Positions 1 through 63,826 of a stretch of DNA of 63,826 nt are shown here, one piece after another. The number at the start of each line of letters is the position of its first letter. Position 1 is the stretch's first letter. Made by a program: the position numbers and the translations under genes. The notes under the pieces are model-generated. The model did no database searches. It was not told the origin of the DNA and worked only from the letters and a program-made list of their open reading frames with translations. Source of the DNA: Clostridia bacterium (GTDB lineage Bacteria; Bacillota; Clostridia; Oscillospirales; CAG-272); NCBI GenBank assembly GCA_017472695.1, contig JAFUOQ010000021.1:1-63826 (forward strand), read 5' to 3'.

Positions 1-36
1 AAGCGTTATGATATGATTGCCCATCTAACCTATAAC

Positions 37-140
37 TTGGCGAAGCCAATCATAACTATGCGAAGCATATCATAACTCATAACTTGCCACAAGGGCAATC
101 ATAACTTAGCGTGAATACTCCGTTAAGAGTATCACGCTAA
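37..140. repeat. Array of four hairpins spaced by ATCATAACT-like links
   Basis: Four short inverted repeats follow one another: TTGGC/GCCAA (37-49), TATGC/GCATA (57-69), TTGCC/GGCAA (84-98) and a long one, TTAGCGTG with ATACTC pairing to GAGTAT and CACGCTAA (106-140). The first three are separated by variants of ATCATAACT. No ORF fits the region. It looks like a dispersed intergenic repeat family; its function is not evident. Confidence 0.6.
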
Positions 141-325
141 AACGTGCCCTTTTGTATATAATAAGGTTGAAAAACTACGTTTTTCTTCATAAAATTCGGC
201 TGTTATTGACGATTTCCGCTCTAACGTACAAAGTACGCCTACGCTTGAAAATCGCCAATTTCTGCTCTTTGTCTCTTCGCCCAATCAAGGTGGCAGATGG
301 CGGAGTAAATAAAAAATAATAAACA
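141..325. other. Intergenic stretch without a recognisable gene
   Basis: No plausible coding region is seen. There is a small CGTAC/GTACG hairpin near 225-237. The 11-mer GTACGCCTACG at 233-243 recurs at 4165-4175 beside another repeat tract, so this is probably decayed or repeat-derived DNA. Confidence 0.4.
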
Positions 326-352
326 AAAGGTGTACTCAAAAAGTACACCTTT
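326..352 (-). terminator. Rho-independent terminator after the pseudouridine synthase gene
   Basis: A perfect 11-bp stem (AAAGGTGTACT / AGTACACCTTT) with a 5-nt loop touches the stop codon of the minus-strand gene. On that strand it is followed by TTTTGTTTATT. Confidence 0.85.
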
Positions 353-1262
353 ATATTTTTTCTAACTTTTCAATTAATTTCTTAAAATTGTCCGGCAGCT
401 CACATTCAAAAGTAACAACTTCCTTTGTCCTCGGGTGAGGGAAAGAGAGAACCTTCGCGTGCAAGATTTGTCCATCAAGGAGCGATGCATTTGCCTTTTC
501 AAATGGAGTTTTGCCACCACCATAAACTGTATCGCCTATAATTGGGTGACCAATATGGCTCATATGGACTCTAATTTGGTGGGTTCTGCCGGTTTCAAGC
601 ACCATTTTTGTGTATGTAAACGACGGGTATTCAGCTATTACCTCATAGTGGGTAATTGCTTCCTTGCCGCCCTTTACAACTGCCATTTTCTTCCTGTCGA
701 TTGGGTGACGGGCAATTGGCGCGTTTATTGTGCCACTATTTTCCTTAAAATGACCTGTAACTATCGCGTGGTAAACTCTTTTAATACCGTGTTCCTTCAA
801 AAGAGAGGAAAGAAAAACATGCGCCTCGTCATTTTTTGCTACAACCAAAAGACCACTTGTATCCTTGTCAATTCGGTGCACAATGCCTGGGCGTATAACA
901 CCATTAATACCGGAAAGAGAGTCCTTGCAATGATAAAGGAGCGCGTTTACAAGAGTTCCACTTTCATTACCATTAGCAGGGTGAACAACCATGCCAGAGG
1001 GCTTGTTGATAACTATAATATCCTCGTCCTCATAAACGATATTTAAAGGAATGTTTTCAGGCTCTACCTCTAACTCCTTTGGCTCTGGCTCGTCAATTAC
1101 AACCTCATCATTTTCGCGCAAGCGATAGTTTTTTGCTTCCGCCTTGCTGTTGACAGTAACGCAGCCCTCGTCAATCAAAATTTGAGCAGAGGAGCGAGTT
1201 ATACCCAAAGCCTCGGCAACGTAAACATCGAGTCGCTTTTTAATATCCTCGGGCAAAATCAT
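351..1262 (-). CDS. RluA/RluD-family 23S rRNA pseudouridine synthase
   Basis: Isomerises uridine to pseudouridine, most likely in 23S rRNA. Residues about 8-65 form an S4 RNA-binding domain. The catalytic domain carries the family motif HRIDKDTSG, with the catalytic Asp at residue 132. The 303-residue length is normal for the RluD group. The ATG overlaps the lspA stop by 4 bp (ATGA), so the two are translationally coupled; lspA-rluD adjacency is common in Bacillota, where the homologue is ylyB. The exact target uridine cannot be read from sequence, so no RluD-specific symbol is assigned. Confidence 0.93.
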   Translation of the reverse strand: MILPEDIKKRLDVYVAEALGITRSSAQILIDEGCVTVNSKAEAKNYRLRENDEVVIDEPEPKELEVEPENIPLNIVYEDEDIIVINKPSGMVVHPANGNESGTLVNALLYHCKDSLSGINGVIRPGIVHRIDKDTSGLLVVAKNDEAHVFLSSLLKEHGIKRVYHAIVTGHFKENSGTINAPIARHPIDRKKMAVVKGGKEAITHYEVIAEYPSFTYTKMVLETGRTHQIRVHMSHIGHPIIGDTVYGGGKTPFEKANASLLDGQILHAKVLSFPHPRTKEVVTFECELPDNFKKLIEKLEKI

Positions 1263-1840
1263 TTTTCACCCTCGCTTGTCATGTCATTGCTTGGCTCTGT
1301 AGGCTTGTTTTCACTTGTCGGATTGCTTGCCTCGGCTGTCTTTTTCTTGTCGTTGCTTTTAGAGGTTATAATATCGTAAAGAAGAGTACAAATAGTTAAA
1401 GCCGCGCCAACGCAAACAAAGGAATCAGCAACGTTGAAAATCGCGTTCCAAATTCCATAGAAGTCAAACATATCAATAACCTCGCCCTTGAAGAGAGCTT
1501 CACCGTAAAAAATACGGTCAATCATATTAGAAAATCCACCGCCAAAGATAAAGGCAAGACCGATTTTCATAGGCAGCTTGTCCTTGGAAAATTTAAATAG
1601 ATAAATACCAATAGCAACAAGCGCAATAGGTGAAATAATCATAAATACCCACCTTTGTCCCTCTTCGTCGAAAAGGCTAAAGGACATACCGGGGTTGGTT
1701 ATATATTTAAGACGGAAAAAGCCCTCAATTATTTCAACAGAGTCGCCTAATTCCATAAGATGCGAGGTCAGTAGCTTTGACACCTGGTCAACAACGATAA
1801 TAAACGCAATTATGGCAATTAGAATAATGTTTATAATCAT
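1259..1840 (-). CDS. lspA: Lipoprotein signal peptidase (signal peptidase II)
   Basis: Membrane aspartyl peptidase that cleaves the signal peptide of lipid-modified prolipoproteins. Four hydrophobic segments lie in residues 1-160. The two catalytic aspartates are visible in SNMIDRI (D108) and FNVADS (D139), and the conserved VVDQVSK and NPGMSFSLF blocks are present. Residues about 161-193 form a hydrophilic Lys/Glu/Ser-rich tail that makes the protein longer than the usual 150-165 residues. GGAG precedes the ATG. Its substrates would include the lipobox proteins of this window, for example those at 8863, 31109, 32946, 59341 and 62310. Confidence 0.96.
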   Translation of the reverse strand: MIINIILIAIIAFIIVVDQVSKLLTSHLMELGDSVEIIEGFFRLKYITNPGMSFSLFDEEGQRWVFMIISPIALVAIGIYLFKFSKDKLPMKIGLAFIFGGGFSNMIDRIFYGEALFKGEVIDMFDFYGIWNAIFNVADSFVCVGAALTICTLLYDIITSKSNDKKKTAEASNPTSENKPTEPSNDMTSEGEK

Positions 1841-1851
1841 TTTTTCTCCTG

Positions 1852-2124
1852 TTACATATAAATTGTTAAAATCGAGCCGACCACATCAAGTAAAATATAA
1901 AATGCTAAAAAAGATAAATCAAGTGGAAAATTCCTTATCCAGCTTATTTTATAAAAAAGATTTCTAATAGGTATTAGTGGTGGCTCGGTAATTGTATGAA
2001 TAAAGCCAAAAAATTTTGTTTCTCTTACAGGTGGTATCCACGAGCAGATAGCGCGCACAAGTAAGAGCATTTTATATGCGGAAATTAAAGAATATAATAT
2101 CCACGCAATGTATTTTATTACCAT
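1852..2124 (-). CDS. YggT/YlmG-family membrane protein
   Basis: A 90-residue integral membrane protein with two hydrophobic segments and the family hallmarks SWIPPVRE and a membrane-proximal PPLIPIRNL segment. YggT/YlmG proteins are linked to cell division or envelope organisation, but the biochemical role is unknown. It sits directly after sepF, as in the ylmE-ylmF-ylmG order of Bacillota. The ylmH and divIVA genes that often follow are absent here; lspA comes next, 11 bp downstream. Confidence 0.9.
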   Translation of the reverse strand: MVIKYIAWILYSLISAYKMLLLVRAICSWIPPVRETKFFGFIHTITEPPLIPIRNLFYKISWIRNFPLDLSFLAFYILLDVVGSILTIYM

Positions 2125-2144
2125 TGTTATCCCTTAAATCACAA

Positions 2145-2537
2145 TTAGATTGTGAAAAATTCCTCATCAGCATCAGAGGTTTCAAAAATTTCGCCGCTGA
2201 CATCAATATTCTTTGGAGCGATAATATATGAGTCGTTAGTTGCTTTTTTAATAGAGAAGCCGAGAGCATATGCAGCACCACTCACAAGGTCAATAACTCG
2301 ACGGTGTAAGCTCCTGTCAATGCTTTCAAGACTTAAAAGCACGGTTCTGCCAGCAACAAGGCAGTCGATAGCGCTTAAGGATTGCTCAAAGGTCTTTGGC
2401 TTGCAGATTTTAAATTCTGTACGGCTTTCAAACGAAGCCTCCGCCTCTAGCTCTGGCTCCTTGTTTTCTTCAAGCTCTGCTTCGTCTTCCTCGAAAACGT
2501 CAAATTTTTTCTTTTTAAATATATCAAATATTCCCAT
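2145..2537 (-). CDS. sepF: Cell division protein SepF
   Basis: Cytoplasmic protein that anchors and bundles FtsZ filaments at the division site. The short N-terminal amphipathic segment (MGIFDIFKKKK) matches the membrane-binding helix. It is followed by an acidic linker (about 12-38) and the globular SepF domain (about 40-125, with ICKPKTFEQS and RRVIDLVSGAAYAL). The length of 130 residues is normal. It starts 2 bp after the stop of the miaA-yggS gene, which suggests translational coupling. Confidence 0.95.
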   Translation of the reverse strand: MGIFDIFKKKKFDVFEEDEAELEENKEPELEAEASFESRTEFKICKPKTFEQSLSAIDCLVAGRTVLLSLESIDRSLHRRVIDLVSGAAYALGFSIKKATNDSYIIAPKNIDVSGEIFETSDADEEFFTI

Positions 2538-2539
2538 AA

Positions 2540-4138
2540 TTATTTCCTTTCTCCAAAAATTTTACTTCCAACTCTGACAATGGTAGCCCCTGCCATAATT
2601 GCATATTCATAGCTTTCGCTCATTCCCATTGATAAAATTGCATCGTCAACGCCTCCAAAAAGCTTGTCAAAAAGCTCTTTGGTTTCAGAAAAATACTTTA
2701 AATATTCTTCACCCGACTGGCATTTTGGTGCCATTGTCATAAGTCCGCGCACGCGCACATTTTCAAGCCTTGATACCTCACCCAAAAACTCGGAAACGCT
2801 CTCGGGCATAATTCCACCCTTGTTTTCCTCGCGCCCGCTATTTACCTCAATCAAAACATCCATTGTCTTGTTTATTTTCTTGGCACGCTTGTCAATTTCC
2901 TCGGCAAGCGCATACGAGTCGAGAGAATGGATAAGTGATACCTTATCAATAATGTATTTTACCTTGTTTTTTTGCAAGGTGCCGATAAAATGAAGCTCTG
3001 CGCTCTTATCATAGCTATCATATTTTTCAAGCAGCTCATTGACCCTGTTTTCACCAATTATTTTTACCCCTTGCGAGATAAGATAATTTATGTCAGTAGC
3101 GCATTGCATTTTAGTCGCAGCAAGCAAGGAAACTCGTCCGTCCTTGTCGAGCTCCTTGATTTTTGACGATACCTTTTCGTAATTGTTTTTTATTTCTTCA
3201 AATCTTTCGTTCACTTTATTTTTGCCCTCGATAATATCACAAGCATAGCTGAATGCATCGCACTCATCAATATAAATTTTATGGTAGCTCCCGTGTCTTG
3301 AGAACCAGGTGAGCTGACGCTTTGCATAATGCCTTGTTGCTTTTTTTAATTCGTCAACACAAGAGGAAAGAGAAGCCTTGCCCTCAAAATAAGGAATAAA
3401 CTCCTTGTAGCCGATAGCACCAAATGAGGTAAATTCCTCTTTTAATAAGCCTCTATCGAACAAGCTCCTTGCCTCGTCTAAAAGCCCCTCGTTCAGCATA
3501 ATGTCAACGCGATTTTCTATTCTTTTATAGAGAAGCTCGCGGTCCTTGGCGCACAAAAAGAAAACGCAGGAATCATAAGGAGGCGTCAATTTTTTAGACT
3601 CCTTATCAAGCTCACTCTTGGTTTTTCCGCTAGCCTTGTATATTTCAAGCGCACGGATAACTCTTTTTACATTGTTTGGGTGAATTGCCTCGGCACTTTC
3701 AGGGTCAATTTGCGCTAGCATTTTGTGTATGCCCTCGGCACCGATTTGCTCTGCTAAATTTTCAAGATGAGCGCGATACTCCTCGTCCTTTGTAACCTCG
3801 GCAAATGAAGGAATCTCCAAAACACTGTCAAGATAAAGACCGGTGCCACCACAAAAAATAGGAGTCTTACCTCTTTTTATTATACCATCTATTATGCTTT
3901 TTGCAAGAGCTTGATAGTCAGCACATGAAAAATTTTCATCTGGCTCTTTTATATCAATCAAATGGTGGGGAACAGAGTTAAGCTCTTCCCTTGTTGGCTT
4001 TGCGGTTCCTATATCCATTCCCTTGTAAATCTGCATAGAATCACAGGAGATAATCTCGCCATTATATTTTTTTGCAAGCTCAATAGCTAAAGCGGTTTTG
4101 CCAACTGCTGTTGGTCCAACTATTGCAAAAACTCTCAT
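2540..4138 (-). CDS. miaA: Fused tRNA dimethylallyltransferase (MiaA) and PLP-homeostasis protein (YggS/YlmE)
   Basis: One 532-residue ORF joins two complete enzymes. Residues 1 to about 308 are MiaA, which adds dimethylallyl to A37 of tRNAs: Walker-type GPTAVGKT (6-13), SCDSMQIYKGMDIGTAKP and the FGAIGYKE core. Residues 309-532 are a full YggS/PLPBP domain with the PLP lysine in LLAATK (K343) and the C-terminal GATIVRVGSKIFG. The start is the ATG at 4138, preceded by AAAGGAGA; an upstream in-frame start lacks a ribosome site. A GTG codon at 3214, exactly where a free YggS would begin, could serve as an internal start, so separate products are possible. YggS next to SepF is the usual ylmE-ylmF order. 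Confidence 0.92.
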   Translation of the reverse strand: MRVFAIVGPTAVGKTALAIELAKKYNGEIISCDSMQIYKGMDIGTAKPTREELNSVPHHLIDIKEPDENFSCADYQALAKSIIDGIIKRGKTPIFCGGTGLYLDSVLEIPSFAEVTKDEEYRAHLENLAEQIGAEGIHKMLAQIDPESAEAIHPNNVKRVIRALEIYKASGKTKSELDKESKKLTPPYDSCVFFLCAKDRELLYKRIENRVDIMLNEGLLDEARSLFDRGLLKEEFTSFGAIGYKEFIPYFEGKASLSSCVDELKKATRHYAKRQLTWFSRHGSYHKIYIDECDAFSYACDIIEGKNKVNERFEEIKNNYEKVSSKIKELDKDGRVSLLAATKMQCATDINYLISQGVKIIGENRVNELLEKYDSYDKSAELHFIGTLQKNKVKYIIDKVSLIHSLDSYALAEEIDKRAKKINKTMDVLIEVNSGREENKGGIMPESVSEFLGEVSRLENVRVRGLMTMAPKCQSGEEYLKYFSETKELFDKLFGGVDDAILSMGMSESYEYAIMAGATIVRVGSKIFGERK

Positions 4139-4164
4139 GGTTATCTCCTTTCTTTGGACAGTAT

Positions 4165-4262
4165 GTACGCCTACGACTCCTTGCACTCGCTTGTATGAAT
4201 ACCACTAGCGATGAACACCTCATCCGTCAACCTTGTTGACACCTTCTCCCACTGGAGAAGGC
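4165..4262. repeat. Dispersed two-hairpin element and neighbouring repeat tract
   Basis: Positions 4216-4262 hold a copy of the two-hairpin family seen near 37200 and 47030: GTCAACctTGTTGAC beside CTTCTCCcactGGAGAAG. The adjoining GTACGCCTACG (4165-4175) also occurs at 233-243. The element lies between queA and miaA-yggS, and no gene is present in this 209-bp gap. Confidence 0.65.
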
Positions 4263-4347
4263 TTGCTTTCAAGTATCATTGATGTCCCTATAAATAATAA
4301 ACAAACTAAGACGAAAAAGTAAAGCTTCACATAGGCAAATAGACAGC

Positions 4348-5430
4348 CTACTCTATTAGCATCGCGTCGCCGAATGAGAAAAACCTGTATTTTTCTTCAA
4401 CTGCGATTTTGTATGCCTCCATTATCTTATCTCTTCCACGGAGAGCAGAAACAAGCATAAGCAGAGTGCTTTCAGGTAGGTGGAAATTGGTAATTAAAGT
4501 GTCAACCGCCTTGAATTTATAGCCTGGGTAAATAAAAATACCGGTGTTATCACTTGTTGGCATAATTTTGCCATTTTCATCGCTTGCACTTTCAAGCGTA
4601 CGGCAGGATGTAGTTCCAACAGCAACAATTCTGCCACCCTTCGCCTTGCGCTCGTTTATTGTTTTTGCACTTTCTTCACTTACTAAAATGTATTCGGAGT
4701 GCATAATATGGTCAGTAATATTTTCAGCCTTAACGGGTCTGAAGGTTCCAAGCCCTACATGGAGCATAACAGGGACAATTGCAACGCCCTTGGCTTTGAT
4801 TTTTTCAAGAAGCTCGGGGGTGAAGTGAAGACCTGCAGTAGGCGCGGCGGCACTGCCGTTTTCCCTTGCGTATACAGTTTGATAGCGCTCGTTGTCTGTT
4901 AGCTTTTCTGTAATATAAGGTGGCAAGGGCATAGAGCCGATTTTTTCAAGCACCTCGAAAATAGTTGAAAATTGACTTTGGTCATACTCAAATTTAACTA
5001 TTCTGTTTCCGTCCTCAACGGTGTCAATAACAGTTGCCGTAAGAGTGGCATCATACTTGATTTTTCCACCGATTTTAATTTTCTTGGCAGGACGCAAAAG
5101 CACCTCCCACTCGTTGTTTTTTATCTGCTTTAAAAGTAGAGTTTCAATTTTAGATGGGGCAGATACATAGTTGCCCACGTCTCTTACCTTTTCACCATAA
5201 ATTCTGGCAGGGATAACGCGAGAGTCATTAATAACCAATGTATCATCCGGCTTTAAATAGTCGATTATGTCATAAAAATGCTTGTGCTCAATGTCACCAT
5301 TTTTCTTGATTACCAAAAGACGCGAGGAGTCACGAGGAGTTGCTGGAGTTTGAGCAATCAGCTCATTTGGTAAATCATAATAAAAATCGCTTGTTTTTAG
5401 CGAGGTGTTTGGTAGGTCGTTTTTTATCAT
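4348..5430 (-). CDS. queA: S-adenosylmethionine:tRNA ribosyltransferase-isomerase
   Basis: Transfers and isomerises the ribose of SAM onto preQ1-tRNA to give epoxyqueuosine at the wobble position. The 360-residue protein shows the family blocks [42 protein letters not shown] and [15 protein letters not shown]. The ATG at 5430 is chosen because GGGAG lies 8 nt upstream; a GTG three codons earlier would overlap that ribosome site. A consensus promoter lies at 5481-5509. It heads the minus-strand housekeeping block. Confidence 0.96.
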
Positions 5431-5480
5431 AATCTTCACTCCCGGTGTGGCGTAATCTAAAAAATATCATAATTATATAT

Positions 5481-5509
5481 ATTATAAAGCATTTATTTTG
5501 CTTTTTCAA
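5481..5509 (-). promoter_or_regulatory. Sigma-A promoter of queA
   Basis: Read on the minus strand: -35 TTGAAA (5504-5509), 17-bp spacer, -10 TATAAT (5481-5486). The spacer contains the inverted repeat AAGCA/TGCTT. Confidence 0.75.
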
Positions 5510-5530
5510 CAGTTTTGAAAGGATTTTGTT

Positions 5531-6436
5531 ATGTGTAATAAAGAAAAACCATTTTCGGGTAGTGCTTGTGCAATTGTTACACCGTTTAAAAACGGCGAAA
5601 TAGACTATGGCGCTTTTGCGCACCTTATTGATTTTCAAATAGAGGAGGGGACGGATGCAATAGTAGTACTCGGCACAACAGGAGAGGCACCGACTATTTC
5701 CGAGGGGGAAAGAGAAGAAATAGTTGAATTTGCAAAAAACAAAATAAAAGGGCGTGTGCCACTCATTGTCGGAACAGGAACAAACTCAACAGAAACCACC
5801 ATAAGATATTCAAAAAACGCACACTCCCTCGGGGCAAATGCAATTTTGTGTGTGACCCCATACTATAATAAGCCTACAGAAAACGGACTAATTTCTCATT
5901 ATGAAAAAATAGCCAGTGAGGTTGATTTGCCTATAATTTTATATAATGTTCCCTCACGCACAGGAGTAGGGATTTCTTTAAATGTTCTAAACGCTTTGCG
6001 AGAAATTCCCAACATCGTAGGAATAAAGGAGGCAAGCGGAAGCATATCGTTTTTAGAGGAGGCAATTCTGCGTTTTGGCGAAAATTACTATTTCTATACA
6101 GGAAATGATGATTTAACTCTTGCCTCTCTTGCCTTGGGAGCAGAGGGCGTAATTTCAGTAGCTGCAAACTTGGTACCAAGAAAAATGCATGACCTTTGCG
6201 CTGACTTTTGGAGAGGCGAAATTAAAAAAAGCAGAGAGCTTCAGCTATATTTGACACCACTAATTAAGGAGCTGTTTCTAGAAACCAATCCAATTCCTGT
6301 AAAAACGGCTCTTTCTCTCGCTGGATTTATTAAAGATGAGTTCAGACTCCCCATGTGCAAATCGAAAAGAAAAGAGGAAATAAAAAATATTTTAGTTCAA
6401 ATGGAAATAAATAAAAATATTGACAAAAACATATAA
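5531..6436 (+). CDS. dapA: 4-hydroxy-tetrahydrodipicolinate synthase
   Basis: Condenses pyruvate with aspartate semialdehyde, the first committed step to lysine and diaminopimelate. A TIM-barrel class I aldolase fold is indicated by GTTGEAP (48-54), YNVPSRTG (Tyr138, Arg143) and the Schiff-base lysine in GIKEASG (K166). The 301 residues are typical. AAAGGA precedes the ATG. The gene is divergent from queA across 100 bp; no lysine riboswitch fits in that gap. Other pyruvate aldolases share the fold, but the GTTGE plus Tyr/Arg set favours DapA. Confidence 0.93.
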   Translation: MCNKEKPFSGSACAIVTPFKNGEIDYGAFAHLIDFQIEEGTDAIVVLGTTGEAPTISEGEREEIVEFAKNKIKGRVPLIVGTGTNSTETTIRYSKNAHSLGANAILCVTPYYNKPTENGLISHYEKIASEVDLPIILYNVPSRTGVGISLNVLNALREIPNIVGIKEASGSISFLEEAILRFGENYYFYTGNDDLTLASLALGAEGVISVAANLVPRKMHDLCADFWRGEIKKSRELQLYLTPLIKELFLETNPIPVKTALSLAGFIKDEFRLPMCKSKRKEEIKNILVQMEINKNIDKNI

Positions 6437-6448
6437 TTGTGCTAATAT
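6420..6448 (+). promoter_or_regulatory. Sigma-A promoter overlapping the end of dapA
   Basis: TTGACA (6420-6425), 17-bp spacer, TAATAT (6443-6448). The -35 lies inside the last dapA codons and the promoter drives the zinc-ribbon membrane gene. Confidence 0.75.
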
Positions 6449-6484
6449 TAAATTAAAGTAAATATTTGAAAGGAGAATTTGAAA

Positions 6485-6946
6485 ATGATTTGTCCAACAT
6501 GTGGAAAAGAAATTGAAGACGGCGCTTTGGTATGTGAATACTGCAATCAAGAATTTACATACGAAGAAGAGGCTGTTGAAGATGCAGCAAAGGTTGAAGT
6601 TGTTGAAGACGATGCAGTAGTAGCAAACCAGCCTTCAAAGGTTTTGGCTATCATTGCTCTTGTTTGTGGTATTCTTTCACTTGCAGGTAACATTATCGGC
6701 CTTGGAATTCTATCACCAGTATTCGCTATCGCTTCAATCGTTCTCGCGGTTGTTTATATGAAGAAGGGCGGAGTTGACGGTAAAAAAATGGCAAAGATCG
6801 GTATGATCTTGGGTATCGTTGGTCTTGTTCTCTTCGTTATCGTCTTTGTTGTTTCTCTAGTTGTAGGCATTGGCTTGGTTATCTTTGCAACAGCAACAGG
6901 CGCGCTCGAAGACATCCTTTGGGAAGTTTTCGGAATCAGAATGTAA
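6485..6946 (+). CDS. Zinc-ribbon membrane protein with DUF4190-like C-terminus
   Basis: A 153-residue protein. Residues 1-24 form a zinc ribbon with CPTC and CEYC (Cys3, 6, 17, 20), followed by an acidic linker and then glycine-rich hydrophobic segments (about 55-90 and 105-140) in the style of DUF4190 (VLAIIALVCGILSLAGN, KIGMILGIVGLVLF). The ATG at 6485 has AGGAG 9 nt upstream. It is flanked by its own promoter and terminator, so it is monocistronic. Function is unknown. The gene at 14359 carries a similar membrane part without the zinc ribbon. Confidence 0.85.
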   Translation: MICPTCGKEIEDGALVCEYCNQEFTYEEEAVEDAAKVEVVEDDAVVANQPSKVLAIIALVCGILSLAGNIIGLGILSPVFAIASIVLAVVYMKKGGVDGKKMAKIGMILGIVGLVLFVIVFVVSLVVGIGLVIFATATGALEDILWEVFGIRM

Positions 6947-6955
6947 AAAGCAGAA

Positions 6956-6981
6956 AAACAGACCCTCGGGTCTGTTTTTTA
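6956..6981 (+). terminator. Rho-independent terminator
   Basis: CAGACC / GGTCTG stem with a 4-nt loop, then TTTTTT, directly after the zinc-ribbon gene. Confidence 0.85.
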
Positions 6982-7010
6982 TGCTAATGACACAAATCTA
7001 AAGTAAAACA

Positions 7011-7040
7011 AAAGAGTGACTCTTGCGAGCCACTCTTTTT
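7011..7040 (-). terminator. Terminator of the 7049-8863 lipoprotein gene
   Basis: AAAGAGTG / CACTCTTT inverted repeat beside the stop codon of the minus-strand lipoprotein gene. It has U-rich runs on both sides and could act in either direction. Confidence 0.7.
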
Positions 7041-7048
7041 TAGTTGAA

Positions 7049-8863
7049 TTATTTTGCTTGCTCTACAGGCATTGTTTCAAGAGTAACAAAGTAATTTTTT
7101 GAGTTTGTTTTAACAGCAAAGATTACGCTGTCGTCCAAAACAGAGTATGTGTAGCAGCTGTCAGAGCTTGACTCTGTTGGGAGAGTGTAGGATGTGATGA
7201 TTGTGCCATCAGTCTCATAGAATGTGATTTCTCTATTTGTTACATATGGCAAATAGCTAGAATAGTTGTATGAGTAATCTGTTTCAACTGTGAAGTAGAA
7301 ACGATCAAATACATATATAGAAGCTGTTGTGTAGTATGAGCCGTAGCCCGTTGAGTTATAGTGGTCATTTGTTGTGATGTGGTTAGTTGTTGTCCAACCA
7401 TATTCGTCAACCTCAACTAGATAGTAGGATGTTGAGCTTGAACCAACCTCTTTATAAACGATAGTGTCGTTTGTCTTTGAATAGTAAACAGTATCTTCGT
7501 CAAGAGAAACAACAGAGTTGAGGTTGAGGTCATAGATAGCCTCGTTTGTAACGATGAAGTTCTTGTTGAATGCAACAACAGAACCAACCTCACCGATTAC
7601 ATTGTTGTTCTTGTCATATAGTCTTGTGTAGTACTCACCACGAACGATGTATCTTTCGTCTGTGATTGCATATGCATTGTCGCCAAGATCCTCGTGAGAG
7701 ATAATCTTGATGTCGCCATCGTTAGAAAGAGTAGCCTTTACAGATGAGTTGTTATCAACATAAACAAGTGCGCCGTCGTCAATTGCTTGAACGCTTGCAA
7801 TGTTGTCAGCCTCACCGGGAAGAGCAATGTAGCCAGACTCGATAGCATCCTTGCTGTTTGAAACAGAGGAAATGATGTAATCGCAATTGATTTCATCATA
7901 TGAGCCGTTGTCTACTGTATAGATATATGTGTTAACATTGTAGCAAGTGCCATCTGCACAGTAATCATAAGCAGTGTCGTAAAGGTCAGAATATGCGCCT
8001 AGCTCGCAAACAAATTGAACAAGAATGTTACCATTGTCAAGAACAAATGACTTTGTGCTTGTTACCTTGAATGGCTCTGTTGAGAACTTGCTGTAGTTTG
8101 TACCATAGAGCTGCTTGAAGCTTGAATCAAATACGTAAACATCAGAATCTGTCTTTAAAACGTACTTGTCACCAACTTGGTAAAGATCCTTAACAAAGCT
8201 TCTTACAGAGTTTTCGCTAAATGTTTTAACTTTTGAAAGAGAGTTTGTCTCAGTGTCGTAGATGTAGAGAGAATCGTCGAAGATTACAGCCTCTTTGTCG
8301 AGGTTGTCGAGAATGTCCCAGTCAAGAGTCAACTCGCTTGATGAGAGCTGACAGTAGCCTGTTTCGTCATAAAGCTTGTAGGTGTATGATGAGGAGAATG
8401 AATAAGAATCATATGATTCCATAATCATAAATAGGTCCTCGCCCCATTCAGCGATTGAAACGCTGGTTAGGTTTGTTGTCCATTCATCTGAACGATAGTA
8501 ATCATAGTCGCAGTATGTAGCTGTTGCAGAGTAGAGAACTTCTGCTTTAAGAGCATCATATACACGATATGTGTAGCTGGTCTTTGTACCAACCTGTTGG
8601 TATTGACTACCAGATTGTGAGTCAACCCATGCGTATTCCATGAGCGGCTCTGTTTCTGTCTCCTTTGTGAAGAAGAATCTGCCTGATTTTGATACTACTT
8701 CGCCGTAGAATGTTTCATAATCATATGAGTCATAGCTGGCGTTGTAGTCTTTTCTGAAGCTTGAAATTGTCTCATTAAAATCGCCACCACCGAAGCAGGA
8801 AGTAAGAATAAATGGTACGCAGAAAACAAGACAAAGAACAAGCGCCAAAATTTTCTTTTTCAT
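7049..8863 (-). CDS. Large surface lipoprotein of unknown function
   Basis: A 604-residue predicted lipoprotein. The signal peptide (MKKKILALVLCLVFCVPFIL) ends in the lipobox LTSC. The mature part is rich in Tyr, Ser, Asp and Thr with many short beta-type repeats of the 'YDSSFKQLYG / YDKNNNVIGE / YDLNLNSVVS' kind, which suggests a beta-propeller; that is inference. The ATG at 8863 is chosen because AAAGGAGAAAGG precedes it and the signal peptide starts there. A consensus promoter lies at 8900-8928 and terminators on both sides make it a single-gene unit. No catalytic motif is recognised. Confidence 0.85.
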   Translation of the reverse strand: MKKKILALVLCLVFCVPFILTSCFGGGDFNETISSFRKDYNASYDSYDYETFYGEVVSKSGRFFFTKETETEPLMEYAWVDSQSGSQYQQVGTKTSYTYRVYDALKAEVLYSATATYCDYDYYRSDEWTTNLTSVSIAEWGEDLFMIMESYDSYSFSSSYTYKLYDETGYCQLSSSELTLDWDILDNLDKEAVIFDDSLYIYDTETNSLSKVKTFSENSVRSFVKDLYQVGDKYVLKTDSDVYVFDSSFKQLYGTNYSKFSTEPFKVTSTKSFVLDNGNILVQFVCELGAYSDLYDTAYDYCADGTCYNVNTYIYTVDNGSYDEINCDYIISSVSNSKDAIESGYIALPGEADNIASVQAIDDGALVYVDNNSSVKATLSNDGDIKIISHEDLGDNAYAITDERYIVRGEYYTRLYDKNNNVIGEVGSVVAFNKNFIVTNEAIYDLNLNSVVSLDEDTVYYSKTNDTIVYKEVGSSSTSYYLVEVDEYGWTTTNHITTNDHYNSTGYGSYYTTASIYVFDRFYFTVETDYSYNYSSYLPYVTNREITFYETDGTIITSYTLPTESSSDSCYTYSVLDDSVIFAVKTNSKNYFVTLETMPVEQAK

Positions 8864-8899
8864 TTTACCTTTCTCCTTTAAAAATAAATTGGTATTATA

Positions 8900-8928
8900 A
8901 TTATAATACAGAAATAGGAGTTTGTCAA
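8900..8928 (-). promoter_or_regulatory. Sigma-A promoter of the lipoprotein gene
   Basis: On the minus strand: TTGACA (8923-8928), 17-bp spacer, TATAAT (8900-8905). Confidence 0.8.
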
Positions 8929-8980
8929 CAATTTTCCCAAAATTAGGCAACTTCGATAAGCGTGCGCTAATAAAAAGAGA

Positions 8981-9007
8981 GGGATTTGACACAATTAGCC
9001 AAATCCC
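8981..9007 (-). terminator. Terminator of the EF-G-like gene
   Basis: GGGATTTG / CAAATCCC stem followed on the minus strand by CTCTCTTTTTATT; it lies 10 bp past the stop codon of the gene at 9017. Confidence 0.8.
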
Positions 9008-9016
9008 TTTAGTTAA

Positions 9017-11068
9017 TTATCTATCAAGGTCGCGAGGCTTTACCTTTGCTGCTATTTGAGCCGGTACCTCCTCGTATCTAACGAAGTGGAATGTGAAGTT
9101 ACCTCTGCCTTGAGTCATAGCGCGTAGAGAAATAACATAGTCGGTCATTTCTGACTTTGGAACCTCTGCCTCAACAACTGAATATTTTGGGCGATGAGCA
9201 TCAGGCTCCATGCCCATTACACGGCCACGGCGCTTGTTAAGGTCACCCATAACATCACCAACCATAGATTCGGGAACACTAACCTTGAGAGTGCCGATAG
9301 GCTCAAGTAATGTAGGTTGAGCATTGATAAGCTCCTTGTAAGCCAAGCGAGCAGCTAGCTTGAATGAAAGCTCGTTAGAGTCAACGTCGTGGTATGAGCC
9401 ACCTGTAAGATCAGCAGCTAGGTTAACCATTGGGTAGCCAAGAAGAACACCCGACTCCATAGCATCGGAAAGACCCTTTTCAACAGCTGGGAAGTAGTTC
9501 TTTGGAACCTCACCGCCGACAACGCTTGTTGTGAAGGTCAAGCCCTCATTTTCGTCACTGTGAGAGAATGTAATCTTAACGTGACCATATTGACCAGCAC
9601 CACCGGATTGCTTTTTGTGCTTTCCTTCAACGCTGATTTTTTTCTTAATTGTTTCTCTGTATGCAATCTTTGGTTCAACAAGAGAAATATTTACGCCGTA
9701 TCTGTTCTTTAGCTTGCAAACAACGGTATCGAGGTGAACGTCACCAATACCCTTGAGCAAAAGCTCACCTGTTTCAACAAAGTTCTCGTATTTAACAGTT
9801 TTATCCTCGTCAAGCACCTTTGCAATAGCATTGGCAACCTTGTCCTCATCTCTTCCGTCGGTCTTTATTGCCATTGTCATATTTGCTTCTGGGAAGTCGA
9901 TTTTTGCGTACTCTGTGTCTGATTTTTCACATAAAGTGTCACAGGTGTTTGTGTTTGTAAGCTTTGCGATTACACCAATATCACCACAGGCGAGGGAGTC
10001 AACCTCTGTTTGCTTTTTACCACAAATTGTGTAAATCTTTGAAAACTTTTCGCTGGCTCCGGTTGACACATTTTTAAGAGTCATATCCTTCTTTAATTCA
10101 CCATTCATAACCTTAAAGAAGGAGAAGCGACCAACAAATGGGTCTGAAATTGTTTTGAATACAAATAGCCTACATTCGCCCTCACGCTCGATAGCAACAT
10201 CGTTGCCGTTAATGTCCTTTTCAACCTTTTTAGCTGTGTGACGTGGGAATGATTGTGAAATAGATGAAAGAATTGAATAAATTCCTCTCATGCTTTCGGA
10301 TGAACCGCACCAAACAGGCACGATTGAACCGGTTATCATACCCTCATGAAGCGCATTTGCACATTCCTCCTCTGAAAATCTTTCACCCTCAAAGAACTTT
10401 TCAAGCATTTCCTCGTTTGTTTGTGCACAGGCTTCCATAAATATCTCTTGATATTTTTCAGCAATCGCAAGACGAGAAGGAGTCATTTCCTCCTCTTGAC
10501 GCTCACCATTTGGAAGATAACGGAAGCACTTCATAGTCTTTAGGTCAACCATCATTGTGCCGTTAGGCTCTTTTATAGGAATGAAAACAGGACAAAGCGC
10601 ATTTCCAAATTCCTCTCTTAATTCATTAAACACCTTGTCAAAATCAGCGTCTGGGTCATCGCACTTGTTTATAAAGAATGCGCGTGGAATACCTGCCTTT
10701 AGAGCGTTGTACCAGCCGATTTCTGTACCAACCTCCATGCCGGATTTAGCATCAATATTGATAAGTGCAGCATCAGCCACACGTAAAGCAGAAGCAACCT
10801 CACCTGCGAAGCCCAAAAAGCCGGGACAGTCAATAAGGTTGATTTTGCATCCCTGCCACTCTAAATTAACAACGGATAAACCGATAGAAATTCCTCTTTT
10901 AATTTCCTCTTGATCGTAGTCTGAAACTGTATTGCCGTCACAAATTCTGCCTAAACGGTCGGTAGCTTTAGCCTTGAAAAGCATAGATTCAATAGTAGAT
11001 GTTTTACCGCTTCCACTGTGACCTATCAAGCACACGTTTCTAATTTCGTTTGTCGCAAATTTTGCCAT
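9017..11068 (-). CDS. EF-G-like translation GTPase (EF-G paralogue)
   Basis: A 683-residue GTPase with the five-domain EF-G plan. G1 is GHSGSGKT (16-23), the switch I remnant is RGISI, G3 is DCPGF (80-84) and G4 is NKCD (134-137). The C-terminal half has GGAGQYGHVKI and the domain IV/V blocks of EF-G. The catalytic histidine after DxPG in true EF-G is replaced by Phe84. No rpsL, rpsG or tuf genes are nearby, which also speaks against the main fusA. Similar proteins are annotated as EF-G-like or EF-G2; the role is unsettled, possibly ribosome rescue or a conditional translocase. It has its own promoter and terminator. Confidence 0.9.
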   Translation of the reverse strand: MAKFATNEIRNVCLIGHSGSGKTSTIESMLFKAKATDRLGRICDGNTVSDYDQEEIKRGISIGLSVVNLEWQGCKINLIDCPGFLGFAGEVASALRVADAALINIDAKSGMEVGTEIGWYNALKAGIPRAFFINKCDDPDADFDKVFNELREEFGNALCPVFIPIKEPNGTMMVDLKTMKCFRYLPNGERQEEEMTPSRLAIAEKYQEIFMEACAQTNEEMLEKFFEGERFSEEECANALHEGMITGSIVPVWCGSSESMRGIYSILSSISQSFPRHTAKKVEKDINGNDVAIEREGECRLFVFKTISDPFVGRFSFFKVMNGELKKDMTLKNVSTGASEKFSKIYTICGKKQTEVDSLACGDIGVIAKLTNTNTCDTLCEKSDTEYAKIDFPEANMTMAIKTDGRDEDKVANAIAKVLDEDKTVKYENFVETGELLLKGIGDVHLDTVVCKLKNRYGVNISLVEPKIAYRETIKKKISVEGKHKKQSGGAGQYGHVKITFSHSDENEGLTFTTSVVGGEVPKNYFPAVEKGLSDAMESGVLLGYPMVNLAADLTGGSYHDVDSNELSFKLAARLAYKELINAQPTLLEPIGTLKVSVPESMVGDVMGDLNKRRGRVMGMEPDAHRPKYSVVEAEVPKSEMTDYVISLRAMTQGRGNFTFHFVRYEEVPAQIAAKVKPRDLDR

Positions 11069-11133
11069 TGTTAGATTCCTCGATTCGTATTATTAAAAAG
11101 CAAATATTTTTAAATATATGCCTATTTGAATTA

Positions 11134-11162
11134 ATTGTAGCATACTTTATTTTGCGTTTCAA
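11134..11162 (-). promoter_or_regulatory. Sigma-A promoter of the EF-G-like gene
   Basis: On the minus strand: TTGAAA (11157-11162), 17-bp spacer, TACAAT (11134-11139). Confidence 0.75.
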
Positions 11163-11275
11163 GGTTTTTTGTGCATTTTGTTAAGTTTTTTTCAAAAATT
11201 TAGAAAAATTTGTGCAAATTGACGATATAATAAAAGAAAAAACACCTATAAAAGCCTCAAAAAATATTTTTTAGG

Positions 11276-11304
11276 TTGTATCTTTATAAATTATGTGATA
11301 AAAT
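11276..11304 (+). promoter_or_regulatory. Promoter of the HD-domain gene
   Basis: TTGTAT (11276-11281), 17-bp spacer ending in TGA, TAAAAT (11299-11304): an extended -10 promoter 30 bp before the start codon. Confidence 0.65.
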
Positions 11305-11333
11305 ATATTTTAAGAAGCACTTGTGAGGTAATT

Positions 11334-11993
11334 ATGATAAGCTATAACGATATAAAGCACAACTCAAAAATCAAGGTGTATATCCAAAAGGCTGACGAGT
11401 CACTTTTGAAGCTCGGCTTTACAGAGCATTCCTTTGCTCATGTTGGTCTTGTTGCCAAAAGATGTGAATATATTCTTTCAACTCTCGGATATTCTGAAAG
11501 AGAAATAGAGCTTGCAAAAATCTCCGCACACCTGCACGATATAGGTAATATTGTTAACAGGCGAGAGCACTCTCAAAGTGGCGCAGTTATGGCATTTAGA
11601 ATACTTGACAATTTAGATATGGATGCCGAGGAAATAGCCACAATAGTTACCGCTATTGGCAACCACGACGAGGGAGAGGGCGAGGCGGTCAATCCTATAG
11701 CTGCGGCTCTTATACTTGCAGACAAAAGCGATGTTAGGCGCACACGCGTAAGAAATCAAGATATGACAAAATTCGACATTCACGACAGAGTCAACTATTC
11801 TGTTTATGAATCTGATATTAAGATTAATGAGGAAAAAACCAAAATATCACTCAACTTGAAAATCAACACTGAAATTAGCTCGGTTATGAACTATTTTGAA
11901 ATTTTCCTTGCAAGAATGTTGATGTGCAAAAAGGCTGCTAATGCACTCGGGCTCGAATTTAAGCTAGTAATTAACGGACAGGAGATAATATAA
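11334..11993 (+). CDS. HD-domain phosphohydrolase
   Basis: A 219-residue predicted metal-dependent phosphohydrolase. The HD signature is intact: EHSFAHV (His36), HLHDIGN (His68-Asp69), EHSQSG (His79) and a later GNHDEGEGE segment. Members act on (p)ppGpp, cyclic dinucleotides or nucleotides; nothing here fixes the substrate. The ATG at 11334 follows GAGG. The stop overlaps the next start by 1 bp, so it is coupled to the GH123-like gene. Confidence 0.85.
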   Translation: MISYNDIKHNSKIKVYIQKADESLLKLGFTEHSFAHVGLVAKRCEYILSTLGYSEREIELAKISAHLHDIGNIVNRREHSQSGAVMAFRILDNLDMDAEEIATIVTAIGNHDEGEGEAVNPIAAALILADKSDVRRTRVRNQDMTKFDIHDRVNYSVYESDIKINEEKTKISLNLKINTEISSVMNYFEIFLARMLMCKKAANALGLEFKLVINGQEII

Positions 11994-13612
11994 TGCCAGA
12001 GATTTATTCAGTATCAAGCCTAGAAAAGGTGCTTTTGCATAAAAAGCCAAGGGTAGAAAAAAGAGGGAAAATGGCTAAAAATGAAACCTTTAGCTTTCAG
12101 ATTGCTTATAAATACAATCGCTTTGCCAATGATATAGAGGTTAAAATTGAGAGTGAAATCTCGGATTATATCACCTATCGTCAGGTGGAATATGTACCTT
12201 GCACCTCGGTCAATTTGTGGGAGGGTGACGGCTTTTGCTTCTCAAATGAATCGTTTGTTTGCCCTGACGTTTTAAGACCTACAAGGGAAGGAAAATTAAA
12301 ATCAAGAGCCTGTGCATATAGCTCTGCTTGGTTTACAGTTAAGGGAGACTTGCCAGTTGGCAAGCACAAGATAAAAATAACACTTCAAGCACAATGGTGC
12401 GATCCACTTGTTGCTGAATACGAGCTTGAGGTTCTTGATTTTGTGCTGAAAGATAAGGAATTTGTCTATACAAACTGGTTCCACTATGATGGAATTGCCA
12501 ATTACTACAATTTACCAGTCTTTTCAAAGAAATACAATGAAATAATGTATGATTTTATTGAAAAGGCAATTGCACACGGAGTAAACATGCTCCTAATTCC
12601 TATGTTCACTCCACCTCTTGATACAAGAGTGGGTGGTGAGCGCAAAACTGTACAGCTAATAGATGTTTATTATAATGATGGAAAATATTCCTTTGATTTT
12701 GATAGATTAATTTCATTTATGAAAAAGGTTCAGTCAATGGGAATTGAATATTTTGAAATGAGCCATCTCTTTACTCAATGGGGCGCAAAATGTGCGCCAA
12801 AAATCGTTGCCACAGTAGACGGCAAGAAAAAGAAAATATTCGGCTGGAAAAACGGAGCAATATCGACTGAATATACCGAGTTTTTAGGTGAGCTTTTGCC
12901 TAAGCTTCGCCAAAGATTGATTGACGAGGGATTTTATTCAAAATGTCGCTTTCATCTCTCCGATGAGCCAACCGAAAAATGCATCGAGGACTACAAAAAA
13001 GCCCACAATGTGTTTAAAAAGAGCATGCCAGATGCATTTATTACAGATGCTCTTAGTCACTACGATTTTTACAAGGATGGGCTTGTTGATGTGGCGGTTT
13101 GCTCAATAAAAGCGATAGATGTTTTTCTTGAAAACAAGGTTGAAAACCTTTTTGCATATTATTGCTGTGCAGAAAGTGGAGATTATTATCCCAATAGATA
13201 TATGGCATATACATCTTTGCGCAACAGAGTGATAGGTATTCAGTTTTATTTAAATAATATAAGCGGATTTTTGCAATGGGGTTATAATTTCTATAATTCG
13301 GTTCTTTCAGACGAGCCGATCGACCCATATATGATTACAGACGGTGGCGGTGGCTATCAAAGTGGAGATGCCTTCATTGTTTACCCAGGCAAAAATGGTG
13401 CATATGACTCCATTCGTCATGAGGTGTTTTATGACGCACTCCAAGATATGAAGCTTTTCTATACCTTGGAAGAAAAAATAGGACGAGAAGCGGTTGAGGC
13501 ACTTTTACATAAGTACGGCTATGAAAAAGGATTCAGAACCTATCCTCACGACGAAAAATCACTCCTCAAGGTAAGACAAGAGGCACAAAAAATTCTTTGT
13601 GAGAAACAATAA
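11993..13612 (+). CDS. DUF4091 / GH123-like glycosidase
   Basis: A 539-residue cytoplasmic protein (no signal peptide) with a beta-rich N-terminal part (about 1-150) and a (beta/alpha)8 barrel. It matches the DUF4091 family, related to GH123 beta-N-acetylgalactosaminidases. The HLSDEP segment (Asp324-Glu325) fits the Asp-Glu pair used by GH123 for substrate-assisted hydrolysis. Other conserved-looking blocks are YTNWFHYDG and GFLQWGYNFYN. It is coupled to the upstream HD gene. Activity on GalNAc glycans is inference from the family. Confidence 0.75.
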   Translation: MPEIYSVSSLEKVLLHKKPRVEKRGKMAKNETFSFQIAYKYNRFANDIEVKIESEISDYITYRQVEYVPCTSVNLWEGDGFCFSNESFVCPDVLRPTREGKLKSRACAYSSAWFTVKGDLPVGKHKIKITLQAQWCDPLVAEYELEVLDFVLKDKEFVYTNWFHYDGIANYYNLPVFSKKYNEIMYDFIEKAIAHGVNMLLIPMFTPPLDTRVGGERKTVQLIDVYYNDGKYSFDFDRLISFMKKVQSMGIEYFEMSHLFTQWGAKCAPKIVATVDGKKKKIFGWKNGAISTEYTEFLGELLPKLRQRLIDEGFYSKCRFHLSDEPTEKCIEDYKKAHNVFKKSMPDAFITDALSHYDFYKDGLVDVAVCSIKAIDVFLENKVENLFAYYCCAESGDYYPNRYMAYTSLRNRVIGIQFYLNNISGFLQWGYNFYNSVLSDEPIDPYMITDGGGGYQSGDAFIVYPGKNGAYDSIRHEVFYDALQDMKLFYTLEEKIGREAVEALLHKYGYEKGFRTYPHDEKSLLKVRQEAQKILCEKQ

Positions 13613-13613
13613 A

Positions 13614-14261
13614 ATGAAAAAAGAAAATGCAGATGTTAAACCATCTGACAATCTAAAAAATCATCAAAAAACAGACACTCCCTCGTCAAAAAGGAAGAAG
13701 AGGGTATATAAAAAGCACATAATTCTTTCAAAAGAGCAGGTGAGCCTAGGGAAGGAGATAAATGCTCGGTCATTTATCTATAATCCAACAAAAACGCTTG
13801 TTTCAGAGGGAATGAAAATGCTAATATGCTTTCATGTCGGGTTTTTGATAGTTCTGCTCGGATTTTTGGTAATAAAGCTAGTGCCTGTGCTCGATAAGGC
13901 GATGTTTGATAAAACCTGCTTCTTTATAGCTGATTATCATATTTACTGTCCTGGCTGTGGTGGAACACGCGCTTTGTTTTCAGTCTTGCGGCTTGATTTT
14001 GTAACAGCTTTCAAGCACAATGCGTTCGCTGTGGTGCTGTTTTTTACTCTTATATATGTAGACATACGTACAGTTGCAAGAGAAATAAAGGGTAGAAGAT
14101 GTAAGCCAAGTCTTCCGAGCGTGCCGTATTTCAGTCGATATTTATTGATAATTTTAATAATAAGCTTTATTTTTAGCTTTGTTATTAAAAACTTACTTTT
14201 ACTTTGGGGCATTGACCCGACAGGTGAGATAGGAAATTACTGGGTAAATAATCCGCTATGA
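13614..14261 (+). CDS. DUF2752 membrane protein
   Basis: 215 residues: a Lys-rich cytoplasmic N-terminus (about 1-70) followed by three or four hydrophobic segments. The DUF2752 hallmark CPGCGGTRA lies between the first two membrane segments. Function of the family is unknown. The ATG at 13614 is 1 bp after the stop of the GH123-like gene; the ribosome site is weak (GAGAAA), which suggests coupling. Confidence 0.85.
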   Translation: MKKENADVKPSDNLKNHQKTDTPSSKRKKRVYKKHIILSKEQVSLGKEINARSFIYNPTKTLVSEGMKMLICFHVGFLIVLLGFLVIKLVPVLDKAMFDKTCFFIADYHIYCPGCGGTRALFSVLRLDFVTAFKHNAFAVVLFFTLIYVDIRTVAREIKGRRCKPSLPSVPYFSRYLLIILIISFIFSFVIKNLLLLWGIDPTGEIGNYWVNNPL

Positions 14262-14294
14262 TGGTTCCTAAAAATAAAAAATCCCTAGAAACTA

Positions 14295-14323
14295 TTGACA
14301 AAATTTTGATTATAACATATAAT
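14295..14323 (+). promoter_or_regulatory. Sigma-A promoter of a small membrane-protein gene
   Basis: TTGACA (14295-14300), 17-bp spacer, TATAAT (14318-14323): an exact consensus match. Confidence 0.85.
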
Positions 14324-14358
14324 CTAATTATCTAATACATATAAGGAGAGTTTTGACT

Positions 14359-14589
14359 ATGGGAATAGCAGCATTAGTTCTAGGTATACTTGCATTTTTC
14401 CTCAACCCTTGCTACATTTGCTCATTATTGTCTATAATTTTGGGCGCAGTAGGAATGAGAGGTCCATACAGAACAATGGGTATGGTTGGTATGATACTTG
14501 GTATCGTTTCATTGGTTGCACAATTTGCATTCGATATACTTACAACCATCTTTTCATTTGGTGTGGGTGCATTTACATTCTGCCTATAA
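14359..14589 (+). CDS. Small DUF4190-like membrane protein
   Basis: A 76-residue protein with two glycine-rich hydrophobic segments (GIAALVLGILAFFLNPC and GMVGMILGIVSLVAQFAF). It resembles the membrane half of the protein at 6485-6946. The ATG at 14359 has AAGGAGAG upstream; a TTG two codons earlier is less likely. It has its own consensus promoter and terminator, so it is expressed alone. Function unknown. Confidence 0.8.
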   Translation: MGIAALVLGILAFFLNPCYICSLLSIILGAVGMRGPYRTMGMVGMILGIVSLVAQFAFDILTTIFSFGVGAFTFCL

Positions 14590-14596
14590 TAATACT

Positions 14597-14628
14597 AAAA
14601 GCATCAACGAAAATGTTGATGCTTTTTT
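14597..14628 (+). terminator. Rho-independent terminator
   Basis: AAAAGCATCAAC / GTTGATGCTTTT stem with a short loop and a T-run. Confidence 0.9.
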
Positions 14629-14787
14629 GTTTTAAAGCAAAAAACAGACACTCTGTCAAGGATTTTTATAAAAAGTGTTGCTGAAAACCGTCGAAAAATG
14701 ATGACTTTTGTAAAAAGTTTATTTTTAGTTAATGTTTTTGTAATATATTTTTTTCAGCATGGCGAAATTTTTTAAAAGGTGAAGACT

Positions 14788-15681
14788 ATGGGAAAATACT
14801 ATATTTTATTCAATCCTCACGCTGGTAATGGCGTAGCAGAGGAAAAGGCTAGAGAGCTTGCAGTTGTACTTTCGGCAGAGGATTCTGTTTACGATATGAC
14901 AGCAGTGTCTAGCTACAAGAATTTGATTACTGATGCGGACGCAGATGTTATTATTTTAGGTGGAGATGGTACACTCAATCGCTTTGTTAACGATACATAT
15001 GAGCTTGATCTAAAAAATAAGATTTTCATTTGTCCAATTGGCACAGGCAACGATTTTCTTCGTGACCTGGGTATGGAAAACGCAACCGAGCCTGTTGAAA
15101 TTACAAAATATTTAAAGAATCTCCCTGCTTGCGATATTGATGGCAAGAAGCAATATTTCATTAACGGCGTTGGCTTTGGAATTGACGGCTATTGTTGTGA
15201 AGAGGGCGATAGACAAAAAGCAAAAAATGTAAAAAAGGTTAACTATACAGCAATAGCTATAAAGGGCTTGCTTTTTCACTTCAAATCAAGAAAGGCAAAG
15301 ATTACAGTTGATGGAGTTGAATACAGCTTCAAAAAGGCTTGGCTTGCACCTTGTATGAATGGCAGATATTATGGTGGTGGTATGATGCCAACACCAGACC
15401 AAGATAGACTAAACGAGGAGCGCACCTTGTCGGTTATGCTTTACCACGGACTTGGTAAGCTTGGCGCACTTATGCTTTTTCCTAAAATTTTCAAGGGCGA
15501 GCATGTAAAAAAGACCAAGAAGGTAGCTGTGCTTACTGGCAAGGAAATTATAGCTGAGTTCGATCAGCCCTGTGCTGCTCAAATCGATGGCGAAACAGTT
15601 CTTAATGTTTCAAAATGCAGATTTATTTCAAGCAAAATAGCTGAAAAGGAAGCAGAGAAAAAAGAAGCAGTAATGGCATAA
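14788..15681 (+). CDS. Diacylglycerol/sphingosine-kinase-family lipid kinase
   Basis: Predicted ATP-dependent lipid kinase of the DgkB/YegS family, which phosphorylates diacylglycerol-type lipids at the membrane. The 297-residue protein shows FNPHAGNG near the N-terminus, the nucleotide-binding GGDGT and the GTGND motif. The ATG at 14788 is chosen over a GTG three codons upstream because AAAGG sits at the right distance only for the ATG. The C-terminus is Lys/Glu-rich. The substrate is not fixed by the sequence. Confidence 0.88.
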   Translation: MGKYYILFNPHAGNGVAEEKARELAVVLSAEDSVYDMTAVSSYKNLITDADADVIILGGDGTLNRFVNDTYELDLKNKIFICPIGTGNDFLRDLGMENATEPVEITKYLKNLPACDIDGKKQYFINGVGFGIDGYCCEEGDRQKAKNVKKVNYTAIAIKGLLFHFKSRKAKITVDGVEYSFKKAWLAPCMNGRYYGGGMMPTPDQDRLNEERTLSVMLYHGLGKLGALMLFPKIFKGEHVKKTKKVAVLTGKEIIAEFDQPCAAQIDGETVLNVSKCRFISSKIAEKEAEKKEAVMA

Positions 15682-15686
15682 AATTA

Positions 15687-15709
15687 AACGGAGCGTTGTT
15701 CGCTCCGTT
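15687..15709 (+). terminator. Hairpin after the lipid kinase gene
   Basis: AACGGAGCG / CGCTCCGTT, 9-bp stem with a 5-nt loop; the following ATTAATTAA is AT-rich rather than a T-run, so termination may be weak. Confidence 0.6.
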
Positions 15710-15738
15710 ATTAATTAATGTAAAAAGGATTATTGATA

Positions 15739-16365
15739 ATGGAAATAATGCATTTAATTGAAGAATCAAGCGATCCGTGGGCGATTGAATTTTCTAATAA
15801 GCTACGTGAAAGTGGCATAGAGGGCTGGGATAAATACTATAATGGCGAAGAATATAGCTGCGACTTTTTTAAAATTCCGGTGCCATATCAAAAGGAAAGT
15901 CCAAACGACCCGGATGTGCACTATATTTTTGTAGATATAAATAATGATGAAAAATATGGTCGTGACTACACAGTTTGCGGTAACTATGCTCACCAGCATT
16001 GCGCGAGCTCTGAATTAGCCGTATATATCATAAAACACTTGATTGAAAAGCACATAGTTGAAATGTGCTTTGTAAGAGAAAATCTTTCTGCCAGCTTGTT
16101 TATGCCAAGCAAGGGAAGCGATCAAGATAATGTCGGTTTTCTTTTGGAGAATTTTAAGGATATATCCGATAATTTGAATAGCCCAATATGGCAAGAAAAC
16201 ACCGCGGGACATTTTCACACTACGTTTAATGCCGAGCCCTTGTTTTCGATAATGGGGAATAAGTCCGGTTGTCAGCCCGCGATTGATGGTGTGAAAACAT
16301 ATGTGGTTTGTGCTGAGTTTGGCAAGCACCCCGAATATTATATACTAGAGGAATATGATAAATAA
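15739..16365 (+). CDS. Uncharacterised cytoplasmic protein
   Basis: A 208-residue soluble protein with no signal peptide or membrane segment. AAAAGGA precedes the ATG at 15739. Notable features are a His/Cys stretch, GNYAHQHCASSEL (about 85-97), and an acidic character with many aromatic residues. I do not recognise a family. It ends at a bidirectional terminator shared with the CinA-like gene. Good codon structure and the ribosome site support a real gene. Confidence 0.75.
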   Translation: MEIMHLIEESSDPWAIEFSNKLRESGIEGWDKYYNGEEYSCDFFKIPVPYQKESPNDPDVHYIFVDINNDEKYGRDYTVCGNYAHQHCASSELAVYIIKHLIEKHIVEMCFVRENLSASLFMPSKGSDQDNVGFLLENFKDISDNLNSPIWQENTAGHFHTTFNAEPLFSIMGNKSGCQPAIDGVKTYVVCAEFGKHPEYYILEEYDK

Positions 16366-16371
16366 AAAAGC

Positions 16372-16408
16372 AAGAAGCAAGAGCTGAGAAATCCCGTTCT
16401 TGCTTCTT
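16372..16408. terminator. Bidirectional terminator between convergent genes
   Basis: AAGAAGCAAGA / TCTTGCTTCTT inverted repeat with A-rich and T-rich flanks, between the gene ending at 16365 (+) and the one ending at 16414 (-). Confidence 0.85.
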
Positions 16409-16413
16409 TATTA

Positions 16414-16917
16414 TTAATTCTCGTTTTCTAAAAGATATGAAAGGGTTCTAAAAACATAGGTCGATGCGTTTTTGCGCACGTTGTTTCTGCCAACATCCTC
16501 AAAATTTACGGTTTTGGTTACCACCTTGCCATTGATACAAAAGCCAAAGCAAACAATACCGACAGGCTTATCTGGTGTTCCACCACTTGGACCTGCAATT
16601 CCTGTAATTCCAACGCCAACCTCGGCACCTGTTAGGTTGCAAACGCCTTGCGCCATAGCACCGGCAACATCCTCACTGACCACGCCAAGAAAGTCTATAA
16701 CCTCTTTTTTTACACCTAGTCGCTTAATTTTCGCTTCGCTTGAATATGTAACAACTGACTCACAAAAAACGCTTGAAGCATCTGTCACACTAACAAGAGT
16801 GGCGGCAACAAGCCCACCAGTGCAGGACTCCGCAAAGGAAACGTGATATTTCTTTTCCCTTAATATATTAACTAGCCTTTCCTCTGGCGAAATGTTAAGA
16901 TTGATTTGATTATCCAT
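16414..16917 (-). CDS. CinA-family nicotinamide-nucleotide amidohydrolase (PncC-like)
   Basis: A 167-residue stand-alone CinA C-terminal domain, which deamidates NMN in pyridine nucleotide salvage. Family blocks are visible: SFAESCTGGLVAATL near residues 27-41, the SVVTYSSEAK block, GVVSEDVAGAMA and GITGIAGPSGGTPDKPVG. The N-terminal molybdopterin-binding half of full CinA is absent. The ATG at 16917 has AAAGAGG upstream. Its promoter lies at 16960-16988 and a palindrome sits in the leader. Confidence 0.9.
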   Translation of the reverse strand: MDNQINLNISPEERLVNILREKKYHVSFAESCTGGLVAATLVSVTDASSVFCESVVTYSSEAKIKRLGVKKEVIDFLGVVSEDVAGAMAQGVCNLTGAEVGVGITGIAGPSGGTPDKPVGIVCFGFCINGKVVTKTVNFEDVGRNNVRKNASTYVFRTLSYLLENEN

Positions 16918-16930
16918 AAAAACCTCTTTA

Positions 16931-16946
16931 TAACATTCAAATGTTA
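16931..16946. promoter_or_regulatory. Palindrome in the leader of the CinA-like gene
   Basis: TAACATT-CA-AATGTTA, perfect 7-bp arms, between the -10 box and the start codon. It is placed like an operator, but the binding protein is unknown. Confidence 0.4.
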
Positions 16947-16959
16947 GTATTATAATATG

Positions 16960-16988
16960 ATTATAGCACAAAAATCTATGCTTGTCAA
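16960..16988 (-). promoter_or_regulatory. Sigma-A promoter of the CinA-like gene
   Basis: On the minus strand: TTGACA (16983-16988), 17-bp spacer, TATAAT (16960-16965). Confidence 0.85.
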
Positions 16989-17042
16989 ATTTTGATTGAA
17001 ATTGTGAGCTTTATGTGTTATACTACATTGTGAAAAATAAAA

Positions 17043-17074
17043 AACGCCGAAATAGAGAGCTGTCCATTTCGACG
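17043..17074 (-). terminator. Terminator of the tRNA-Thr gene
   Basis: On the minus strand CGTCGAAAT pairs with ATTTCGGCG (one G-U), followed by TTTTTTATTTTT, immediately after the tRNA. Confidence 0.85.
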
Positions 17075-17149
17075 TGGAGCTGGTGGTGAGATTTGAACTC
17101 ATGACCTGCTGATTACGAATCAGCTGCACTACCACTGTGCTACACCAGC
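17075..17149 (-). tRNA. tRNA-Thr (anticodon CGT)
   Basis: A full cloverleaf on the minus strand: acceptor stem GCTGGTG / CACCAGC, D arm GCAC..GTGC, anticodon stem GCTGA / TCAGC with loop TTCGTAA giving anticodon CGT (reads ACG), T loop TTCAAAT, and an encoded CCA end at 17075-17077. The T stem has one A-C mismatch. It has its own promoter (17168-17196) and terminator, so it is a single-tRNA transcription unit. Confidence 0.93.
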
Positions 17150-17167
17150 ATTGAATTAGCATAGATA

Positions 17168-17196
17168 ATTTTACTATAGATATGATATTTTGTCAA
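17168..17196 (-). promoter_or_regulatory. Promoter of tRNA-Thr
   Basis: On the minus strand: TTGACA (17191-17196), 17-bp spacer, TAAAAT (17168-17173). It overlaps the region just before the rsmA ribosome site on the other strand. Confidence 0.8.
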
Positions 17197-17207
17197 GGGG
17201 TAATTAT

Positions 17208-18113
17208 ATGAATTTATGTGATATAAGCACTGTGAAAAAGTTAATGTCCAAATATGGTACTGGCACAAAAAAAGGCTTTGGACAGAACTTTTTAATAAAT
17301 GAAGAAGTGCCATACAATATCGCTTGCGAAAGCTATAATTATCACAGACAGGTTAACAAAAATTCAAAAAACGCGGTTATAGAAATTGGCCCTGGTATAG
17401 GCTCGCTAACATCGGAGCTTTGCCGCGCTTATGACAAGGTAATAGCCGTTGAAATTGATAAAAGTCTAATTCCAATTCTTGACGAAACCTTGGCAGAATT
17501 TGATAATGTAGAGGTTATAAACGCGGACTTCTTAAAGCTCGATTTGAACGAGTTTTTAGAAAAAAACCTCGGGGAGTGTACGATTTCTGTGTGTGCAAAC
17601 CTCCCTTATTATATTACAACTCCGATAATTATGGCACTTCTTGAAAACGCGAGATGCGAAAACGGAGCATCAAAATTTACGTCAATTACAGTTATGGTTC
17701 AAAAGGAGGTTGCTCTCCGCCTATGTGCTGATTCTAAAAGCTCTGATTATGGTGCTATTACAGCATCAATTAATTATTATGGAGAGGCAAAAAAGCTATT
17801 TGATGTAACCCCTGACAACTTCCTGCCTGCGCCAAAGGTAACCTCAAGCGTTGTAAGAATAGAGCTATATGATGAGCCAAAATATAAGGTTCAAAATGAA
17901 AAAATGTTAAATAGAGTAATTGCCGGTGCGTTTGCTCAAAGAAGAAAAACGCTACTGAACTCCCTTTCAAGCTCTTTTAGTGAGCTTTCAAAGGAAAAAA
18001 TTGCAGAAATTATCACAAGACTTGGTTTTGACATCAATATTCGCGGTGAAAGACTCTCAATTGGCGATTTTTGTATGCTAGCTGACGAATTTTATAAAGA
18101 AAGTAACAAATAA
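17208..18113 (+). CDS. rsmA: 16S rRNA dimethyladenosine transferase
   Basis: RsmA/KsgA dimethylates two adjacent adenosines near the 3' end of 16S rRNA, a late step in small-subunit assembly. The 301-residue protein has GQNFLIN near the N-terminus, the SAM-binding motif IEIGPGIGSLTSEL, the catalytic motif NLPYYITTP and the C-terminal helical domain (FAQRRKTLLNSL). The ATG at 17208 follows AAGGGG. The DUF554 gene follows after 9 bp, probably in the same transcript. Confidence 0.95.
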   Translation: MNLCDISTVKKLMSKYGTGTKKGFGQNFLINEEVPYNIACESYNYHRQVNKNSKNAVIEIGPGIGSLTSELCRAYDKVIAVEIDKSLIPILDETLAEFDNVEVINADFLKLDLNEFLEKNLGECTISVCANLPYYITTPIIMALLENARCENGASKFTSITVMVQKEVALRLCADSKSSDYGAITASINYYGEAKKLFDVTPDNFLPAPKVTSSVVRIELYDEPKYKVQNEKMLNRVIAGAFAQRRKTLLNSLSSSFSELSKEKIAEIITRLGFDINIRGERLSIGDFCMLADEFYKESNK

Positions 18114-18122
18114 GAGGTACAA

Positions 18123-18881
18123 ATGCTATATAGTACACTGTTAAATGTTGGAACAATAGTTCTCGGCTCAATCATAGGGGCTTTGCTCGCTAAATTCTTT
18201 GATAAGAGCAAAAGACTAAAAAAGCTTCCCGATGCTTTAATGAAGGCCATTTCTCTTTGTGTCATTTTTATTGGAATAAAGGGCGCATTTGATTCAAAAA
18301 ACTTTTTAATAATATTGATTTCAATAGTTGTCGGTACAACCGTTGGCTCATTAATTAAAATTGACTCACTACTTAAAAGATTTGGCAATTTTATGGAAAG
18401 AAGGCTTGTGAAAAAGAAAAGCGTAGCCATCGATGACCCGAACAATCCAATTACAGCAAATGCAGAGGGAGAAGAGCAGAAGAGCTTTTCCAGAGCATTT
18501 GTTTCAACAACTCTTACCTGTTGCGTTGGTGCTATGGCAATAACCGGCTCATTAAACGCTGGTATGAATGGAGACCATAGCCTTATAATTACTAAATCCG
18601 TGCTTGACTTTATTACTGCTTTTGTATACTCCTCTGCGTTTGGGATAGGTGCTATAATGGCATCAATTCCTGTGCTTCTATATCAAGGAATTATTGTTTT
18701 AGGCGCTGGCGCACTCTCCGGAGTTTTGACTGCTTCTGTTAGTGAGATTTCAGCAGTCGGCTCAATAATTATTGTCGGTCTTGGACTTAATATGCTAGGC
18801 GCTACAAAAATAAAGGTCGCTAATATGTTACCGGCTGTATTTGTTCCAATTCTGCTTTGCGCATTGCCAATTTTTCAATAA
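18123..18881 (+). CDS. DUF554 family membrane protein
   Basis: A 252-residue integral membrane protein with about seven hydrophobic segments. DUF554 hallmarks include GTIVLGSIIGALL near the N-terminus and the CCVGAMAITGSLNAGM region. A hydrophilic loop (about residues 90-125) splits it. The family is thought to be a transporter or channel, but its substrate is unknown. AGAGG precedes the ATG. It is co-directional with rsmA and ends at a strong terminator. Confidence 0.88.
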   Translation: MLYSTLLNVGTIVLGSIIGALLAKFFDKSKRLKKLPDALMKAISLCVIFIGIKGAFDSKNFLIILISIVVGTTVGSLIKIDSLLKRFGNFMERRLVKKKSVAIDDPNNPITANAEGEEQKSFSRAFVSTTLTCCVGAMAITGSLNAGMNGDHSLIITKSVLDFITAFVYSSAFGIGAIMASIPVLLYQGIIVLGAGALSGVLTASVSEISAVGSIIIVGLGLNMLGATKIKVANMLPAVFVPILLCALPIFQ

Positions 18882-18888
18882 AAATAGA

Positions 18889-18926
18889 CACTCCCTTCCA
18901 CTTTTTGACAAGGGAGTGCTTTTTTA
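18889..18926. terminator. Bidirectional terminator
   Basis: CACTCCCTT / AAGGGAGTG stem followed by TTTTTT, between the convergent DUF554 and GH95 genes. Confidence 0.88.
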
Positions 18927-18928
18927 TA

Positions 18929-21280
18929 TTATTTTGAGAATTTAAGAATTACTGTTTCGCCAGCCTTTAGTGATAGCTTTTTGTATCCCTTGCTTGCACC
19001 ATTTAAGAATGGATAAGCGATAGATGAAATGCTTATATCGGCATCTCGCTCGGCAAAAAGAGTAGCCACGGCAAGGTCTTTATTCCATTTTATTGAAGCT
19101 CTAACACCGGATTGTGTGTAAATGCTTTCAACCTCGCCCTCGTCCCATTCAGCTGGTAGGGCTGGTAAAATTTCTATTCTGCCATCTGGAGTTGAGTAGA
19201 GTAGCATCTCATAAACCGCAGCGGTGAAGCCCATGTTGGCATCAATTTGGAAGGGTGCTTTACCTGCGTGCATATATTTTAAGGTTACACCCATATTTCT
19301 CCAGTCGTTGTGATAGGTAAATAGGTTAGGACCTGTACAGAAGCGTAGAAGCAGGTCAAGGCATTTTTTTGCTCCCTTGCCGTCCTTTAATCTCGCATAA
19401 ATATTAGCCATGTGAGCAAGTGACCAGCCTGTTTGCTCCTTTAGACCAATAACAAGGCGTTTTTCAACTGCAACCTTCATAGCCTCAAATAAGGTCGTGT
19501 CATCCTTGCCAACCTCATAAGCAGGGAATAGCGGGTAAATATGCGATTGATGTCTATGGTGATAGTTGTCAAGAAAATCCTTATGTAGCCACTCCTTAAT
19601 TGCTCCGTCCTCATTTATTTCATAGTCCGGAATAGCGAGTAGCATTTTTTTCCACTCGTCAACCTTGTCTGCGTCAAGTGACAAAGCCTTGGCAGAAGCA
19701 ATAAGATTTGTAAGTAGCTCCTTGAGAAGCGCAAAGTCCATTGTAGGATTAATGCAAACGCTGATTTCTCCACCACCCTCAAAATGTCCGTTTGGACGAT
19801 TTTCAGGGGAGTCAGAGGGATATGATTTTAGCTTTCCATTCTCGTCGTACACATAAAAGTCCTCGTAAAAGAGCGCACATTCCTTCATAAATGGATAAGC
19901 CCTTTCACGCAAAAAGCTTTCGTCCTTGGTGTATAGGTAATATTCGTAATATATCGCGCTTATCCAAGCAGAGCTACCAGTCCAGTAAAGAACATGTGGC
20001 TGTAAATTTTTCTTTTTTCCACAGCCGTTATCCATAAATAATGGTAAGAGTAGACCACGACAGCCATAAAGCTTGCGCGCATTTTCGCGATAATCCTCCT
20101 TGAATTTATCGTATAAATTAAAGAGAGGTAAGAGTGCCTCGGCAAGACCACCCTTGCAAGCCTGCCAATAAGCCATTTGAATGTTCTCGTTATTAAAATA
20201 TGTGCAAGCCCAAGCGGGAGAGTATTCACCATTCCAAATTCCTTGTAGGTTCGCAGGATAATTACAGTTAACTGACGAGGAAATCAGTAAATATCTACCA
20301 AAATCTGCCATCTTTTCGCAAAGGCGAGGATCAACGGCTCCGTTATAGCTATTTAAAAGAAGCTCCTCAAGAGAGCAGCTTTCGGCATTGGAAAGCGAGA
20401 GCCTTGTTCTGCCAAAAAGCGAGGAAAATATTTTGCTGTGACGGCTGAATAACGCTTCGTAGTCACAAGAAATATTGGAAACGACAGCGTTTAATGCTTC
20501 CTTTCCAAGAGCCTTGTCGCTAGCATAAATAGCGAGTAAGCATTCGCACGCATCGGAAATTTCAATAAATCCATTGAAATCTGCATCACCACACATATCA
20601 ATATTTTTCTTTTTGTGGGTGCCAAAGCAAGCCTTACCGTCTGTCTTTAGAATTTTCACAATTCCAGAGTAATTTAAGCCACCCTGTGTCGCAAATTCGA
20701 CATAAATTCCGTTTTCTATGACCTCTGTTTTTTGAGTAGATGAGCCACCCTCGTCGGGCAAATCGGCAAGGTCGTGCTTTTCTAGAGCCAGCCTCAAGCT
20801 CTTTGGAGCTTCACTTGTTAGCCTGATAATTACCGCACCATCACTTTGCGACACAAATACATTTCTTTGACAGAGGGCTCCTGCATCCTTGTATTTTACA
20901 GTGCATACTCCGTTTTCCATATCCAGCTCGCGCGAGTAATCAGTAAATGCATCCTTGCTCTCAAAAAGAAGATGCAAATCAAACGCAGGATAGTATTTTC
21001 CACTCGATGGCTGATATTTCTTTTCCATCAAAAGCTTGGTGTAATAGGTCTCGGCTGTTATGTAGTCACCCTTATCCATAAGTGCGCGCACCTCTTTAAG
21101 TGCATCTGAAATATCGGGGATTTCCTTGTCCTCGCACCAGTTAAAGAGTGACTCGTGGTTTATCAAAATTCTCTCGTCGTAAATGCATCCATAGACAGAA
21201 GCACCTATAATGCCATTGCCAAGCGGAGTCGAGTCGTTCCATCTTGTTGCGGGGTATTTGCTGGTAAGTATTTTTTCCAT
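18929..21280 (-). CDS. GH95 family alpha-L-fucosidase (or alpha-L-galactosidase)
   Basis: A 783-residue glycoside hydrolase 95. The N-terminal beta-sandwich starts with the family signature SKYPATRWNDSTPLGNGIIGASVYG. The (alpha/alpha)6 barrel shows NLQGIWNGEYSPAW, the NENIQMAYW segment, EGGGEIS and HHRHQSHIYPLFP. The characterised inverting alpha-1,2-L-fucosidase AfcA belongs to this family. There is no signal peptide, so the substrate is probably hydrolysed inside the cell after uptake. The ATG at 21280 has AGGAG upstream. It is divergent from a GH29 fucosidase. Confidence 0.9.
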   Translation of the reverse strand: MEKILTSKYPATRWNDSTPLGNGIIGASVYGCIYDERILINHESLFNWCEDKEIPDISDALKEVRALMDKGDYITAETYYTKLLMEKKYQPSSGKYYPAFDLHLLFESKDAFTDYSRELDMENGVCTVKYKDAGALCQRNVFVSQSDGAVIIRLTSEAPKSLRLALEKHDLADLPDEGGSSTQKTEVIENGIYVEFATQGGLNYSGIVKILKTDGKACFGTHKKKNIDMCGDADFNGFIEISDACECLLAIYASDKALGKEALNAVVSNISCDYEALFSRHSKIFSSLFGRTRLSLSNAESCSLEELLLNSYNGAVDPRLCEKMADFGRYLLISSSVNCNYPANLQGIWNGEYSPAWACTYFNNENIQMAYWQACKGGLAEALLPLFNLYDKFKEDYRENARKLYGCRGLLLPLFMDNGCGKKKNLQPHVLYWTGSSAWISAIYYEYYLYTKDESFLRERAYPFMKECALFYEDFYVYDENGKLKSYPSDSPENRPNGHFEGGGEISVCINPTMDFALLKELLTNLIASAKALSLDADKVDEWKKMLLAIPDYEINEDGAIKEWLHKDFLDNYHHRHQSHIYPLFPAYEVGKDDTTLFEAMKVAVEKRLVIGLKEQTGWSLAHMANIYARLKDGKGAKKCLDLLLRFCTGPNLFTYHNDWRNMGVTLKYMHAGKAPFQIDANMGFTAAVYEMLLYSTPDGRIEILPALPAEWDEGEVESIYTQSGVRASIKWNKDLAVATLFAERDADISISSIAYPFLNGASKGYKKLSLKAGETVILKFSK

Positions 21281-21346
21281 AAAAGCTCCTAGGTGTGCAA
21301 TTAATGATTTAAGTATAACACAACAAATTTCAAGTGTCAATTGGTA

Positions 21347-21375
21347 TTGACATTTACATTAGTAAATGATAAAAT
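21347..21375 (+). promoter_or_regulatory. Promoter of the GH29 gene with a built-in palindrome
   Basis: TTGACA (21347-21352), exactly 17-bp spacer, TAAAAT (21370-21375). The spacer is almost filled by an 18-bp inverted repeat, CATTTAC-ATTA-GTAAATG (21351-21368), so a repressor bound there would block RNA polymerase. Confidence 0.75.
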
Positions 21376-21416
21376 CTAAATAGTTTAGTAAAAATACAGA
21401 GCCAAAGGAGAATAAA

Positions 21417-22712
21417 ATGAGTATTCAAAGCGAAAGAACAGAAAGAACAAAGGAATATTGCAACGATCGATTTGGTATGTTTATCCATTGGGGACTTTAC
21501 GCAATCCCTGCGGATAACGAATGGATTCGTTCTAGAAATAAATTGTCAATCGAGGACTATCAACCATATTTTGATACCTTTGATCCAGTAAACTATGATC
21601 CTAAAAAGTGGGCAAGGCTTGCTAAAAAAGCAGGCATGAGATATGCGGTTTTGACAACAAAGCATCATGACGGCTTCTGCTTGTTCGATAGTAAATATAC
21701 AGAGTATAAGGCAACTAATACACCAGCGGGACGCGATCTTGTAAGAGAATATGTTGATGCCTTCCGAGCAGAGGGAATAAAGGTGGGCTTCTATTACTCA
21801 CTTCTTGACTGGCATCACCCTGACTATCCCGCATATAACGATATGCACCATCCAATGAGAGGCAATGATGCATATAAGCACCAAACCGGAGAGCATTTTG
21901 AGAGATATGTTGAATATATGCACAATCAAGTAAGAGAGCTTCTTACAAATTACGGCAAAATTGATATTATGTGGTTCGATTTTTCATATGGCGATATGAC
22001 CGCTGAAAAATGGCGCGCAACTGAAATGGTTAAAATGGCGAGAGAGCTCCAGCCACACATTATAATTGACAATCGTATGGGTGGCGACATCACCTCTGCC
22101 GAGCCGGAGTTCTATTCGGGCGACTTTGCATCTCCTGAGCAGATGATTCCTGCTTGGGGCGTACGCGATGTTTTTGGCAATCCTGTTCCTTGGGAAACCT
22201 GTATTACCCTAAATAACCACTGGGGATATAGTGCAAAGGATATGAACTATAAGAGTGCGAAAAATGTAATCAATATGCTTATGGAATGTGTAAGTAAGGG
22301 CGGAAACCTACTCCTGAACGTAGGGCCTGATGCAAAGGGCAACATTCCAGACAAGAGCATAGAAATTCTCACCGAGGTAGGAGTGTGGATGCGTCTGAAC
22401 TCTGAAGCTGTTTATGGTTGCGGAATTGCAGATATTCCAAAGCATGATTGGGGAAGGATTACAAAGAGCGATGATGCGCTTTACCTCTATATTCAGGATA
22501 CCTGCTGCGAAAACATTGCACTTTACGACTGCCCGTATAAAGCGAAAGGTGCTGTGCTTTTGGCGGATGGAAGCTACATAAGCATGGAAGAGCCTTGGAA
22601 CGCACATAGCTACAAGGCTAATGGAAAGAAACCACTCTTTATGGAAACTCCGGAATTTAGAAACCTAAATGGCAATGCAAACGTAATAAAAATCTATCTA
22701 GATAAGGAATAA
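21417..22712 (+). CDS. GH29 family alpha-L-fucosidase
   Basis: A 431-residue retaining fucosidase. The family start block RFGMFIHWGLYAIPA, the TTKHHDGFCLFDSKYT block and the nucleophile region IDIMWFD are present, as are GGNLLLNVGPDAKGNIP and the C-terminal beta domain. No signal peptide is seen, matching a cytoplasmic role. AAAGGAG precedes the ATG. With the divergent GH95 gene it forms a small fucosyl-glycan unit; no transporter or fucose catabolic gene is next to it in the window. Confidence 0.94.
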   Translation: MSIQSERTERTKEYCNDRFGMFIHWGLYAIPADNEWIRSRNKLSIEDYQPYFDTFDPVNYDPKKWARLAKKAGMRYAVLTTKHHDGFCLFDSKYTEYKATNTPAGRDLVREYVDAFRAEGIKVGFYYSLLDWHHPDYPAYNDMHHPMRGNDAYKHQTGEHFERYVEYMHNQVRELLTNYGKIDIMWFDFSYGDMTAEKWRATEMVKMARELQPHIIIDNRMGGDITSAEPEFYSGDFASPEQMIPAWGVRDVFGNPVPWETCITLNNHWGYSAKDMNYKSAKNVINMLMECVSKGGNLLLNVGPDAKGNIPDKSIEILTEVGVWMRLNSEAVYGCGIADIPKHDWGRITKSDDALYLYIQDTCCENIALYDCPYKAKGAVLLADGSYISMEEPWNAHSYKANGKKPLFMETPEFRNLNGNANVIKIYLDKE

Positions 22713-22718
22713 TTTTTA

Positions 22719-22749
22719 AACAGACTGTCCACATAGACGGTCTGTTTTT
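22719..22749 (+). terminator. Rho-independent terminator after the GH29 gene
   Basis: CAGACTGTC / GACGGTCTG (one G-T pair) with a 6-nt loop and TTTTTAT. Confidence 0.88.
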
Positions 22750-22802
22750 ATGTATAATTTGTTAATTTAGTGTCAAATAAAATGGTTTAATTTTTATTGG
22801 TA

Positions 22803-22831
22803 TTGACAATTTATGTCCTTTTTGTTAAAAT
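22803..22831 (+). promoter_or_regulatory. Promoter of the MoxR/VWA operon
   Basis: TTGACA (22803-22808), 17-bp spacer, TAAAAT (22826-22831). The 13-mer ATTGGTATTGACA (22796-22808) is identical to the one at the GH29 promoter (21340-21352). Confidence 0.8.
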
Positions 22832-22870
22832 ATAAATATTATATATATTTTGCGCGAGAGGAAGGGTATT

Positions 22871-24628
22871 ATGGAAAATAAGCAAGATAAAAATCCAGAA
22901 ATATTCCGTCCCGAGGGTGAAGGTAAGATGGGCACTAATCGCTCCACAAATGTCGAAGCGATAGCACAGCTTGTAGTAAAAAAGGCTTTAGAGGAAAAGG
23001 AAGAGCGAGAGGCAAGCGCTCAAAAAAGCTCAAGGCTGAAGCTTAAAAAAGCTGAATACACACCGCCAGAAATACTTTTGCCAAAGGATAATTCAGAAAA
23101 AACAAAGAAAAAATATCTTGGCTTTGGAAAATATGAAAGAAAGCTAAAGCAAGCAAGGTGCATAAAATCGCTCCTTGGTGGACTAGCCTTGTCATTCCTT
23201 GTAGGGGGCATCTTGTTGCTTCTTATGAAAATTAACGAGTGGCAAATCAATCCGGTCATTATTCTATCTTCAATGGTGGGTGCATTTTTAATAGCGTTTC
23301 TCCCTATTTTCCTTACACATAGGATAAATGATAAAAAGGTCGCTAAAGCGATTGATGAAAAATTCGGCTTGAAGGAAAGAGCATCAACAGCTATCGAGTA
23401 TCTAGATGACGACTCTGATATGAATGTCCTTTTAAGAAATGATGTGAGGAGCATTGTTGAAGGGATAGATGCAAGGGCTGTTAAGGCGTTTAAGCTTATC
23501 ACCATTTACATATGTGCCTTTGTCCTCGGTCTTACAATGCTAATAGTTGGCGTTGCATACCCAACCAAGGATGATAACGCTGGCTCGGACACAAGTGAGG
23601 AAGAGAATAACACAATTTTCGTCTTGACCGAGGAGCAAAAGGACAGGCTGAACGAAATTAAAGCAAGCGTTGAAGCCTCGGATATGGAGGAAACGGCAAA
23701 GCAAGAGGTCGTAGAGGAAATCCAGAGCTTGACTTTAGTGCTTGATACGGTTCAAATGCTCAAATCAGACGCAATTGACCTTATTAAATTAACAACCGAA
23801 AAAATAGATAAGATAACAGATGAAACAGGCTCACAATCCGAATTGTATACAGCTCTTAAAAATCAAGATTCTGCTTATACAAGAGAGTTTGCCAGACTTC
23901 TTACTAAATACGATTGGGAAAAGCATTTAATTAAGCGCGCAGATATACAAGAGCTGTTTAGACACAAGGATTTTGGCAGCGATGTTGCCGACCTTGATCA
24001 AATTGAGTTAGATACGATTATCGCTTTAAATAACGCATCTACACAAATGAAGAAGGCACTTGAAAATTCAGGCGTTGATGCAAGCGACCCACTTTATGAT
24101 TTGCTTTATAGATTCACCTATGAATCCGACCCTACAAACAAGGAAACGAAGGGAGAGGGACTTTACGGTACACAGGAAATTGCAAACGAAATGGAATATC
24201 TCTCATATAGGTGGGCGCAAAACAGACTAGACGATTTGTTCTCGATTCTTGGTGAGGATATTTATAGAGAGCTGGATGCTCAAAACGTAAACTATTCAGT
24301 TGGCTTTGACGCATCAAACGACATTCGCTCACTCTTTGGACTTCCAAAGGTAAACAGAGAGGATAATTCAAAGGAAGAGGATGAGGAAACCGAGAAGGAT
24401 AAGGAGCCACCGGAGGGTGCAGACGGTGGTTTAGGTGACGGAAACGTGTTTGGTAGCGACGATGCCATTTACGACAAGGAAGAACTAAATCATATCGCTT
24501 ATGGCGAGGTAATTGATAGATATTATATCATTATGGGCAATGCAGAATATACCGAGGAGCAGAAGGCGAAGATTCAAAAGTATTTTGAAACCCTGTTCAG
24601 AGGACTTGAAGAGAAAGATGAGGAATAA
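22871..24628 (+). CDS. Membrane protein with coiled-coil segment, first gene of the MoxR/VWA operon
   Basis: A 585-residue protein. The basic and acidic N-terminus (about 1-95) has no signal peptide. Two hydrophobic segments (about 110-135 and 140-160) and a third near 210-230 flank the block GLKERASTAIEYL, which resembles the N-terminal part of DUF4175 proteins found in MoxR operons of other phyla. A long acidic, helical, probably coiled-coil region follows (about 245-500), then a linker rich in Glu, Asp and Gly. The ATG at 22871 is preceded by GAAGGG. It is 3 bp from the moxR start. It may form the membrane scaffold of the complex; that is inference. Confidence 0.8.
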   Translation: MENKQDKNPEIFRPEGEGKMGTNRSTNVEAIAQLVVKKALEEKEEREASAQKSSRLKLKKAEYTPPEILLPKDNSEKTKKKYLGFGKYERKLKQARCIKSLLGGLALSFLVGGILLLLMKINEWQINPVIILSSMVGAFLIAFLPIFLTHRINDKKVAKAIDEKFGLKERASTAIEYLDDDSDMNVLLRNDVRSIVEGIDARAVKAFKLITIYICAFVLGLTMLIVGVAYPTKDDNAGSDTSEEENNTIFVLTEEQKDRLNEIKASVEASDMEETAKQEVVEEIQSLTLVLDTVQMLKSDAIDLIKLTTEKIDKITDETGSQSELYTALKNQDSAYTREFARLLTKYDWEKHLIKRADIQELFRHKDFGSDVADLDQIELDTIIALNNASTQMKKALENSGVDASDPLYDLLYRFTYESDPTNKETKGEGLYGTQEIANEMEYLSYRWAQNRLDDLFSILGEDIYRELDAQNVNYSVGFDASNDIRSLFGLPKVNREDNSKEEDEETEKDKEPPEGADGGLGDGNVFGSDDAIYDKEELNHIAYGEVIDRYYIIMGNAEYTEEQKAKIQKYFETLFRGLEEKDEE

Positions 24629-24631
24629 AAA

Positions 24632-25639
24632 ATGAATATGACAGAAAATACAACAAATCAATTAGAAAAGGTAAAAGCATTTAGCGAAAAGGTTACAAAA
24701 ATCAAGGAAGAATTAAAGAAGGACGTTGTTGGTCAAAAGGAAATTATTGACAACGTAATTATTGCAATAGTTGCAGGTGGTAACGTTCTTTTGGAGGGCG
24801 TACCGGGAGTTGGTAAGACTCGTTTGGTTCGTTCACTTGGTAGAGTTCTTTCTCTCCCATTCTCGCGTATTCAGTTCACTCCTGACTTAATGCCATCTGA
24901 CGTTACAGGCGCAAATATTGTTGAAAAGGACGAAAATGGTAAGCTAAATACATCATTTAGAAAGGGTCCTATCTTTGCTAATCTTGTTCTTGCTGACGAA
25001 ATCAACCGTGCAACTCCAAAAACACAATCAGCTATGCTTGAGGTGATGCAGGAGCACAAGGTTACAGTAGGTAATGACGTACATAAAATTGCAGAGCCAT
25101 TCTTTGTATTGGCTACTGAAAACCCAATCGAGCAGGATGGTACATATCCACTTCCAGAGGCACAAATGGACCGTTTTGTATTCAAGCTTATAGTTAACTT
25201 CCCATCCGATGATGAGCTTGCAGATATTGTTAAAATGACTCAAATTACTCTTGACGAAACAGCAACAGCTGTAATCAATGGCGAGGAAATTCTTGAAATG
25301 AGAAGGCTCGCATCAGGCGTTGTGGTTTCTGACGAGGTTCTTATGTATGCAATAAGACTTGTATCAGGTACCCACCCAGAGCTCGAAAAATCTTGCCCAA
25401 GCACAAAGAAATATGTAAAATATGGCGCATCTCCTCGTGCAGGTCAGGCACTTATCACCTGTGCGAAGGCAAAGGCGCTTATGGAGGGCAGATACAATGT
25501 TTCTTATGACGACATAAACGAGCTTGCTTATCCAGTACTCCGTCATAGAATAAAAATCAACTTTACAGCAGTTAATGACAAGCTAGGTGTTGACGACGTA
25601 ATTTCAATGATAATAAAGGAGACCAAGAAGGTTCACTAA
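24632..25639 (+). CDS. MoxR-family AAA+ ATPase
   Basis: A 335-residue MoxR ATPase. Walker A is GVPGVGKT (56-63), Walker B is LVLADEINRATPKTQSAML, and the sensor block ATENPIEQDGTYPLPEAQMDRF is intact. MoxR proteins work as chaperone-like remodelling ATPases together with VWA-domain partners. It is followed after 1 bp by the DUF58 gene and then two VWA genes, the standard partner set. Another ATG two codons in is also possible. Confidence 0.95.
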   Translation: MNMTENTTNQLEKVKAFSEKVTKIKEELKKDVVGQKEIIDNVIIAIVAGGNVLLEGVPGVGKTRLVRSLGRVLSLPFSRIQFTPDLMPSDVTGANIVEKDENGKLNTSFRKGPIFANLVLADEINRATPKTQSAMLEVMQEHKVTVGNDVHKIAEPFFVLATENPIEQDGTYPLPEAQMDRFVFKLIVNFPSDDELADIVKMTQITLDETATAVINGEEILEMRRLASGVVVSDEVLMYAIRLVSGTHPELEKSCPSTKKYVKYGASPRAGQALITCAKAKALMEGRYNVSYDDINELAYPVLRHRIKINFTAVNDKLGVDDVISMIIKETKKVH

Positions 25640-25640
25640 A

Positions 25641-26525
25641 ATGAGTAAATTCACAATAAACGAGGAGCTTTTAAGCGAGATAGAGTCGCTACAAAGCATA
25701 CTCAAAAACAATGTTGCCGGTATGTTTGGCGGAAACCGTCAATCAAAAAGCTTCGGCTCATCGTGTGAATTTGCAGATTATAGAGATTATCTTCCTGGGG
25801 ACGATATTAACAGAATAGACTGGAACGCATATGCCAGATTCGACAAGCTTTATGAAAAGCTCTATTATGATGAAAGGCAGATGCATACAAGAATATATAT
25901 TGACGCAAGCCGTTCAATGTGTCACGGCAATGAGGAAAAGGCAAATCAAGCCTTGCGACTTGCCGCATGCTTGGCATATTTATCCGTTTGCGAAATGGAG
26001 AAGGTTTCAATCTATGCAATTCACGGCACAGAGCTTGAAGAGGTAATTGGTGGCATGGTGGGAAAGGAATCCTATCTAGGCTGTATCAGTAAGCTGAATG
26101 AAATAGAGTTTGTAGGAGATAGCCATATTAGTGAGGCTATTATTCCATCAAGCGTTGGCAGAGGCGACGGCTTTTCCATCATAATCTCCGACTTTTTGAC
26201 TGACGATAACTACGAGGGTGCTATTGACCACCTGGCTTCAAAGAAAAAGGACGTTATTTGTATTCAGGTTCTTGCGTCTGACGAGATAAATCCTCAAATA
26301 AGAGGAAAAATGCACCTCTTCGACTCCGAGGATGCAACAAAAGCATACCGTAAAAAGATAGATAATGATATTATCAAGGCATATAAATCTGCCTTGAAAT
26401 TCGTAATCGAAAGAATTAAGGATTATTGCGAGGCAAGGGGCGCATATTATCTTTTAGCGCCTGGAAATGCAACCATTGGCGATATTCTGTTCGGTAAAAT
26501 GGTAGATATGGGGGTGCTTAAATGA
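25641..26525 (+). CDS. DUF58 domain protein (MoxR partner)
   Basis: 294 residues, soluble. The DUF58 signature is clear: SFGSSCEFADYRDYLPGDDINRIDWNAYAR in outline, followed by a VWA-like fold with IYIDASRSM. This family is almost always encoded beside moxR. In B. subtilis the yeaC-yeaD pair is the counterpart. Its stop overlaps the next start by 4 bp (ATGA). The molecular role is unknown; it probably bridges the ATPase to its client or the membrane. Confidence 0.92.
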   Translation: MSKFTINEELLSEIESLQSILKNNVAGMFGGNRQSKSFGSSCEFADYRDYLPGDDINRIDWNAYARFDKLYEKLYYDERQMHTRIYIDASRSMCHGNEEKANQALRLAACLAYLSVCEMEKVSIYAIHGTELEEVIGGMVGKESYLGCISKLNEIEFVGDSHISEAIIPSSVGRGDGFSIIISDFLTDDNYEGAIDHLASKKKDVICIQVLASDEINPQIRGKMHLFDSEDATKAYRKKIDNDIIKAYKSALKFVIERIKDYCEARGAYYLLAPGNATIGDILFGKMVDMGVLK

Positions 26526-28402
26526 GCTTTATGTATCCTCTATGTCTTCTCGCCCTTTTGGGTGTTCCGGTTGTCATTTTAATTTACATATTAAAAAGAC
26601 ATTATACGGAGCAAACCGTTAACTCCACATATATTTGGACTCTTAGCGAAAAGTTCCTAAAAAGAAGAAACCCATTAAGTGGACTAACAGGCATAATTTC
26701 ATTAATTTTGCAAATTTTAATGATTGTTTTAATCACATTTGCACTTATCCACCCAATAATCAAGCTAAATGACCAAGCAGAGAGATACTGCTTTGTTGTC
26801 GACGCCTCCGCTAGTATGAATATGGAAACAGATGGAGAAACAAGGCTTGACCGTGGAAAAAAGGAAATAGAGAAGATTATTTCCTCGTCAACAAAGGGTA
26901 GCGAGTACTCGCTTGTTTACGTTTCCGACGAGGCAACAACTGCCTTTGAGCGCGTTACAAGTAAGGAAAACGCACTTGAGCTTCTTGATGAAGTAAAGCC
27001 ATCATATTCAGGCTCAAATTATATTGATGCGTCAAGTGTAGCGCAGGAGCTATTTAATCAAACTCCATCAATTAATGTTTATCTAATCACCGATAAAACC
27101 TTTGTCCATAGACAAAATGTTACGATTATAAATGTAGCGAAGGATGAAGGCAATGTCGGCATGACCTCATTAGAGGTGCTTCTTGAGGACGGTATAATCA
27201 AGGTTAAGGGAATTTTGAATTCCTACAAAAAGCAAAGCACCGTCAATGTAGATATTTACGTTGACGAGGTAGAAAGCCCTGTTGCAAGCACAACAGTGGT
27301 GACCCCACCACTTAAGGAGATGCCAGCAGGAATGGATACTCCATTTGAGGTTCCTCCTATTCCATTTGAAAAGGAAACCTATACAAGCGTAAGGGCTGTG
27401 ATAAGAGAGGCTGACTCCCTCCTTGAGGATAACGAATATATCGTTTATAACAAGGAGAGCAACAAGCAAAGCTCTATAATTATCATAAGCGAAACACCGT
27501 TTTTCCTAGAGGCAGCTATTCATTCCATAGGAGATTATAGCATCACAGCTGTATCACCTGAGGAATACGAGGCTAAATATAAGGATAGTGCGTTTGGCTT
27601 GTATATATTTGACTCCTACACACCGGATACCACACCAAATAATGGCGCGGTTTGGATGTTAAATGCAAGCGAGAGTGCAAAAAATTCAGGCTTTAGCTAT
27701 CGCTCGAAGGTTTTACTTAAGGAGCCTGCTAATTTAGAAAGGTCAACCGACTCATCAACCCTTGCAAGAAAACTGCTAAACGGCGTTGATTTGACGGACA
27801 CATACCTTATTGAATATTTGAGATATAGCACCTACACAAGCTACACAACTCTATTTTCAGTTGCTGGAACACCGCTTGTTATGGCGGGAGAAAATGCATA
27901 TGGCAACCGTTCAGTTGTCTTTGCCTTTGACCTACATAACTCAAATATTCCAATGTCGGGCGACTATGTAACCCTAATTGATAATTTACTTGCATACTCC
28001 TTCCCCAGCGTGCTTGAAAAAACAGGCTATTTTGTTGGAGATATGGTGACAGTAAATACCGTTGCCAACTGTGAGAGCGTTAAGGTTGTTTCTCCTCTTG
28101 GTGACACAAAATATTTAGACACAGCTCAAACCTTAAATGAGGTTTACCTCAATCAAATAGGCACTTATACAGTTAATGTGACGGTTGGTGGCGTATCAAG
28201 TGAGTATAAGCTTTTTTCAGAAGCACAGCTTACAGAGCGCACACCTATCTCGGTTGAGCAAAACTTTAGTATATACGGTACACCGAGCAATGACCGTATA
28301 GACGGAGAATATGACCCAATGATTATCATATTTATCCTTTTGATAGTAATTTTTGCGGCGGATTGGATGGTGTATATGTATGAAAAACGTCAGCTTCGAT
28401 AA
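26522..28402 (+). CDS. BatA-like VWA-domain membrane protein
   Basis: A 626-residue protein with an N-terminal membrane anchor (about 5-25), a second membrane segment (about 58-80), then a VWA domain beginning FVVDASASM, where DxSxS is the metal-ion-dependent adhesion site. A long beta-rich part follows, and a C-terminal membrane segment (about 595-615) closes it. This is the plan of aerotolerance-type BatA proteins fused to an extracellular domain. The C-terminal coding end overlaps the next gene by 23 bp in another frame. Confidence 0.88.
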   Translation: MSFMYPLCLLALLGVPVVILIYILKRHYTEQTVNSTYIWTLSEKFLKRRNPLSGLTGIISLILQILMIVLITFALIHPIIKLNDQAERYCFVVDASASMNMETDGETRLDRGKKEIEKIISSSTKGSEYSLVYVSDEATTAFERVTSKENALELLDEVKPSYSGSNYIDASSVAQELFNQTPSINVYLITDKTFVHRQNVTIINVAKDEGNVGMTSLEVLLEDGIIKVKGILNSYKKQSTVNVDIYVDEVESPVASTTVVTPPLKEMPAGMDTPFEVPPIPFEKETYTSVRAVIREADSLLEDNEYIVYNKESNKQSSIIIISETPFFLEAAIHSIGDYSITAVSPEEYEAKYKDSAFGLYIFDSYTPDTTPNNGAVWMLNASESAKNSGFSYRSKVLLKEPANLERSTDSSTLARKLLNGVDLTDTYLIEYLRYSTYTSYTTLFSVAGTPLVMAGENAYGNRSVVFAFDLHNSNIPMSGDYVTLIDNLLAYSFPSVLEKTGYFVGDMVTVNTVANCESVKVVSPLGDTKYLDTAQTLNEVYLNQIGTYTVNVTVGGVSSEYKLFSEAQLTERTPISVEQNFSIYGTPSNDRIDGEYDPMIIIFILLIVIFAADWMVYMYEKRQLR

Positions 28403-31112
28403 TCCGTACCTATTACTGCTAGCAATTCCACTTTTGCTCCTTATCATAATTCCTTTTGCAATAGCGATAAGAAAGGAAAACAGGAGTAAGAGCGCAGTTG
28501 CATCATTTATAATTCATATCGCGATTGTTGTGCTTGTTTCCCTTGCCGCAGCAGGAACAATGATAACAACAATTCTTACAGAAACTACCGTTTATGTGGT
28601 GGCAGACGTTTCATATTCCTCAAATAGAAATCTTAATGCCGTTGACCATTATATAAACGAGTTGAAAAGCGATTTGCCAAAGAACACAAAGCTCGGGGTT
28701 GTTTGCTTTGGCGAAAACGCAGAGGTTCTTTACGAGCCAGGGGAAGCCCCAAAAAGCGTAAAGGAATCAAATGTTATTGATTCAAGCACTAATATTGTAA
28801 ATGCCTTGAGCTTCACAAAGGAGCTTTTCAAGGATGACACAATAAAGAAGGTGGTTCTTATCACAGATGGTAAGGACACGGACACAAGTGCAAGAGGTAA
28901 ATTAGTTGCCGAGGTTGAAGCCCTTGAGCAAAAGAATATAACGCTTGATGCAATCTTCCTTGATAACAATTTGAAGGACTCCGAAAAGGAGCTCCAAATA
29001 TCAGATGTTGAATTGACGGATTCAGTATATTTAGGCAAGGACTCACAAGCAAAGGCACTCGTGCAGGTTAACTATGACGGAATGATTAAAGTTGTTATGT
29101 CGGTAAAGGAGCCAGATAGTGACGAGTATGTTGATTTGCCTTACACAATGCAAGAGGTGTATCACGGCTACAATATGATAGAGCTTCCGTTAAAGACCGA
29201 CAAAATAGGTGTTTATGACTACAAGATAAAGGTTAGTAGCACAAACGATATTTGGGAGCAAAACAATACATATACCTTCGCACAAGAGGTAAGTAGCGAC
29301 TTAAGAGTTTTATTGCTCACAGGCTTGGAAACCGATATTGAGGCAATAAACGAGCTTTATGAGGGCAGGGCGCAAATTGATTCATTCCTTGTTAATGATA
29401 AGGTTAAAAACGAAATTCCTTATACAATAGAGGAGCTATGCAAATATGATGAATTTATAATCTCAAATGTAGATATAAGAAATGTTACAAATATTACATC
29501 ATTCTTAAATTCTGTTGAGATTGCAGTTTCACAATTTGGCAAAACCTTGACCACAATGGGCAACCTTGAAATCCAAAACAAGGACGATGGTACTCTTGGC
29601 TCACTAGGTGAAATGCTCCCTATAAACTATGGAAACGCAAATGGCAATAAAAAGCTTTATACCTTGGTTCTTGATACCTCACATAGTATGAACCAAGCGT
29701 CCAAGCTTCCAACAATGAAGGAGGCTGCAAAATCGCTCCTCTCACTGCTTTCAGACGAGGACCATGTTTGTATCGTTACCTTCTCGGGTGACGTAGAAAC
29801 ACTTCAGCCACCTGTTGAGCTAGGACCAAAAAGAGAAGAAATCAATGAAATGATTGATGGACTCTTGCCGTCACAGGGAACCTTCCTTGGCACAGGTCTT
29901 GAAAGAGCATTAGACCTTGCAAAGCTTTATGATGCAAAGGAAAAGCAGGTTATGCTTATTTCCGATGGTAAAACAAACGACTACGATATAAACGGAGAGC
30001 TTGTTGCTTCAAAAATGAACGCATATGATATTGTCGCATCGACAATAAATATGTTAAATACATCAGATGAGAAGGCATCAAAGCTACTCGAAAGCATTGC
30101 AAAAAAGACGGGCGGAACCTATTATCCTGTTTCTAGCCTCTCTAAAATTGACGAGCTTGTTTTCTCTGAAATAGCAGAGGAAATCACGGATGCAATTGTC
30201 GAGGAGGAATCAAGGGTAAATATCGCTCAAATCAAGGACGGAATATTGCTCGGCAACGCAAAAACTCCAAACGACGACATTTCATATATTGATAATATCT
30301 TTGGCTTTGTTCAAACAGGTGAAAAGCTTGATGCAACAGTTGTTTTAACTGTTGATTACCTCAAGGACAAGGAAGAGGAAATCATTGTACAAGTTCCACT
30401 TTATTCATATCGTGATTATGGTAATGGACGAGTTGCTACCTTTACAAGTAGCCTGTCAAACGGCTGGCTTGATGGCTGGAGTGACGAATTTAAGAGCCTT
30501 TTCTTTGGAAATATGCTAAATGAGAATATTCCAAAGGATAGAGTACAATATCCATTCACTGTTGATGTGGAATATGATGGAATGTACACAAGAGTTATGA
30601 TTACTCCTGCATCATTACGTACGGATGCACAGGCTCTAGTGAAAATCACCTCACCCAGTGGCGAGATTTTGACATTAATCCCAACACAAGCTGATGGTGA
30701 TGAGTCAAGCGAGTACACATCAATGCTCTTTGATACTCAAAAATATTACTATGACCTAAAAACTGACGAGCTTGGTAGATACGACATTGAGCTTGTATAT
30801 AACTATGCTATTACAAATGATGGAGAATATCTAAAGTCGGTTAATGCTAATACATTCTTTAATATTTCCTATTCACCGGAATATAACGCATATGAGGTGT
30901 TCTCACCATCAAGCCTACACGCATTTGTTAAGGGCGAGGTGGCAGATGGTAGCGGTCTTAAGATTACAAATGACGAAAAGGATCTTGCAACTTATGAATA
31001 CCGCTTTACAATTCCATTCTTAATTATAGCAATGGTGCTCTTTATCATTGATATTGCAATAAGAGTACTGAAATTCAAGAAAAAATCAAAGGCAAAAGGA
31101 GGAAGAATATGA
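28380..31112 (+). CDS. Large VWA-domain membrane protein
   Basis: 910 residues. Two N-terminal membrane segments (about 10-30 and 42-65) and a C-terminal one (about 880-900) enclose two VWA-type regions. The first begins VYVVADVSYSS, where DVSYS fits DxSxS; the second begins YTLVLDTSHSMNQAS near residue 430, an intact DxSxS site, with IVTFSGDVE following. The start at 28380 is the first ATG before the membrane segment and lies inside the previous gene. A glutamine-amidotransferase-like layout is known in related proteins, but no catalytic triad is seen here. Confidence 0.87.
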   Translation: MKNVSFDNPYLLLLAIPLLLLIIIPFAIAIRKENRSKSAVASFIIHIAIVVLVSLAAAGTMITTILTETTVYVVADVSYSSNRNLNAVDHYINELKSDLPKNTKLGVVCFGENAEVLYEPGEAPKSVKESNVIDSSTNIVNALSFTKELFKDDTIKKVVLITDGKDTDTSARGKLVAEVEALEQKNITLDAIFLDNNLKDSEKELQISDVELTDSVYLGKDSQAKALVQVNYDGMIKVVMSVKEPDSDEYVDLPYTMQEVYHGYNMIELPLKTDKIGVYDYKIKVSSTNDIWEQNNTYTFAQEVSSDLRVLLLTGLETDIEAINELYEGRAQIDSFLVNDKVKNEIPYTIEELCKYDEFIISNVDIRNVTNITSFLNSVEIAVSQFGKTLTTMGNLEIQNKDDGTLGSLGEMLPINYGNANGNKKLYTLVLDTSHSMNQASKLPTMKEAAKSLLSLLSDEDHVCIVTFSGDVETLQPPVELGPKREEINEMIDGLLPSQGTFLGTGLERALDLAKLYDAKEKQVMLISDGKTNDYDINGELVASKMNAYDIVASTINMLNTSDEKASKLLESIAKKTGGTYYPVSSLSKIDELVFSEIAEEITDAIVEEESRVNIAQIKDGILLGNAKTPNDDISYIDNIFGFVQTGEKLDATVVLTVDYLKDKEEEIIVQVPLYSYRDYGNGRVATFTSSLSNGWLDGWSDEFKSLFFGNMLNENIPKDRVQYPFTVDVEYDGMYTRVMITPASLRTDAQALVKITSPSGEILTLIPTQADGDESSEYTSMLFDTQKYYYDLKTDELGRYDIELVYNYAITNDGEYLKSVNANTFFNISYSPEYNAYEVFSPSSLHAFVKGEVADGSGLKITNDEKDLATYEYRFTIPFLIIAMVLFIIDIAIRVLKFKKKSKAKGGRI

Positions 31113-32797
31113 TAAACGCAAGAAAAATAATAGCCTTGCTTATGTCTATTTTATTCATTTTCTCCTTGGTTGCCTGCGGTACATATAATCCCGCAATTAA
31201 CTCAAATACAGACACAGATTCAAGCACAAATACAGACACAGGGCTTGACCAAAGCACAGATTCAGATACCGATTCAAGCACGGCTCCAAAGGAAGAAACA
31301 GGCTTCTCGGACGATGCCTTTACGGTTATGCTTCGCTATAATGGAGAGAAGTACATACCAGAGAAAGAGATCATAGTTTATTGGAAGAATGACAACACAC
31401 TTGAGTCATGTGCTATAAACAACTATGGCTATGCCGGTACAGAAAAGCTTGATGGTGACTATCGCGTTACTCTTTCAAGCGTGCCGGAGGGTATGGCTTA
31501 TAATCCAAACGCATATACTGCGACAAACGACGAGAGAAATCTCATAGTTGATATTTACGATTTAAACACAACCAAGGGCAAGGGTCGTGACCCTTATAAT
31601 GGAATTAAGCTAAATAAAACTGCAGTTTATAGTGTTACCTTGAATAGCAAGGACCACGTGGTTTATTTTGACTTCACACCAACCGCAAATGGTATGTATA
31701 CAGTAGAGAGCTGGATGGATACAACCGAGAACAAGTATAATCCTTATTGTGATGCATATACAGGCTCTGTTGCATTTAAGCTCTTTGATAAAACCATTGA
31801 TGGTGGTGGCGCAGAGGGCATTTACACAAAGAACTTCAAAAACGGAATTGATGTAAATGACGATATGATAGGAAATGTGCTTACCTTTGGTATTCACGTA
31901 GATAGCGAAAGTGTTGAAAACTATCCTGTAACTGTTGTTTTTGCAGTTCAGCTCAATGGTAGCTTTGATAAAATCACTAACCACGAGTACGATATGTATG
32001 TGCCGGAGGATCCTTATGCATATAAGGCAGGCTGTATCACCTATGGCTCTGATTATAAAATGGTTTATGCAGAGGAGCCAATTCCTGGCAGAGAAGGCGC
32101 TTATATGTTCAAAGAGGATAGCTATAGGCTCTGGAAGAAGTCAGAGGGCGGAGATGGCTACTACCACGTTTATGACGAGGAAAAATATAGCATTGCCAAT
32201 TATCCAAACGGATATATGGATGGTTACCCCGAGGGCTATGGACCTATTCTGTATGCAAGCATAAGCGTGCCTTGCCGATTCCTTGATAGACCATTTACAA
32301 ACTTCGAGATAGAGAGCAAGCCATTATCTATTAAGGTTAGTGACGATTTAAGGGTCAACTATAAGCACTTTATAGAAGGCTACTCCTCATTAGCAACCAG
32401 AATGTACGACCCAGCAATGGGTGGCTACATTTCAAGCTATTATTGCTTCAAGGGCTGTCCTTGCCACCCGGATGACCAAATTTATGATTTCGTTTGCCTT
32501 GAGGGCTGTACAAAATGCCTTGACGAGTGTCGCCAAATGAAGAAGGAATTTGTCTTGGAATATGACGAAAACGGAAAACCTATTTCCTTCTTTGAAGGAA
32601 TTCGAGCATATGCAAACATAGACGGTGGAGTTGCGGTAACAGAGGAACTAAAAACCTTCCTGTACAGGTTGAGCGTTGCGCAAAGATATTTTGCCGACGG
32701 AGAGGGTTGGGTTGAAACAAATGATAAGCTCAGCGTAGATGCCTCGGATGAGTCACAATGGCTATTTGCATGCTACTATTATGAAAAAATAAACTAA
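31109..32797 (+). CDS. Lipoprotein with C-terminal cysteine cluster, last gene of the VWA operon
   Basis: A 562-residue predicted lipoprotein. The signal peptide ends in the lipobox LVAC (Cys23). A Ser/Thr/Asp-rich linker (about 28-60) follows, then a beta-rich mature part. Near residues 448-475 lies a dense cysteine cluster, CFKGCPC, then CLEGCTKCLDEC, with a His between, resembling a metal-binding site. It overlaps the preceding VWA gene by 4 bp and has AGGAGG, so it belongs to the operon. I recognise no family; a surface client or partner of the VWA proteins is the simplest guess. Confidence 0.82.
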   Translation: MINARKIIALLMSILFIFSLVACGTYNPAINSNTDTDSSTNTDTGLDQSTDSDTDSSTAPKEETGFSDDAFTVMLRYNGEKYIPEKEIIVYWKNDNTLESCAINNYGYAGTEKLDGDYRVTLSSVPEGMAYNPNAYTATNDERNLIVDIYDLNTTKGKGRDPYNGIKLNKTAVYSVTLNSKDHVVYFDFTPTANGMYTVESWMDTTENKYNPYCDAYTGSVAFKLFDKTIDGGGAEGIYTKNFKNGIDVNDDMIGNVLTFGIHVDSESVENYPVTVVFAVQLNGSFDKITNHEYDMYVPEDPYAYKAGCITYGSDYKMVYAEEPIPGREGAYMFKEDSYRLWKKSEGGDGYYHVYDEEKYSIANYPNGYMDGYPEGYGPILYASISVPCRFLDRPFTNFEIESKPLSIKVSDDLRVNYKHFIEGYSSLATRMYDPAMGGYISSYYCFKGCPCHPDDQIYDFVCLEGCTKCLDECRQMKKEFVLEYDENGKPISFFEGIRAYANIDGGVAVTEELKTFLYRLSVAQRYFADGEGWVETNDKLSVDASDESQWLFACYYYEKIN

Positions 32798-32843
32798 ATT
32801 TTAGAAGAAATTTCATAAAATTGTAGAAAAATAGAAAATTATA

Positions 32844-32852
32844 TGATATAAT
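32844..32852 (+). promoter_or_regulatory. Extended -10 promoter of the Cys/His-repeat lipoprotein gene
   Basis: TGA-TATAAT (32844-32852) without a clear -35; about 90 bp of AT-rich leader follow before the AGGGGG ribosome site. No terminator is seen between the VWA operon and this gene. Confidence 0.5.
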
Positions 32853-32945
32853 GGTTTTACCATATATTTTAAATTTTATATTATTATAGGTTTCAAGTAA
32901 AAAATTTGAAATATATAGATTTATTTTTTAAGGGGGTCCTTTCAA

Positions 32946-35900
32946 ATGAAAAGGAAATTAACACTTGTTGTATGTGTTATTGCTACATTAGCAATGATCT
33001 TTACACTCGCTTCCTGTGGCGGTAGTGATCATACACATACATATGCGCAAGAGTGGAGCTCCAATGATTACGGTCACTGGTACGCAGCTACCTGTGGTTG
33101 TGAGGGAGAAACCGCTAACTATGGCGCACACGTCGATGCCGACAAGAATGGTGTTTGTGACACATGTGCTTATGTTACATGTACTCATGAATACGAAACA
33201 GAATGGCAAAGCGACGAAACACATCACTGGAATAACTCTTCTTGCGGATGCAATGTAAAGGGTTCATACGGTGAGCACATTGATGACGACAAGAATGGTA
33301 TTTGTGACACATGTGAATATGTAATGTGTGAACATGAATACGAAACAGAGTGGTCAAGCGACGGCGAAAATCACTGGCACGCACCAACCTGCGGATGCGA
33401 TGTTGACAATGCAGATGTTGCAAAGCACGTTGATACAGTATTTGACGGCGTTTGTGACGTTTGTGGAGCAGTTATCTGCGCACACGCAGATGACGACAAG
33501 GACGGCATTTGTGATAATTGTACATATGTAATGTGCACACACGAATTTGCAAAGACTTGGAAAACAGATGAAAAGGGACACTGGCACGAGGCTACATGTG
33601 GCTGTAACGTAACTGATGGTTATGCACTTCATGAAGATAAGGTTGGCGGTGAAAACGGTGGCAAAGACGGTAAATGTGATGTATGTGAATACGTTCTCTG
33701 CACACACGAATTTGCTTCTAAATATTCAAAGAACTCAACCAAGGCTTATCACTGGTTTGACGCAACCTGTGGTTGTGATGTAGTAAAAGGCAAAGAAGAG
33801 CACACAGACACTGACAAAGACGGTATCTGTGAGGTTTGTAACATGGAATCCTGCGAGCACACATATGCAGCTGAGTGGACAAGTGACGCAACAGGTCACT
33901 GGCATGCAGCTACTTGTGGATGCGAAATCAAGGGCGACTTTGCAGCACACACACCTGTAGTAGGTGAAACAAGCTCAGCTTGTGGAGTATGTGAATTTGT
34001 AATTTGTGCAGAGCACACATATAATAATTTCTATAACGCAATAACTGAAGAGCACTGGTTCGAGGCATCCTGTGGTTGCGATACCGTAAGTGGTAAAGCT
34101 AATCACGCAGACGACAACAAGGATGGTCTATGCGATGAATGTGCATGGACAGTTTGTGAGCATGAATTCGCAGCTGAATTGTCAAGCAACGAAACATCAC
34201 ACTGGTACAACGCAACATGCGGATGCTATGTAAACAATGGCAAAGCAGACCACGTTGATGAAGATGAAGATGGCGTGTGTGATACATGTACATTCAAGTC
34301 CGCAGTAAAGGACACAGTTGATTCACTCGATAGCGAGGCTTCACTCAATACAAACTCCACAGAATCAATAAAGGATAAGGGAGCTACCTCATCATACGAT
34401 AGCAGTTATACATATGAAGTATTAGAGGACGGCAGACTTTCTCTTTATAATGAATGGGGAGATATGCAATTTATGTATATCACCCTTACTGATGGTGTTC
34501 CAACCTTAATTGATGATGTTTATGGTAATGGAGAAAAAGCTCTTACACCTGTTGATGGAGAAGATGGAGCATATTATTATACAAAGGGCATATACACATA
34601 CATTATAAGAATTGACGATACAAGTAATATTGTAAATATAGAAACCGCTTGGTCAGCAGAAAAGAATAGTTACTATAAGGTTTACGATAACTATATTGTA
34701 GTAAGTGACATTTATGGTAATGTTAAATACTATTCATATTATGGCGAAAACGGCAAACTTCTTTTCGTTATGACTGTAGATGAATACGGCAATATCAACA
34801 GAGAAACTGACACTGCAGAGCCTGATTCAATAGCTAGCTACAGCGCTGTTAACTGGAATGTTAGTGCAAGCAACCACGAGGACTTTATTAAGGGTCTTTA
34901 TAATCTTGGTGTAAACGGCACAACCGACTGGGAAGGCAATGTTTACCCAAGCTATGGCTTTGTTGGCGCGGAGAATGAGGGAGTTTACTCCTTCTCATAC
35001 CTCTTTGTTGAGGGCTACAGCTGCTTTGTAGTAGAGGCATCCTTCACAGTTGATGCTGAAACAAAAGGTATTACAGCCGCAAATGTTACAATTAAGCAAT
35101 ATAGCGATAGCGATGTAACCTTAAATGCTGGTGCTGATACTTATGTGGTAGCAGATGAGGCAGAGGCAACTTCCTCCGAGACCTATGAAATCACTCAAGC
35201 ATTTGGCGACCCAATGGATTCAACAAGCAATCCTAACCCACATCCAGCAGCTAACTATATAGTTGACGAATATACAATTACTTATAATGGTGAAGTAGTT
35301 AATAATGGCGACACTATTGAGGCTGATGCTACCGAGTCAGTTGAACTAAACTTCGGTGAAGATGTTCTTGATATAATCAAGTATAACACCATTACCGTTT
35401 CTGCAACTTATGGTGAAGGCACAGAGCTTCCTTCTTATTGGAACACAATTGGTTCAATTACCGTAAATGAATACAATGATGCAAGACCTATCACCTTCAC
35501 AGGTAAGGTAGCAGACACATTCGTAATAACTATCGATGTAGAAGGCATAGTAACCACACTAACTATTAAGGTTAACTACCTAACACCAGAATCAATCAAC
35601 TCCGTTGTTTACGACGAGGATGACAACAAGGTTACAACAGATAACTACACAATTTACATGGGTCAATCACTTAAGATTACATCTTCAGTTGCAGCAGGAT
35701 GCAACCCAGCATATACAGCAACACTTCCTGCAGGCGCAGCTGCTGCTATTAAGGATAATGAGAATGGCACATGGACATTTACACCTGTAATGACAGGTGA
35801 CTTTGAAATCACACTTACTTCAGCCGCTGATGCTAACGTTTCAACTGTACTTAATGTAACAGTTGCAGAGCCACCGGCAATTAGCGATGTTTTAAGTGGT

Positions 35901-37082
35901 GAGCACACAGGCTCTAATATGTATTCAGGACTTACAGTAGGCGCTACATTTACTCCAAGTGAGGAAGGCGCTACTACAGGTAACGTAGTTGTTACTGTAA
36001 ACGGCGAAATGTTTAGCTATGCAACATGGGGCTGGGAAACTATTGAATACTCTGCAACATATACATATGCATACAATGATGAAACAGGCGCAATCGAGCT
36101 TACATATGTTGAGGGTGATGAGTTTACAGTTGAGCTAAATGTTGTTAACTACAAGATTGTAGCTATTTATGAGTTCAATGAATACAAGCTTGTACAAAAG
36201 GTTGTAGAGGTTCCGGCTGGCGATCCTACAGAAAGCCCAATTACTGTTACAATGACAGGCGCATACACATACTGCTATGAGTATACATTCACATTTGTAG
36301 CAGGTGAGGCAGGCTTCTATCAGTTCACAGTTCCAAGTGGCTTTGGTATATTCAGCGAGGCAGAATATCAGAATTATGGTCAGGCATACGTTGACTTCAA
36401 TGCAAATGGCGGAACATTCGTGCTTGAGCTTGAAGCAGGCCAAGTGCTCAACTGGCGCTTTGGTTCTCTCGAGGCGATCGAATATTCTGTAGAGTTTGAA
36501 TATTCAGCAACAGGATTTGAAAATACAACAGAAACATACGTTGTAGTAAATGAAAATGCTACACCTTCCGAGATTACAGTTACAGTTGATCCTAACGGAA
36601 CAATAACATTTGCTTTTGTACACCCAATGACAGGTATGTCAACTTCAGCTATCTACGAATATGAGCTCGTTGATGGCGTTATGACACTTTCTTTCGCTGG
36701 CAATCTAGTTGAGGCGGAAGAAGCATCAGTTACTCTTGTTGATGGAAAAGTAACAGCAATTGTATACTTCGGTAACGAGTATCTCGCTCAAGCCGAGAAC
36801 GAAACTATAAACGTTTCAGGCAACTACGTTGCAACAAATGAATTTGGTAATACAATTTCAGTTGTTATCACAGACGAAACAGTAACATTTAGCTATACAC
36901 ACCCAATGACAGGTATGCCATTTGAGGCACAATACGAATATGAAATCGTAGATGGCGCAATGGTTCTTTCACAAGGTGGAGTTGCAGTTGATGCAGCTCA
37001 AGCAGCTGTTACGTTGACAGATGGTGTTCCAACAGGCGCATCACTCAACGGCACAACATACACACTCGCAAAGGCTGAATAA
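32946..37082 (+). CDS. Giant lipoprotein with eight Cys/His repeats
   Basis: 1378 residues. The signal peptide ends in the lipobox LASC (Cys24). Residues about 29-452 hold eight full copies and one partial copy of a module of about 50 residues. Each has H-x-[YF], a W near its middle, HW, CGC, a spaced His, a DxDKNGxCDxC-type loop and a final Cys. The acidic loop resembles calcium loops of the thrombospondin-3 or dockerin kind, and the Cys/His set could bind zinc; both are inference. A beta-rich central part follows. About 1040-1145, 1207-1290 and 1291-1378 look like three related modules, the last two sharing HPMTGM. It is probably a surface protein. Related HW/CGC repeats occur in Clostridia surface proteins. 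Confidence 0.85.
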   Translation: MKRKLTLVVCVIATLAMIFTLASCGGSDHTHTYAQEWSSNDYGHWYAATCGCEGETANYGAHVDADKNGVCDTCAYVTCTHEYETEWQSDETHHWNNSSCGCNVKGSYGEHIDDDKNGICDTCEYVMCEHEYETEWSSDGENHWHAPTCGCDVDNADVAKHVDTVFDGVCDVCGAVICAHADDDKDGICDNCTYVMCTHEFAKTWKTDEKGHWHEATCGCNVTDGYALHEDKVGGENGGKDGKCDVCEYVLCTHEFASKYSKNSTKAYHWFDATCGCDVVKGKEEHTDTDKDGICEVCNMESCEHTYAAEWTSDATGHWHAATCGCEIKGDFAAHTPVVGETSSACGVCEFVICAEHTYNNFYNAITEEHWFEASCGCDTVSGKANHADDNKDGLCDECAWTVCEHEFAAELSSNETSHWYNATCGCYVNNGKADHVDEDEDGVCDTCTFKSAVKDTVDSLDSEASLNTNSTESIKDKGATSSYDSSYTYEVLEDGRLSLYNEWGDMQFMYITLTDGVPTLIDDVYGNGEKALTPVDGEDGAYYYTKGIYTYIIRIDDTSNIVNIETAWSAEKNSYYKVYDNYIVVSDIYGNVKYYSYYGENGKLLFVMTVDEYGNINRETDTAEPDSIASYSAVNWNVSASNHEDFIKGLYNLGVNGTTDWEGNVYPSYGFVGAENEGVYSFSYLFVEGYSCFVVEASFTVDAETKGITAANVTIKQYSDSDVTLNAGADTYVVADEAEATSSETYEITQAFGDPMDSTSNPNPHPAANYIVDEYTITYNGEVVNNGDTIEADATESVELNFGEDVLDIIKYNTITVSATYGEGTELPSYWNTIGSITVNEYNDARPITFTGKVADTFVITIDVEGIVTTLTIKVNYLTPESINSVVYDEDDNKVTTDNYTIYMGQSLKITSSVAAGCNPAYTATLPAGAAAAIKDNENGTWTFTPVMTGDFEITLTSAADANVSTVLNVTVAEPPAISDVLSGEHTGSNMYSGLTVGATFTPSEEGATTGNVVVTVNGEMFSYATWGWETIEYSATYTYAYNDETGAIELTYVEGDEFTVELNVVNYKIVAIYEFNEYKLVQKVVEVPAGDPTESPITVTMTGAYTYCYEYTFTFVAGEAGFYQFTVPSGFGIFSEAEYQNYGQAYVDFNANGGTFVLELEAGQVLNWRFGSLEAIEYSVEFEYSATGFENTTETYVVVNENATPSEITVTVDPNGTITFAFVHPMTGMSTSAIYEYELVDGVMTLSFAGNLVEAEEASVTLVDGKVTAIVYFGNEYLAQAENETINVSGNYVATNEFGNTISVVITDETVTFSYTHPMTGMPFEAQYEYEIVDGAMVLSQGGVAVDAAQAAVTLTDGVPTGASLNGTTYTLAKAE
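33030..34302 (+). repeat. Tandem coding repeats (eight full modules plus one partial)
   Basis: DNA coding for the Cys/His modules. Units are about 140-165 bp and have diverged at DNA level. The partial unit lies near 33480-33540 and keeps only the DDDKDGICDNC-type half. Confidence 0.85.
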
Positions 37083-37118
37083 TTTAAAGCTTAAGGAAAT
37101 ATCCTAAACAATAAAAAC

Positions 37119-37146
37119 CACACCGAGGCAACTCGGTGTGTTTTTT
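37119..37146 (+). terminator. Strong Rho-independent terminator
   Basis: CACACCGAG / CTCGGTGTG stem, GCAA loop, TTTTTT. Confidence 0.93.
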
Positions 37147-37157
37147 CTTATAAACAA

Positions 37158-37181
37158 AGGGCCTCTCATTTGGGAAGCCCT
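37158..37181 (-). terminator. Possible terminator of the DUF559 gene
   Basis: AGGGC / GCCCT stem with a long loop; on the minus strand followed by TTTGTTT. Confidence 0.45.
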
Positions 37182-37185
37182 GTTT

Positions 37186-37593
37186 TTATTTCTCTTTACA
37201 GCCTCCATCTGATGAGGGAGGTGTCAACAAAGTTGACGGAGGGAGAGACTCTTGAACAACAGAATCAATGTATCTACAAACACCTGAAAAATTTTTAAAA
37301 ATTTCTGTGTTAGATATTCTTAAAACCGATAGATTCATTTGTTCAAGCTCATAGGTTCGTTCATTGTCTTTTATAATCTGCATTTCGGTATAGTGTCCGC
37401 TACCATCTAACTCAATTATTAATCTTGCTTTTGCACAATAAAAGTCTGCAATATAATTGCCAATGGCTTTTTGTCGTTGGAATCTCACAGGGTATTTTCT
37501 TAAAAAATCATACCATAGTCTTTTTTCATGCTTTGTCATATTTTTGCGCAAAATTTTTGCAAGTTCAATATTCGCTTTGTTATATTCTTTCAC
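37186..37593 (-). CDS. DUF559 endonuclease-like protein with repeat-encoded tail
   Basis: 135 residues. Residues about 10-110 form a DUF559 domain, a Vsr/restriction-endonuclease-like fold: KNMTKHEKRLWYDFLR, FRRQK-type FQRQKAIGNYIADFYC, and IIELDGSGH, whose Glu-x-Asp is a likely metal site. The last about 20 residues (LPPSTLLTPPSSDGG and flanks) are the translation of a 48-bp dispersed repeat (37201-37248), so they are probably not a functional domain. The ribosome site is AGGAGA. An identical repeat lies upstream of the gene, giving a cassette-like layout. Enzymatic activity of DUF559 proteins is not established. Confidence 0.85.
   Translation of the reverse strand: MKEYNKANIELAKILRKNMTKHEKRLWYDFLRKYPVRFQRQKAIGNYIADFYCAKARLIIELDGSGHYTEMQIIKDNERTYELEQMNLSVLRISNTEIFKNFSGVCRYIDSVVQESLPPSTLLTPPSSDGGCKEK
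37201..37248. repeat. Two-hairpin element, direct copy 1
   Basis: A 48-bp sequence identical to 37679-37726 and in the same orientation. It is made of GCCTCC...GGAGG and GTCAAC-aaa-GTTGAC inverted repeats followed by GGAGGGAGAGA. This copy is inside the 3' end of the DUF559 gene. Confidence 0.9.
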
Positions 37594-37598
37594 TATAT

Positions 37599-37647
37599 CT
37601 CTCCTTCAGTCGCCAAAGCGACAGCTCCCTCGTCAGAGGGAGCCTTC
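37599..37647. repeat. Two-hairpin element, inverted variant
   Basis: Opposite orientation to the flanking copies and divergent in sequence: GTCGC-caaa-GCGAC and GCTCCCTC-gtca-GAGGGAGC, with CTCTCCTTCA at the end. It lies just upstream of the DUF559 start codon. Confidence 0.85.
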
Positions 37648-37678
37648 TTGTTACTTTTTTGTTTGCTTCTCAATTTCT

Positions 37679-37726
37679 GCCTCCATCTGATGAGGGAGGT
37701 GTCAACAAAGTTGACGGAGGGAGAGA
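37679..37726. repeat. Two-hairpin element, direct copy 2
   Basis: Identical over 48 bp to 37201-37248. The two copies are 478 bp apart and bracket the DUF559 gene. Confidence 0.9.
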
Positions 37727-37738
37727 AAATTTAACTTC

Positions 37739-39175
37739 TTATCCATTTTTCTCAACCTTAAATTCAAACCAGAAGGTAGAGCCCTTGCCGACCTCACTCG
37801 AAACACCAAAGCGGGAGCCGTGGAGAAGTAGAATGTTCTTAACAATGGAAAGACCAAGCCCTGTGCCTAATACAGCTCTTTTATGGACTTTATCTACTTT
37901 GTAATATCTATCCCAAATTAGTGGCAGATTTTCCTCACTAATGCCCTCACCAGAGTCAACAACGGATATTCTAACAACATCGCCCTTAATCTCTTGGCGC
38001 ACAATAACTGTTTTATCCTCTCCTGTGTAGTTAATAGCATTGTTTATAAGGTTGTAAACAACCTGTAAAAGCCTTGTTTCATCGGCGTTTACAAAAACCT
38101 CACCATCACTTTCAAAGAATATCTTGTATTCCTTGTGCTCAAGTAGCTTCTCGTATCTTTTAACAGTGTCCTCAACCACGCGAGTTAGGGAAATCACCTT
38201 TAAATCCATGATTTGAGTGCCGGATTGAAGCTTGGAAACTGTAAGCAAATCATTAACCAAGGAGTTAAGACGTGCTGTTTCATCAATGATAATTTGCATA
38301 TTTTCTGGTGAGCGCTCGTCAGGAAAATCACGCATAACCTCGCTATACCCAGAAATCATTGTAAGAGGAGTGCGTAAATCATGAGAAATATTTGCAATTA
38401 GCTCCTTTTGCGTATCATTGAGCTTTTTTAATTCCGCAGTTGCAGAGTTGAGTGAGGTTGCAAGCTCGCTAACCTCGCGTGGACCCTTTTCCTCAAATTT
38501 TACATCATAGTCGTAAAGAGTAAGGCTTTTCGCCTTCTTGCTCATTTTTGAAAGTGGTAACGAAATGCTCCTGGATAGCGCATAGGAAACAATGGTGGAT
38601 GCTACAATAGCTACAACAGAGAAAATAGCAAGCATATTGCGTATTGCTATAACTGTGCCAGCGGGAGGAGCAATATCCGTGTTTAGAACAACTAAATACC
38701 AAACACCTTCACCATCAGGGATTGCAGGGTCTATGGGAATTTTCACGGTTCTGACGTAAACTAACTCGTCAGAGGATTTAATCGGAACATATACATAGCT
38801 CTTATCTTGTGCGGCAGAGTTAAACCAGCTTGATAAAATCTCCTCATTTCCTTCATAGGTAATAATGGTGGAGTTTTCATCTGCGTATATGTTTTCGAAG
38901 CTGTTTTGACCTATAATTTTGAAAACAGAAGCAGAAACATCATATTCCTCTGTTTTTCTAGCGATATAAGCATTTAAATCATCGCTATCAATATTTTCGG
39001 CAATATCAACGGAGGCCTTTTCAATAGAGCTTTCCTTAACGCTTTCAAAAATCGTTTTCAAAAATAACATTTGAAAAGCCCAAATTAACATAATGATAAC
39101 AAGTGTAAGTGCTATCATTGAAATGAAAATTTGAAGGTTTATTGATAGCCTTTGCTTTTTATTTTCGTTTCTCAT
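37739..39175 (-). CDS. Sensor histidine kinase
   Basis: A 478-residue membrane kinase. Membrane segments at about 15-38 and 178-200 enclose an extracellular sensor domain of about 140 residues. A HAMP domain follows, then HisKA with the phospho-accepting His in NISHDLRTPLTMISGYSE (about residue 268), and the ATPase domain with NLINNAINYT, DSGEGI and GTGLGLSIV. Its start overlaps the regulator stop by 4 bp. The signal is unknown. Proximity to an HtrA-type protease suggests envelope stress, as in CssRS-HtrA systems; that is inference. Confidence 0.95.
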   Translation of the reverse strand: MRNENKKQRLSINLQIFISMIALTLVIIMLIWAFQMLFLKTIFESVKESSIEKASVDIAENIDSDDLNAYIARKTEEYDVSASVFKIIGQNSFENIYADENSTIITYEGNEEILSSWFNSAAQDKSYVYVPIKSSDELVYVRTVKIPIDPAIPDGEGVWYLVVLNTDIAPPAGTVIAIRNMLAIFSVVAIVASTIVSYALSRSISLPLSKMSKKAKSLTLYDYDVKFEEKGPREVSELATSLNSATAELKKLNDTQKELIANISHDLRTPLTMISGYSEVMRDFPDERSPENMQIIIDETARLNSLVNDLLTVSKLQSGTQIMDLKVISLTRVVEDTVKRYEKLLEHKEYKIFFESDGEVFVNADETRLLQVVYNLINNAINYTGEDKTVIVRQEIKGDVVRISVVDSGEGISEENLPLIWDRYYKVDKVHKRAVLGTGLGLSIVKNILLLHGSRFGVSSEVGKGSTFWFEFKVEKNG

Positions 39176-39864
39176 CTTTCTTCAAAGCGATATCCCATAC
39201 CGCGAATGGTCACAATAAAATCGCTATATTTTCCAAGACTTTTTCTTAAAATTTTAATGTGAGTATCAAGAGTTCTGTCGTCGCCAAAGAAATCATAGCC
39301 CCAAACATCAGAGAGAAGCTTGTCGCGAGATAGAGCAATGTTCTTGTTCTTTAGCATATAGAAAAATAGCTCATATTCCTTTGGTGACATATCAATTCTT
39401 TTACCATCTATATAAACAATACGCGCGGTTAAATCAGCAACCAAGCCACCATTTGCCAAGGAAATAATCTCGTTTTTGCTTTCCCCTTGCTTCTTTCCAC
39501 CAGCCTTTGACCTTTTCATAATAGCCTCAACACGGAGCATAAGCTCTTTAGGAGAGAAGGGCTTAACAACATAGTCGTCAATGCCAATTTCAAAGCCGTT
39601 TATCTTGTCATATTCCTCGCCACGAGCAGAGAGCATAATGATAGGCACATCACTGCTTTCTCTGATTTTACGGCTTGCAGTAAAGCCGTCAAGCTCTGGC
39701 ATCATAATATCCATAATTATAATATCAAAATTTCCATGAGAAAACTTGTTTACCGCATCCATACCGTCAACAGCCTCGGTAACAGAAAAGCCGTCAAATT
39801 CCGCATATTTACGGATAAGCTTTCTTATCATTTCCTCATCGTCAACAATTAAAATGTTATACAT
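39172..39864 (-). CDS. OmpR/PhoB-family response regulator
   Basis: 230 residues: an N-terminal receiver domain with the acidic pocket VDDEE and the phospho-acceptor Asp in IIIMDIMMPELDG (about residue 52), then a C-terminal winged helix (SPKEYELFFYMLKN, RTLDTHIKILRKSLG, GMGYRFEE). The ATG at 39864 is 7-8 nt after GAGG; a GTG three codons earlier would overlap the ribosome site. Partner of the kinase that follows it. Confidence 0.96.
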   Translation of the reverse strand: MYNILIVDDEEMIRKLIRKYAEFDGFSVTEAVDGMDAVNKFSHGNFDIIIMDIMMPELDGFTASRKIRESSDVPIIMLSARGEEYDKINGFEIGIDDYVVKPFSPKELMLRVEAIMKRSKAGGKKQGESKNEIISLANGGLVADLTARIVYIDGKRIDMSPKEYELFFYMLKNKNIALSRDKLLSDVWGYDFFGDDRTLDTHIKILRKSLGKYSDFIVTIRGMGYRFEER

Positions 39865-39950
39865 TTTTATCACCTCTATTATATTTTAGCATATGTAATA
39901 TAAAAATTCAATAATTATGTAGCTTCACTCGTGGTTGCAAAGGCTCACTA

Positions 39951-39994
39951 AACCAAAGACGCACCATCTCCATAGGATAGGTGCGTCTTTGGTT
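39951..39994. terminator. Strong hairpin after the protease gene
   Basis: A perfect 15-bp stem, AACCAAAGACGCACC / GGTGCGTCTTTGGTT, followed by ATTTT on one side. It stands between the protease gene and the two-component genes and is also the first part of a repeated unit (see the 40001-40108 repeat). Confidence 0.6.
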
Positions 39995-40000
39995 ATTTTG

Positions 40001-40108
40001 AAGGAGAGTAGATAGAGTCTATATTAGATAACTCCATTAAGAACCCTTTTGTTATCCTTGGCTTGCAAGGATAACAGGTTCTTGTATAAGGAGAGTAGGT
40101 TGGGTCTA
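40001..40108. repeat. Paired units: hairpin followed by AAGGAGAGTAG-N5-GTCTA
   Basis: AAGGAGAGTAG occurs at 40001-40011 and 40088-40098; each copy is followed after 5 nt by GTCTA and preceded by a large hairpin. The second hairpin is nested: AAGAACC and TTATCCTT pair with AAGGATAA and GGTTCTT (40037-40084). The 245-bp gap holds no gene. Confidence 0.65.
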
Positions 40109-40119
40109 ATTTAATATTT

Positions 40120-41298
40120 TTAACCATTATATTCATAAGTGGTTACAGAAACAATAAGCTCCTTGTAGTTCCTAACTATTTCAAGCTCAAATGTTTCGCC
40201 TATTTCCATGTTTTCAACAGCGTTAGAAAGCTCTTGCGTGGTTATGGAAACAAAAGTGTTGCTACCTGGCAATTTAATGCCTGTTATTATATCGCCTGCA
40301 CGTAATGGTGAGCCGTTTCCTGCAGAAACAACCTCAACTCTGCCAAAGCGATTAGTTTTAATCTGAATACCGATTGTTGGTCTGCCTGTAACATAACCAA
40401 AATCCTTTAAGTCATTGTAAACCTTTATTGCATCCTTGTAAGGAATTGCAAAGCCAATGCCCTCAACATCCTCGTCTGCAATCTTTGCATTAACAATTCC
40501 AATAAGCTCGCCGTTTCTATTGAAAAGACCACCGCCAGAATTACCTGGGTTAACAGCCGCATCAGTTTGCAAAAGGTTCATTTTAACTCCACCAACGGTA
40601 ATTTCTCTATCAAGAGCACTCAAATATCCGTTGGTCACAGTTCCACCAAGCTCGCCAAGAGGGTTGCCTATGACGATAACCTCCTCGCCGACCATAAGCT
40701 CGCTTTCCTCATTTGCCCAAACAGCACAGGTAAGCTCTCTTTCAGTCTCTTTGATTTTAAGAACTGCAATGTCGCTTTTAGTATCGAAGCCACAAAGAGT
40801 AGATTTATATTCAGTACCATCAGTTAATGTGATAGTGGCGGGGGCATACATATTTGTGCTTGCGCCCTCGATAACGTGTGAATTTGTGATTATATAGTAG
40901 CCCTTTTCGTTATTTGAATCGTCAAATTTGCCAACAATAACGCCACTACCAGAGCCAGCAGTAGTTTTTATTTCTACTACACTATCCTTAATTCTTGCAA
41001 TTACAGAAACTCGTGAATCGGTATTAGCAAGAAGAGTGGTGGAAGACTGCTTTTCAGCAGAAACATATGTGGTGTTGTTTGTTACCTCTGGCGTTTTGCT
41101 TGAGGTTACAGCACTTGACAAAAAGTTAAGCGAGCCACCGATTAAAAACATAAAGCCTGAAATAACCATCAAAGCAGTGCAAACTATCATTGCAACTGAA
41201 ATAGTGCGCTTTCTTTGAGGAGCTCTGTATAATATATTTAAATTGTTCAGATTTTCATCATTGTCATTATCAAAATTGTTATAAATATAGTTTGACAT
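40120..41298 (-). CDS. HtrA/DegP-type serine protease (S1C) with PDZ domain
   Basis: 392 residues. One membrane segment near 37-60 anchors it. The trypsin-like domain shows the triad regions IITNSHVIEGA (His), KSDIAVLKI (Asp) and AVNPGNSGGGLFN (Ser). A C-terminal PDZ domain (about 300-390, with GDIITGIKLPG) follows. These proteases degrade misfolded exported proteins outside the membrane. It is upstream of, and co-directional with, the two-component genes but separated from them by a strong hairpin. Confidence 0.94.
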   Translation of the reverse strand: MSNYIYNNFDNDNDENLNNLNILYRAPQRKRTISVAMIVCTALMVISGFMFLIGGSLNFLSSAVTSSKTPEVTNNTTYVSAEKQSSTTLLANTDSRVSVIARIKDSVVEIKTTAGSGSGVIVGKFDDSNNEKGYYIITNSHVIEGASTNMYAPATITLTDGTEYKSTLCGFDTKSDIAVLKIKETERELTCAVWANEESELMVGEEVIVIGNPLGELGGTVTNGYLSALDREITVGGVKMNLLQTDAAVNPGNSGGGLFNRNGELIGIVNAKIADEDVEGIGFAIPYKDAIKVYNDLKDFGYVTGRPTIGIQIKTNRFGRVEVVSAGNGSPLRAGDIITGIKLPGSNTFVSITTQELSNAVENMEIGETFELEIVRNYKELIVSVTTYEYNG

Positions 41299-41431
41299 TA
41301 CGCCCTCGATATCAATAAGAAATTTAGAATTTAAGACATTTTTCTAATGATTACGATATTATTTTAATATACGAATGTGAAAAGTATATGAAGACACTCA
41401 AAAAAATAATTGAAAAAATAGTAAATAAATC

Positions 41432-41460
41432 TTGCTTTTGCGCTGAATATATGTTAAAAT
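41432..41460 (+). promoter_or_regulatory. Promoter of the pheST T-box leader
   Basis: TTGCTT (41432-41437), 17-bp spacer, TAAAAT (41455-41460). Confidence 0.7.
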
Positions 41461-41489
41461 ACCGAATGTAAGTCAGTTTTCAACTTTAA

Positions 41490-41741
41490 ATGCAGTGATG
41501 AAGCTTGCCTTTGTTACTATTCGCCCACAGAGAGAGTACCCTTGGCTGGAAGGTGCTTGACGGAAAGCAAAGTGCGTTTCCCTTCGGAGCAGATTTTCTG
41601 AAAATATAGTAGGAAAATACGGGCAGTCCCGTTATAGACTGTGGAAGTGATTGCTTCCTTAAAGTGCCGTTTTTACGGAATTTGGGTGGTACCGCGGACC
41701 TTTGTTCGTCCCTTGCTTGGAAAAAAGCAGGGGCTTTTTTT
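41490..41741 (+). promoter_or_regulatory. T-box leader (Phe) of pheST
   Basis: The T-box sequence with GGTGGTACCGCGG (41685-41697) pairs with uncharged tRNA to favour antitermination. Stem I features include AGAGAG (about 41530-41536) and CTTCGGAG. The candidate specifier is UUU or UUC at 41577-41580; both are Phe codons, matching the downstream gene. The terminator is CCCTTGCTT / AAGCAGGGG (one G-U pair) with a T-run, ending at 41741. Confidence 0.93.
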
Positions 41742-41925
41742 ATGCAAAATTCTATACGCTTAAGATACCGCTACGCCTAACACAAAGAGCGTGGTTTGCT
41801 TGCGCACGATGTCCGTCTTTATGAGCGAAGTCGAATATCCTGCATTGTGCTACACTCAGTATGACGCGCCCATTCTGCGCGCTATTATATATAATTAATG
41901 TAGAAAATCCGAGAGGAGAAAAATA
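41742..41925. other. Repeat-like stretch between the T-box terminator and pheS
   Basis: About 170 bp without an ORF. It is richer in CG dinucleotides (GCGCACGATG, GACGCGCCC, GCGCGC) than its surroundings and contains TACCGCTACGCCTA, reminiscent of the GTACGCCTACG repeats at 233 and 4165. The pheS ribosome site AGAGGAG is at its end. Confidence 0.5.
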
Positions 41926-42939
41926 ATGAAATCAAAGTTAAACCAAATCAGAGAAGAAGCGTTTTCATTATTAAACGATGAAAGCTGCAACATCGAAGAG
42001 GTAAGAATTAAGTACCTCGGCAAAAAGGGAGAACTAACATCTGTTCTTCGTATGATGGGACAGCTCTCACCCGAGGAGCGCCCAGTTATGGGTCAGCTTG
42101 CAAACGAGGTTAGAGCGCAAATTGAGGAAAAGATTGCATCTCTTTCTGAAATTAAAAAAGCAAAGGAGCTTGAAAAAGCACTAAACGACGAGAAAATCGA
42201 CGTTACCGCTTATGGTAGAGAGCAAAAGCTTGGCAAATTGCACCCACTAACACAAGTGCAAAGAAAGATGGAGGACATCTTTATCGGTATGGGCTTTAGT
42301 ATTGCAGAGGGCCCAGAGGTTGAGTATGACTACTATAACTTCCAAGCACTCAACATTCCTGAAAACCACCCGGCAAGAGATACACAGGACACATTCTATA
42401 TAACAGATAATATCTTGCTCCGTTCTCAAACCTCACCAGTACAGGCAAGAGTAATGGAAAAGACACAGCCACCAATCAGAATTATCTCACCCGGTCGCGT
42501 TTACCGTTCTGACGAGGTTGACGGCTCACACTCACCACTTTTCCACCAATTAGAGGGACTTGTAGTTGATAAGGGTATCACAATGGGCAACCTACGCGGT
42601 ATGCTTGAAACATTTGCAAAAACAATGTTCGGTGAAAAGACAAGGATTCGTTTCCGTCCTCACCATTTCCCATTCACAGAGCCAAGTGCAGAGGTTGACG
42701 TTTCTTGCTTTGTATGTGGTGGCAAGGGCTGTCGTCTATGCAAGGGCGAGGGCTGGATTGAAATTCTTGGCGCTGGTATGGTGCATCCAAATGTACTTCG
42801 CACCTGTGGAATTGACCCAGAGGTATATAGTGGCTTTGCATTCGGTATGGGTATTGAAAGAATTACAATGTGTCAATATGGCATTGACGATATGCGTTTA
42901 CTCTACGAGAACAATATTAAGTTCTTGAAGCAATTTTAA
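41926..42939 (+). CDS. pheS: Phenylalanine-tRNA ligase alpha subunit
   Basis: Class II aminoacyl-tRNA synthetase alpha subunit, catalytic partner of PheT in an alpha2beta2 enzyme. The 337-residue protein has the N-terminal coiled-coil arm (1-85), motif 2 region [21 protein letters not shown] and motif 3 [15 protein letters not shown] CxxC...CxxC-type insert ([17 protein letters not shown]) is normal in many bacterial PheS. It is the first gene of the T-box operon and is followed by pheT after 25 bp. Confidence 0.97.
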
Positions 42940-42964
42940 TTAGAGCGAAAGGAAGGTTATCAGT

Positions 42965-45370
42965 ATGAATTTATCAAGAAAATGGTTAACTGATTACGTT
43001 GACGTAACAGAAGTAAATAATAAAGATTATTGTGATAGAATGACCGACACAGGCTCTAAGGTAGAGGGCTTTGAGGTTCTCGCTAGCGATATTGACAACG
43101 TTGTTGTTGGTAAAATCACAAAAATTACAAAGCACGAAAACTCCGACCACCTACAAATTTGTATGCTCGATGTTGGAGAGGAAAATGAAATCCAAATCGT
43201 AACAGGCGCACAGAATGTGTTTGAGGGGGCAGTAGTGCCAGTTGCTAAAGCTCCTGCAAAGCTTCCTGGTGATATTACAATCAAGGCAGGTAAGCTCCGT
43301 GGAGTTGAATCCAATGGTATGCTTTGCTCAATTGCCGAGCTTGGTCTTACCACACACGATATGCCAACTGCTATTGAAGATGGTATATTTATTTTAAACG
43401 AGCTTGACGAGGCTGTTAATTTCATTCTCGGTATGGATATTAGAGAAGCTCTTATGCTTACTGACGATGTTGTAGAGTTTGAAATCACGCCAAACCGTCC
43501 TGACTGTCTATCCGTTATAGGTCTAGCACGCGAAACTGCAGCCTCCTTTGAGAAGGAATTAAATATTCCAACTCCTTCAGTTAAGGGTGCAAATGATGGT
43601 GATAAGGTTGAAAACTATGTTAAGGTTGATATTGAATCAGCTCTTTGCAAGAGATATGCTGCAAGAGTAGTAAAGAATATCAAAATTGAGCCATCACCTC
43701 TATGGTTAAGAATGAGACTACGCGCATCTGGGGTGCGTCCAATCAACAATATAGTTGATATTACTAACTATGTAATGCTTGAGTATGGTCAACCAATGCA
43801 CGCATTTGACTATAAGTGTCTTGACGGCTCACACATTATTGTTAGAGAAGCAAATGAAAATGAATCCTTTAAATCCCTTGACGATATTGACCATACATTA
43901 AAATCAGGTATGCTTGTTATCTCGGACGAGAAAAAGGCAGTAGCACTTGCTGGTGTTATGGGTGGCGCAAACAGTGAAATCACAGACGATACAAGGACTG
44001 TTGTTTTTGAAAGCGCTAACTTTGATGGTCCAAGCGTTCGTGTTACATCTCGCGCACTCGGTATGAGAACTGAATCAAGTGCAAGATTTGAAAAGGGAAT
44101 AGACGAGGAAACAGTTATTCCAGCTATTGAGCGCGCTTGTGAGCTTGTTGAGCTTCTTGGCGCAGGCGACGTAGTTGACGGAATGATAGATGTTTATCCA
44201 AACCCAAAGAAGGTAAGAGAAATTCCTCTAAACGCAGATAAAATCAACGCGTTTCTCGGAACTAACATTTCAAAACAGGAAATGGTAAGAATTTTAACCT
44301 CACTTACATTCAAGGTTGAAAATGATACAGTTTACGTTCCTTCATATCGTGATGATGTTGAGGGTATGCAGGATGTAGCCGAGGAAATTGCAAGAATTTA
44401 CGGCTATAATGAGATTGAAACAACAAATGTTGTTGCTTCCTTAACACAAGGCGAAAGAACCCCACGTCAAGCATTTGACCTAAAGATTAAGGATACCTTG
44501 TGTGCAATGGGTCTTTATGAGATTCATACATTCTCATTTATCAGCCCTAAATATTATGACAAGGTTAACTTTCCAGAGGGCGACCAAAGACGCAAATCTG
44601 TTGTTATTTCTAACCCACTTGGAGAGGACACAAGCGTAATGCGTACAACCTCAATTCCTTCAATGCTTGAGGTTCTAAACAAGAACCACAACCTGAAGAA
44701 TGAGGAAGCAATGCTTTATGAGGTTGCAACAATCTATATTCCTGACGAGGACATAAAGAATCTACCAAAGGAGCCAAAAGAGGTTGTTCTTGGTATGTAT
44801 GGTGGAGTTGACTTCTATGACTTAAAGGGAGTAATTGAGGGACTATTTGTTGCTTGTGGAATTAAAAATTACACAGTAAAGGCAAAGCGTGACAACCCAA
44901 CCTTCCATCCAGGCAGATGTGCAGAAATTTATCTTGAAAACGGCGTATGCCTTGGCGTATTTGGTGAAATTCACCCATCAGTTGCCGCTAACTACTCATT
45001 TACAAAGAGAGTATATGTAGCAAGCCTTGATTTTGAAGCAATGCTTGAAAATGCAGAGAGTGAAGCTAAATATAAGCCACTTCCAAAGTTCCCAGCACTC
45101 ACACGTGACTTCTCATTCGTATGCGAGGAAGCTCTTGAGGTTGGAACAATCGAAGATACAATCAAAAAATCAGGCGTTAAGCTCCTTGAAAGCGTAAAGC
45201 TCTTTGATATTTATAGAGGAGCACAGGTAGGAGATGGCAAAAAGAGCGTTTCCTTCTCAGTTTCCCTACGTGCCACTGACAGAACCCTTAATGACGAGGA
45301 AGCAGATAGCGCTGTTAAGAAGATTTTAAAGAATCTTGAAAAAGAACTTGGAATAACTTTAAGAGCATAA
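42965..45370 (+). CDS. pheT: Phenylalanine-tRNA ligase beta subunit
   Basis: 801 residues, full length. Domains in order: N-terminal tRNA-binding EMAP-like domain (about 40-150), B3/4 editing domain (about 200-385), B5, the catalytic-like core and the C-terminal anticodon-binding FDX-ACB domain (about 705-800). AAAGGAAGG precedes the ATG. It follows pheS in the same T-box-controlled transcript and ends at a strong terminator. Confidence 0.97.
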   Translation: MNLSRKWLTDYVDVTEVNNKDYCDRMTDTGSKVEGFEVLASDIDNVVVGKITKITKHENSDHLQICMLDVGEENEIQIVTGAQNVFEGAVVPVAKAPAKLPGDITIKAGKLRGVESNGMLCSIAELGLTTHDMPTAIEDGIFILNELDEAVNFILGMDIREALMLTDDVVEFEITPNRPDCLSVIGLARETAASFEKELNIPTPSVKGANDGDKVENYVKVDIESALCKRYAARVVKNIKIEPSPLWLRMRLRASGVRPINNIVDITNYVMLEYGQPMHAFDYKCLDGSHIIVREANENESFKSLDDIDHTLKSGMLVISDEKKAVALAGVMGGANSEITDDTRTVVFESANFDGPSVRVTSRALGMRTESSARFEKGIDEETVIPAIERACELVELLGAGDVVDGMIDVYPNPKKVREIPLNADKINAFLGTNISKQEMVRILTSLTFKVENDTVYVPSYRDDVEGMQDVAEEIARIYGYNEIETTNVVASLTQGERTPRQAFDLKIKDTLCAMGLYEIHTFSFISPKYYDKVNFPEGDQRRKSVVISNPLGEDTSVMRTTSIPSMLEVLNKNHNLKNEEAMLYEVATIYIPDEDIKNLPKEPKEVVLGMYGGVDFYDLKGVIEGLFVACGIKNYTVKAKRDNPTFHPGRCAEIYLENGVCLGVFGEIHPSVAANYSFTKRVYVASLDFEAMLENAESEAKYKPLPKFPALTRDFSFVCEEALEVGTIEDTIKKSGVKLLESVKLFDIYRGAQVGDGKKSVSFSVSLRATDRTLNDEEADSAVKKILKNLEKELGITLRA

Positions 45371-45377
45371 AATAAAA

Positions 45378-45406
45378 GACTGTTGCAAAACGCAACAGTC
45401 TTTTTT
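45378..45406 (+). terminator. Terminator of pheST
   Basis: GACTGTTGC / GCAACAGTC perfect 9-bp stem, 5-nt loop, TTTTTT. Confidence 0.93.
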
Positions 45407-45416
45407 GTATTTGATA

Positions 45417-45445
45417 TTGAAAAGCTGTAAAAATAATGCTAAAAT
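45417..45445 (+). promoter_or_regulatory. Promoter of the nitroreductase gene
   Basis: TTGAAA (45417-45422), 17-bp spacer, TAAAAT (45440-45445). Confidence 0.75.
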
Positions 45446-45475
45446 TAATATATATTTAAAATTTAGAGGTAGCTT

Positions 45476-46009
45476 ATGGAAATCAAAGAATGTATAGAAA
45501 CTCGTAGAAGTACAAGAAAATATCAATACGAGCCAATAAAAAGAGAAGTGATTGAAGAAATAGTTAAGGTAGGACAGCTAGCGCCATCTTGGAAAAACTC
45601 ACAAACTCCAAGATATTATGCAGCAATAACAGAGGAGGCTGTAGAGGCAGTTCGCTCGTGCTTGCCGGGCTTTAACGCAGAAAGAACACATGGCGTTGGC
45701 GCTTATATTATAACAACCGTTAAAAAAGGCATGAGTGGATGTAATGCTGACGGTGAATATTTTAGCCATCTTGGTAATGGATACGAGTGCTTTGACAACG
45801 GCTTGGCTGTCGAGAATATGCTCCTTTACGCACACTCCCTCGGCTATTCTACTTTGATTATGGGGCTTTTTGATGAAAAAGCTCTCCGCACATACTTGGG
45901 TGTGCCAAAGGACGAAGACTTAGTAGTTGTTATTGCGCTTGGCAAAAAGGATGTAGAGCCTACAATGCCACAAAGAAAAGCACTTGACGAGATTTTGAAA
46001 ATTTTCTAG
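45476..46009 (+). CDS. Nitroreductase family protein
   Basis: A 177-residue FMN-dependent oxidoreductase of the nitroreductase fold. The N-terminal ETRRSTRKYQ is the FMN-binding signature, GQLAPSWKNSQTPRYY the next block, and LGYSTLIMGLFDE the later conserved segment. The substrate is not predictable. It is followed after 10 bp by an SGNH hydrolase under the same promoter. Confidence 0.9.
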   Translation: MEIKECIETRRSTRKYQYEPIKREVIEEIVKVGQLAPSWKNSQTPRYYAAITEEAVEAVRSCLPGFNAERTHGVGAYIITTVKKGMSGCNADGEYFSHLGNGYECFDNGLAVENMLLYAHSLGYSTLIMGLFDEKALRTYLGVPKDEDLVVVIALGKKDVEPTMPQRKALDEILKIF

Positions 46010-46019
46010 GGAGAAAAAT

Positions 46020-46970
46020 ATGAAAGCATCAAAGACAACCTTGAAGAAATTTATTAAGGGTGCACTTACTATAAGAGATGAGGGCGCATATCTTTGCCCA
46101 CTCAAATATGAGGAAGCACAAATTGAACAGTTTAGACAGGCAGATAAGGGCTGGGTTTGGCGCTCACAGTTCAGCTCTGGCACAAGAATTGAGCTTCTAA
46201 CTGACGCAACCAAAATACGCCTTGACTATTACGCAACCGATTTTTCTTCATCTGATAACACCTTTGACCTCTATGTTGATGGTGTTTTAAACTGCGTTCA
46301 CAAGGTTAAAAAATTCAATTTTGATAGGGCTATATATAATGTTCGCGAGGGCTGGAAGCTAGTGCAAATATACTTGCCAACCGACTGCCATATAGGTATC
46401 AAAAACTTCAATATAAATGGCGCATATAAATCGGTCAAGGACAAGGGACAAAAGGTTTTAATCATTGGCGACTCAATTACCCAAGGCTATGGCACATTTA
46501 TGTCGGGCGCATCATATGCCAACGTGCTACAAAGAAAAACAGGCTATAATATCATAGCGCAGGGAATAGGTGGCTTGCCGTTTAAGGACTGCGTTCTTTA
46601 CAAGGGAGAATACGAGCCTGATAAAATCATAGTTTCTCTCGGCACAAACTATTACGAATGTCCAGATTACGACTATGAAAATGAGGTAAAAGGCTTCTTT
46701 AAAAAGCTAAATGAGCTATGGGGAGATAAGGAAATTATATACATTTCCCCTCTTTGGCGCGATAACGATGTTATTTGGGATAGATTTTTGTGGTGCCGCG
46801 AAATTGCCACAAATGAAGCATTAAAATACGAAAACATAACAGTAATCGACGGCTTTGATTTAGTACCACACGTACACGAATGCTACCACGACAAAATCCA
46901 TCCAAACGCATACGGATGTGAGCTTATGGCTAATAATTTAGCATTCATTTTTAAGGAAATAAACTTCTAA
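46020..46970 (+). CDS. SGNH/GDSL-family esterase with N-terminal beta domain
   Basis: 316 residues. An N-terminal jelly-roll-like part (about 1-140) precedes an SGNH hydrolase domain: block I IGDSITQGYG (nucleophile Ser), block III SLGTNYY (Asn) and block V HDKIHPNAYG (Asp and His). This layout resembles CE2-type carbohydrate acetyl esterases. No signal peptide, so it probably acts on imported glycans. GGGAGA precedes the ATG. Deacetylation of oligosaccharides is inference. Confidence 0.85.
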   Translation: MKASKTTLKKFIKGALTIRDEGAYLCPLKYEEAQIEQFRQADKGWVWRSQFSSGTRIELLTDATKIRLDYYATDFSSSDNTFDLYVDGVLNCVHKVKKFNFDRAIYNVREGWKLVQIYLPTDCHIGIKNFNINGAYKSVKDKGQKVLIIGDSITQGYGTFMSGASYANVLQRKTGYNIIAQGIGGLPFKDCVLYKGEYEPDKIIVSLGTNYYECPDYDYENEVKGFFKKLNELWGDKEIIYISPLWRDNDVIWDRFLWCREIATNEALKYENITVIDGFDLVPHVHECYHDKIHPNAYGCELMANNLAFIFKEINF

Positions 46971-46978
46971 AATAGACA

Positions 46979-47013
46979 CAGGGTGAGCAAAACGCTCACC
47001 CTGTTGTTTGTTT
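46979..47013 (+). terminator. Strong Rho-independent terminator
   Basis: CAGGGTGAGC / GCTCACCCTG perfect 10-bp stem, 5-nt loop, TTGTTTGTTT. Confidence 0.9.
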
Positions 47014-47026
47014 AGACTGAATTAAG

Positions 47027-47140
47027 AAGGCTCCTTTGTAAAGGAAGCTGTCGCTTTTAGCGACTGAGTGATTTAAACAAATAAAACAAAATCCCTCCGA
47101 GTTGTTGCACAACCCACCTCCCTTTACAAGGGAGGCTCGG
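47027..47140. repeat. Two copies of the two-hairpin element
   Basis: 47027-47072 holds GGCTCC...GGAAGC beside GTCGC-tttta-GCGAC. 47091-47140 holds the opposite orientation: CTCCGAGTTGT-tgc-ACAAC beside CCTCCCTT-tac-AAGGGAGG. They are arranged head to head between the SGNH gene and the uronate operon. No gene lies in this 200-bp gap. Confidence 0.75.
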
Positions 47141-47172
47141 CACTTTTCGCTCTATGCCTTCTGTTGCGCCAT

Positions 47173-48357
47173 CTACTTTGTATGATAATGGTCCTTTACA
47201 AAGGATGCGTTCATATCAACTGTACCAACCTCTTTAACCTCGGTTTTTCTCTTTGAGGTTCTAATGCGCTTGGATAATTCCTCCCAGAAAAGCTCGTCAT
47301 CAAACTCGGAAAGAATAATCTCCTTGCCAAGCCAAGAGGAGAGGTGCATTGCGTTAGAAATGGTTAAACCATTTATGCCCTCCTCACCACGAGCAACTAG
47401 CTCACCACCATTTAAGATAGCATCAGCAAACGCATTTAAAACGCCAGAGTGTTGGGGATTTTCACCATCGGTTTCAACCTCGCTCTCCTCAAAAGCAGGA
47501 CGAGCAAATGGATTGTCGTTTGTGCGAGAAAACTCAGGCTCACTCATTTCGTTTTTCCACATTGTAAGCTTGTTGTTTTCTGCAACCAATTTACCTTTTT
47601 CAAGGGTGATTTCAAAACGGTTTGTGCCAGGGGTGTCGCCTGTTGTGGTTACAAAAACACCGGTTGCGCCGTTTGCATATTCACAGTAAGCGCTAACATC
47701 GTCCTCAACCTCAATATCGTGCCACTTGCCATAGTGCAATTTAGCCTCTATTTTAGTTGGCATACCGCAAATCCATTGCCAAAGGTCAAGATTGTGTGGG
47801 CATTGGTTGAGCAAAACTCCACCACCCTCGCCAGACCAGGTAGCACGCCAGTCGCCTGAATCGTAGTAAATTTGTGGACGGTACCAGTCGGTAATAATTA
47901 GGTTTGTACGCTTAATTTCTCCAAGCTCACCACTCTTTACAATCTCGCGCATTTTACGGTAGATGCAGTTTGTTCTTTGGTTCATCATAAGACCAAAAAC
48001 AACATCGCATTTTTTTGCAACCTCATTCATTTCCTTAACCTGCTTTGTGTAAACACCGGCAGGCTTTTCAACTAGAGTATGAATACCGTTTTGCATAGCC
48101 ATAATTGCAAATTTTGGGTGGTCATAGTGTGGCACACAAATTAAAATTGAGTCAATTTTGCCACTCTTTATCATTTCTTCAGCATCGGTGAATGTGGCAA
48201 TGCTTGGTGCTTTTTCCTTTGCCTCTTCAAGTCTTGCTTCCTTTAAATCGCAAACAGCCACCAATTCAACCTGTGGGCATTTTCCACCCACGATATTATC
48301 TGTATGAACCTTACCAATGTTACCAAAGCCAAGAATTCCAAGTTTAATTTTTTCCAT
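47173..48357 (-). CDS. Gfo/Idh/MocA-family oxidoreductase
   Basis: 394 residues. An N-terminal Rossmann fold with LGILGFGNIGKVHTDNI and the EKPAGVY motif holds the conserved NAD(P)-site lysine, and a C-terminal alpha/beta substrate domain follows (GGVLLNQCPHNLDLWQWI). These enzymes oxidise sugars, sugar acids or inositols. It is the last gene of the uronate operon and starts 1 bp after the preceding stop. The exact substrate is not evident. Confidence 0.92.
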   Translation of the reverse strand: MEKIKLGILGFGNIGKVHTDNIVGGKCPQVELVAVCDLKEARLEEAKEKAPSIATFTDAEEMIKSGKIDSILICVPHYDHPKFAIMAMQNGIHTLVEKPAGVYTKQVKEMNEVAKKCDVVFGLMMNQRTNCIYRKMREIVKSGELGEIKRTNLIITDWYRPQIYYDSGDWRATWSGEGGGVLLNQCPHNLDLWQWICGMPTKIEAKLHYGKWHDIEVEDDVSAYCEYANGATGVFVTTTGDTPGTNRFEITLEKGKLVAENNKLTMWKNEMSEPEFSRTNDNPFARPAFEESEVETDGENPQHSGVLNAFADAILNGGELVARGEEGINGLTISNAMHLSSWLGKEIILSEFDDELFWEELSKRIRTSKRKTEVKEVGTVDMNASFVKDHYHTK

Positions 48358-48358
48358 A

Positions 48359-49114
48359 TTATAGTCCCATCGCTTTCAAGTTTTTATAGCTTCTCTTTAA
48401 GCAGTCAAATGGACACTCGCCATGTGTGTCGTCCTGCTCAATCAAAAGGTGCTTTGTGCCTGCCGCCTCAAAAAGAGGAAGGAGCTTTTCAAAATTGATA
48501 TTACCCTCGCCAACAACAGCCATAGAGGGGGCATTGTCAACAACTGCTAAATCCTTTAGGTGTACGCACTCAAGACGCCCGTTTAGTCTTGGAATCAAAT
48601 CAGAAAGCTCCATTCCTGCAAGTGCTGCCCAATATGTATCAAGAGTAATGCTTAGTTCGTCAGGAGTGAATGCGTTTAAAATCTTATCAAAGTAATATTC
48701 ACCATCAGGACAACGGCTAAATTCAAATGCGTGGTTGTGGTAGAAGAATTTTGCACCATTTTCCTTGATTAGCTTAGCCGGCTCCTTGAAATCACGCGCA
48801 AATGCAACATAGTTTTCCCAGCTAACCCAGCCTGGCATAACACCAATACCGATGTTCTCACAGCCAAAAACCTTGTGCTTTTTAATAACCTCAATTGTGT
48901 TATCTCTTACGTCCTCAGCACCCCAGTGGGTTAAAACGCACTTAAGTCCGTTTTTCTTTAATTCATCTCTTAGCCATTCAGGCTCATACTGGCAAACGCC
49001 AGAAATTTGCACCTCGCGAAAACCAATGTCAGCAACGCGAGCAAGCGTCTCGCTAAAATCCTTAATATTGGTGCATTTATCTCTTAAAGTATAAAATTGT
49101 GCTCCGATTTCCAT
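48359..49114 (-). CDS. Sugar phosphate isomerase/epimerase (TIM barrel, xylose-isomerase-like)
   Basis: 251 residues, AP-endonuclease-2/xylose-isomerase-like TIM barrel. Metal-site-type segments are visible: HNHAFEF, SITLDTYWAALAG, VHLKDLA and LLIEQDDTHGECPFD. The ATG at 49114 is chosen, 6 nt after GAGG. The TGA of the upstream gene lies within that ribosome site, so translation is coupled. Likely isomerises or epimerises an intermediate for the neighbouring dehydrogenase. Confidence 0.88.
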   Translation of the reverse strand: MEIGAQFYTLRDKCTNIKDFSETLARVADIGFREVQISGVCQYEPEWLRDELKKNGLKCVLTHWGAEDVRDNTIEVIKKHKVFGCENIGIGVMPGWVSWENYVAFARDFKEPAKLIKENGAKFFYHNHAFEFSRCPDGEYYFDKILNAFTPDELSITLDTYWAALAGMELSDLIPRLNGRLECVHLKDLAVVDNAPSMAVVGEGNINFEKLLPLFEAAGTKHLLIEQDDTHGECPFDCLKRSYKNLKAMGL

Positions 49115-49122
49115 AATTAACC

Positions 49123-49944
49123 TCAATATTTTAAATTTAATTTATCAAGTGTGCATTTTAATGCAGAAACGCCAGCATCAAATGCAACATTTGTGTCGTT
49201 ATATACAGGAGTATGCGATAGGCTCTCGCCATTTTCAAGCTCGGAAAGACCATAAAACTCCATTAAGTGTGGCTCAAGGGTGAGTACCTCGCCACCTTTT
49301 TTTGCGTATTCGCCAAGTAAATATTCAAGGTTGCCAGCACCCATGCCACAAGGCACAACCTGTTTAGTTTTCAAGGCGTCCTTTATGTGCATATAGTCAA
49401 CATAAGGGTTTAATTTTGTCCAAGCCTCTTTAGTGTCAACATCGCATTGAACAAAGTTTGCAGGGTCAAAAATAGCCTTAATTTCAGGGAGTGCTTTGTG
49501 AATTTTCTCACAATTTTGCCAAGTATCTCCAAAAATTCCCTTTTCGTTCTCGTGGCAGAGAAGAATACCAGAAGGGGCTACCTTCAAAAACCTTTCAAGC
49601 CTGTCAAGAGCCAACGCTTCATCTCTTGTAAAGAAGCTAAAAAGTCTAATTCTTGTACAGCCTAAAATTTGTGCGCTCTCCATAAGATGCTCAAAATCCT
49701 TTAGCTGACCAGCAAAATCATTTTCCGGGTCGTTTTTACCCATAGGTGAGCCAAGCGACCAAACCTTTAAGCCATTTTTGTCAAGCTCGTTCTTGATTTT
49801 TTTTATTTTAGCGTGTGAAATATCCTTAATATTTTCCCCGTCAACTCCTCTAATTTCAAGGAGCTTTATATTGTTTCGGCATAAAGCATCAATCTGTCCA
49901 CTTAATTCATTACTTGCTTCGTCAGCAAATGCACAAAGTCTCAT
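49123..49944 (-). CDS. Sugar phosphate isomerase/epimerase (TIM barrel), second copy
   Basis: 273 residues, same superfamily as the next gene but clearly divergent: start MRLCAFADEAS, LLCHENEKGIFGD, AIFDPANFVQCD, YMHIKDALK and LTLEPHL. The ATG at 49944 follows GGGGGT; an upstream in-frame start would extend into uxuB. It is directly after uxuB. Role in sugar-acid metabolism is inferred from the operon. Confidence 0.88.
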   Translation of the reverse strand: MRLCAFADEASNELSGQIDALCRNNIKLLEIRGVDGENIKDISHAKIKKIKNELDKNGLKVWSLGSPMGKNDPENDFAGQLKDFEHLMESAQILGCTRIRLFSFFTRDEALALDRLERFLKVAPSGILLCHENEKGIFGDTWQNCEKIHKALPEIKAIFDPANFVQCDVDTKEAWTKLNPYVDYMHIKDALKTKQVVPCGMGAGNLEYLLGEYAKKGGEVLTLEPHLMEFYGLSELENGESLSHTPVYNDTNVAFDAGVSALKCTLDKLNLKY

Positions 49945-49945
49945 A

Positions 49946-50776
49946 TTATACCCCCGAATAAGCAGAAAAACCGCCATCAACAGGGATAACAATTCCTGTT
50001 ACAAAGCTTGATTTTTCGTTGTCAACTAAATACATAAGAGTGCCTAAAAGCTCGTCAGCCTCGCCAAAGCGACCCATAGGAGTAGCACGCAAGATTTTCT
50101 CTGTGCGAGGGGTAGGATTGCCATTCTCATCAAAGAGCAATTTTTCATTTTGCTTTGTTACAAAAAAGCCTGGCGCTATTGCGTTTACTCTTATTTTAGC
50201 ATTTGCAAAGTGAACTGCAAGCCACTGTGTTAAGTTAGAAACACCACTCTTTGCTGCACTGTATGCAGGGATTTTTGTAAGGGGTCTAAACGCATTCATA
50301 GAGGAAATATTAATAATAACTCCATCGCGATCAACCATGTCGGGAGAGAAGACCTGTGTTGGCAAAAGTGTGCCAACCAAATTCAGGTCAAAAACAAAGC
50401 CGAAATCATTTTTATCAAGATTGAAAAATGTCTTAATATCGTCGCGATTTTCGTCGTTTTCCTCATAATACTCATGTGCAATTGTTGCGCGTGGACTATT
50501 ACCACCTGCGCCGTTTATAAGTATGTTGCACTTGCCATATTTTTCTGAAATTTCAGCGTGTACGGCCTCAATGGATGCTTTATCAAGCACATCACATTTA
50601 AAGGCATAAGCATTAAAGCCCTCGGCGCGTATTTCGCTTGCCACTTTCTCGGCACTTTCTAAATTTATATCAAGTAAAATAACTGTTGCACCGTTTTCTG
50701 CTAGGCATTTTGCAAAAGCAGAGCACAAAACTCCACCAGCACCAGTTACTACTGCTAGCTTATTTTTCAGTATCAT
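49946..50776 (-). CDS. uxuB: SDR-type D-mannonate oxidoreductase (fructuronate reductase)
   Basis: A 276-residue short-chain dehydrogenase. The NAD-binding TGAGGVLCSAFA, the NGAGG block, the catalytic Ser in INISSMNAF and YSAAKSG (Tyr-x-x-x-Lys) are present; the end is PVDGGFSAYSGV. SDR proteins of this length beside mannonate dehydratase are the UxuB type of Bacillota and reduce fructuronate to mannonate. GGAG lies 10 nt before the ATG, and the start overlaps the esterase gene by 17 bp. The function assignment rests on the uxuA context. Confidence 0.85.
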   Translation of the reverse strand: MILKNKLAVVTGAGGVLCSAFAKCLAENGATVILLDINLESAEKVASEIRAEGFNAYAFKCDVLDKASIEAVHAEISEKYGKCNILINGAGGNSPRATIAHEYYEENDENRDDIKTFFNLDKNDFGFVFDLNLVGTLLPTQVFSPDMVDRDGVIINISSMNAFRPLTKIPAYSAAKSGVSNLTQWLAVHFANAKIRVNAIAPGFFVTKQNEKLLFDENGNPTPRTEKILRATPMGRFGEADELLGTLMYLVDNEKSSFVTGIVIPVDGGFSAYSGV

Positions 50777-51845
50777 TATTTATAATCTCCTTGAATTTTG
50801 TCATATAAACATTCCAGTCATAGCGCGATAAGAAATGCTCTCCCTTGCGCATATAAAAGCAAGCATCACCATCGAGCAATATGTCGGTTTCATTTGGTAA
50901 AGCACCATTTGAAATAAGCCCATTTTTACCATAAAGCTCCCAAGCGTATGAAGCAAGATGACAGGCTAAAAATTGTCCGTCATTATCTGCCCAAAAGTCC
51001 TTTTCTGCACCGCCAACAACTAAATATCTTGGCGCAATTAGGGAAAGGAGCATATGCTGGTCAAATGGTAAAGCTTCTTCATTATCGCGATATTTTAAGT
51101 AGCATTTTTTAAACCAAAACGGGAATGTATCAGTAATAGCAACGATTGTTTCGTTGCCCCTAACCTTTCCGCGTGAAAGGGAAGCACCACAGCATCCACT
51201 TTCATTTGCACAGGTTAATATAAATCTTGGGTCACGGGCAGAGGTAAGTATAGCAGTCTTGCCAAGGCGAGAGTGACCGATAATTGCTACATTTTTAGTA
51301 TCAACCTCACTTCGCGTCATAAGGTAATCCATACAGGCAGATGCCATATAAGACCAAAGTGCCAGCTTGCCATATTTTTCGCCACCACCTTCAAAAATGG
51401 ATGCTAGTCCATTTTCAAAATCACCGTCGTCACTTGTTACATCCTTGTAGCAAAAATAGAAAACGCCAAAGCCATTATCAATTATTTCTTCAAGTGGTAA
51501 ATATTTATTTGGAATTTCCTCGCCAAAGCCAATATTTAAAAACACAGGCACGTTTTCTTTGCCCTTTGGCAAAAGCAAGTGGGTCTTTACTGTATGGCAT
51601 TTCCCATCGTTTTCAAAGGTGAAATTAACAGTTTCCCAAGTAACCTTGCCACCAAAGCTGTGCTCACCGTTCTCGATAGCTATAGTGGGAGTGATTTTTT
51701 TATCAATTATGCCGTATTCCTCGTTTGTAATTAGGGTAAAGAGGCTATCTTTATATTCTTCCCATTTAGCAAGCGAGTCGATTTTTTCACCATTAACGGA
51801 GAAAAAATCAGGCACATTTCTTTTTTCTAGCTCTTTAATTATCAT
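50760..51845 (-). CDS. CE15-like glucuronoyl esterase (alpha/beta hydrolase)
   Basis: 361 residues, alpha/beta hydrolase. The nucleophile motif GHSRLGKTA (Ser192 in GxSRxGK), NESGCCGASLSR (Glu215) and the C-terminal His in KGEHFLSRYDW (His337) match carbohydrate esterase family 15, which cleaves the ester between lignin alcohols and glucuronic acid of xylan. No signal peptide is seen, so an intracellular substrate is likely. It sits between uxuA and uxuB with a 4-bp overlap to uxuA, which fits glucuronate release. A related acetyl-xylan-esterase-like activity cannot be excluded. Confidence 0.78.
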   Translation of the reverse strand: MIIKELEKRNVPDFFSVNGEKIDSLAKWEEYKDSLFTLITNEEYGIIDKKITPTIAIENGEHSFGGKVTWETVNFTFENDGKCHTVKTHLLLPKGKENVPVFLNIGFGEEIPNKYLPLEEIIDNGFGVFYFCYKDVTSDDGDFENGLASIFEGGGEKYGKLALWSYMASACMDYLMTRSEVDTKNVAIIGHSRLGKTAILTSARDPRFILTCANESGCCGASLSRGKVRGNETIVAITDTFPFWFKKCYLKYRDNEEALPFDQHMLLSLIAPRYLVVGGAEKDFWADNDGQFLACHLASYAWELYGKNGLISNGALPNETDILLDGDACFYMRKGEHFLSRYDWNVYMTKFKEIINNDTEK

Positions 51846-52888
51846 CTTTTACCAAGCAACCTTTCTGTCGCCTCGAAAAGTCCTGCGATATATGTAGCAC
51901 CAAGTGCTCGGTCGTAAAGCCCATAGCCGTAGCGACCAGCCTCGCCCCAAATCATTCTGCCGTGGTCAGGACGCACATATCCATCAAAGCCCTCCTCAAC
52001 CAAGGACTTAACAATACCAAACATATCAATCGAGCCACATTCGGTAGGATGACCAACCTCGTGGAAATCACGCTCGGCTGTGATTTTTATGTTGCGAAGA
52101 TGTAAGAAATGGATACGATTAGCATATTTTTTTGCCATTTTAGGTAGGTCATTATAAACTGATGCACCAAGAGAGCCGGTGCAGAAGGTAAGACCGTTTT
52201 CCTTTAATGGAACGATATTTAAAAACCTATCTATGCTTTCCTCGTCAGTTATAATTCTTGGGAGTCCAAAAATGTCCCACGGCGGATCATCTGGGTGGAT
52301 AGCCATATTGATTCCTACCTCGTGCGCAACAGGAATAACCTTATTTAAAAATACAGAAAGATTTTTAAATAGCCCCTCCTTGCCAAGCTCCTTATATTTT
52401 AAAATTAAACCCTCAAGCTCATTTTTTGTGTAGCTTTCGTCCCAACCGGGAAGTGACAATTCACTAGTTAGTGGGTCAAGAGAGAGAACAGTTTCCTCGT
52501 TGTAGGCAAGGGAGTTTGAACCATCAATGTTTTGGTGCTCAAGCTCACTTCTTAACCAGTCGAAAACAGGCATAAAGTTATAGCAAACGCATTTAACCCC
52601 GTGCTTTGCAAGTCTTCTTAAATTTTCACAGTAGTTTTCGATAAGTCTTGGTGCGTTTTCCCCACCATATTTGATTTCCTCGGGCACGGGAACGCTTTCA
52701 ACAACCTCAAACTCTAGTCCATTTTCATTTGCTTGATTTTTAATTCTTAAAATACTTTCCTCTTGCCACACCTCGCCTGCTGGTACATCATAAACAGCAG
52801 ACACAATTCCACTCATTGTTGGAATTTGACGGATTTTCTCCAAAGAAACGGGGTCGTTTTCCCCGTACCAACGAAAGGTAAGCTTCAT
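51842..52888 (-). CDS. uxuA: Mannonate dehydratase
   Basis: 348 residues. Converts D-mannonate to 2-keto-3-deoxygluconate. Recognised by MKLTFRWYGENDPVSLEKIRQIP at the start in outline, CYNFMPVFDWLRSEL, the HPDDPPWDIFGLPRI block, and RPDHGRMIWGE near the C-terminus, with metal ligands in HLRNIK and HEVGHPTECGSIDM. AGGAGG precedes the ATG. It is the first gene of the uronate operon, driven by a promoter that overlaps a palindrome. Confidence 0.96.
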   Translation of the reverse strand: MKLTFRWYGENDPVSLEKIRQIPTMSGIVSAVYDVPAGEVWQEESILRIKNQANENGLEFEVVESVPVPEEIKYGGENAPRLIENYCENLRRLAKHGVKCVCYNFMPVFDWLRSELEHQNIDGSNSLAYNEETVLSLDPLTSELSLPGWDESYTKNELEGLILKYKELGKEGLFKNLSVFLNKVIPVAHEVGINMAIHPDDPPWDIFGLPRIITDEESIDRFLNIVPLKENGLTFCTGSLGASVYNDLPKMAKKYANRIHFLHLRNIKITAERDFHEVGHPTECGSIDMFGIVKSLVEEGFDGYVRPDHGRMIWGEAGRYGYGLYDRALGATYIAGLFEATERLLGKR

Positions 52889-52923
52889 ATTTTTCCTCCT
52901 CGCTTTATCTTCATTCTAGTACT

Positions 52924-52952
52924 ATTATAATATAATTGTTTTTACAATACAA
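52924..52952 (-). promoter_or_regulatory. Promoter of the uronate operon
   Basis: On the minus strand: TTGTAT (52947-52952), 17-bp spacer, TATAAT (52924-52929). The -35 lies within the perfect palindrome AATACAATTGTATT (52946-52959). Confidence 0.75.
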
Positions 52953-52989
52953 TTGTATTTTTTATCAAAATATATTGTATTTCTTGTCA
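52952..52989. promoter_or_regulatory. Tandem AraC-type operator sites
   Basis: Two 16-bp direct repeats, ATTGTATTTTTTATCA (52952-52967) and ATTGTATTTCTTGTCA (52974-52989), agree at 14 of 16 positions and are spaced 22 bp, about two helical turns. This is the usual layout for AraC-family binding. Confidence 0.7.
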
Positions 52990-53003
52990 TATTGTGATAC
53001 TAT
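52975..53003 (+). promoter_or_regulatory. Promoter of the AraC-family gene
   Basis: TTGTAT (52975-52980), 17-bp spacer ending in TGA, TACTAT (52998-53003). It overlaps the second operator repeat, so autoregulation is likely. Confidence 0.65.
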
Positions 53004-53020
53004 AAAAACGAGGTGATATT

Positions 53021-53842
53021 ATGGAGTACATAGAGGGAGAGGGCTTTTCACTTTCTCACACAATAACAAAATCGCCAAACGACAATGATTTTGAGCCTCA
53101 TATACACGAGAATTATGAGCTCTTGTGCGTTGTCAAGGGTGATGTCAGCTATATAGTTGAGGGACACAAATACAAGCTTTCAGATGGCGCACTCATGCTT
53201 ATGCGTTCAAGCGAAACACATAAGCTAATAGTTGATAAAAGCACGGAATATGAAAGATATGTTTTGAGTTTTTCTCCGTCGCTTATTTCAAAAATCGGTC
53301 TTTCAAGAGCACTTTTATCTCCATTTAAGGAAAGAAGCATAGGAGAAAAGAACCTATATTTGCCAGAGGAGTTTAAATATATAGCACCCACCTCATATTT
53401 CGAAAGAGCATTCAATGACGCTGGTAGCCTAGATGAGAAGGATATAGCGATTTCCTTACTTGCTCCGCTTCTTTGCGAGATTAAATGCGCCTTTGATAAC
53501 AAAGAGGAATTTACAATACGAAAGCGCACCTTGAGTGAGGAAATAATCGCATATATTAACGATAATTTAAAGAACGATATAACTATTGGGAAAATAGCAA
53601 ACAGTCTGCACACAAGCCAAACACAGGTTTCAAGAGTGTTCAAAAAATCGGTTGGAGCATCGGTTTATGACTATGTGCTTACAAAAAGATTAATCTTATT
53701 TAACAAAAGACTCTCAAAGGGTAAAAATATTCAAGAGTTGGCAAGAGAATGTGGCTTTCATGATTATTCTTCATTTTATAGATTATATAAAAAACGCTTT
53801 GGCATATCTCCCGCATCAAGTATAAAAAACAAAAGCAACTAA
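53021..53842 (+). CDS. AraC-family transcriptional regulator
   Basis: 273 residues: an N-terminal cupin-like sensor domain (about 15-100, HIHENYELLCVVKGDV) and a C-terminal double helix-turn-helix (about 170-268, ending ECGFHDYSSFYRLYKKRFGISP). GAGGTG precedes the ATG. It is divergent from uxuA and most likely activates the operon in response to a uronate-derived ligand. Confidence 0.93.
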   Translation: MEYIEGEGFSLSHTITKSPNDNDFEPHIHENYELLCVVKGDVSYIVEGHKYKLSDGALMLMRSSETHKLIVDKSTEYERYVLSFSPSLISKIGLSRALLSPFKERSIGEKNLYLPEEFKYIAPTSYFERAFNDAGSLDEKDIAISLLAPLLCEIKCAFDNKEEFTIRKRTLSEEIIAYINDNLKNDITIGKIANSLHTSQTQVSRVFKKSVGASVYDYVLTKRLILFNKRLSKGKNIQELARECGFHDYSSFYRLYKKRFGISPASSIKNKSN

Positions 53843-53863
53843 GGAATCTTAGTTGCTTTTTCT
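53831..53863 (+). terminator. Terminator containing the araC-type stop codon
   Basis: AAAAGCAACTAAG / CTTAGTTGCTTTT stem with a 4-nt loop; the TAA stop lies within the stem. Confidence 0.88.
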
Positions 53864-53921
53864 TTAGCAAAAAATATGCTTTTTCATAATATGGAGTATA
53901 GAAAAATAAAAGGAGAAAATT

Positions 53922-54950
53922 ATGGAAAAGCCAACAGTAGCGGTGATTTTTGGTGGAGAAAGCTCGGAGTATGAGGTTTCACTGTCCTCTGCCTATTCCG
54001 TGCTTTCTGAAATCGATTATGAAAAGTACAACATTATAAAAATAGGAATAACAAAAAATGGAAAATGGTACTTGTACTGGGGAGAAAGCTCTCTTATTTT
54101 AAATGATAAATGGCACGAGAGCCAAAGCAAAAAAGAGCTTACAATTGATATAAACGAGGGTAGGCTACTAGCAAATGGCGCGCCACTTTTAATTGATAAA
54201 ATTCTGCCGGTTTTACACGGAGAATATGGCGAGGATGGTAGACTTGGAGCGCTTTTTGAAATCTTAAAAATGGACTATTCGGGATGCCAGTTTTTCTCAA
54301 GTGCAATTTCAATGGATAAGGACACAACAAAGCTAATAGCCGAGAGAGAGGGAATAAATGTTGCAAGGTGGCTTGTCGTTTTTGAGTCGGATTTAAAAAA
54401 CGAAGCCAAAATACAAAAGGAAGCTCGAAAAATTGGCTATCCTGTGTTCGTAAAGCCGTCAAGAGGAGGGTCAAGCGTAGGGGTTTACCAAGCCAAAACC
54501 GAAAAGGAGCTAATTCCTTTGATTAAAGAAGCCTTCAAGGTTTGTCCAAAGGTCTTGATTGAAGAAAAAATCAACGGCACAGAAACCGAAATCGCTGTGT
54601 TATATAAAAATGGTAAAGCAGTTTTCTCAACTCCTGGACAAATAAAATACAAATCTGAGTTTTATGATTATGATGCAAAATATAATTCAAGCGAGATTGA
54701 TTATATAATCCCTGCACGCATAACAAAGGAAAGTGAAAAGAGGTTGCGTCAATATGCAAAAAGACTATGCCGTGCCTTGGAAATTAAGAATTTAAGCCGT
54801 ATGGACTTTTTTGTAACAGATTCAGGCAAGGTTGTCTTTAATGAGGTTAATACATTCCCTGGCTTTACAGGGATAAGTATGTTTCCAAAGCTACTTATGC
54901 ACGATGGCTATACCTTCAAAAATATTATTAATTATATTTTAAATATATAA
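53922..54950 (+). CDS. ddl: D-alanine--D-alanine ligase
   Basis: 342 residues. ATP-grasp ligase that makes the D-Ala-D-Ala dipeptide for peptidoglycan. The conserved FGGESSEYEVSLSSA start, LHGEYGEDGRLGALFE, FVKPSRGGSSVGV and FNEVNTFPGFTG motifs are intact. AAAGGAG precedes the ATG. It is the first gene of a plus-strand run with murD, which fits a cell-wall role. A D-Ala-D-Lac ligase reading is less likely from this context, but substrate specificity cannot be fixed from motifs alone. Confidence 0.94.
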   Translation: MEKPTVAVIFGGESSEYEVSLSSAYSVLSEIDYEKYNIIKIGITKNGKWYLYWGESSLILNDKWHESQSKKELTIDINEGRLLANGAPLLIDKILPVLHGEYGEDGRLGALFEILKMDYSGCQFFSSAISMDKDTTKLIAEREGINVARWLVVFESDLKNEAKIQKEARKIGYPVFVKPSRGGSSVGVYQAKTEKELIPLIKEAFKVCPKVLIEEKINGTETEIAVLYKNGKAVFSTPGQIKYKSEFYDYDAKYNSSEIDYIIPARITKESEKRLRQYAKRLCRALEIKNLSRMDFFVTDSGKVVFNEVNTFPGFTGISMFPKLLMHDGYTFKNIINYILNI

Positions 54951-54958
54951 ATAAACTA

Positions 54959-54987
54959 TTGAAAAACATTTACCCTTAATGTATAAT
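54959..54987 (+). promoter_or_regulatory. Promoter of the murD operon
   Basis: TTGAAA (54959-54964), 17-bp spacer, TATAAT (54982-54987). Confidence 0.8.
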
Positions 54988-55001
54988 TAAAAGGAGAGAT
55001 T

Positions 55002-56324
55002 ATGGACAAATTTTCTCTTAATTTCTTAAAAAACAAGACCGTGTCCTTGATTGGATATGGCGTTTCAAATAGGGCAATTGGCGAATATCTGCAAAAAAAC
55101 GGCATTGGTTTTTTAGTAAGGAGTCGTGAAAATGTAGATTTACCAAGTGGAATAGAGGGCGTTTTTGGAGAAGACTACCTTAAAACCACCGAGGATGTTG
55201 TTTTTCGCTCTCCCTCGGTCAACCCGAGATATTTAAAGGGTAATGGGCGCGTTTTTACCGAAATTTCATTTAGTCTAGAGGGGACACACGCATACAAAAT
55301 TGGCGTAACCGGCTCGGACGGCAAAACCACAACATCAACAATGATAAATGAAATACTAAAAAGGGAGCACAGCTCGTTTTTAGTTGGAAACATTGGCACA
55401 CCACTTATTAAGTATGCCGACAAGATAAAAAACGACGACTATTTGGTTTGTGAGCTTTCATCATTTCAGCTTGCTGATTATACGCCAGTCCTTGACATAG
55501 CTGTTGTCACAGGCATAAGTCAAAATCATCTTGATTGGCACACCTCAATGGCTGACTATATTTTCGCCAAAAGAAACATCTTAAAAAAGGCAAGGCTCGT
55601 TGTTGTCAATTACGATTCGCCATATAAGGATTTTTTCCTAGGAGAAAACACAATATATTTTTCTCTTCATGATATAAGCCATCTAGCAAAAAGAGGCATC
55701 GATTGTGTATATATAAAGGATGATATTATTTACCACAACGCCACATCACTTTTTGAAAAGGGGATTATCAAGGCAAAGGGAAAATATAATCTTTTAAATG
55801 CACTTTCTGCTATCTCGGCAACCTATGACTCGGTGTCGCTTAATTCTATAAGAGAAGCACTTTCTAGCTTTTCTGGAGTTTCACACAGGGCACAAGAGAT
55901 AGACAAAATAAACGGCATTACCTTTATAGATTCTTCAATTGACTCAACTCCTGCGCGCACAAAAAGCACCTTGAGTGCCTTCCCAAAAGAAAAAAGTATA
56001 GTAATAATGGGTGGCTACGATAAAAATTTATCATATGAATGCTTGGGCGAGGAAGTAAGAGATTTAAAGTGTGTTGTGCTATTTGGTGAGAATCGCGAAA
56101 AGATTTATCAAGCTATAAAGAGTAGCGTCAAAATAATAAATGTAAATAATATTTTCGAGGCAACAAATGCCTCATATAAGGAGGCAAGCGTGGGTGACTT
56201 TGTCATTCTTTCCCCTGCGTCTGCTAGCTTTGATATGTTCAAAAATTATAAGGAAAGAGCAGAAAAATTTAAGAAAGCGATAAGAGACTTAAAAAATGGA
56301 GAAGTTGAAACAGATTTTAAATAG
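55002..56324 (+). CDS. murD: UDP-N-acetylmuramoylalanine--D-glutamate ligase
   Basis: 440 residues, Mur ligase that adds D-glutamate to UDP-MurNAc-L-Ala. The N-terminal Rossmann-like domain starts VSLIGYGVSNRAIG; the central ATPase has GVTGSDGKTTT and NHLDWH; the C-terminal domain ends with LSPASASFDMFKNYKERAEKF. AAGGAGAG precedes the ATG. Its end overlaps the first M42 peptidase gene by 29 bp. Confidence 0.96.
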   Translation: MDKFSLNFLKNKTVSLIGYGVSNRAIGEYLQKNGIGFLVRSRENVDLPSGIEGVFGEDYLKTTEDVVFRSPSVNPRYLKGNGRVFTEISFSLEGTHAYKIGVTGSDGKTTTSTMINEILKREHSSFLVGNIGTPLIKYADKIKNDDYLVCELSSFQLADYTPVLDIAVVTGISQNHLDWHTSMADYIFAKRNILKKARLVVVNYDSPYKDFFLGENTIYFSLHDISHLAKRGIDCVYIKDDIIYHNATSLFEKGIIKAKGKYNLLNALSAISATYDSVSLNSIREALSSFSGVSHRAQEIDKINGITFIDSSIDSTPARTKSTLSAFPKEKSIVIMGGYDKNLSYECLGEEVRDLKCVVLFGENREKIYQAIKSSVKIINVNNIFEATNASYKEASVGDFVILSPASASFDMFKNYKERAEKFKKAIRDLKNGEVETDFK

Positions 56325-57324
56325 CTTAATGGACTGCCTTTCCCTTTCAGGGCACGAGCTTTATGGTGAAAGCACTATAAAAGCACTTGCCGAGGGGATT
56401 TGCGACGAAATTAAAACTGATAATATGGGCACTTTTCTGCTTATAAAGAAAAGCGCAAGGGAAAACGCCCCAAAGCTACTTATTGATGCACACTATGATA
56501 CTGTTGGTCTTATGGTGACAGGCATAAAAAAGGGTGGCTTTCTTTCCATTACCTCTGTTGGTGGACTTGATACCAATATATTGCCCTCAACCGAGGTTAC
56601 AGTATATGGCAAGGAAAAGGTTTATGGCATTATTACCTCAACCCCACCACACTTAAGAAGTGGCGAGCCAAAATCTCCTAAAATGGATGGCCTTTATATT
56701 GACACAGGCTATTCAAAGGAGAAAATCGAGGAGCTAGTTTCCATTGGCGACCCTGTTGTATTTAAAAATACAGTTGACTATATAAATGGAGACTATGTTA
56801 CAAGCGCATATCTTGACGATAAGGCTTGCCTTTGCTCCGCTTTAGATGCATTATCAAAAATGGATAAAGACCAAATGGAATTTGATATATATTTAACTGC
56901 TTCCGCACAGGAGGAAACAGGTAAGTGTGGCGTTGCCAGAGTAGCCTTTGATATTGAGCCGGATTTGGCTGTTATCACAGATGTTAACTTTGCAAAAACA
57001 GAGGACGATGAATCCTTTGAATGCATAGAGGCAGGCAAGGGCGCATCAATTGATATTTCTGCAGTTACAAACAGAAGAATTTCAAAAAATATAATGAAAT
57101 ATTTAACTAGTGAGGGCATTGAATATCAGGTATGCTGTGAGCCGGGCGCTACCTCAACAAATGCGGATTTTGTTTCAATCAGCGGACAGGGCGTTCCAAC
57201 AGTTCTTATGAGCGTTCCACTAAAATCAATGCACACACCAAGCGAAACAGTTAATTTAAGAGATATTAAATCTCTTTCCGAAATTTTAGTGAAAATCGCT
57301 TACCATAAAGATATTTTAAATTGA
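56296..57324 (+). CDS. M42-family metallopeptidase, copy 1
   Basis: 342 residues, dinuclear-zinc aminopeptidase of the glutamyl/TET aminopeptidase family. The likely metal ligands and catalytic residues are visible in IDAHYDTVG (His), AYLDDKACL (bridging Asp), AQEETGKCG (Glu pair), ITDVNFA (Asp) and MHTPSE (His). It starts inside the end of murD. The most divergent of three consecutive M42 genes. It may work in peptide recycling in the cytoplasm. Confidence 0.9.
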   Translation: MEKLKQILNSLMDCLSLSGHELYGESTIKALAEGICDEIKTDNMGTFLLIKKSARENAPKLLIDAHYDTVGLMVTGIKKGGFLSITSVGGLDTNILPSTEVTVYGKEKVYGIITSTPPHLRSGEPKSPKMDGLYIDTGYSKEKIEELVSIGDPVVFKNTVDYINGDYVTSAYLDDKACLCSALDALSKMDKDQMEFDIYLTASAQEETGKCGVARVAFDIEPDLAVITDVNFAKTEDDESFECIEAGKGASIDISAVTNRRISKNIMKYLTSEGIEYQVCCEPGATSTNADFVSISGQGVPTVLMSVPLKSMHTPSETVNLRDIKSLSEILVKIAYHKDILN

Positions 57325-57335
57325 GGAGAGGGCAT

Positions 57336-58370
57336 ATGAAACAACTATTAAAAAAGCTTTCTCTTGAATTTGGTCCAAGTGGATGCGAGGACAGGGTAAG
57401 AGAAGCAATAAAGGAAGAAATCAAGGATTATATAGTCGGCAAGGAAGCTATCGAGGACGGGCTTGGTAGCTATATTGTTCATATGGGTGGTAACGGCCCT
57501 AGGCTTATGATAAGCGCGCATATGGACGAGGTTGGCTTTATGGTCACAGGCATTTTAGATAACGGACTTTTAAAGTTCGGCACTGTTGGTGGCATTGACC
57601 CCGTGTGCTTAAGTTCAAAGCGTGTAATTTCCGAGAGCGGTGTTAAAGGCAACATAATTTCAAAGCCAATTCACCTCTTGTCAGCAAGCGAGCGTGGACA
57701 AGCCCCCAAAATGAAGAATTTGTCTATTGATATAGGTGCAAATTCAAAGGACGAGGCACAAAAATTGACCTTCGTTGGTGATTACTTTACCTTTGACTCT
57801 GACTATTGCGAGTATGGAGAGGGCTTTGTTAAATGCAAGGCACTTGATGACCGTCTTGGCTGTGCTATTATGTGCCAGCTTATAAAAGATATATATAATG
57901 GAGAAATTGAGCCAAAATACGACCTATATTTTGCATTCACCACAAGAGAGGAAATAGGCTATTCTGGAGCTTATGGCGCAAGCATGAGAGTAAGACCGGA
58001 ATATGCAATAATTCTTGAATCAAAGGCGGTAGCAGATATAGCAGGCGTTGGGGAAGAGAGTCAAGTGGCAACGCTTGGTGATGGAGTTATTATCTCATTT
58101 GCCGACAGAGGAACAATTTACGACCATACCTTTGTTAAGCATATTAAAGCAATAGCTGATAAAAACGGAATTAAAAACCAAACCAACAGATATATCTCGG
58201 GTGGAAATGACTCAATGCATATTCAAAAGAACGCAGAGGGTGCAAGGGTTTCAACCTTGTCCTGTGCTTCAAGATATATCCATTCACAAAGTGACGTTAT
58301 TCACATGGACGATTTTGAGTCAGCCTACAAAACAGTAAAAGAGGTAATTAAAAATGATGGATCTAATTAA
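57336..58370 (+). CDS. M42-family metallopeptidase, copy 2
   Basis: 344 residues. The same metal motifs appear as SAHMDEVGF, KALDDRLGCA, TTREEIGYSG, ILESKAVAD (Glu in place of the Asp of copy 1) and YIHSQSDVIH. The ATG at 57336 follows GGAGAGGG and is 11 bp after the copy 1 stop. Its end overlaps copy 3 by 17 bp. Three different M42 proteins in series may form mixed or separate TET complexes with different specificities; this is inference. Confidence 0.92.
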   Translation: MKQLLKKLSLEFGPSGCEDRVREAIKEEIKDYIVGKEAIEDGLGSYIVHMGGNGPRLMISAHMDEVGFMVTGILDNGLLKFGTVGGIDPVCLSSKRVISESGVKGNIISKPIHLLSASERGQAPKMKNLSIDIGANSKDEAQKLTFVGDYFTFDSDYCEYGEGFVKCKALDDRLGCAIMCQLIKDIYNGEIEPKYDLYFAFTTREEIGYSGAYGASMRVRPEYAIILESKAVADIAGVGEESQVATLGDGVIISFADRGTIYDHTFVKHIKAIADKNGIKNQTNRYISGGNDSMHIQKNAEGARVSTLSCASRYIHSQSDVIHMDDFESAYKTVKEVIKNDGSN

Positions 58371-59328
58371 AAAGCTTATGAATGTGCCCTCTGTTTCCGG
58401 CAGAGAGGAAAAAATAAGAGAAGTAATAAAAAATGAGGTGTCCCCATATGCTGATGAAATTACGGTTGATGCTATGGGCAACCTGATTGCAAGAAAAAAG
58501 GGCAACGGCAAAAAAATCATGTTCTGCGCTCATATGGACGAAATCGGATTTTTTGTTACTCATATAGATGGTGACGGAAACATAAAGGTTAGCCCAGTTG
58601 GTGGAATTAATACCTTGAGCGCATCATTCCAAGAGGTAGTGAGCGAAAATGGAACATATGGCGTTTTAGTGGCTGAATCCTCAAAGGAAGTGCCAAAGTG
58701 CGAAAATATGTATATAGACATTGGCGCAAAGACCAAAAAGCAAGCAGAGAAAAGGGTACAAATTGGAGATTTCTTTGTTTGCGTGCCTAAATTTAGAAAG
58801 CTACAAAATCAAAGATATGTTGGCAGACCATTTGATGATAGAATTGGTTGCGCTATTTTGATTGAGGCGATAAAGCAGGTTAAGAGTGAAAACGACTTGT
58901 ATTTTGTATTCTCCGTGCAGGAGGAGGTTGGCATTCGCGGTTCAAAGCCGGCAGCGTTTGCTGTAGCTCCCGACATCGGCATTGCTCTTGATGTAACTGC
59001 AATAGGGGACAAGCCAGGTTCACCAACAATGGATGTTAAGCTTGGCTCTGGCTGTGCTATAAAAATTAAGGATCAAAGCGTAATTTGCTCACCTGATCTC
59101 GTTAAAAATATGAGAGAAATTGCCGATGGCGAAAGGATTAAATATCAAAACGAAATGCTCCCATTTGGTGGTACTGATACAGCTTCAATGCAGGTTGCAG
59201 GCAAGGGCGCCAAGGTTGGCGCGATTTCAATTCCATCAGCTTACATTCATTCAAGCTGTGAAATGATTGATATGATAGATGTAAAAGAGGCAGTAAAATT
59301 AACTGTCGCTCTTTCAAATAAGCTTTAA
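58354..59328 (+). CDS. M42-family metallopeptidase, copy 3
   Basis: 324 residues. Motifs: CAHMDEIGF, RPFDDRIGCA, VQEEVGIRG, ALDVTAIGD and YIHSSCEMID. It resembles copy 2 more than copy 1. AGAGG precedes the two adjacent ATG codons; the first is used here. It is followed after 12 bp by a lipoprotein gene. Confidence 0.92.
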   Translation: MMDLIKKLMNVPSVSGREEKIREVIKNEVSPYADEITVDAMGNLIARKKGNGKKIMFCAHMDEIGFFVTHIDGDGNIKVSPVGGINTLSASFQEVVSENGTYGVLVAESSKEVPKCENMYIDIGAKTKKQAEKRVQIGDFFVCVPKFRKLQNQRYVGRPFDDRIGCAILIEAIKQVKSENDLYFVFSVQEEVGIRGSKPAAFAVAPDIGIALDVTAIGDKPGSPTMDVKLGSGCAIKIKDQSVICSPDLVKNMREIADGERIKYQNEMLPFGGTDTASMQVAGKGAKVGAISIPSAYIHSSCEMIDMIDVKEAVKLTVALSNKL

Positions 59329-59340
59329 TTTGGAGGAAAA

Positions 59341-59991
59341 ATGAAAAAAGTAATATCGCTTATTTTATGTATAGTAGTTCTTTGCTGTGGACTTGTTGCC
59401 TGTGGTGGTGACTCCGAAATACCAGATGGTATGAAAAGAGCAAAGGATGACTCCAAAATATATACCTTCTGGGTGCCAGAGGAGTGGCTAGAGATTGAAA
59501 CAAATTCTGATGCTGCACTAGTTCAGGTTCAAACAGAGGGCTCACTTGGTAATAAGGCTGTTTTAAAGGCGGAAACAGTTAACGCTATGGCTTGGCCAAT
59601 TAGTGACACTATCTTGAAGGATGAAAAGCTTTCAAGCGAGGAAAAGGAAGACAAAGCCTATGAGAGCTATGTGACTGACTATAAGACACAGCTTACAGGC
59701 GCATTTACCGAGGTTTCCGAGCTTGCAGAGGGCGTCTCAGTAAGAGATGATGCAAGGCTTTATATTTTTACTGCAAAGCACAACAGAATTTACTATAAAT
59801 ACTATATGAATGTAATTGTAGCAAACGGCTATTATTTCGTTGTTACCTTTAATTTCCCACAAAACAATCTAGAAGAAGATGGAAATGGTGGCTTTAAGGA
59901 AACAGAGTCACTTGATAAGGCGAAATTCTCTGATAGCGATTACCTTGAAACAATGGATGAAATAGTTACACTTTTTGAGACTAACGGCTGA
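59341..59991 (+). CDS. Small lipoprotein, PsbP-like in outline
   Basis: 216 residues. The signal peptide ends in the lipobox LVAC (Cys21), then GGDSE. The mature part has the pattern of a small alpha/beta domain with YTFWVPEEWLEIE near its start, as in PsbP-like folds; this is a weak resemblance. GGAGG precedes the ATG. Its stop is 1 bp before the cysteine desulfurase start, so it is in the same operon. Function unknown. Confidence 0.8.
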   Translation: MKKVISLILCIVVLCCGLVACGGDSEIPDGMKRAKDDSKIYTFWVPEEWLEIETNSDAALVQVQTEGSLGNKAVLKAETVNAMAWPISDTILKDEKLSSEEKEDKAYESYVTDYKTQLTGAFTEVSELAEGVSVRDDARLYIFTAKHNRIYYKYYMNVIVANGYYFVVTFNFPQNNLEEDGNGGFKETESLDKAKFSDSDYLETMDEIVTLFETNG

Positions 59992-59992
59992 T

Positions 59993-61156
59993 ATGGAAAT
60001 AATATATTTTGATAATAGCGCAACCACTAAAATTAGTGAGCGCGCACTACAAAAATTAAACGAAATAGCCATTTGCCATTTTGGCAATCCCTCCTCGCTA
60101 CATTCGCTAGGACTTGACGCAGAGAAGGAAATTTCTCGCGCGAGAGGGATAATTGCTAAAAGCCTAGGGGTTGAACGCGCTCAAAAGGGCGAGATTGTTT
60201 TTACCTCCGGTGGTACAGAGGCTAACAATATCGCAATTTTAGGTACTGTTTTTGCAAAAAAGAGAAGAGTAAATGAAAAAATTCTTACAACCGTAGGCGA
60301 GCACGCATCGGTTGAAGAGCCTCTTGCTTTTTTAGAAAAAATGGGATATAATATTGTGCGCGTGCCCACAAAAGAGGGCGAAATCGACCTTGAGTTTTTA
60401 AAAGAGAACGCAAAGGATGCAATTTTAGCCACCTTTATGCACGTAAACAATGAAACAGGCGCACTTTACGATGTAAAAAAAGCGTTTGAAATAGTAAAGG
60501 AATGCTCCCCTAATGCAGTTTTACACACAGACTGTGTGCAATCGTATCTCAAGGTTAAATTTACAAAAAAATCGCTCGGAGCAGACCTAATTTCCATAAG
60601 TGGACATAAGGTTAACGGACCAAAGGGCGTTGGCGCTTTGTATGTCAGCCCCGAGATAATTAAGGCGAAAAAGCTCTCACCTCTATTTTTTGGTGGAGGA
60701 CAAGAGGAAAATTTGCGCTCGGGTACTGAAAATGCTTATTCAATTTGTGCCTTCGGTGAGGCAGTAAGCGAGCATATGGCTAATTTTCCAAAGGAAAACG
60801 AGCAAATGAAGGACCTGCAAGCCTACATAATAAACGGGCTAAAGGAAATAGATGGAATAAAATTAAATTTACCAAAAAATTATGCACCTCATATAGTGAG
60901 CGTAGCACTTTTGGGAATAAGGAGTGAAACAACGCTTCATCACCTATCCTCAAAGGGCGTTTATGTTTCAAGTGGCTCGGCTTGCTCGTCACATTCGCAA
61001 AAAAAGGTGAGCCGCGCATTAGCTGGCTTTGGGCTTGAAAATAATATTATCGATTCCTCTGTGCGCATATCACTATGCCCACAAAACACAAAAGAGGAAG
61101 CAGATATTTTAATTGATGCAATAAAAGATGCAAAAGCAAAATTGGTAAAAAGATAA
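59993..61156 (+). CDS. Cysteine desulfurase (NifS/IscS family)
   Basis: 387 residues, PLP enzyme that takes sulfur from cysteine for Fe-S clusters or tRNA thiolation. Motifs: YFDNSATTKIS at the start, the TSGGTEANN block, the PLP lysine in SISGHKVNGPKG and the catalytic cysteine in SSGSACSSHS. The ATG at 59993 is chosen over a TTG six codons upstream. No iscU or thiI is adjacent, so its acceptor cannot be named. Confidence 0.93.
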   Translation: MEIIYFDNSATTKISERALQKLNEIAICHFGNPSSLHSLGLDAEKEISRARGIIAKSLGVERAQKGEIVFTSGGTEANNIAILGTVFAKKRRVNEKILTTVGEHASVEEPLAFLEKMGYNIVRVPTKEGEIDLEFLKENAKDAILATFMHVNNETGALYDVKKAFEIVKECSPNAVLHTDCVQSYLKVKFTKKSLGADLISISGHKVNGPKGVGALYVSPEIIKAKKLSPLFFGGGQEENLRSGTENAYSICAFGEAVSEHMANFPKENEQMKDLQAYIINGLKEIDGIKLNLPKNYAPHIVSVALLGIRSETTLHHLSSKGVYVSSGSACSSHSQKKVSRALAGFGLENNIIDSSVRISLCPQNTKEEADILIDAIKDAKAKLVKR

Positions 61157-61168
61157 GGAGAGACAGAA

Positions 61169-62296
61169 GTGGATTTCGATTTAAGCGTATTATGGGAAAA
61201 TGTCGCACAGCTTTTCCAAAACGGCGGATGGAAAATGGTTGTGATGTGGATAATCGGAGGAGTTTTAATATTCCTCGCAATTAAAAAACAAATGGAGCCA
61301 ACACTCCTTTTGCCAATGGGCTTTGGCGCAATCTTGGTTAACCTGCCAAGCTCGGGCGCTACCGAGGTTATTGACCATCTTTTCGAGATAGGAATTAACT
61401 CACATGAGCTATTCCCACTCATTTTGTTTATCGGTATCGGTGCAATGATAGACTTTGAGCCATTACTTACCAATCCAAAATTGATGCTATTTGGTGCAGC
61501 CGCTCAATTCGGTATATTCTTTACACTTTGTATGGCATCACTCATCGGCTTTGATTTGCCAGATGCAGCATCTATCGCAATTATCGGTGCGGCAGACGGC
61601 CCAACCTCAATTTTCGTTGCAAATATGCTAAACTCAAGCTATACAGCGGCAATTATGGTCGCGGCGTACTCATATATGGCGCTGGTGCCGGTTGTACAGC
61701 CACCTATTATCAAGCTATGCACAACCAAAAAGGAAAGAAGAATCCGTATGGATTACAAGGGCAGAAAGGTATCAAAGCTCACAAAGATTCTTTTCCCAAT
61801 AGTTGTTACAGTTATTGTAGGACTTGTTGCGCCTGATGCAGTAGCACTTATCGGCTTCCTTATGTTTGGTAACCTCATTCGTGAATGTGGTGTTCTTAAC
61901 TCACTTTCAGAAACAGCACAAAAGGTGCTTGCAAACTTAATTACAATCTTCCTTGGTATTACAATCGCTTCAAGAATGACAGCGGAGGAATTTTTAAGAT
62001 GGGAAACCATAGTTATTATCGGTCTTGGACTCGTTGCATTTACATTTGATACCTTTGCAGGAGTAATGCTTGCTAAATTTATGAACCTCTTTAGCAAGAA
62101 AAAGATTAACCCAATGATTGGCGCTGCTGGTATTTCAGCATTCCCAATGTCCGCGCGTGTTGTACATAAGCTCGGTCTTGAGGAGGATAACCAAAACTTC
62201 CTTCTTATGCACTCCATAGGCGTTAACGTTTCAGGTCAGGTTGCATCAGTAATTGCTGGTGGCTTGCTACTTGCATTCGTTCAAAACTTGTTATAA
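61169..62296 (+). CDS. Sodium-translocating decarboxylase beta subunit (OadB/GcdB family)
   Basis: 375 residues, about ten membrane segments. Family signatures are FIGIGAMIDFEPLL, AIIGAADGPTSIFVAN, VAAYSYMALVP and AFPMSARVVHKLG. This subunit couples decarboxylation of a biotin-bound carboxyl group to export of sodium ions. It starts with GTG after AAGGAGAG. The alpha, gamma and biotin-carrier subunits are not in the window, so it is an orphan here. It might work with subunits encoded elsewhere. Confidence 0.93.
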   Translation: MDFDLSVLWENVAQLFQNGGWKMVVMWIIGGVLIFLAIKKQMEPTLLLPMGFGAILVNLPSSGATEVIDHLFEIGINSHELFPLILFIGIGAMIDFEPLLTNPKLMLFGAAAQFGIFFTLCMASLIGFDLPDAASIAIIGAADGPTSIFVANMLNSSYTAAIMVAAYSYMALVPVVQPPIIKLCTTKKERRIRMDYKGRKVSKLTKILFPIVVTVIVGLVAPDAVALIGFLMFGNLIRECGVLNSLSETAQKVLANLITIFLGITIASRMTAEEFLRWETIVIIGLGLVAFTFDTFAGVMLAKFMNLFSKKKINPMIGAAGISAFPMSARVVHKLGLEEDNQNFLLMHSIGVNVSGQVASVIAGGLLLAFVQNLL

Positions 62297-62309
62297 GGAG
62301 GGCGTGAAA

Positions 62310-62843
62310 ATGAAAAAGAGAATTTTATCAATAGTAATTTTACTCCTCTCACTTGTATCAATATTTGCTCTTTCGTCCTGTGGTAATGAGGAAGCATATA
62401 ATTGTCCTCAATGCGAGAAGAAATTGACAAATGATGATGGCGAGCTTTTCTGTGAAAATAATCATTTTTATAAAAAGTGCGTAAACAAGGACTGCTCGGC
62501 TTTAATTAAAACAGATGATTTATATGAGATTACCTCTGAAAATAAACTCACTTTAAAGGACTCCTACTTCTGCACAAGCTGTGGCACAAACCAAATCGTA
62601 TGCACAAGCTGTGACGAGGAGGGCGAGCTCGATAGCGTATATTGCCCAAGCTGTGGCAGACAAGTTCTTCAATCAGGTGAAATGAAGTTCAAATTTGATG
62701 TTAATGCCCTAGGCGAGAGCGCAATGATTCTCTGCAAGGGAATGCTTGGCATCTTTATCGTAACAGGCATAATTATCGCGTTTATTTTGATTCTTAATAC
62801 CGTTGTTGAAAAAATCAACCAAAGTAAGAAAAATAAAGAATAA
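62310..62843 (+). CDS. Zinc-ribbon lipoprotein with C-terminal membrane segment
   Basis: 177 residues. The signal peptide ends in the lipobox LSSC (Cys24). The mature part has several CxxC pairs (CPQC, CTSC, CTSC, CPSC) plus CENNH, the make-up of double zinc ribbons. A hydrophobic segment (about 145-168) and a Lys-rich tail follow, so the protein would be held by a lipid at one end and a helix at the other. AAGGAGGG precedes the ATG. Function unknown. Confidence 0.82.
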   Translation: MKKRILSIVILLLSLVSIFALSSCGNEEAYNCPQCEKKLTNDDGELFCENNHFYKKCVNKDCSALIKTDDLYEITSENKLTLKDSYFCTSCGTNQIVCTSCDEEGELDSVYCPSCGRQVLQSGEMKFKFDVNALGESAMILCKGMLGIFIVTGIIIAFILILNTVVEKINQSKKNKE

Positions 62844-62848
62844 AACAC

Positions 62849-62877
62849 AAAAGCAGACACCAAGCGTGTCTGCTTTT
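62849..62877. terminator. Bidirectional terminator
   Basis: AAAAGCAGACAC / GTGTCTGCTTTT perfect stem with loop CAAGC, shared by the convergent genes ending at 62843 and 62877. Confidence 0.92.
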
Positions 62878-63299
62878 TAATTTGCAATGTTTATAATGGT
62901 TAATCCATTTGATATTGCTTTATTTGTCCATTTAAAGCAATTTGAATATTTGTCTTTGAGATAAACAATGGCAATATTTGAATTTTTAATAAGATATTCA
63001 TTTCTTTTTGATATGGCAAATTTAGGGTGAAATTTTTCAAAGCCTTCAGGAAATGTGGTAAAGGATTGGTTGCCAGATATAGCGCACTCACTAATTCGAG
63101 AAAGAACTATCATATAGCGTATATTCTTAAGGCTTTTTGAAATTTTATTTAATATATTTTGAACCATAAAATCGAAGTTTCCATTATTTCCTACAAGAAA
63201 AGTTGCAACTCCTTTTTCTGCTAAGGCAAGTATTTCATTTTCTAATCTATCAGCAATAGTTAGTGGTGCATCTCTGTGCCCGAAAAATGTGCAGATCAT
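62877..63299 (-). CDS. SLOG-like nucleotide-binding-fold protein
   Basis: 140 residues. The start CTFFGHRDAP, the FLVGNNGNFDFMVQNIL block, FAISKRNEYLIKNSNIAIVYL and the end GLTIINIA match a small family of Rossmann-like proteins often grouped with SLOG (YpsA/DprA-like) folds. SLOG domains bind nucleotides or NAD-derived signals. The likely ligand-binding loop is VGNNGNFD (about residues 36-43). GGAG precedes the ATG. It is divergent from an XRE regulator. Function unknown. Confidence 0.75.
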   Translation of the reverse strand: MICTFFGHRDAPLTIADRLENEILALAEKGVATFLVGNNGNFDFMVQNILNKISKSLKNIRYMIVLSRISECAISGNQSFTTFPEGFEKFHPKFAISKRNEYLIKNSNIAIVYLKDKYSNCFKWTNKAISNGLTIINIAN

Positions 63300-63315
63300 A
63301 TTTTCTCCTTTATAT

Positions 63316-63380
63316 GCGATATATCAAACATTATATCATAAAAAATCCAAAATTGCGATATATCGTACACGATATATCGC
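63316..63380. promoter_or_regulatory. Palindromic operator region between the SLOG-like and XRE genes
   Basis: A 26-bp inverted repeat with perfect 11-bp arms, GCGATATATCG and CGATATATCGC, around TACA lies at 63355-63380. An extra half site GCGATATATC is at 63316-63325. A TATAAT for the minus-strand gene (63330-63335) lies between them. Autoregulation by the XRE protein is the simplest reading. Confidence 0.75.
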
Positions 63381-63426
63381 GCATTTGGTTAAAATAATGA
63401 TATAAAGCATATATTAAGGAGGGCAT

Positions 63427-63669
63427 ATGAATACAAAAGAAGCAGTTGCACAAAGAATTATCGAATTATGCAACGAGAGAAACATTGCTACAAATGCCCT
63501 TGCTAATATTTCTGGAGTTTCTCCGTCAACTGTTTATAGTATGTTGAATGAGAAAAGTCAAAATCCGGGAGTAGTTTCAATAAAAAAGCTTTGTGATGGA
63601 CTTAATATAAGCTTGCGCGAGTTTTTTGATAGTCCCATATTTGATGACATAGAACAAGAAATAAAATAA
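63427..63669 (+). CDS. XRE-family transcriptional regulator
   Basis: An 80-residue Cro/CI-type helix-turn-helix protein: IATNALANISGVSPSTVYSMLNEK in outline is the DNA-binding unit, with SIKKLCDGLNISLREFF after it. The AAGGAGGG ribosome site is strong. It is short, with no effector domain, so it is probably a repressor of itself and the divergent SLOG-like gene. The gene is followed by half of a terminator and an insertion sequence. Confidence 0.88.
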   Translation: MNTKEAVAQRIIELCNERNIATNALANISGVSPSTVYSMLNEKSQNPGVVSIKKLCDGLNISLREFFDSPIFDDIEQEIK

Positions 63670-63682
63670 AAGCAGACACCAA
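63668..63682. terminator. Left half of a terminator cut by an insertion sequence
   Basis: AAAAGCAGACACCAA, identical over 15 nt to the left half and loop start of the terminator at 62849. The matching GTGTCTGCTTTT is missing before the IS sequence begins. Confidence 0.6.
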
Positions 63683-63690
63683 TGCTGATA

Positions 63691-63826
63691 TGCACCCCAA
63701 AAGTTAGACACTTTTGGAGGTGCATATTTTTTATGTCAAGAAAAAACAAGAAATACTCGCCAGAATTCAAAATATCTGTTATACTAGATATGCGAGAAAA
63801 TCATTTGGGCTACAAAGAAACAATAC
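63691..63826 (+). mobile_element. Left end of an IS3-family insertion sequence (cut by the window end)
   Basis: The end sequence TGCACCCCAAAAGTTAGACA matches the terminal repeat type of IS3-family elements, and TGCACC pairs with GGTGCA further in to form a hairpin. A transposase OrfA follows. The exact left boundary may lie a few bases upstream; the right end is outside the window. Confidence 0.8.
63733..63826 (+). CDS. IS3-family transposase OrfA, 5' part
   Basis: The first 31 codons only, truncated by the window end. The start MSRKNKKYSPEFKISVILDM is typical of the helix-turn-helix OrfA of IS3 elements, which is fused to OrfB by frameshifting to make the active transposase. GGAGG lies upstream of the ATG. 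Confidence 0.82.
   Translation, partial: MSRKNKKYSPEFKISVILDMRENHLGYKETI

Follow-up and report, generated by a model that had tools for sequence, protein, structure and literature searches.

A MoxR-VWA gene unit of uncultured gut Clostridia coupled in the genome to a pair of predicted lipoproteins

A cluster of seven genes lies on the + strand of contig JAFUOQ010000021.1 of a Clostridia bacterium (GCA_017472695.1; CAG-272, Oscillospirales), within the 63,826-nucleotide stretch analysed here, which we call the window (Table 1). The hosts of this cluster are uncultured gut Clostridia. The initial annotation had proposed an operon of six open reading frames (ORFs) with overlaps or near-zero spacing at 22871..32797, and all six were found on the + strand at that span; its end at the first lipoprotein did not hold, since the conserved unit comprises seven genes and extends to 37082. 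The picture of a tight unit encoding a MoxR-VWA machine with membrane anchors was borne out by conserved gene order, by Pfam matches, and by transmembrane (TM) segments predicted from hydropathy.

Table 1. Features of the seven-gene cluster and its flanks (window coordinates)
Feature	Position	Strand	Basis and remarks
Terminator-like hairpin 5′ of the unit	22718-22747	+	consensus match only
Promoter-like site TTGACA-17-TAAAAT, TG before second hexamer	22803-22831	+	11/12, consensus match only
Gene 1, membrane protein	22871-24628	+	ORF
MoxR AAA+ ATPase	24632-25639	+	ORF; 3 bp gap after gene 1
DUF58 protein	25641-26525	+	ORF; 1 bp gap after MoxR
VWA1	26522-28402	+	ORF; 4 bp overlap with DUF58 gene
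VWA2	28380-31112	+	ORF; 23 bp overlap with VWA1
lipo6, 562-aa lipoprotein	31109-32797	+	ORF; 4 bp overlap with VWA2
Seven-Cys cluster insert of lipo6	32444-32530 (residues 446-474)	+	alignment, 72 homologues
Gene 7 (lipo7), 1378-aa lipoprotein	32946-37082	+	ORF; 148-bp gap after lipo6
Cys/His repeats of gene 7	33015-34289	+	sequence
Gene-7 core domain	34545-36512 (residues 534-1189)	+	profile
Terminator-like hairpin 3′ of gene 7	37119-37140	+	9 pairs then T run; consensus match only

After the terminator-like hairpin that precedes the unit, the next + strand hairpin of this kind whose stem is long (9 pairs) lies behind gene 7. A promoter-like site (10/12) inside the gap ahead of gene 7 counts against the seven-gene machine proposed below. 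Single sites of either kind are weak evidence because shuffled sequences gave 11.9 terminator-like and 46.6 promoter-like sites, compared with 21 and 59 in the window.

The MoxR protein matched AAA_3 in Pfam (200.9 bits), and its Walker A motif is kept in 81/81 sequences and Walker B (DEIN) in 80/81. The DUF58 protein (Pfam, 86.6 bits) has no TM segment, its gene adjoins moxR in 78/78 testable loci, and a MIDAS-type motif, scored here and below as the DxSxS pattern only, is present in 77/79. VWA1 consists of a BatA-type N-terminal two-TM anchor, a VWA domain and a C-terminal TM segment, with the TM segments placed by hydropathy; the BatA N-terminus exceeded the cut-offs of PF07584 (34.5 bits over 25.9) and of TIGR02226 (24.2 bits, cut-off 23.05; the NCBIfam search covered the window proteins only). 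The gene is present in 74/74 testable loci, and 72/78 VWA1 proteins retain DxSxS. In VWA2, Pfam and hydropathy delineate two TM segments, two VWA stretches and a C-terminal TM segment, together with a weak GATase1_like stretch (18.8 bits, below the cut-off of 27); at least two DxSxS motifs are found in 71/71 proteins, and the gene in 72/72 testable loci. MoxR with its Walker motifs, the neighbouring DUF58 gene and a BatA-anchored membrane VWA protein place the window unit among Bat/Cmd-like systems.

According to hydropathy alone, gene 1 encodes an N-terminal tail of ~100 aa, two TM segments, a conserved loop of the type A..lD..f.L.E..qT..E...QR.DA and a third TM segment; a helical outer part follows, and the C-terminus is YG-rich with GGxGxG. 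The gene was found in 74/74 testable loci with a profile and in 72/74 with BLAST from the window protein, and a profile comparison with hhalign relates it to the first gene of other MoxR operons (probability 99.9). It had been annotated as DUF4175-like, a resemblance that proved weak: in Pfam searches the window protein was not listed at E 1, 3/29 gene-1 relatives matched DUF4175 with a best E of 0.0068, and among the type-2 gene-1 proteins one of seven did so, at 16.5 bits versus a cut-off of 27.3. We rejected the label because every test fell under the Pfam cut-off. LPG_synthase_TM matched 9/29 relatives (best E 0.00021), which we put down to TM segments in general. Searches of Pfam and PDB assigned gene 1 to no family convincingly (best known-fold E 0.013 or weaker), and no gene 5′ of it is generally conserved, the largest shared family there occurring in 8/72 loci.

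Conservation was assessed in the best 80 of 247 MoxR relatives, picked by MoxR similarity; loci whose contig ends before the tested place were left uncounted, so that 69-78 of the 80 were testable. The order gene 1-MoxR-DUF58-VWA1-VWA2-lipo6 is kept in every testable locus, a recurrence that is far beyond chance. Median identity to the window proteins declines from MoxR (76%) and DUF58 (66%) through VWA1 (41%), VWA2 (38%) and lipo6 (35%) to gene 1 (26%).

The lipo6 gene was detected in 71/71 testable loci by profile and in 69/69 by BLAST from the window protein, and both its lipobox cysteine, Cys23, and Cys555 are invariant in 72/72 homologues. Among its acidic residues, D530 is likewise invariant, and E536 is kept in 67/72. 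At family level, full-length lipo6 is encoded in 7/146 genomes, all seven of which carry the window MoxR subtype on the same contig, with 6.3-6.7 kb from start to start, and in 0/139 of the others; in the class sample, full-length lipo6 and the MoxR subtype are found in the same 2/391 genomes. A search of 394 genomes of the order returned two with lipo6 (G000 and G089). As a check on the proposed linkage we asked whether the lipoproteins occur mostly without MoxR, and they do not: in the family and class samples full-length lipo6 was found only with the MoxR subtype. The next MoxR subtype (58-66% identical) is present in 18 family genomes, and full-length lipo6 only in the three of these that also have the window subtype; it is absent from the ten next-subtype operons that we read, two of which have <1.6 kb beyond VWA2. 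The sets overlap: some of the loci searched had themselves gone into the profiles, and at least five sampled genomes share their assembly with a named locus. A lipo6 profile that includes the signal peptide is inflated, reaching 133/146 genomes at E 1e-3 among the matches listed, seven of them full length, and the trimmed profile A4 cures this. Alignments A1 and A4 hold 56/72 and 36/72 lipo6 sequences, A2 29/73 and A3 30/56. The N-terminal domain of lipo6 is also seen in lipoproteins away from MoxR, which counts against the machine proposed below.

Of the 69 loci in which the gene-7 position could be assessed, 67 continue after lipo6 with an ORF of at least 400 aa on the same strand. A lipobox is present at this position in 63/69 loci versus 22/132 other large ORFs (Fisher p 5e-26, with rows that are not independent). 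The core domain of gene 7 recurs in 57/69 testable loci, which ties this repeat lipoprotein to the MoxR unit more closely than had been claimed; the 12/69 loci that lack it include six of the seven in which a Cys/His lipoprotein stands at the head of the unit. With a strict profile (E 1e-8) the gene-7 core was detected in 4/7 lipo6-bearing family genomes, and all seven encode a lipoprotein of 716-1545 aa there. Core sequences are 16-43% identical to that of the window, and there was no homology between lipo6 and the gene-7 core (hhalign probability 2.2). Neither lipo6 nor the gene-7 core gave a convincing Pfam or PDB match, known folds again reaching E 0.013 or weaker at best; weak Ig-like matches in gene-7 relatives were to Big_3 and Invasin_D3 (3/30) and filamin (2/30), with a best E of 0.00063.

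The variable N-terminal module of gene 7 is made up of repeats of ~50 aa of the type HW..C.C...H.D...DG.C..C. A profile made from eight gene-7 copies, one further copy being partial, matches 41 gene-7 ORFs (loci L007-L086). The Cys/His lipoprotein is encoded at the tail of the unit, as gene 7, or in seven loci by a separate gene 5′ of gene 1, at −3 to 193 bp. In lipo6, the cysteine cluster after which the protein had been described is present, but it is not a defining feature: the seven cysteines are all-or-none, with all seven in 36/72 aligned homologues and none in the other 36/72, where the insert is absent. The raw association between the two traits is marked, with the Cys/His repeat in 34/35 loci that have the cluster versus 7/34 that do not. 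On a MoxR+DUF58+VWA1 tree, 69/79 rows of which carry a state for both Cys traits, the traits change only four and three times, and independent pairs, too few for significance, give no support for co-evolution. The correlation is confounded by phylogeny and was therefore dropped as evidence.

MoxR/DUF58/VWA operons are widespread, and their clients are mostly unknown. The cmdA-cmdD operon of Rhizobium leguminosarum encodes a protein with a BatA-type anchor, CmdC, and one with a GATase-like part, CmdD; to our knowledge it includes no VWA pair and no lipoproteins, unlike the window unit. It is grouped with MoxR-VWA operons, and its mutants show envelope and morphology changes (PMC5700661). The Bat operon of Bacteroides, Leptospira, Borrelia and Riemerella encodes MoxR, DUF58, VWA and TPR proteins, and its molecular function is open (PMC5700661, PMC3557215, PMC11834572). 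The window unit shares with it MoxR, DUF58 and membrane-bound VWA proteins of the BatA N-terminal type but differs in the two VWA stretches of VWA2 and in the additional gene 1 and two lipoproteins; a Pfam search of the seven proteins at E values up to 1 detected neither BatD nor TPR, and BatD was touched by 1/36 lipo6 relatives (E 0.018). NorQ/NorD pairs a MoxR with a VWA partner whose MIDAS is required for its action on the client, and ATP-driven twisting inserts metal (PMC9976466, PMC13036017). MIDAS-type motifs are likewise found in the window DUF58, VWA1 and VWA2. NorD is a soluble protein that acts on a single membrane enzyme, whereas the window VWA proteins are membrane-anchored with lipoproteins as putative clients. 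Mycobacterial moxR1, like the window moxR, stands beside DUF58 and membrane vWA genes, and the exported cell-wall protein RipA reportedly needs MoxR1 for transport (PMC12067865, a review); RipA, however, is a Tat-exported peptidase and not a lipoprotein pair of the same gene string. In the Bifidobacterium PFNA cluster (pkb2-fn3-aaa-atp-duf58-tgm), whose authors think that MoxR possibly aids FN3 folding (PMC8430577), a large secreted surface protein also adjoins MoxR and DUF58, but the cluster has a kinase and a transglutaminase, and neither membrane VWA proteins nor a pair of lipoproteins are listed for it. The window genome itself encodes a second MoxR operon (contig C9) with the same gene 1-MoxR-DUF58-VWA1-VWA2 order and a 64% identical MoxR, but without lipo6 and gene 7; its gene 1 product is 1636 aa, and its VWA2 (1258 aa) has zinc-ribbon-like Cys pairs. 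Our literature search, in partial texts, found no lipoprotein client of MoxR.

The data delineate one MoxR subtype to which an otherwise unknown lipoprotein, lipo6, is strictly linked and a large lipoprotein, gene 7, is linked in most loci, and the loose notion of a chaperone thereby gains a specific pair for testing; gene 1, lipo6 and the gene-7 core are three protein groups without a convincing Pfam match. Judged from sequence, the genomic coupling of lipoproteins and machine is strong. In the reading that we prefer, to which we give an even chance, the unit encodes a Bat/Cmd-like MoxR-VWA machine whose dedicated task is to assemble or activate a surface complex of the two lipoproteins. A cytosolic MoxR ring would take DUF58 as a VWA-type adaptor, a role assigned by analogy with NorD, and gene 1 together with the TM segments that anchor VWA1 and VWA2 would hold MoxR-DUF58 at the membrane. 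ATP-driven twisting would reach the VWA domains via these anchors; the domains may face outward, as in the periplasmic VWA protein BB0173 of Borrelia (PMC5700661), and their MIDAS sites would grip lipo6; lipo6 would then hold, fold, position or activate the gene 7 lipoprotein on the surface. This proposal draws on gene order, the co-occurrence of lipo6 and MoxR in the sampled genomes, ATPase and MIDAS motifs, the hydropathy TM pattern and the lipoboxes, and it has precedents in NorQD twisting, the periplasmic BB0173 and the exported MoxR1 client RipA. On these grounds the lipoproteins are good candidates for the client: the VWA domains would touch lipo6, and the gene-7 protein would be the last client in the chain.

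The same strict linkage can be read differently. Detection of lipo6 in every testable locus is what a subunit, not a swappable client, would give, and the two lipoproteins could be machine parts or sensors of a ligand, metal or wall tension that control MoxR, with the true target elsewhere, for example in wall or membrane maintenance as suggested for Rhizobium cmd. The envelope and shape changes of cmd mutants (PMC5700661) agree with this, as does the fast divergence of gene 7, which fits a ligand-binding surface protein. Yet next-subtype MoxR operons occur without lipo6, so that machines of this type do not generally include the lipoproteins, and Pfam recognised no sensor-type domain; we regard this reading as rather unlikely, although it deserves attention. 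The weak Ig-like matches of gene-7 relatives, and the secreted FN3 protein beside MoxR-DUF58 in the Bifidobacterium PFNA cluster (PMC8430577), would also suit an ordinary envelope-maintenance MoxR/Bat operon that shares its transcript with a surface adhesin pair and makes no direct contact with it. Such a passenger role is disfavoured because hitch-hiking genes would be expected to disappear, or to turn up by themselves, more frequently, whereas co-occurrence of lipo6 and the MoxR subtype is complete in 146 and 391 genomes despite the patchy distribution of the unit, and we consider it improbable. That patchiness (7/146 genomes) and a bpMoxR score above the Pfam cut-off (62.3 bits versus 27) could point to a MoxR-VWA system for defence or biological conflict, but the AAA_3 score is far higher, no beta-propeller or effector was matched in the seven proteins by Pfam or PADLOC, and PADLOC matched only MoxR, to AAA-type and restriction-enzyme models at E 2e-6 or weaker, and none of the other six; a defence function is thus very hard to credit.

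We know of no surface lipoprotein that is loaded or folded by a MoxR ATPase. A bolder form of the assembly-machine proposal, for which the chances are slim, is that MoxR acts across the membrane on a surface lipoprotein, either supplying it with metal or folding it. The gene-7 repeats, with their CxC, CxxC, His and DxDxDG-loop elements, may be metal-binding sites outside the cell that resemble zinc ribbons or calcium loops, the lipo6 Cys cluster might be the relay that passes the metal on, and other Cys/His-repeat proteins of the same cell might be served in trans. The presence of such repeats in other proteins also counts against the machine preferred above; such proteins outside gene 7 were found in 5/8 unit-bearing genomes versus 2/20 comparison genomes that were hand-picked, most with a MoxR relative (Fisher p 0.009, exploratory).

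The MoxR operon of the window belongs to a real and tightly kept seven-gene unit, a variant of the MoxR-VWA machine with its own lipoprotein pair. The initial annotation had described six closely spaced genes. All six are present as head-to-tail ORFs separated by gaps of 1–3 bp or overlapping by 4–23 bp, but the conserved unit also takes in the next gene downstream, gene 7. Pfam matches identify MoxR, DUF58, a BatA-anchored VWA protein (VWA1) and, in the fifth gene product (VWA2), two VWA stretches; gene 1, the lipoprotein encoded by gene 6 (lipo6) and gene 7 match no family above cut-off in Pfam or NCBIfam. Hydropathy predicts three transmembrane segments each in gene 1, VWA1 and VWA2, zero in DUF58, none convincing in MoxR and, in lipo6 and gene 7, a single N-terminal segment followed by a lipobox-like Cys. 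Gene 1 is preceded by one terminator-like and one promoter-like site, and downstream of gene 7 lies a terminator-like hairpin whose stem has 9 pairs. Gene 7 may be expressed separately, because the 148-bp gap ahead of it holds a promoter-like site (10/12). Coordinates are collected in the table; relatives of the two genes just upstream of the unit were found within 4 kb upstream in L007–L010 only, among 72 loci compared.

Coordinates of the unit in the window and of related features in other loci (L numbers)
Stretch	Coordinates	Feature
Window	18929–22712	803-aa ORF (− strand), a glycoside hydrolase by look, and alpha-L-fucosidase (PF01120), just upstream of the unit
Window	22871–32797	Six ORFs, gene 1 to lipo6 (+ strand)
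Window	31109–32797	lipo6 (+ strand)
Window	32946–37082	Gene 7 (+ strand)
L080	12760–13374	Second lipo6-like ORF beyond gene 7 (62.8 bits), at contig end
L087 (own genome, contig C9)	3637–16807	Second MoxR operon, without lipoproteins
L131	110–6063	Other-subtype operon, directly followed by lipoprotein-like ORFs
L136	10175–17001	Other-subtype operon, directly followed by lipoprotein-like ORFs
L137	5618–10918	Lipoprotein with lipo6 N-terminal domain (49.5 bits), away from MoxR; lipoprotein of ~1000 aa adjoins
L138	2469–7162	Lipoprotein with lipo6 N-terminal domain (66.7 bits), away from MoxR; lipoprotein of ~1000 aa adjoins
L093 (own genome, contig C26)	2451–6749	1432-aa surface-type protein, HW..C.C/DG.CD.C repeats near C-terminal anchor
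L093	6811–9495	Lipoprotein gene, following the surface-type protein

Species genomes searched with the MoxR protein yielded 247 relatives, and the loci around the best 80 of these (L007–L086) were used for comparison. BLAST with only the window proteins as queries placed gene 1 beside MoxR in 72 of 74 testable loci, and lipo6 in 69 of 69. Profile searches gave 74/74 testable loci for gene 1, 78/78 for DUF58, 74/74 for VWA1, 72/72 for VWA2 and 71/71 for lipo6, counts that are less independent than those from BLAST because the profiles were partly made from the same loci. Median identity to the window drops from motor to surface: 76% for MoxR, 66% for DUF58, 41% for VWA1, 38% for VWA2 and 35% for lipo6, with gene 1 at 26% and gene 7 at 34% (long enough match in 12 loci only). 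Such a fall would be expected if the motor is kept while surface parts follow habitat.

A same-strand ORF of at least 400 aa directly follows lipo6 in 67 of 69 testable loci. Under a strict rule, the slot carries a lipobox in 63 of the 69, against 22 of the 132 other ORFs in these loci that reach this length, and in two of the six failures (L054 and L082) a lipobox is visible by eye. An iterated profile search detected a gene-7 core domain of ~600 aa (window residues 534–1189) in 57 of the 69 loci, including loci whose gene 7 is without Cys/His repeats, and did not detect it in the other 12. Beyond the counted slots, L007–L086 contain only two weak core fragments (~24 bits; L079 and L033), that of L079 being gene 7 truncated by its contig end. 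The gap ahead of gene 7 in the 57 core-bearing loci has a median of 97 bp and a maximum of 882 bp, and is at most 60 bp in 24.

The initial annotation had proposed the Cys/His-repeat lipoprotein as a possible client. Genomes were checked for lipoproteins without MoxR. Of 146 genomes in the window's family, 7 have full-length lipo6 (>500 bits); the best match after these scores 61 bits and is confined to the N-terminus. MoxR at least 73% identical to that of the window (the first subtype) occurs in exactly these seven, on the same contigs and 6.3–6.7 kb away. A strict core profile matched in only four of the seven, although all encode a lipoprotein of 716–1545 aa in the gene-7 slot (1378 aa in the window). 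In a class sample of 391 genomes, lipo6 and first-subtype MoxR were found in the same two, one of them from another family and with the complete seven-gene order (L148, the same assembly as L051). The unit is patchy within the family: G027, 97% complete, is without full-length lipo6, and G000 and G089, of the same genus, have it, which suggests loss or transfer. The two loci with a lipo6-like N-terminal domain away from MoxR are in genomes (G054 and G081) that also carry the seven-gene unit.

MoxR proteins 58–66% identical to the window's, which we label the next subtype, occur at 19 places in 18 family genomes; only three of these genomes have full-length lipo6, and all three also bear the first subtype. 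Ten next-subtype operons were read, one being the second operon of the window's own genome. All contain gene 1, MoxR, DUF58, VWA1 and VWA2, in the same order in nine (L135 has gene 1 after DUF58), and gene 1 is homologous between the subtypes (hhalign probability 99.9). Lipo6 was found in none of the ten, two of which (L134 and L135) extend just 0.4 and 1.6 kb past VWA2. The lipoproteins thus distinguish the first subtype. In the second operon of the window's genome, the predicted extracellular portion of VWA2 (1258 aa) contains CPGCG..CPDC and CKYC..CPSC, two Cys pairs of zinc-ribbon-like type, and gene 1 (1636 aa) is acidic with a Gln/Asn-rich tail. The ORFs trailing the L131 and L136 operons (929–1307 aa, the last cut by the end of the stretch) are without the gene-7 core. 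One of them, a 945-aa ORF of L136, has a match in gene 7 of L068, itself core-less; a large lipoprotein next to a MoxR operon may thus be a more widespread arrangement.

The machine part of the unit belongs to the Bat/Cmd kind. In NorQD, the MoxR ring is described as gripping and twisting a finger of its VWA partner, whose MIDAS site is required for activity on the client (PMC9976466; PMC13036017), and the BatA-type VWA domain of Borrelia is placed on the periplasmic side (PMC5700661). Bat functions are disputed: bat deletion in Leptospira biflexa reportedly had no effect on morphology, growth or resistance to oxidative stress (PMC3557215), whereas batA deletion in Riemerella reduced survival under oxidative stress (PMC11834572). 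Mycobacterial MoxR1, which adjoins DUF58 and vWA genes, is reported in a review to interact with the cell-wall peptidase RipA and mediate its Tat transport (PMC12067865), and in Bifidobacterium a secreted FN3 protein adjoins MoxR-DUF58, its authors suggesting that MoxR possibly helps to fold it (PMC8430577). An exported protein beside MoxR is therefore not new; the lipoprotein pair is, and no description of it was found among the papers listed in a literature search that covered few subscription journals.

MoxR keeps its Walker motifs, and the DxSxS metal-site motif is present in 77 of 79 DUF58, 72 of 78 VWA1 and 71 of 71 VWA2 sequences. Most likely, MoxR-DUF58 would act as a cytosolic motor, coupled through a membrane frame of gene 1, VWA1 and VWA2 to outer VWA domains that would act on lipo6 and, via lipo6, on gene 7; we infer every contact in this chain. 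The putative client role of the lipoproteins now has a stronger genomic foundation than before.

Lipo6 carries a cluster of seven Cys, all present in 36 and all missing in 36 of 72 aligned sequences. Residues invariant outside it are Cys23 (lipobox), Tyr131, Gly195, Asn242, Phe517, Asp530, Trp551 and the C-terminal Cys555. Gene-7 repeats accompany 34 of 35 lipo6 proteins with the cluster and 7 of 34 without it, an association that is not independent evidence because there are too few changes on the tree. The repeat profile, built from eight window copies and then iterated, matches 41 gene-7 ORFs. Among the mechanical ORFs of L007–L086 (3848 of at least 70 aa, 1246 of at least 200 aa), its only match outside gene 7 at E 1e-5 is in L074, a locus with the core, where a 998-aa lipoprotein is encoded 77 bp ahead of gene 1. 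Six further loci (L027, L032, L044, L060, L068 and L075) encode a 360–408-aa Cys/His lipoprotein −3 to 193 bp upstream of gene 1; these score weakly (E 1e-4 to 2.4) and are mutually linked by BLAST at 1e-8. In five of the six, gene 7 is without repeats, and in none was the core detected, so their tail gene is of another kind. A Cys/His module is thus encoded either at the tail, within gene 7, or by a separate gene at the head, and its retention in the unit at both positions hints at importance for the machine. Within 10 kb there are three other weak Cys/His matches (L039, L019 and L041).

The module is neither exclusive nor universal, since it occurs elsewhere in genomes and the unit-bearing genome G089 has zero repeat matches at the same threshold. 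Repeats outside gene 7 were found in 5 of 8 unit-bearing genomes vs. 2 of 20 hand-picked others (Fisher p 0.009; exploratory), and the window's genome has them at one further place beyond gene 7. The surface-type protein of L093 is a possible further client of the machine.
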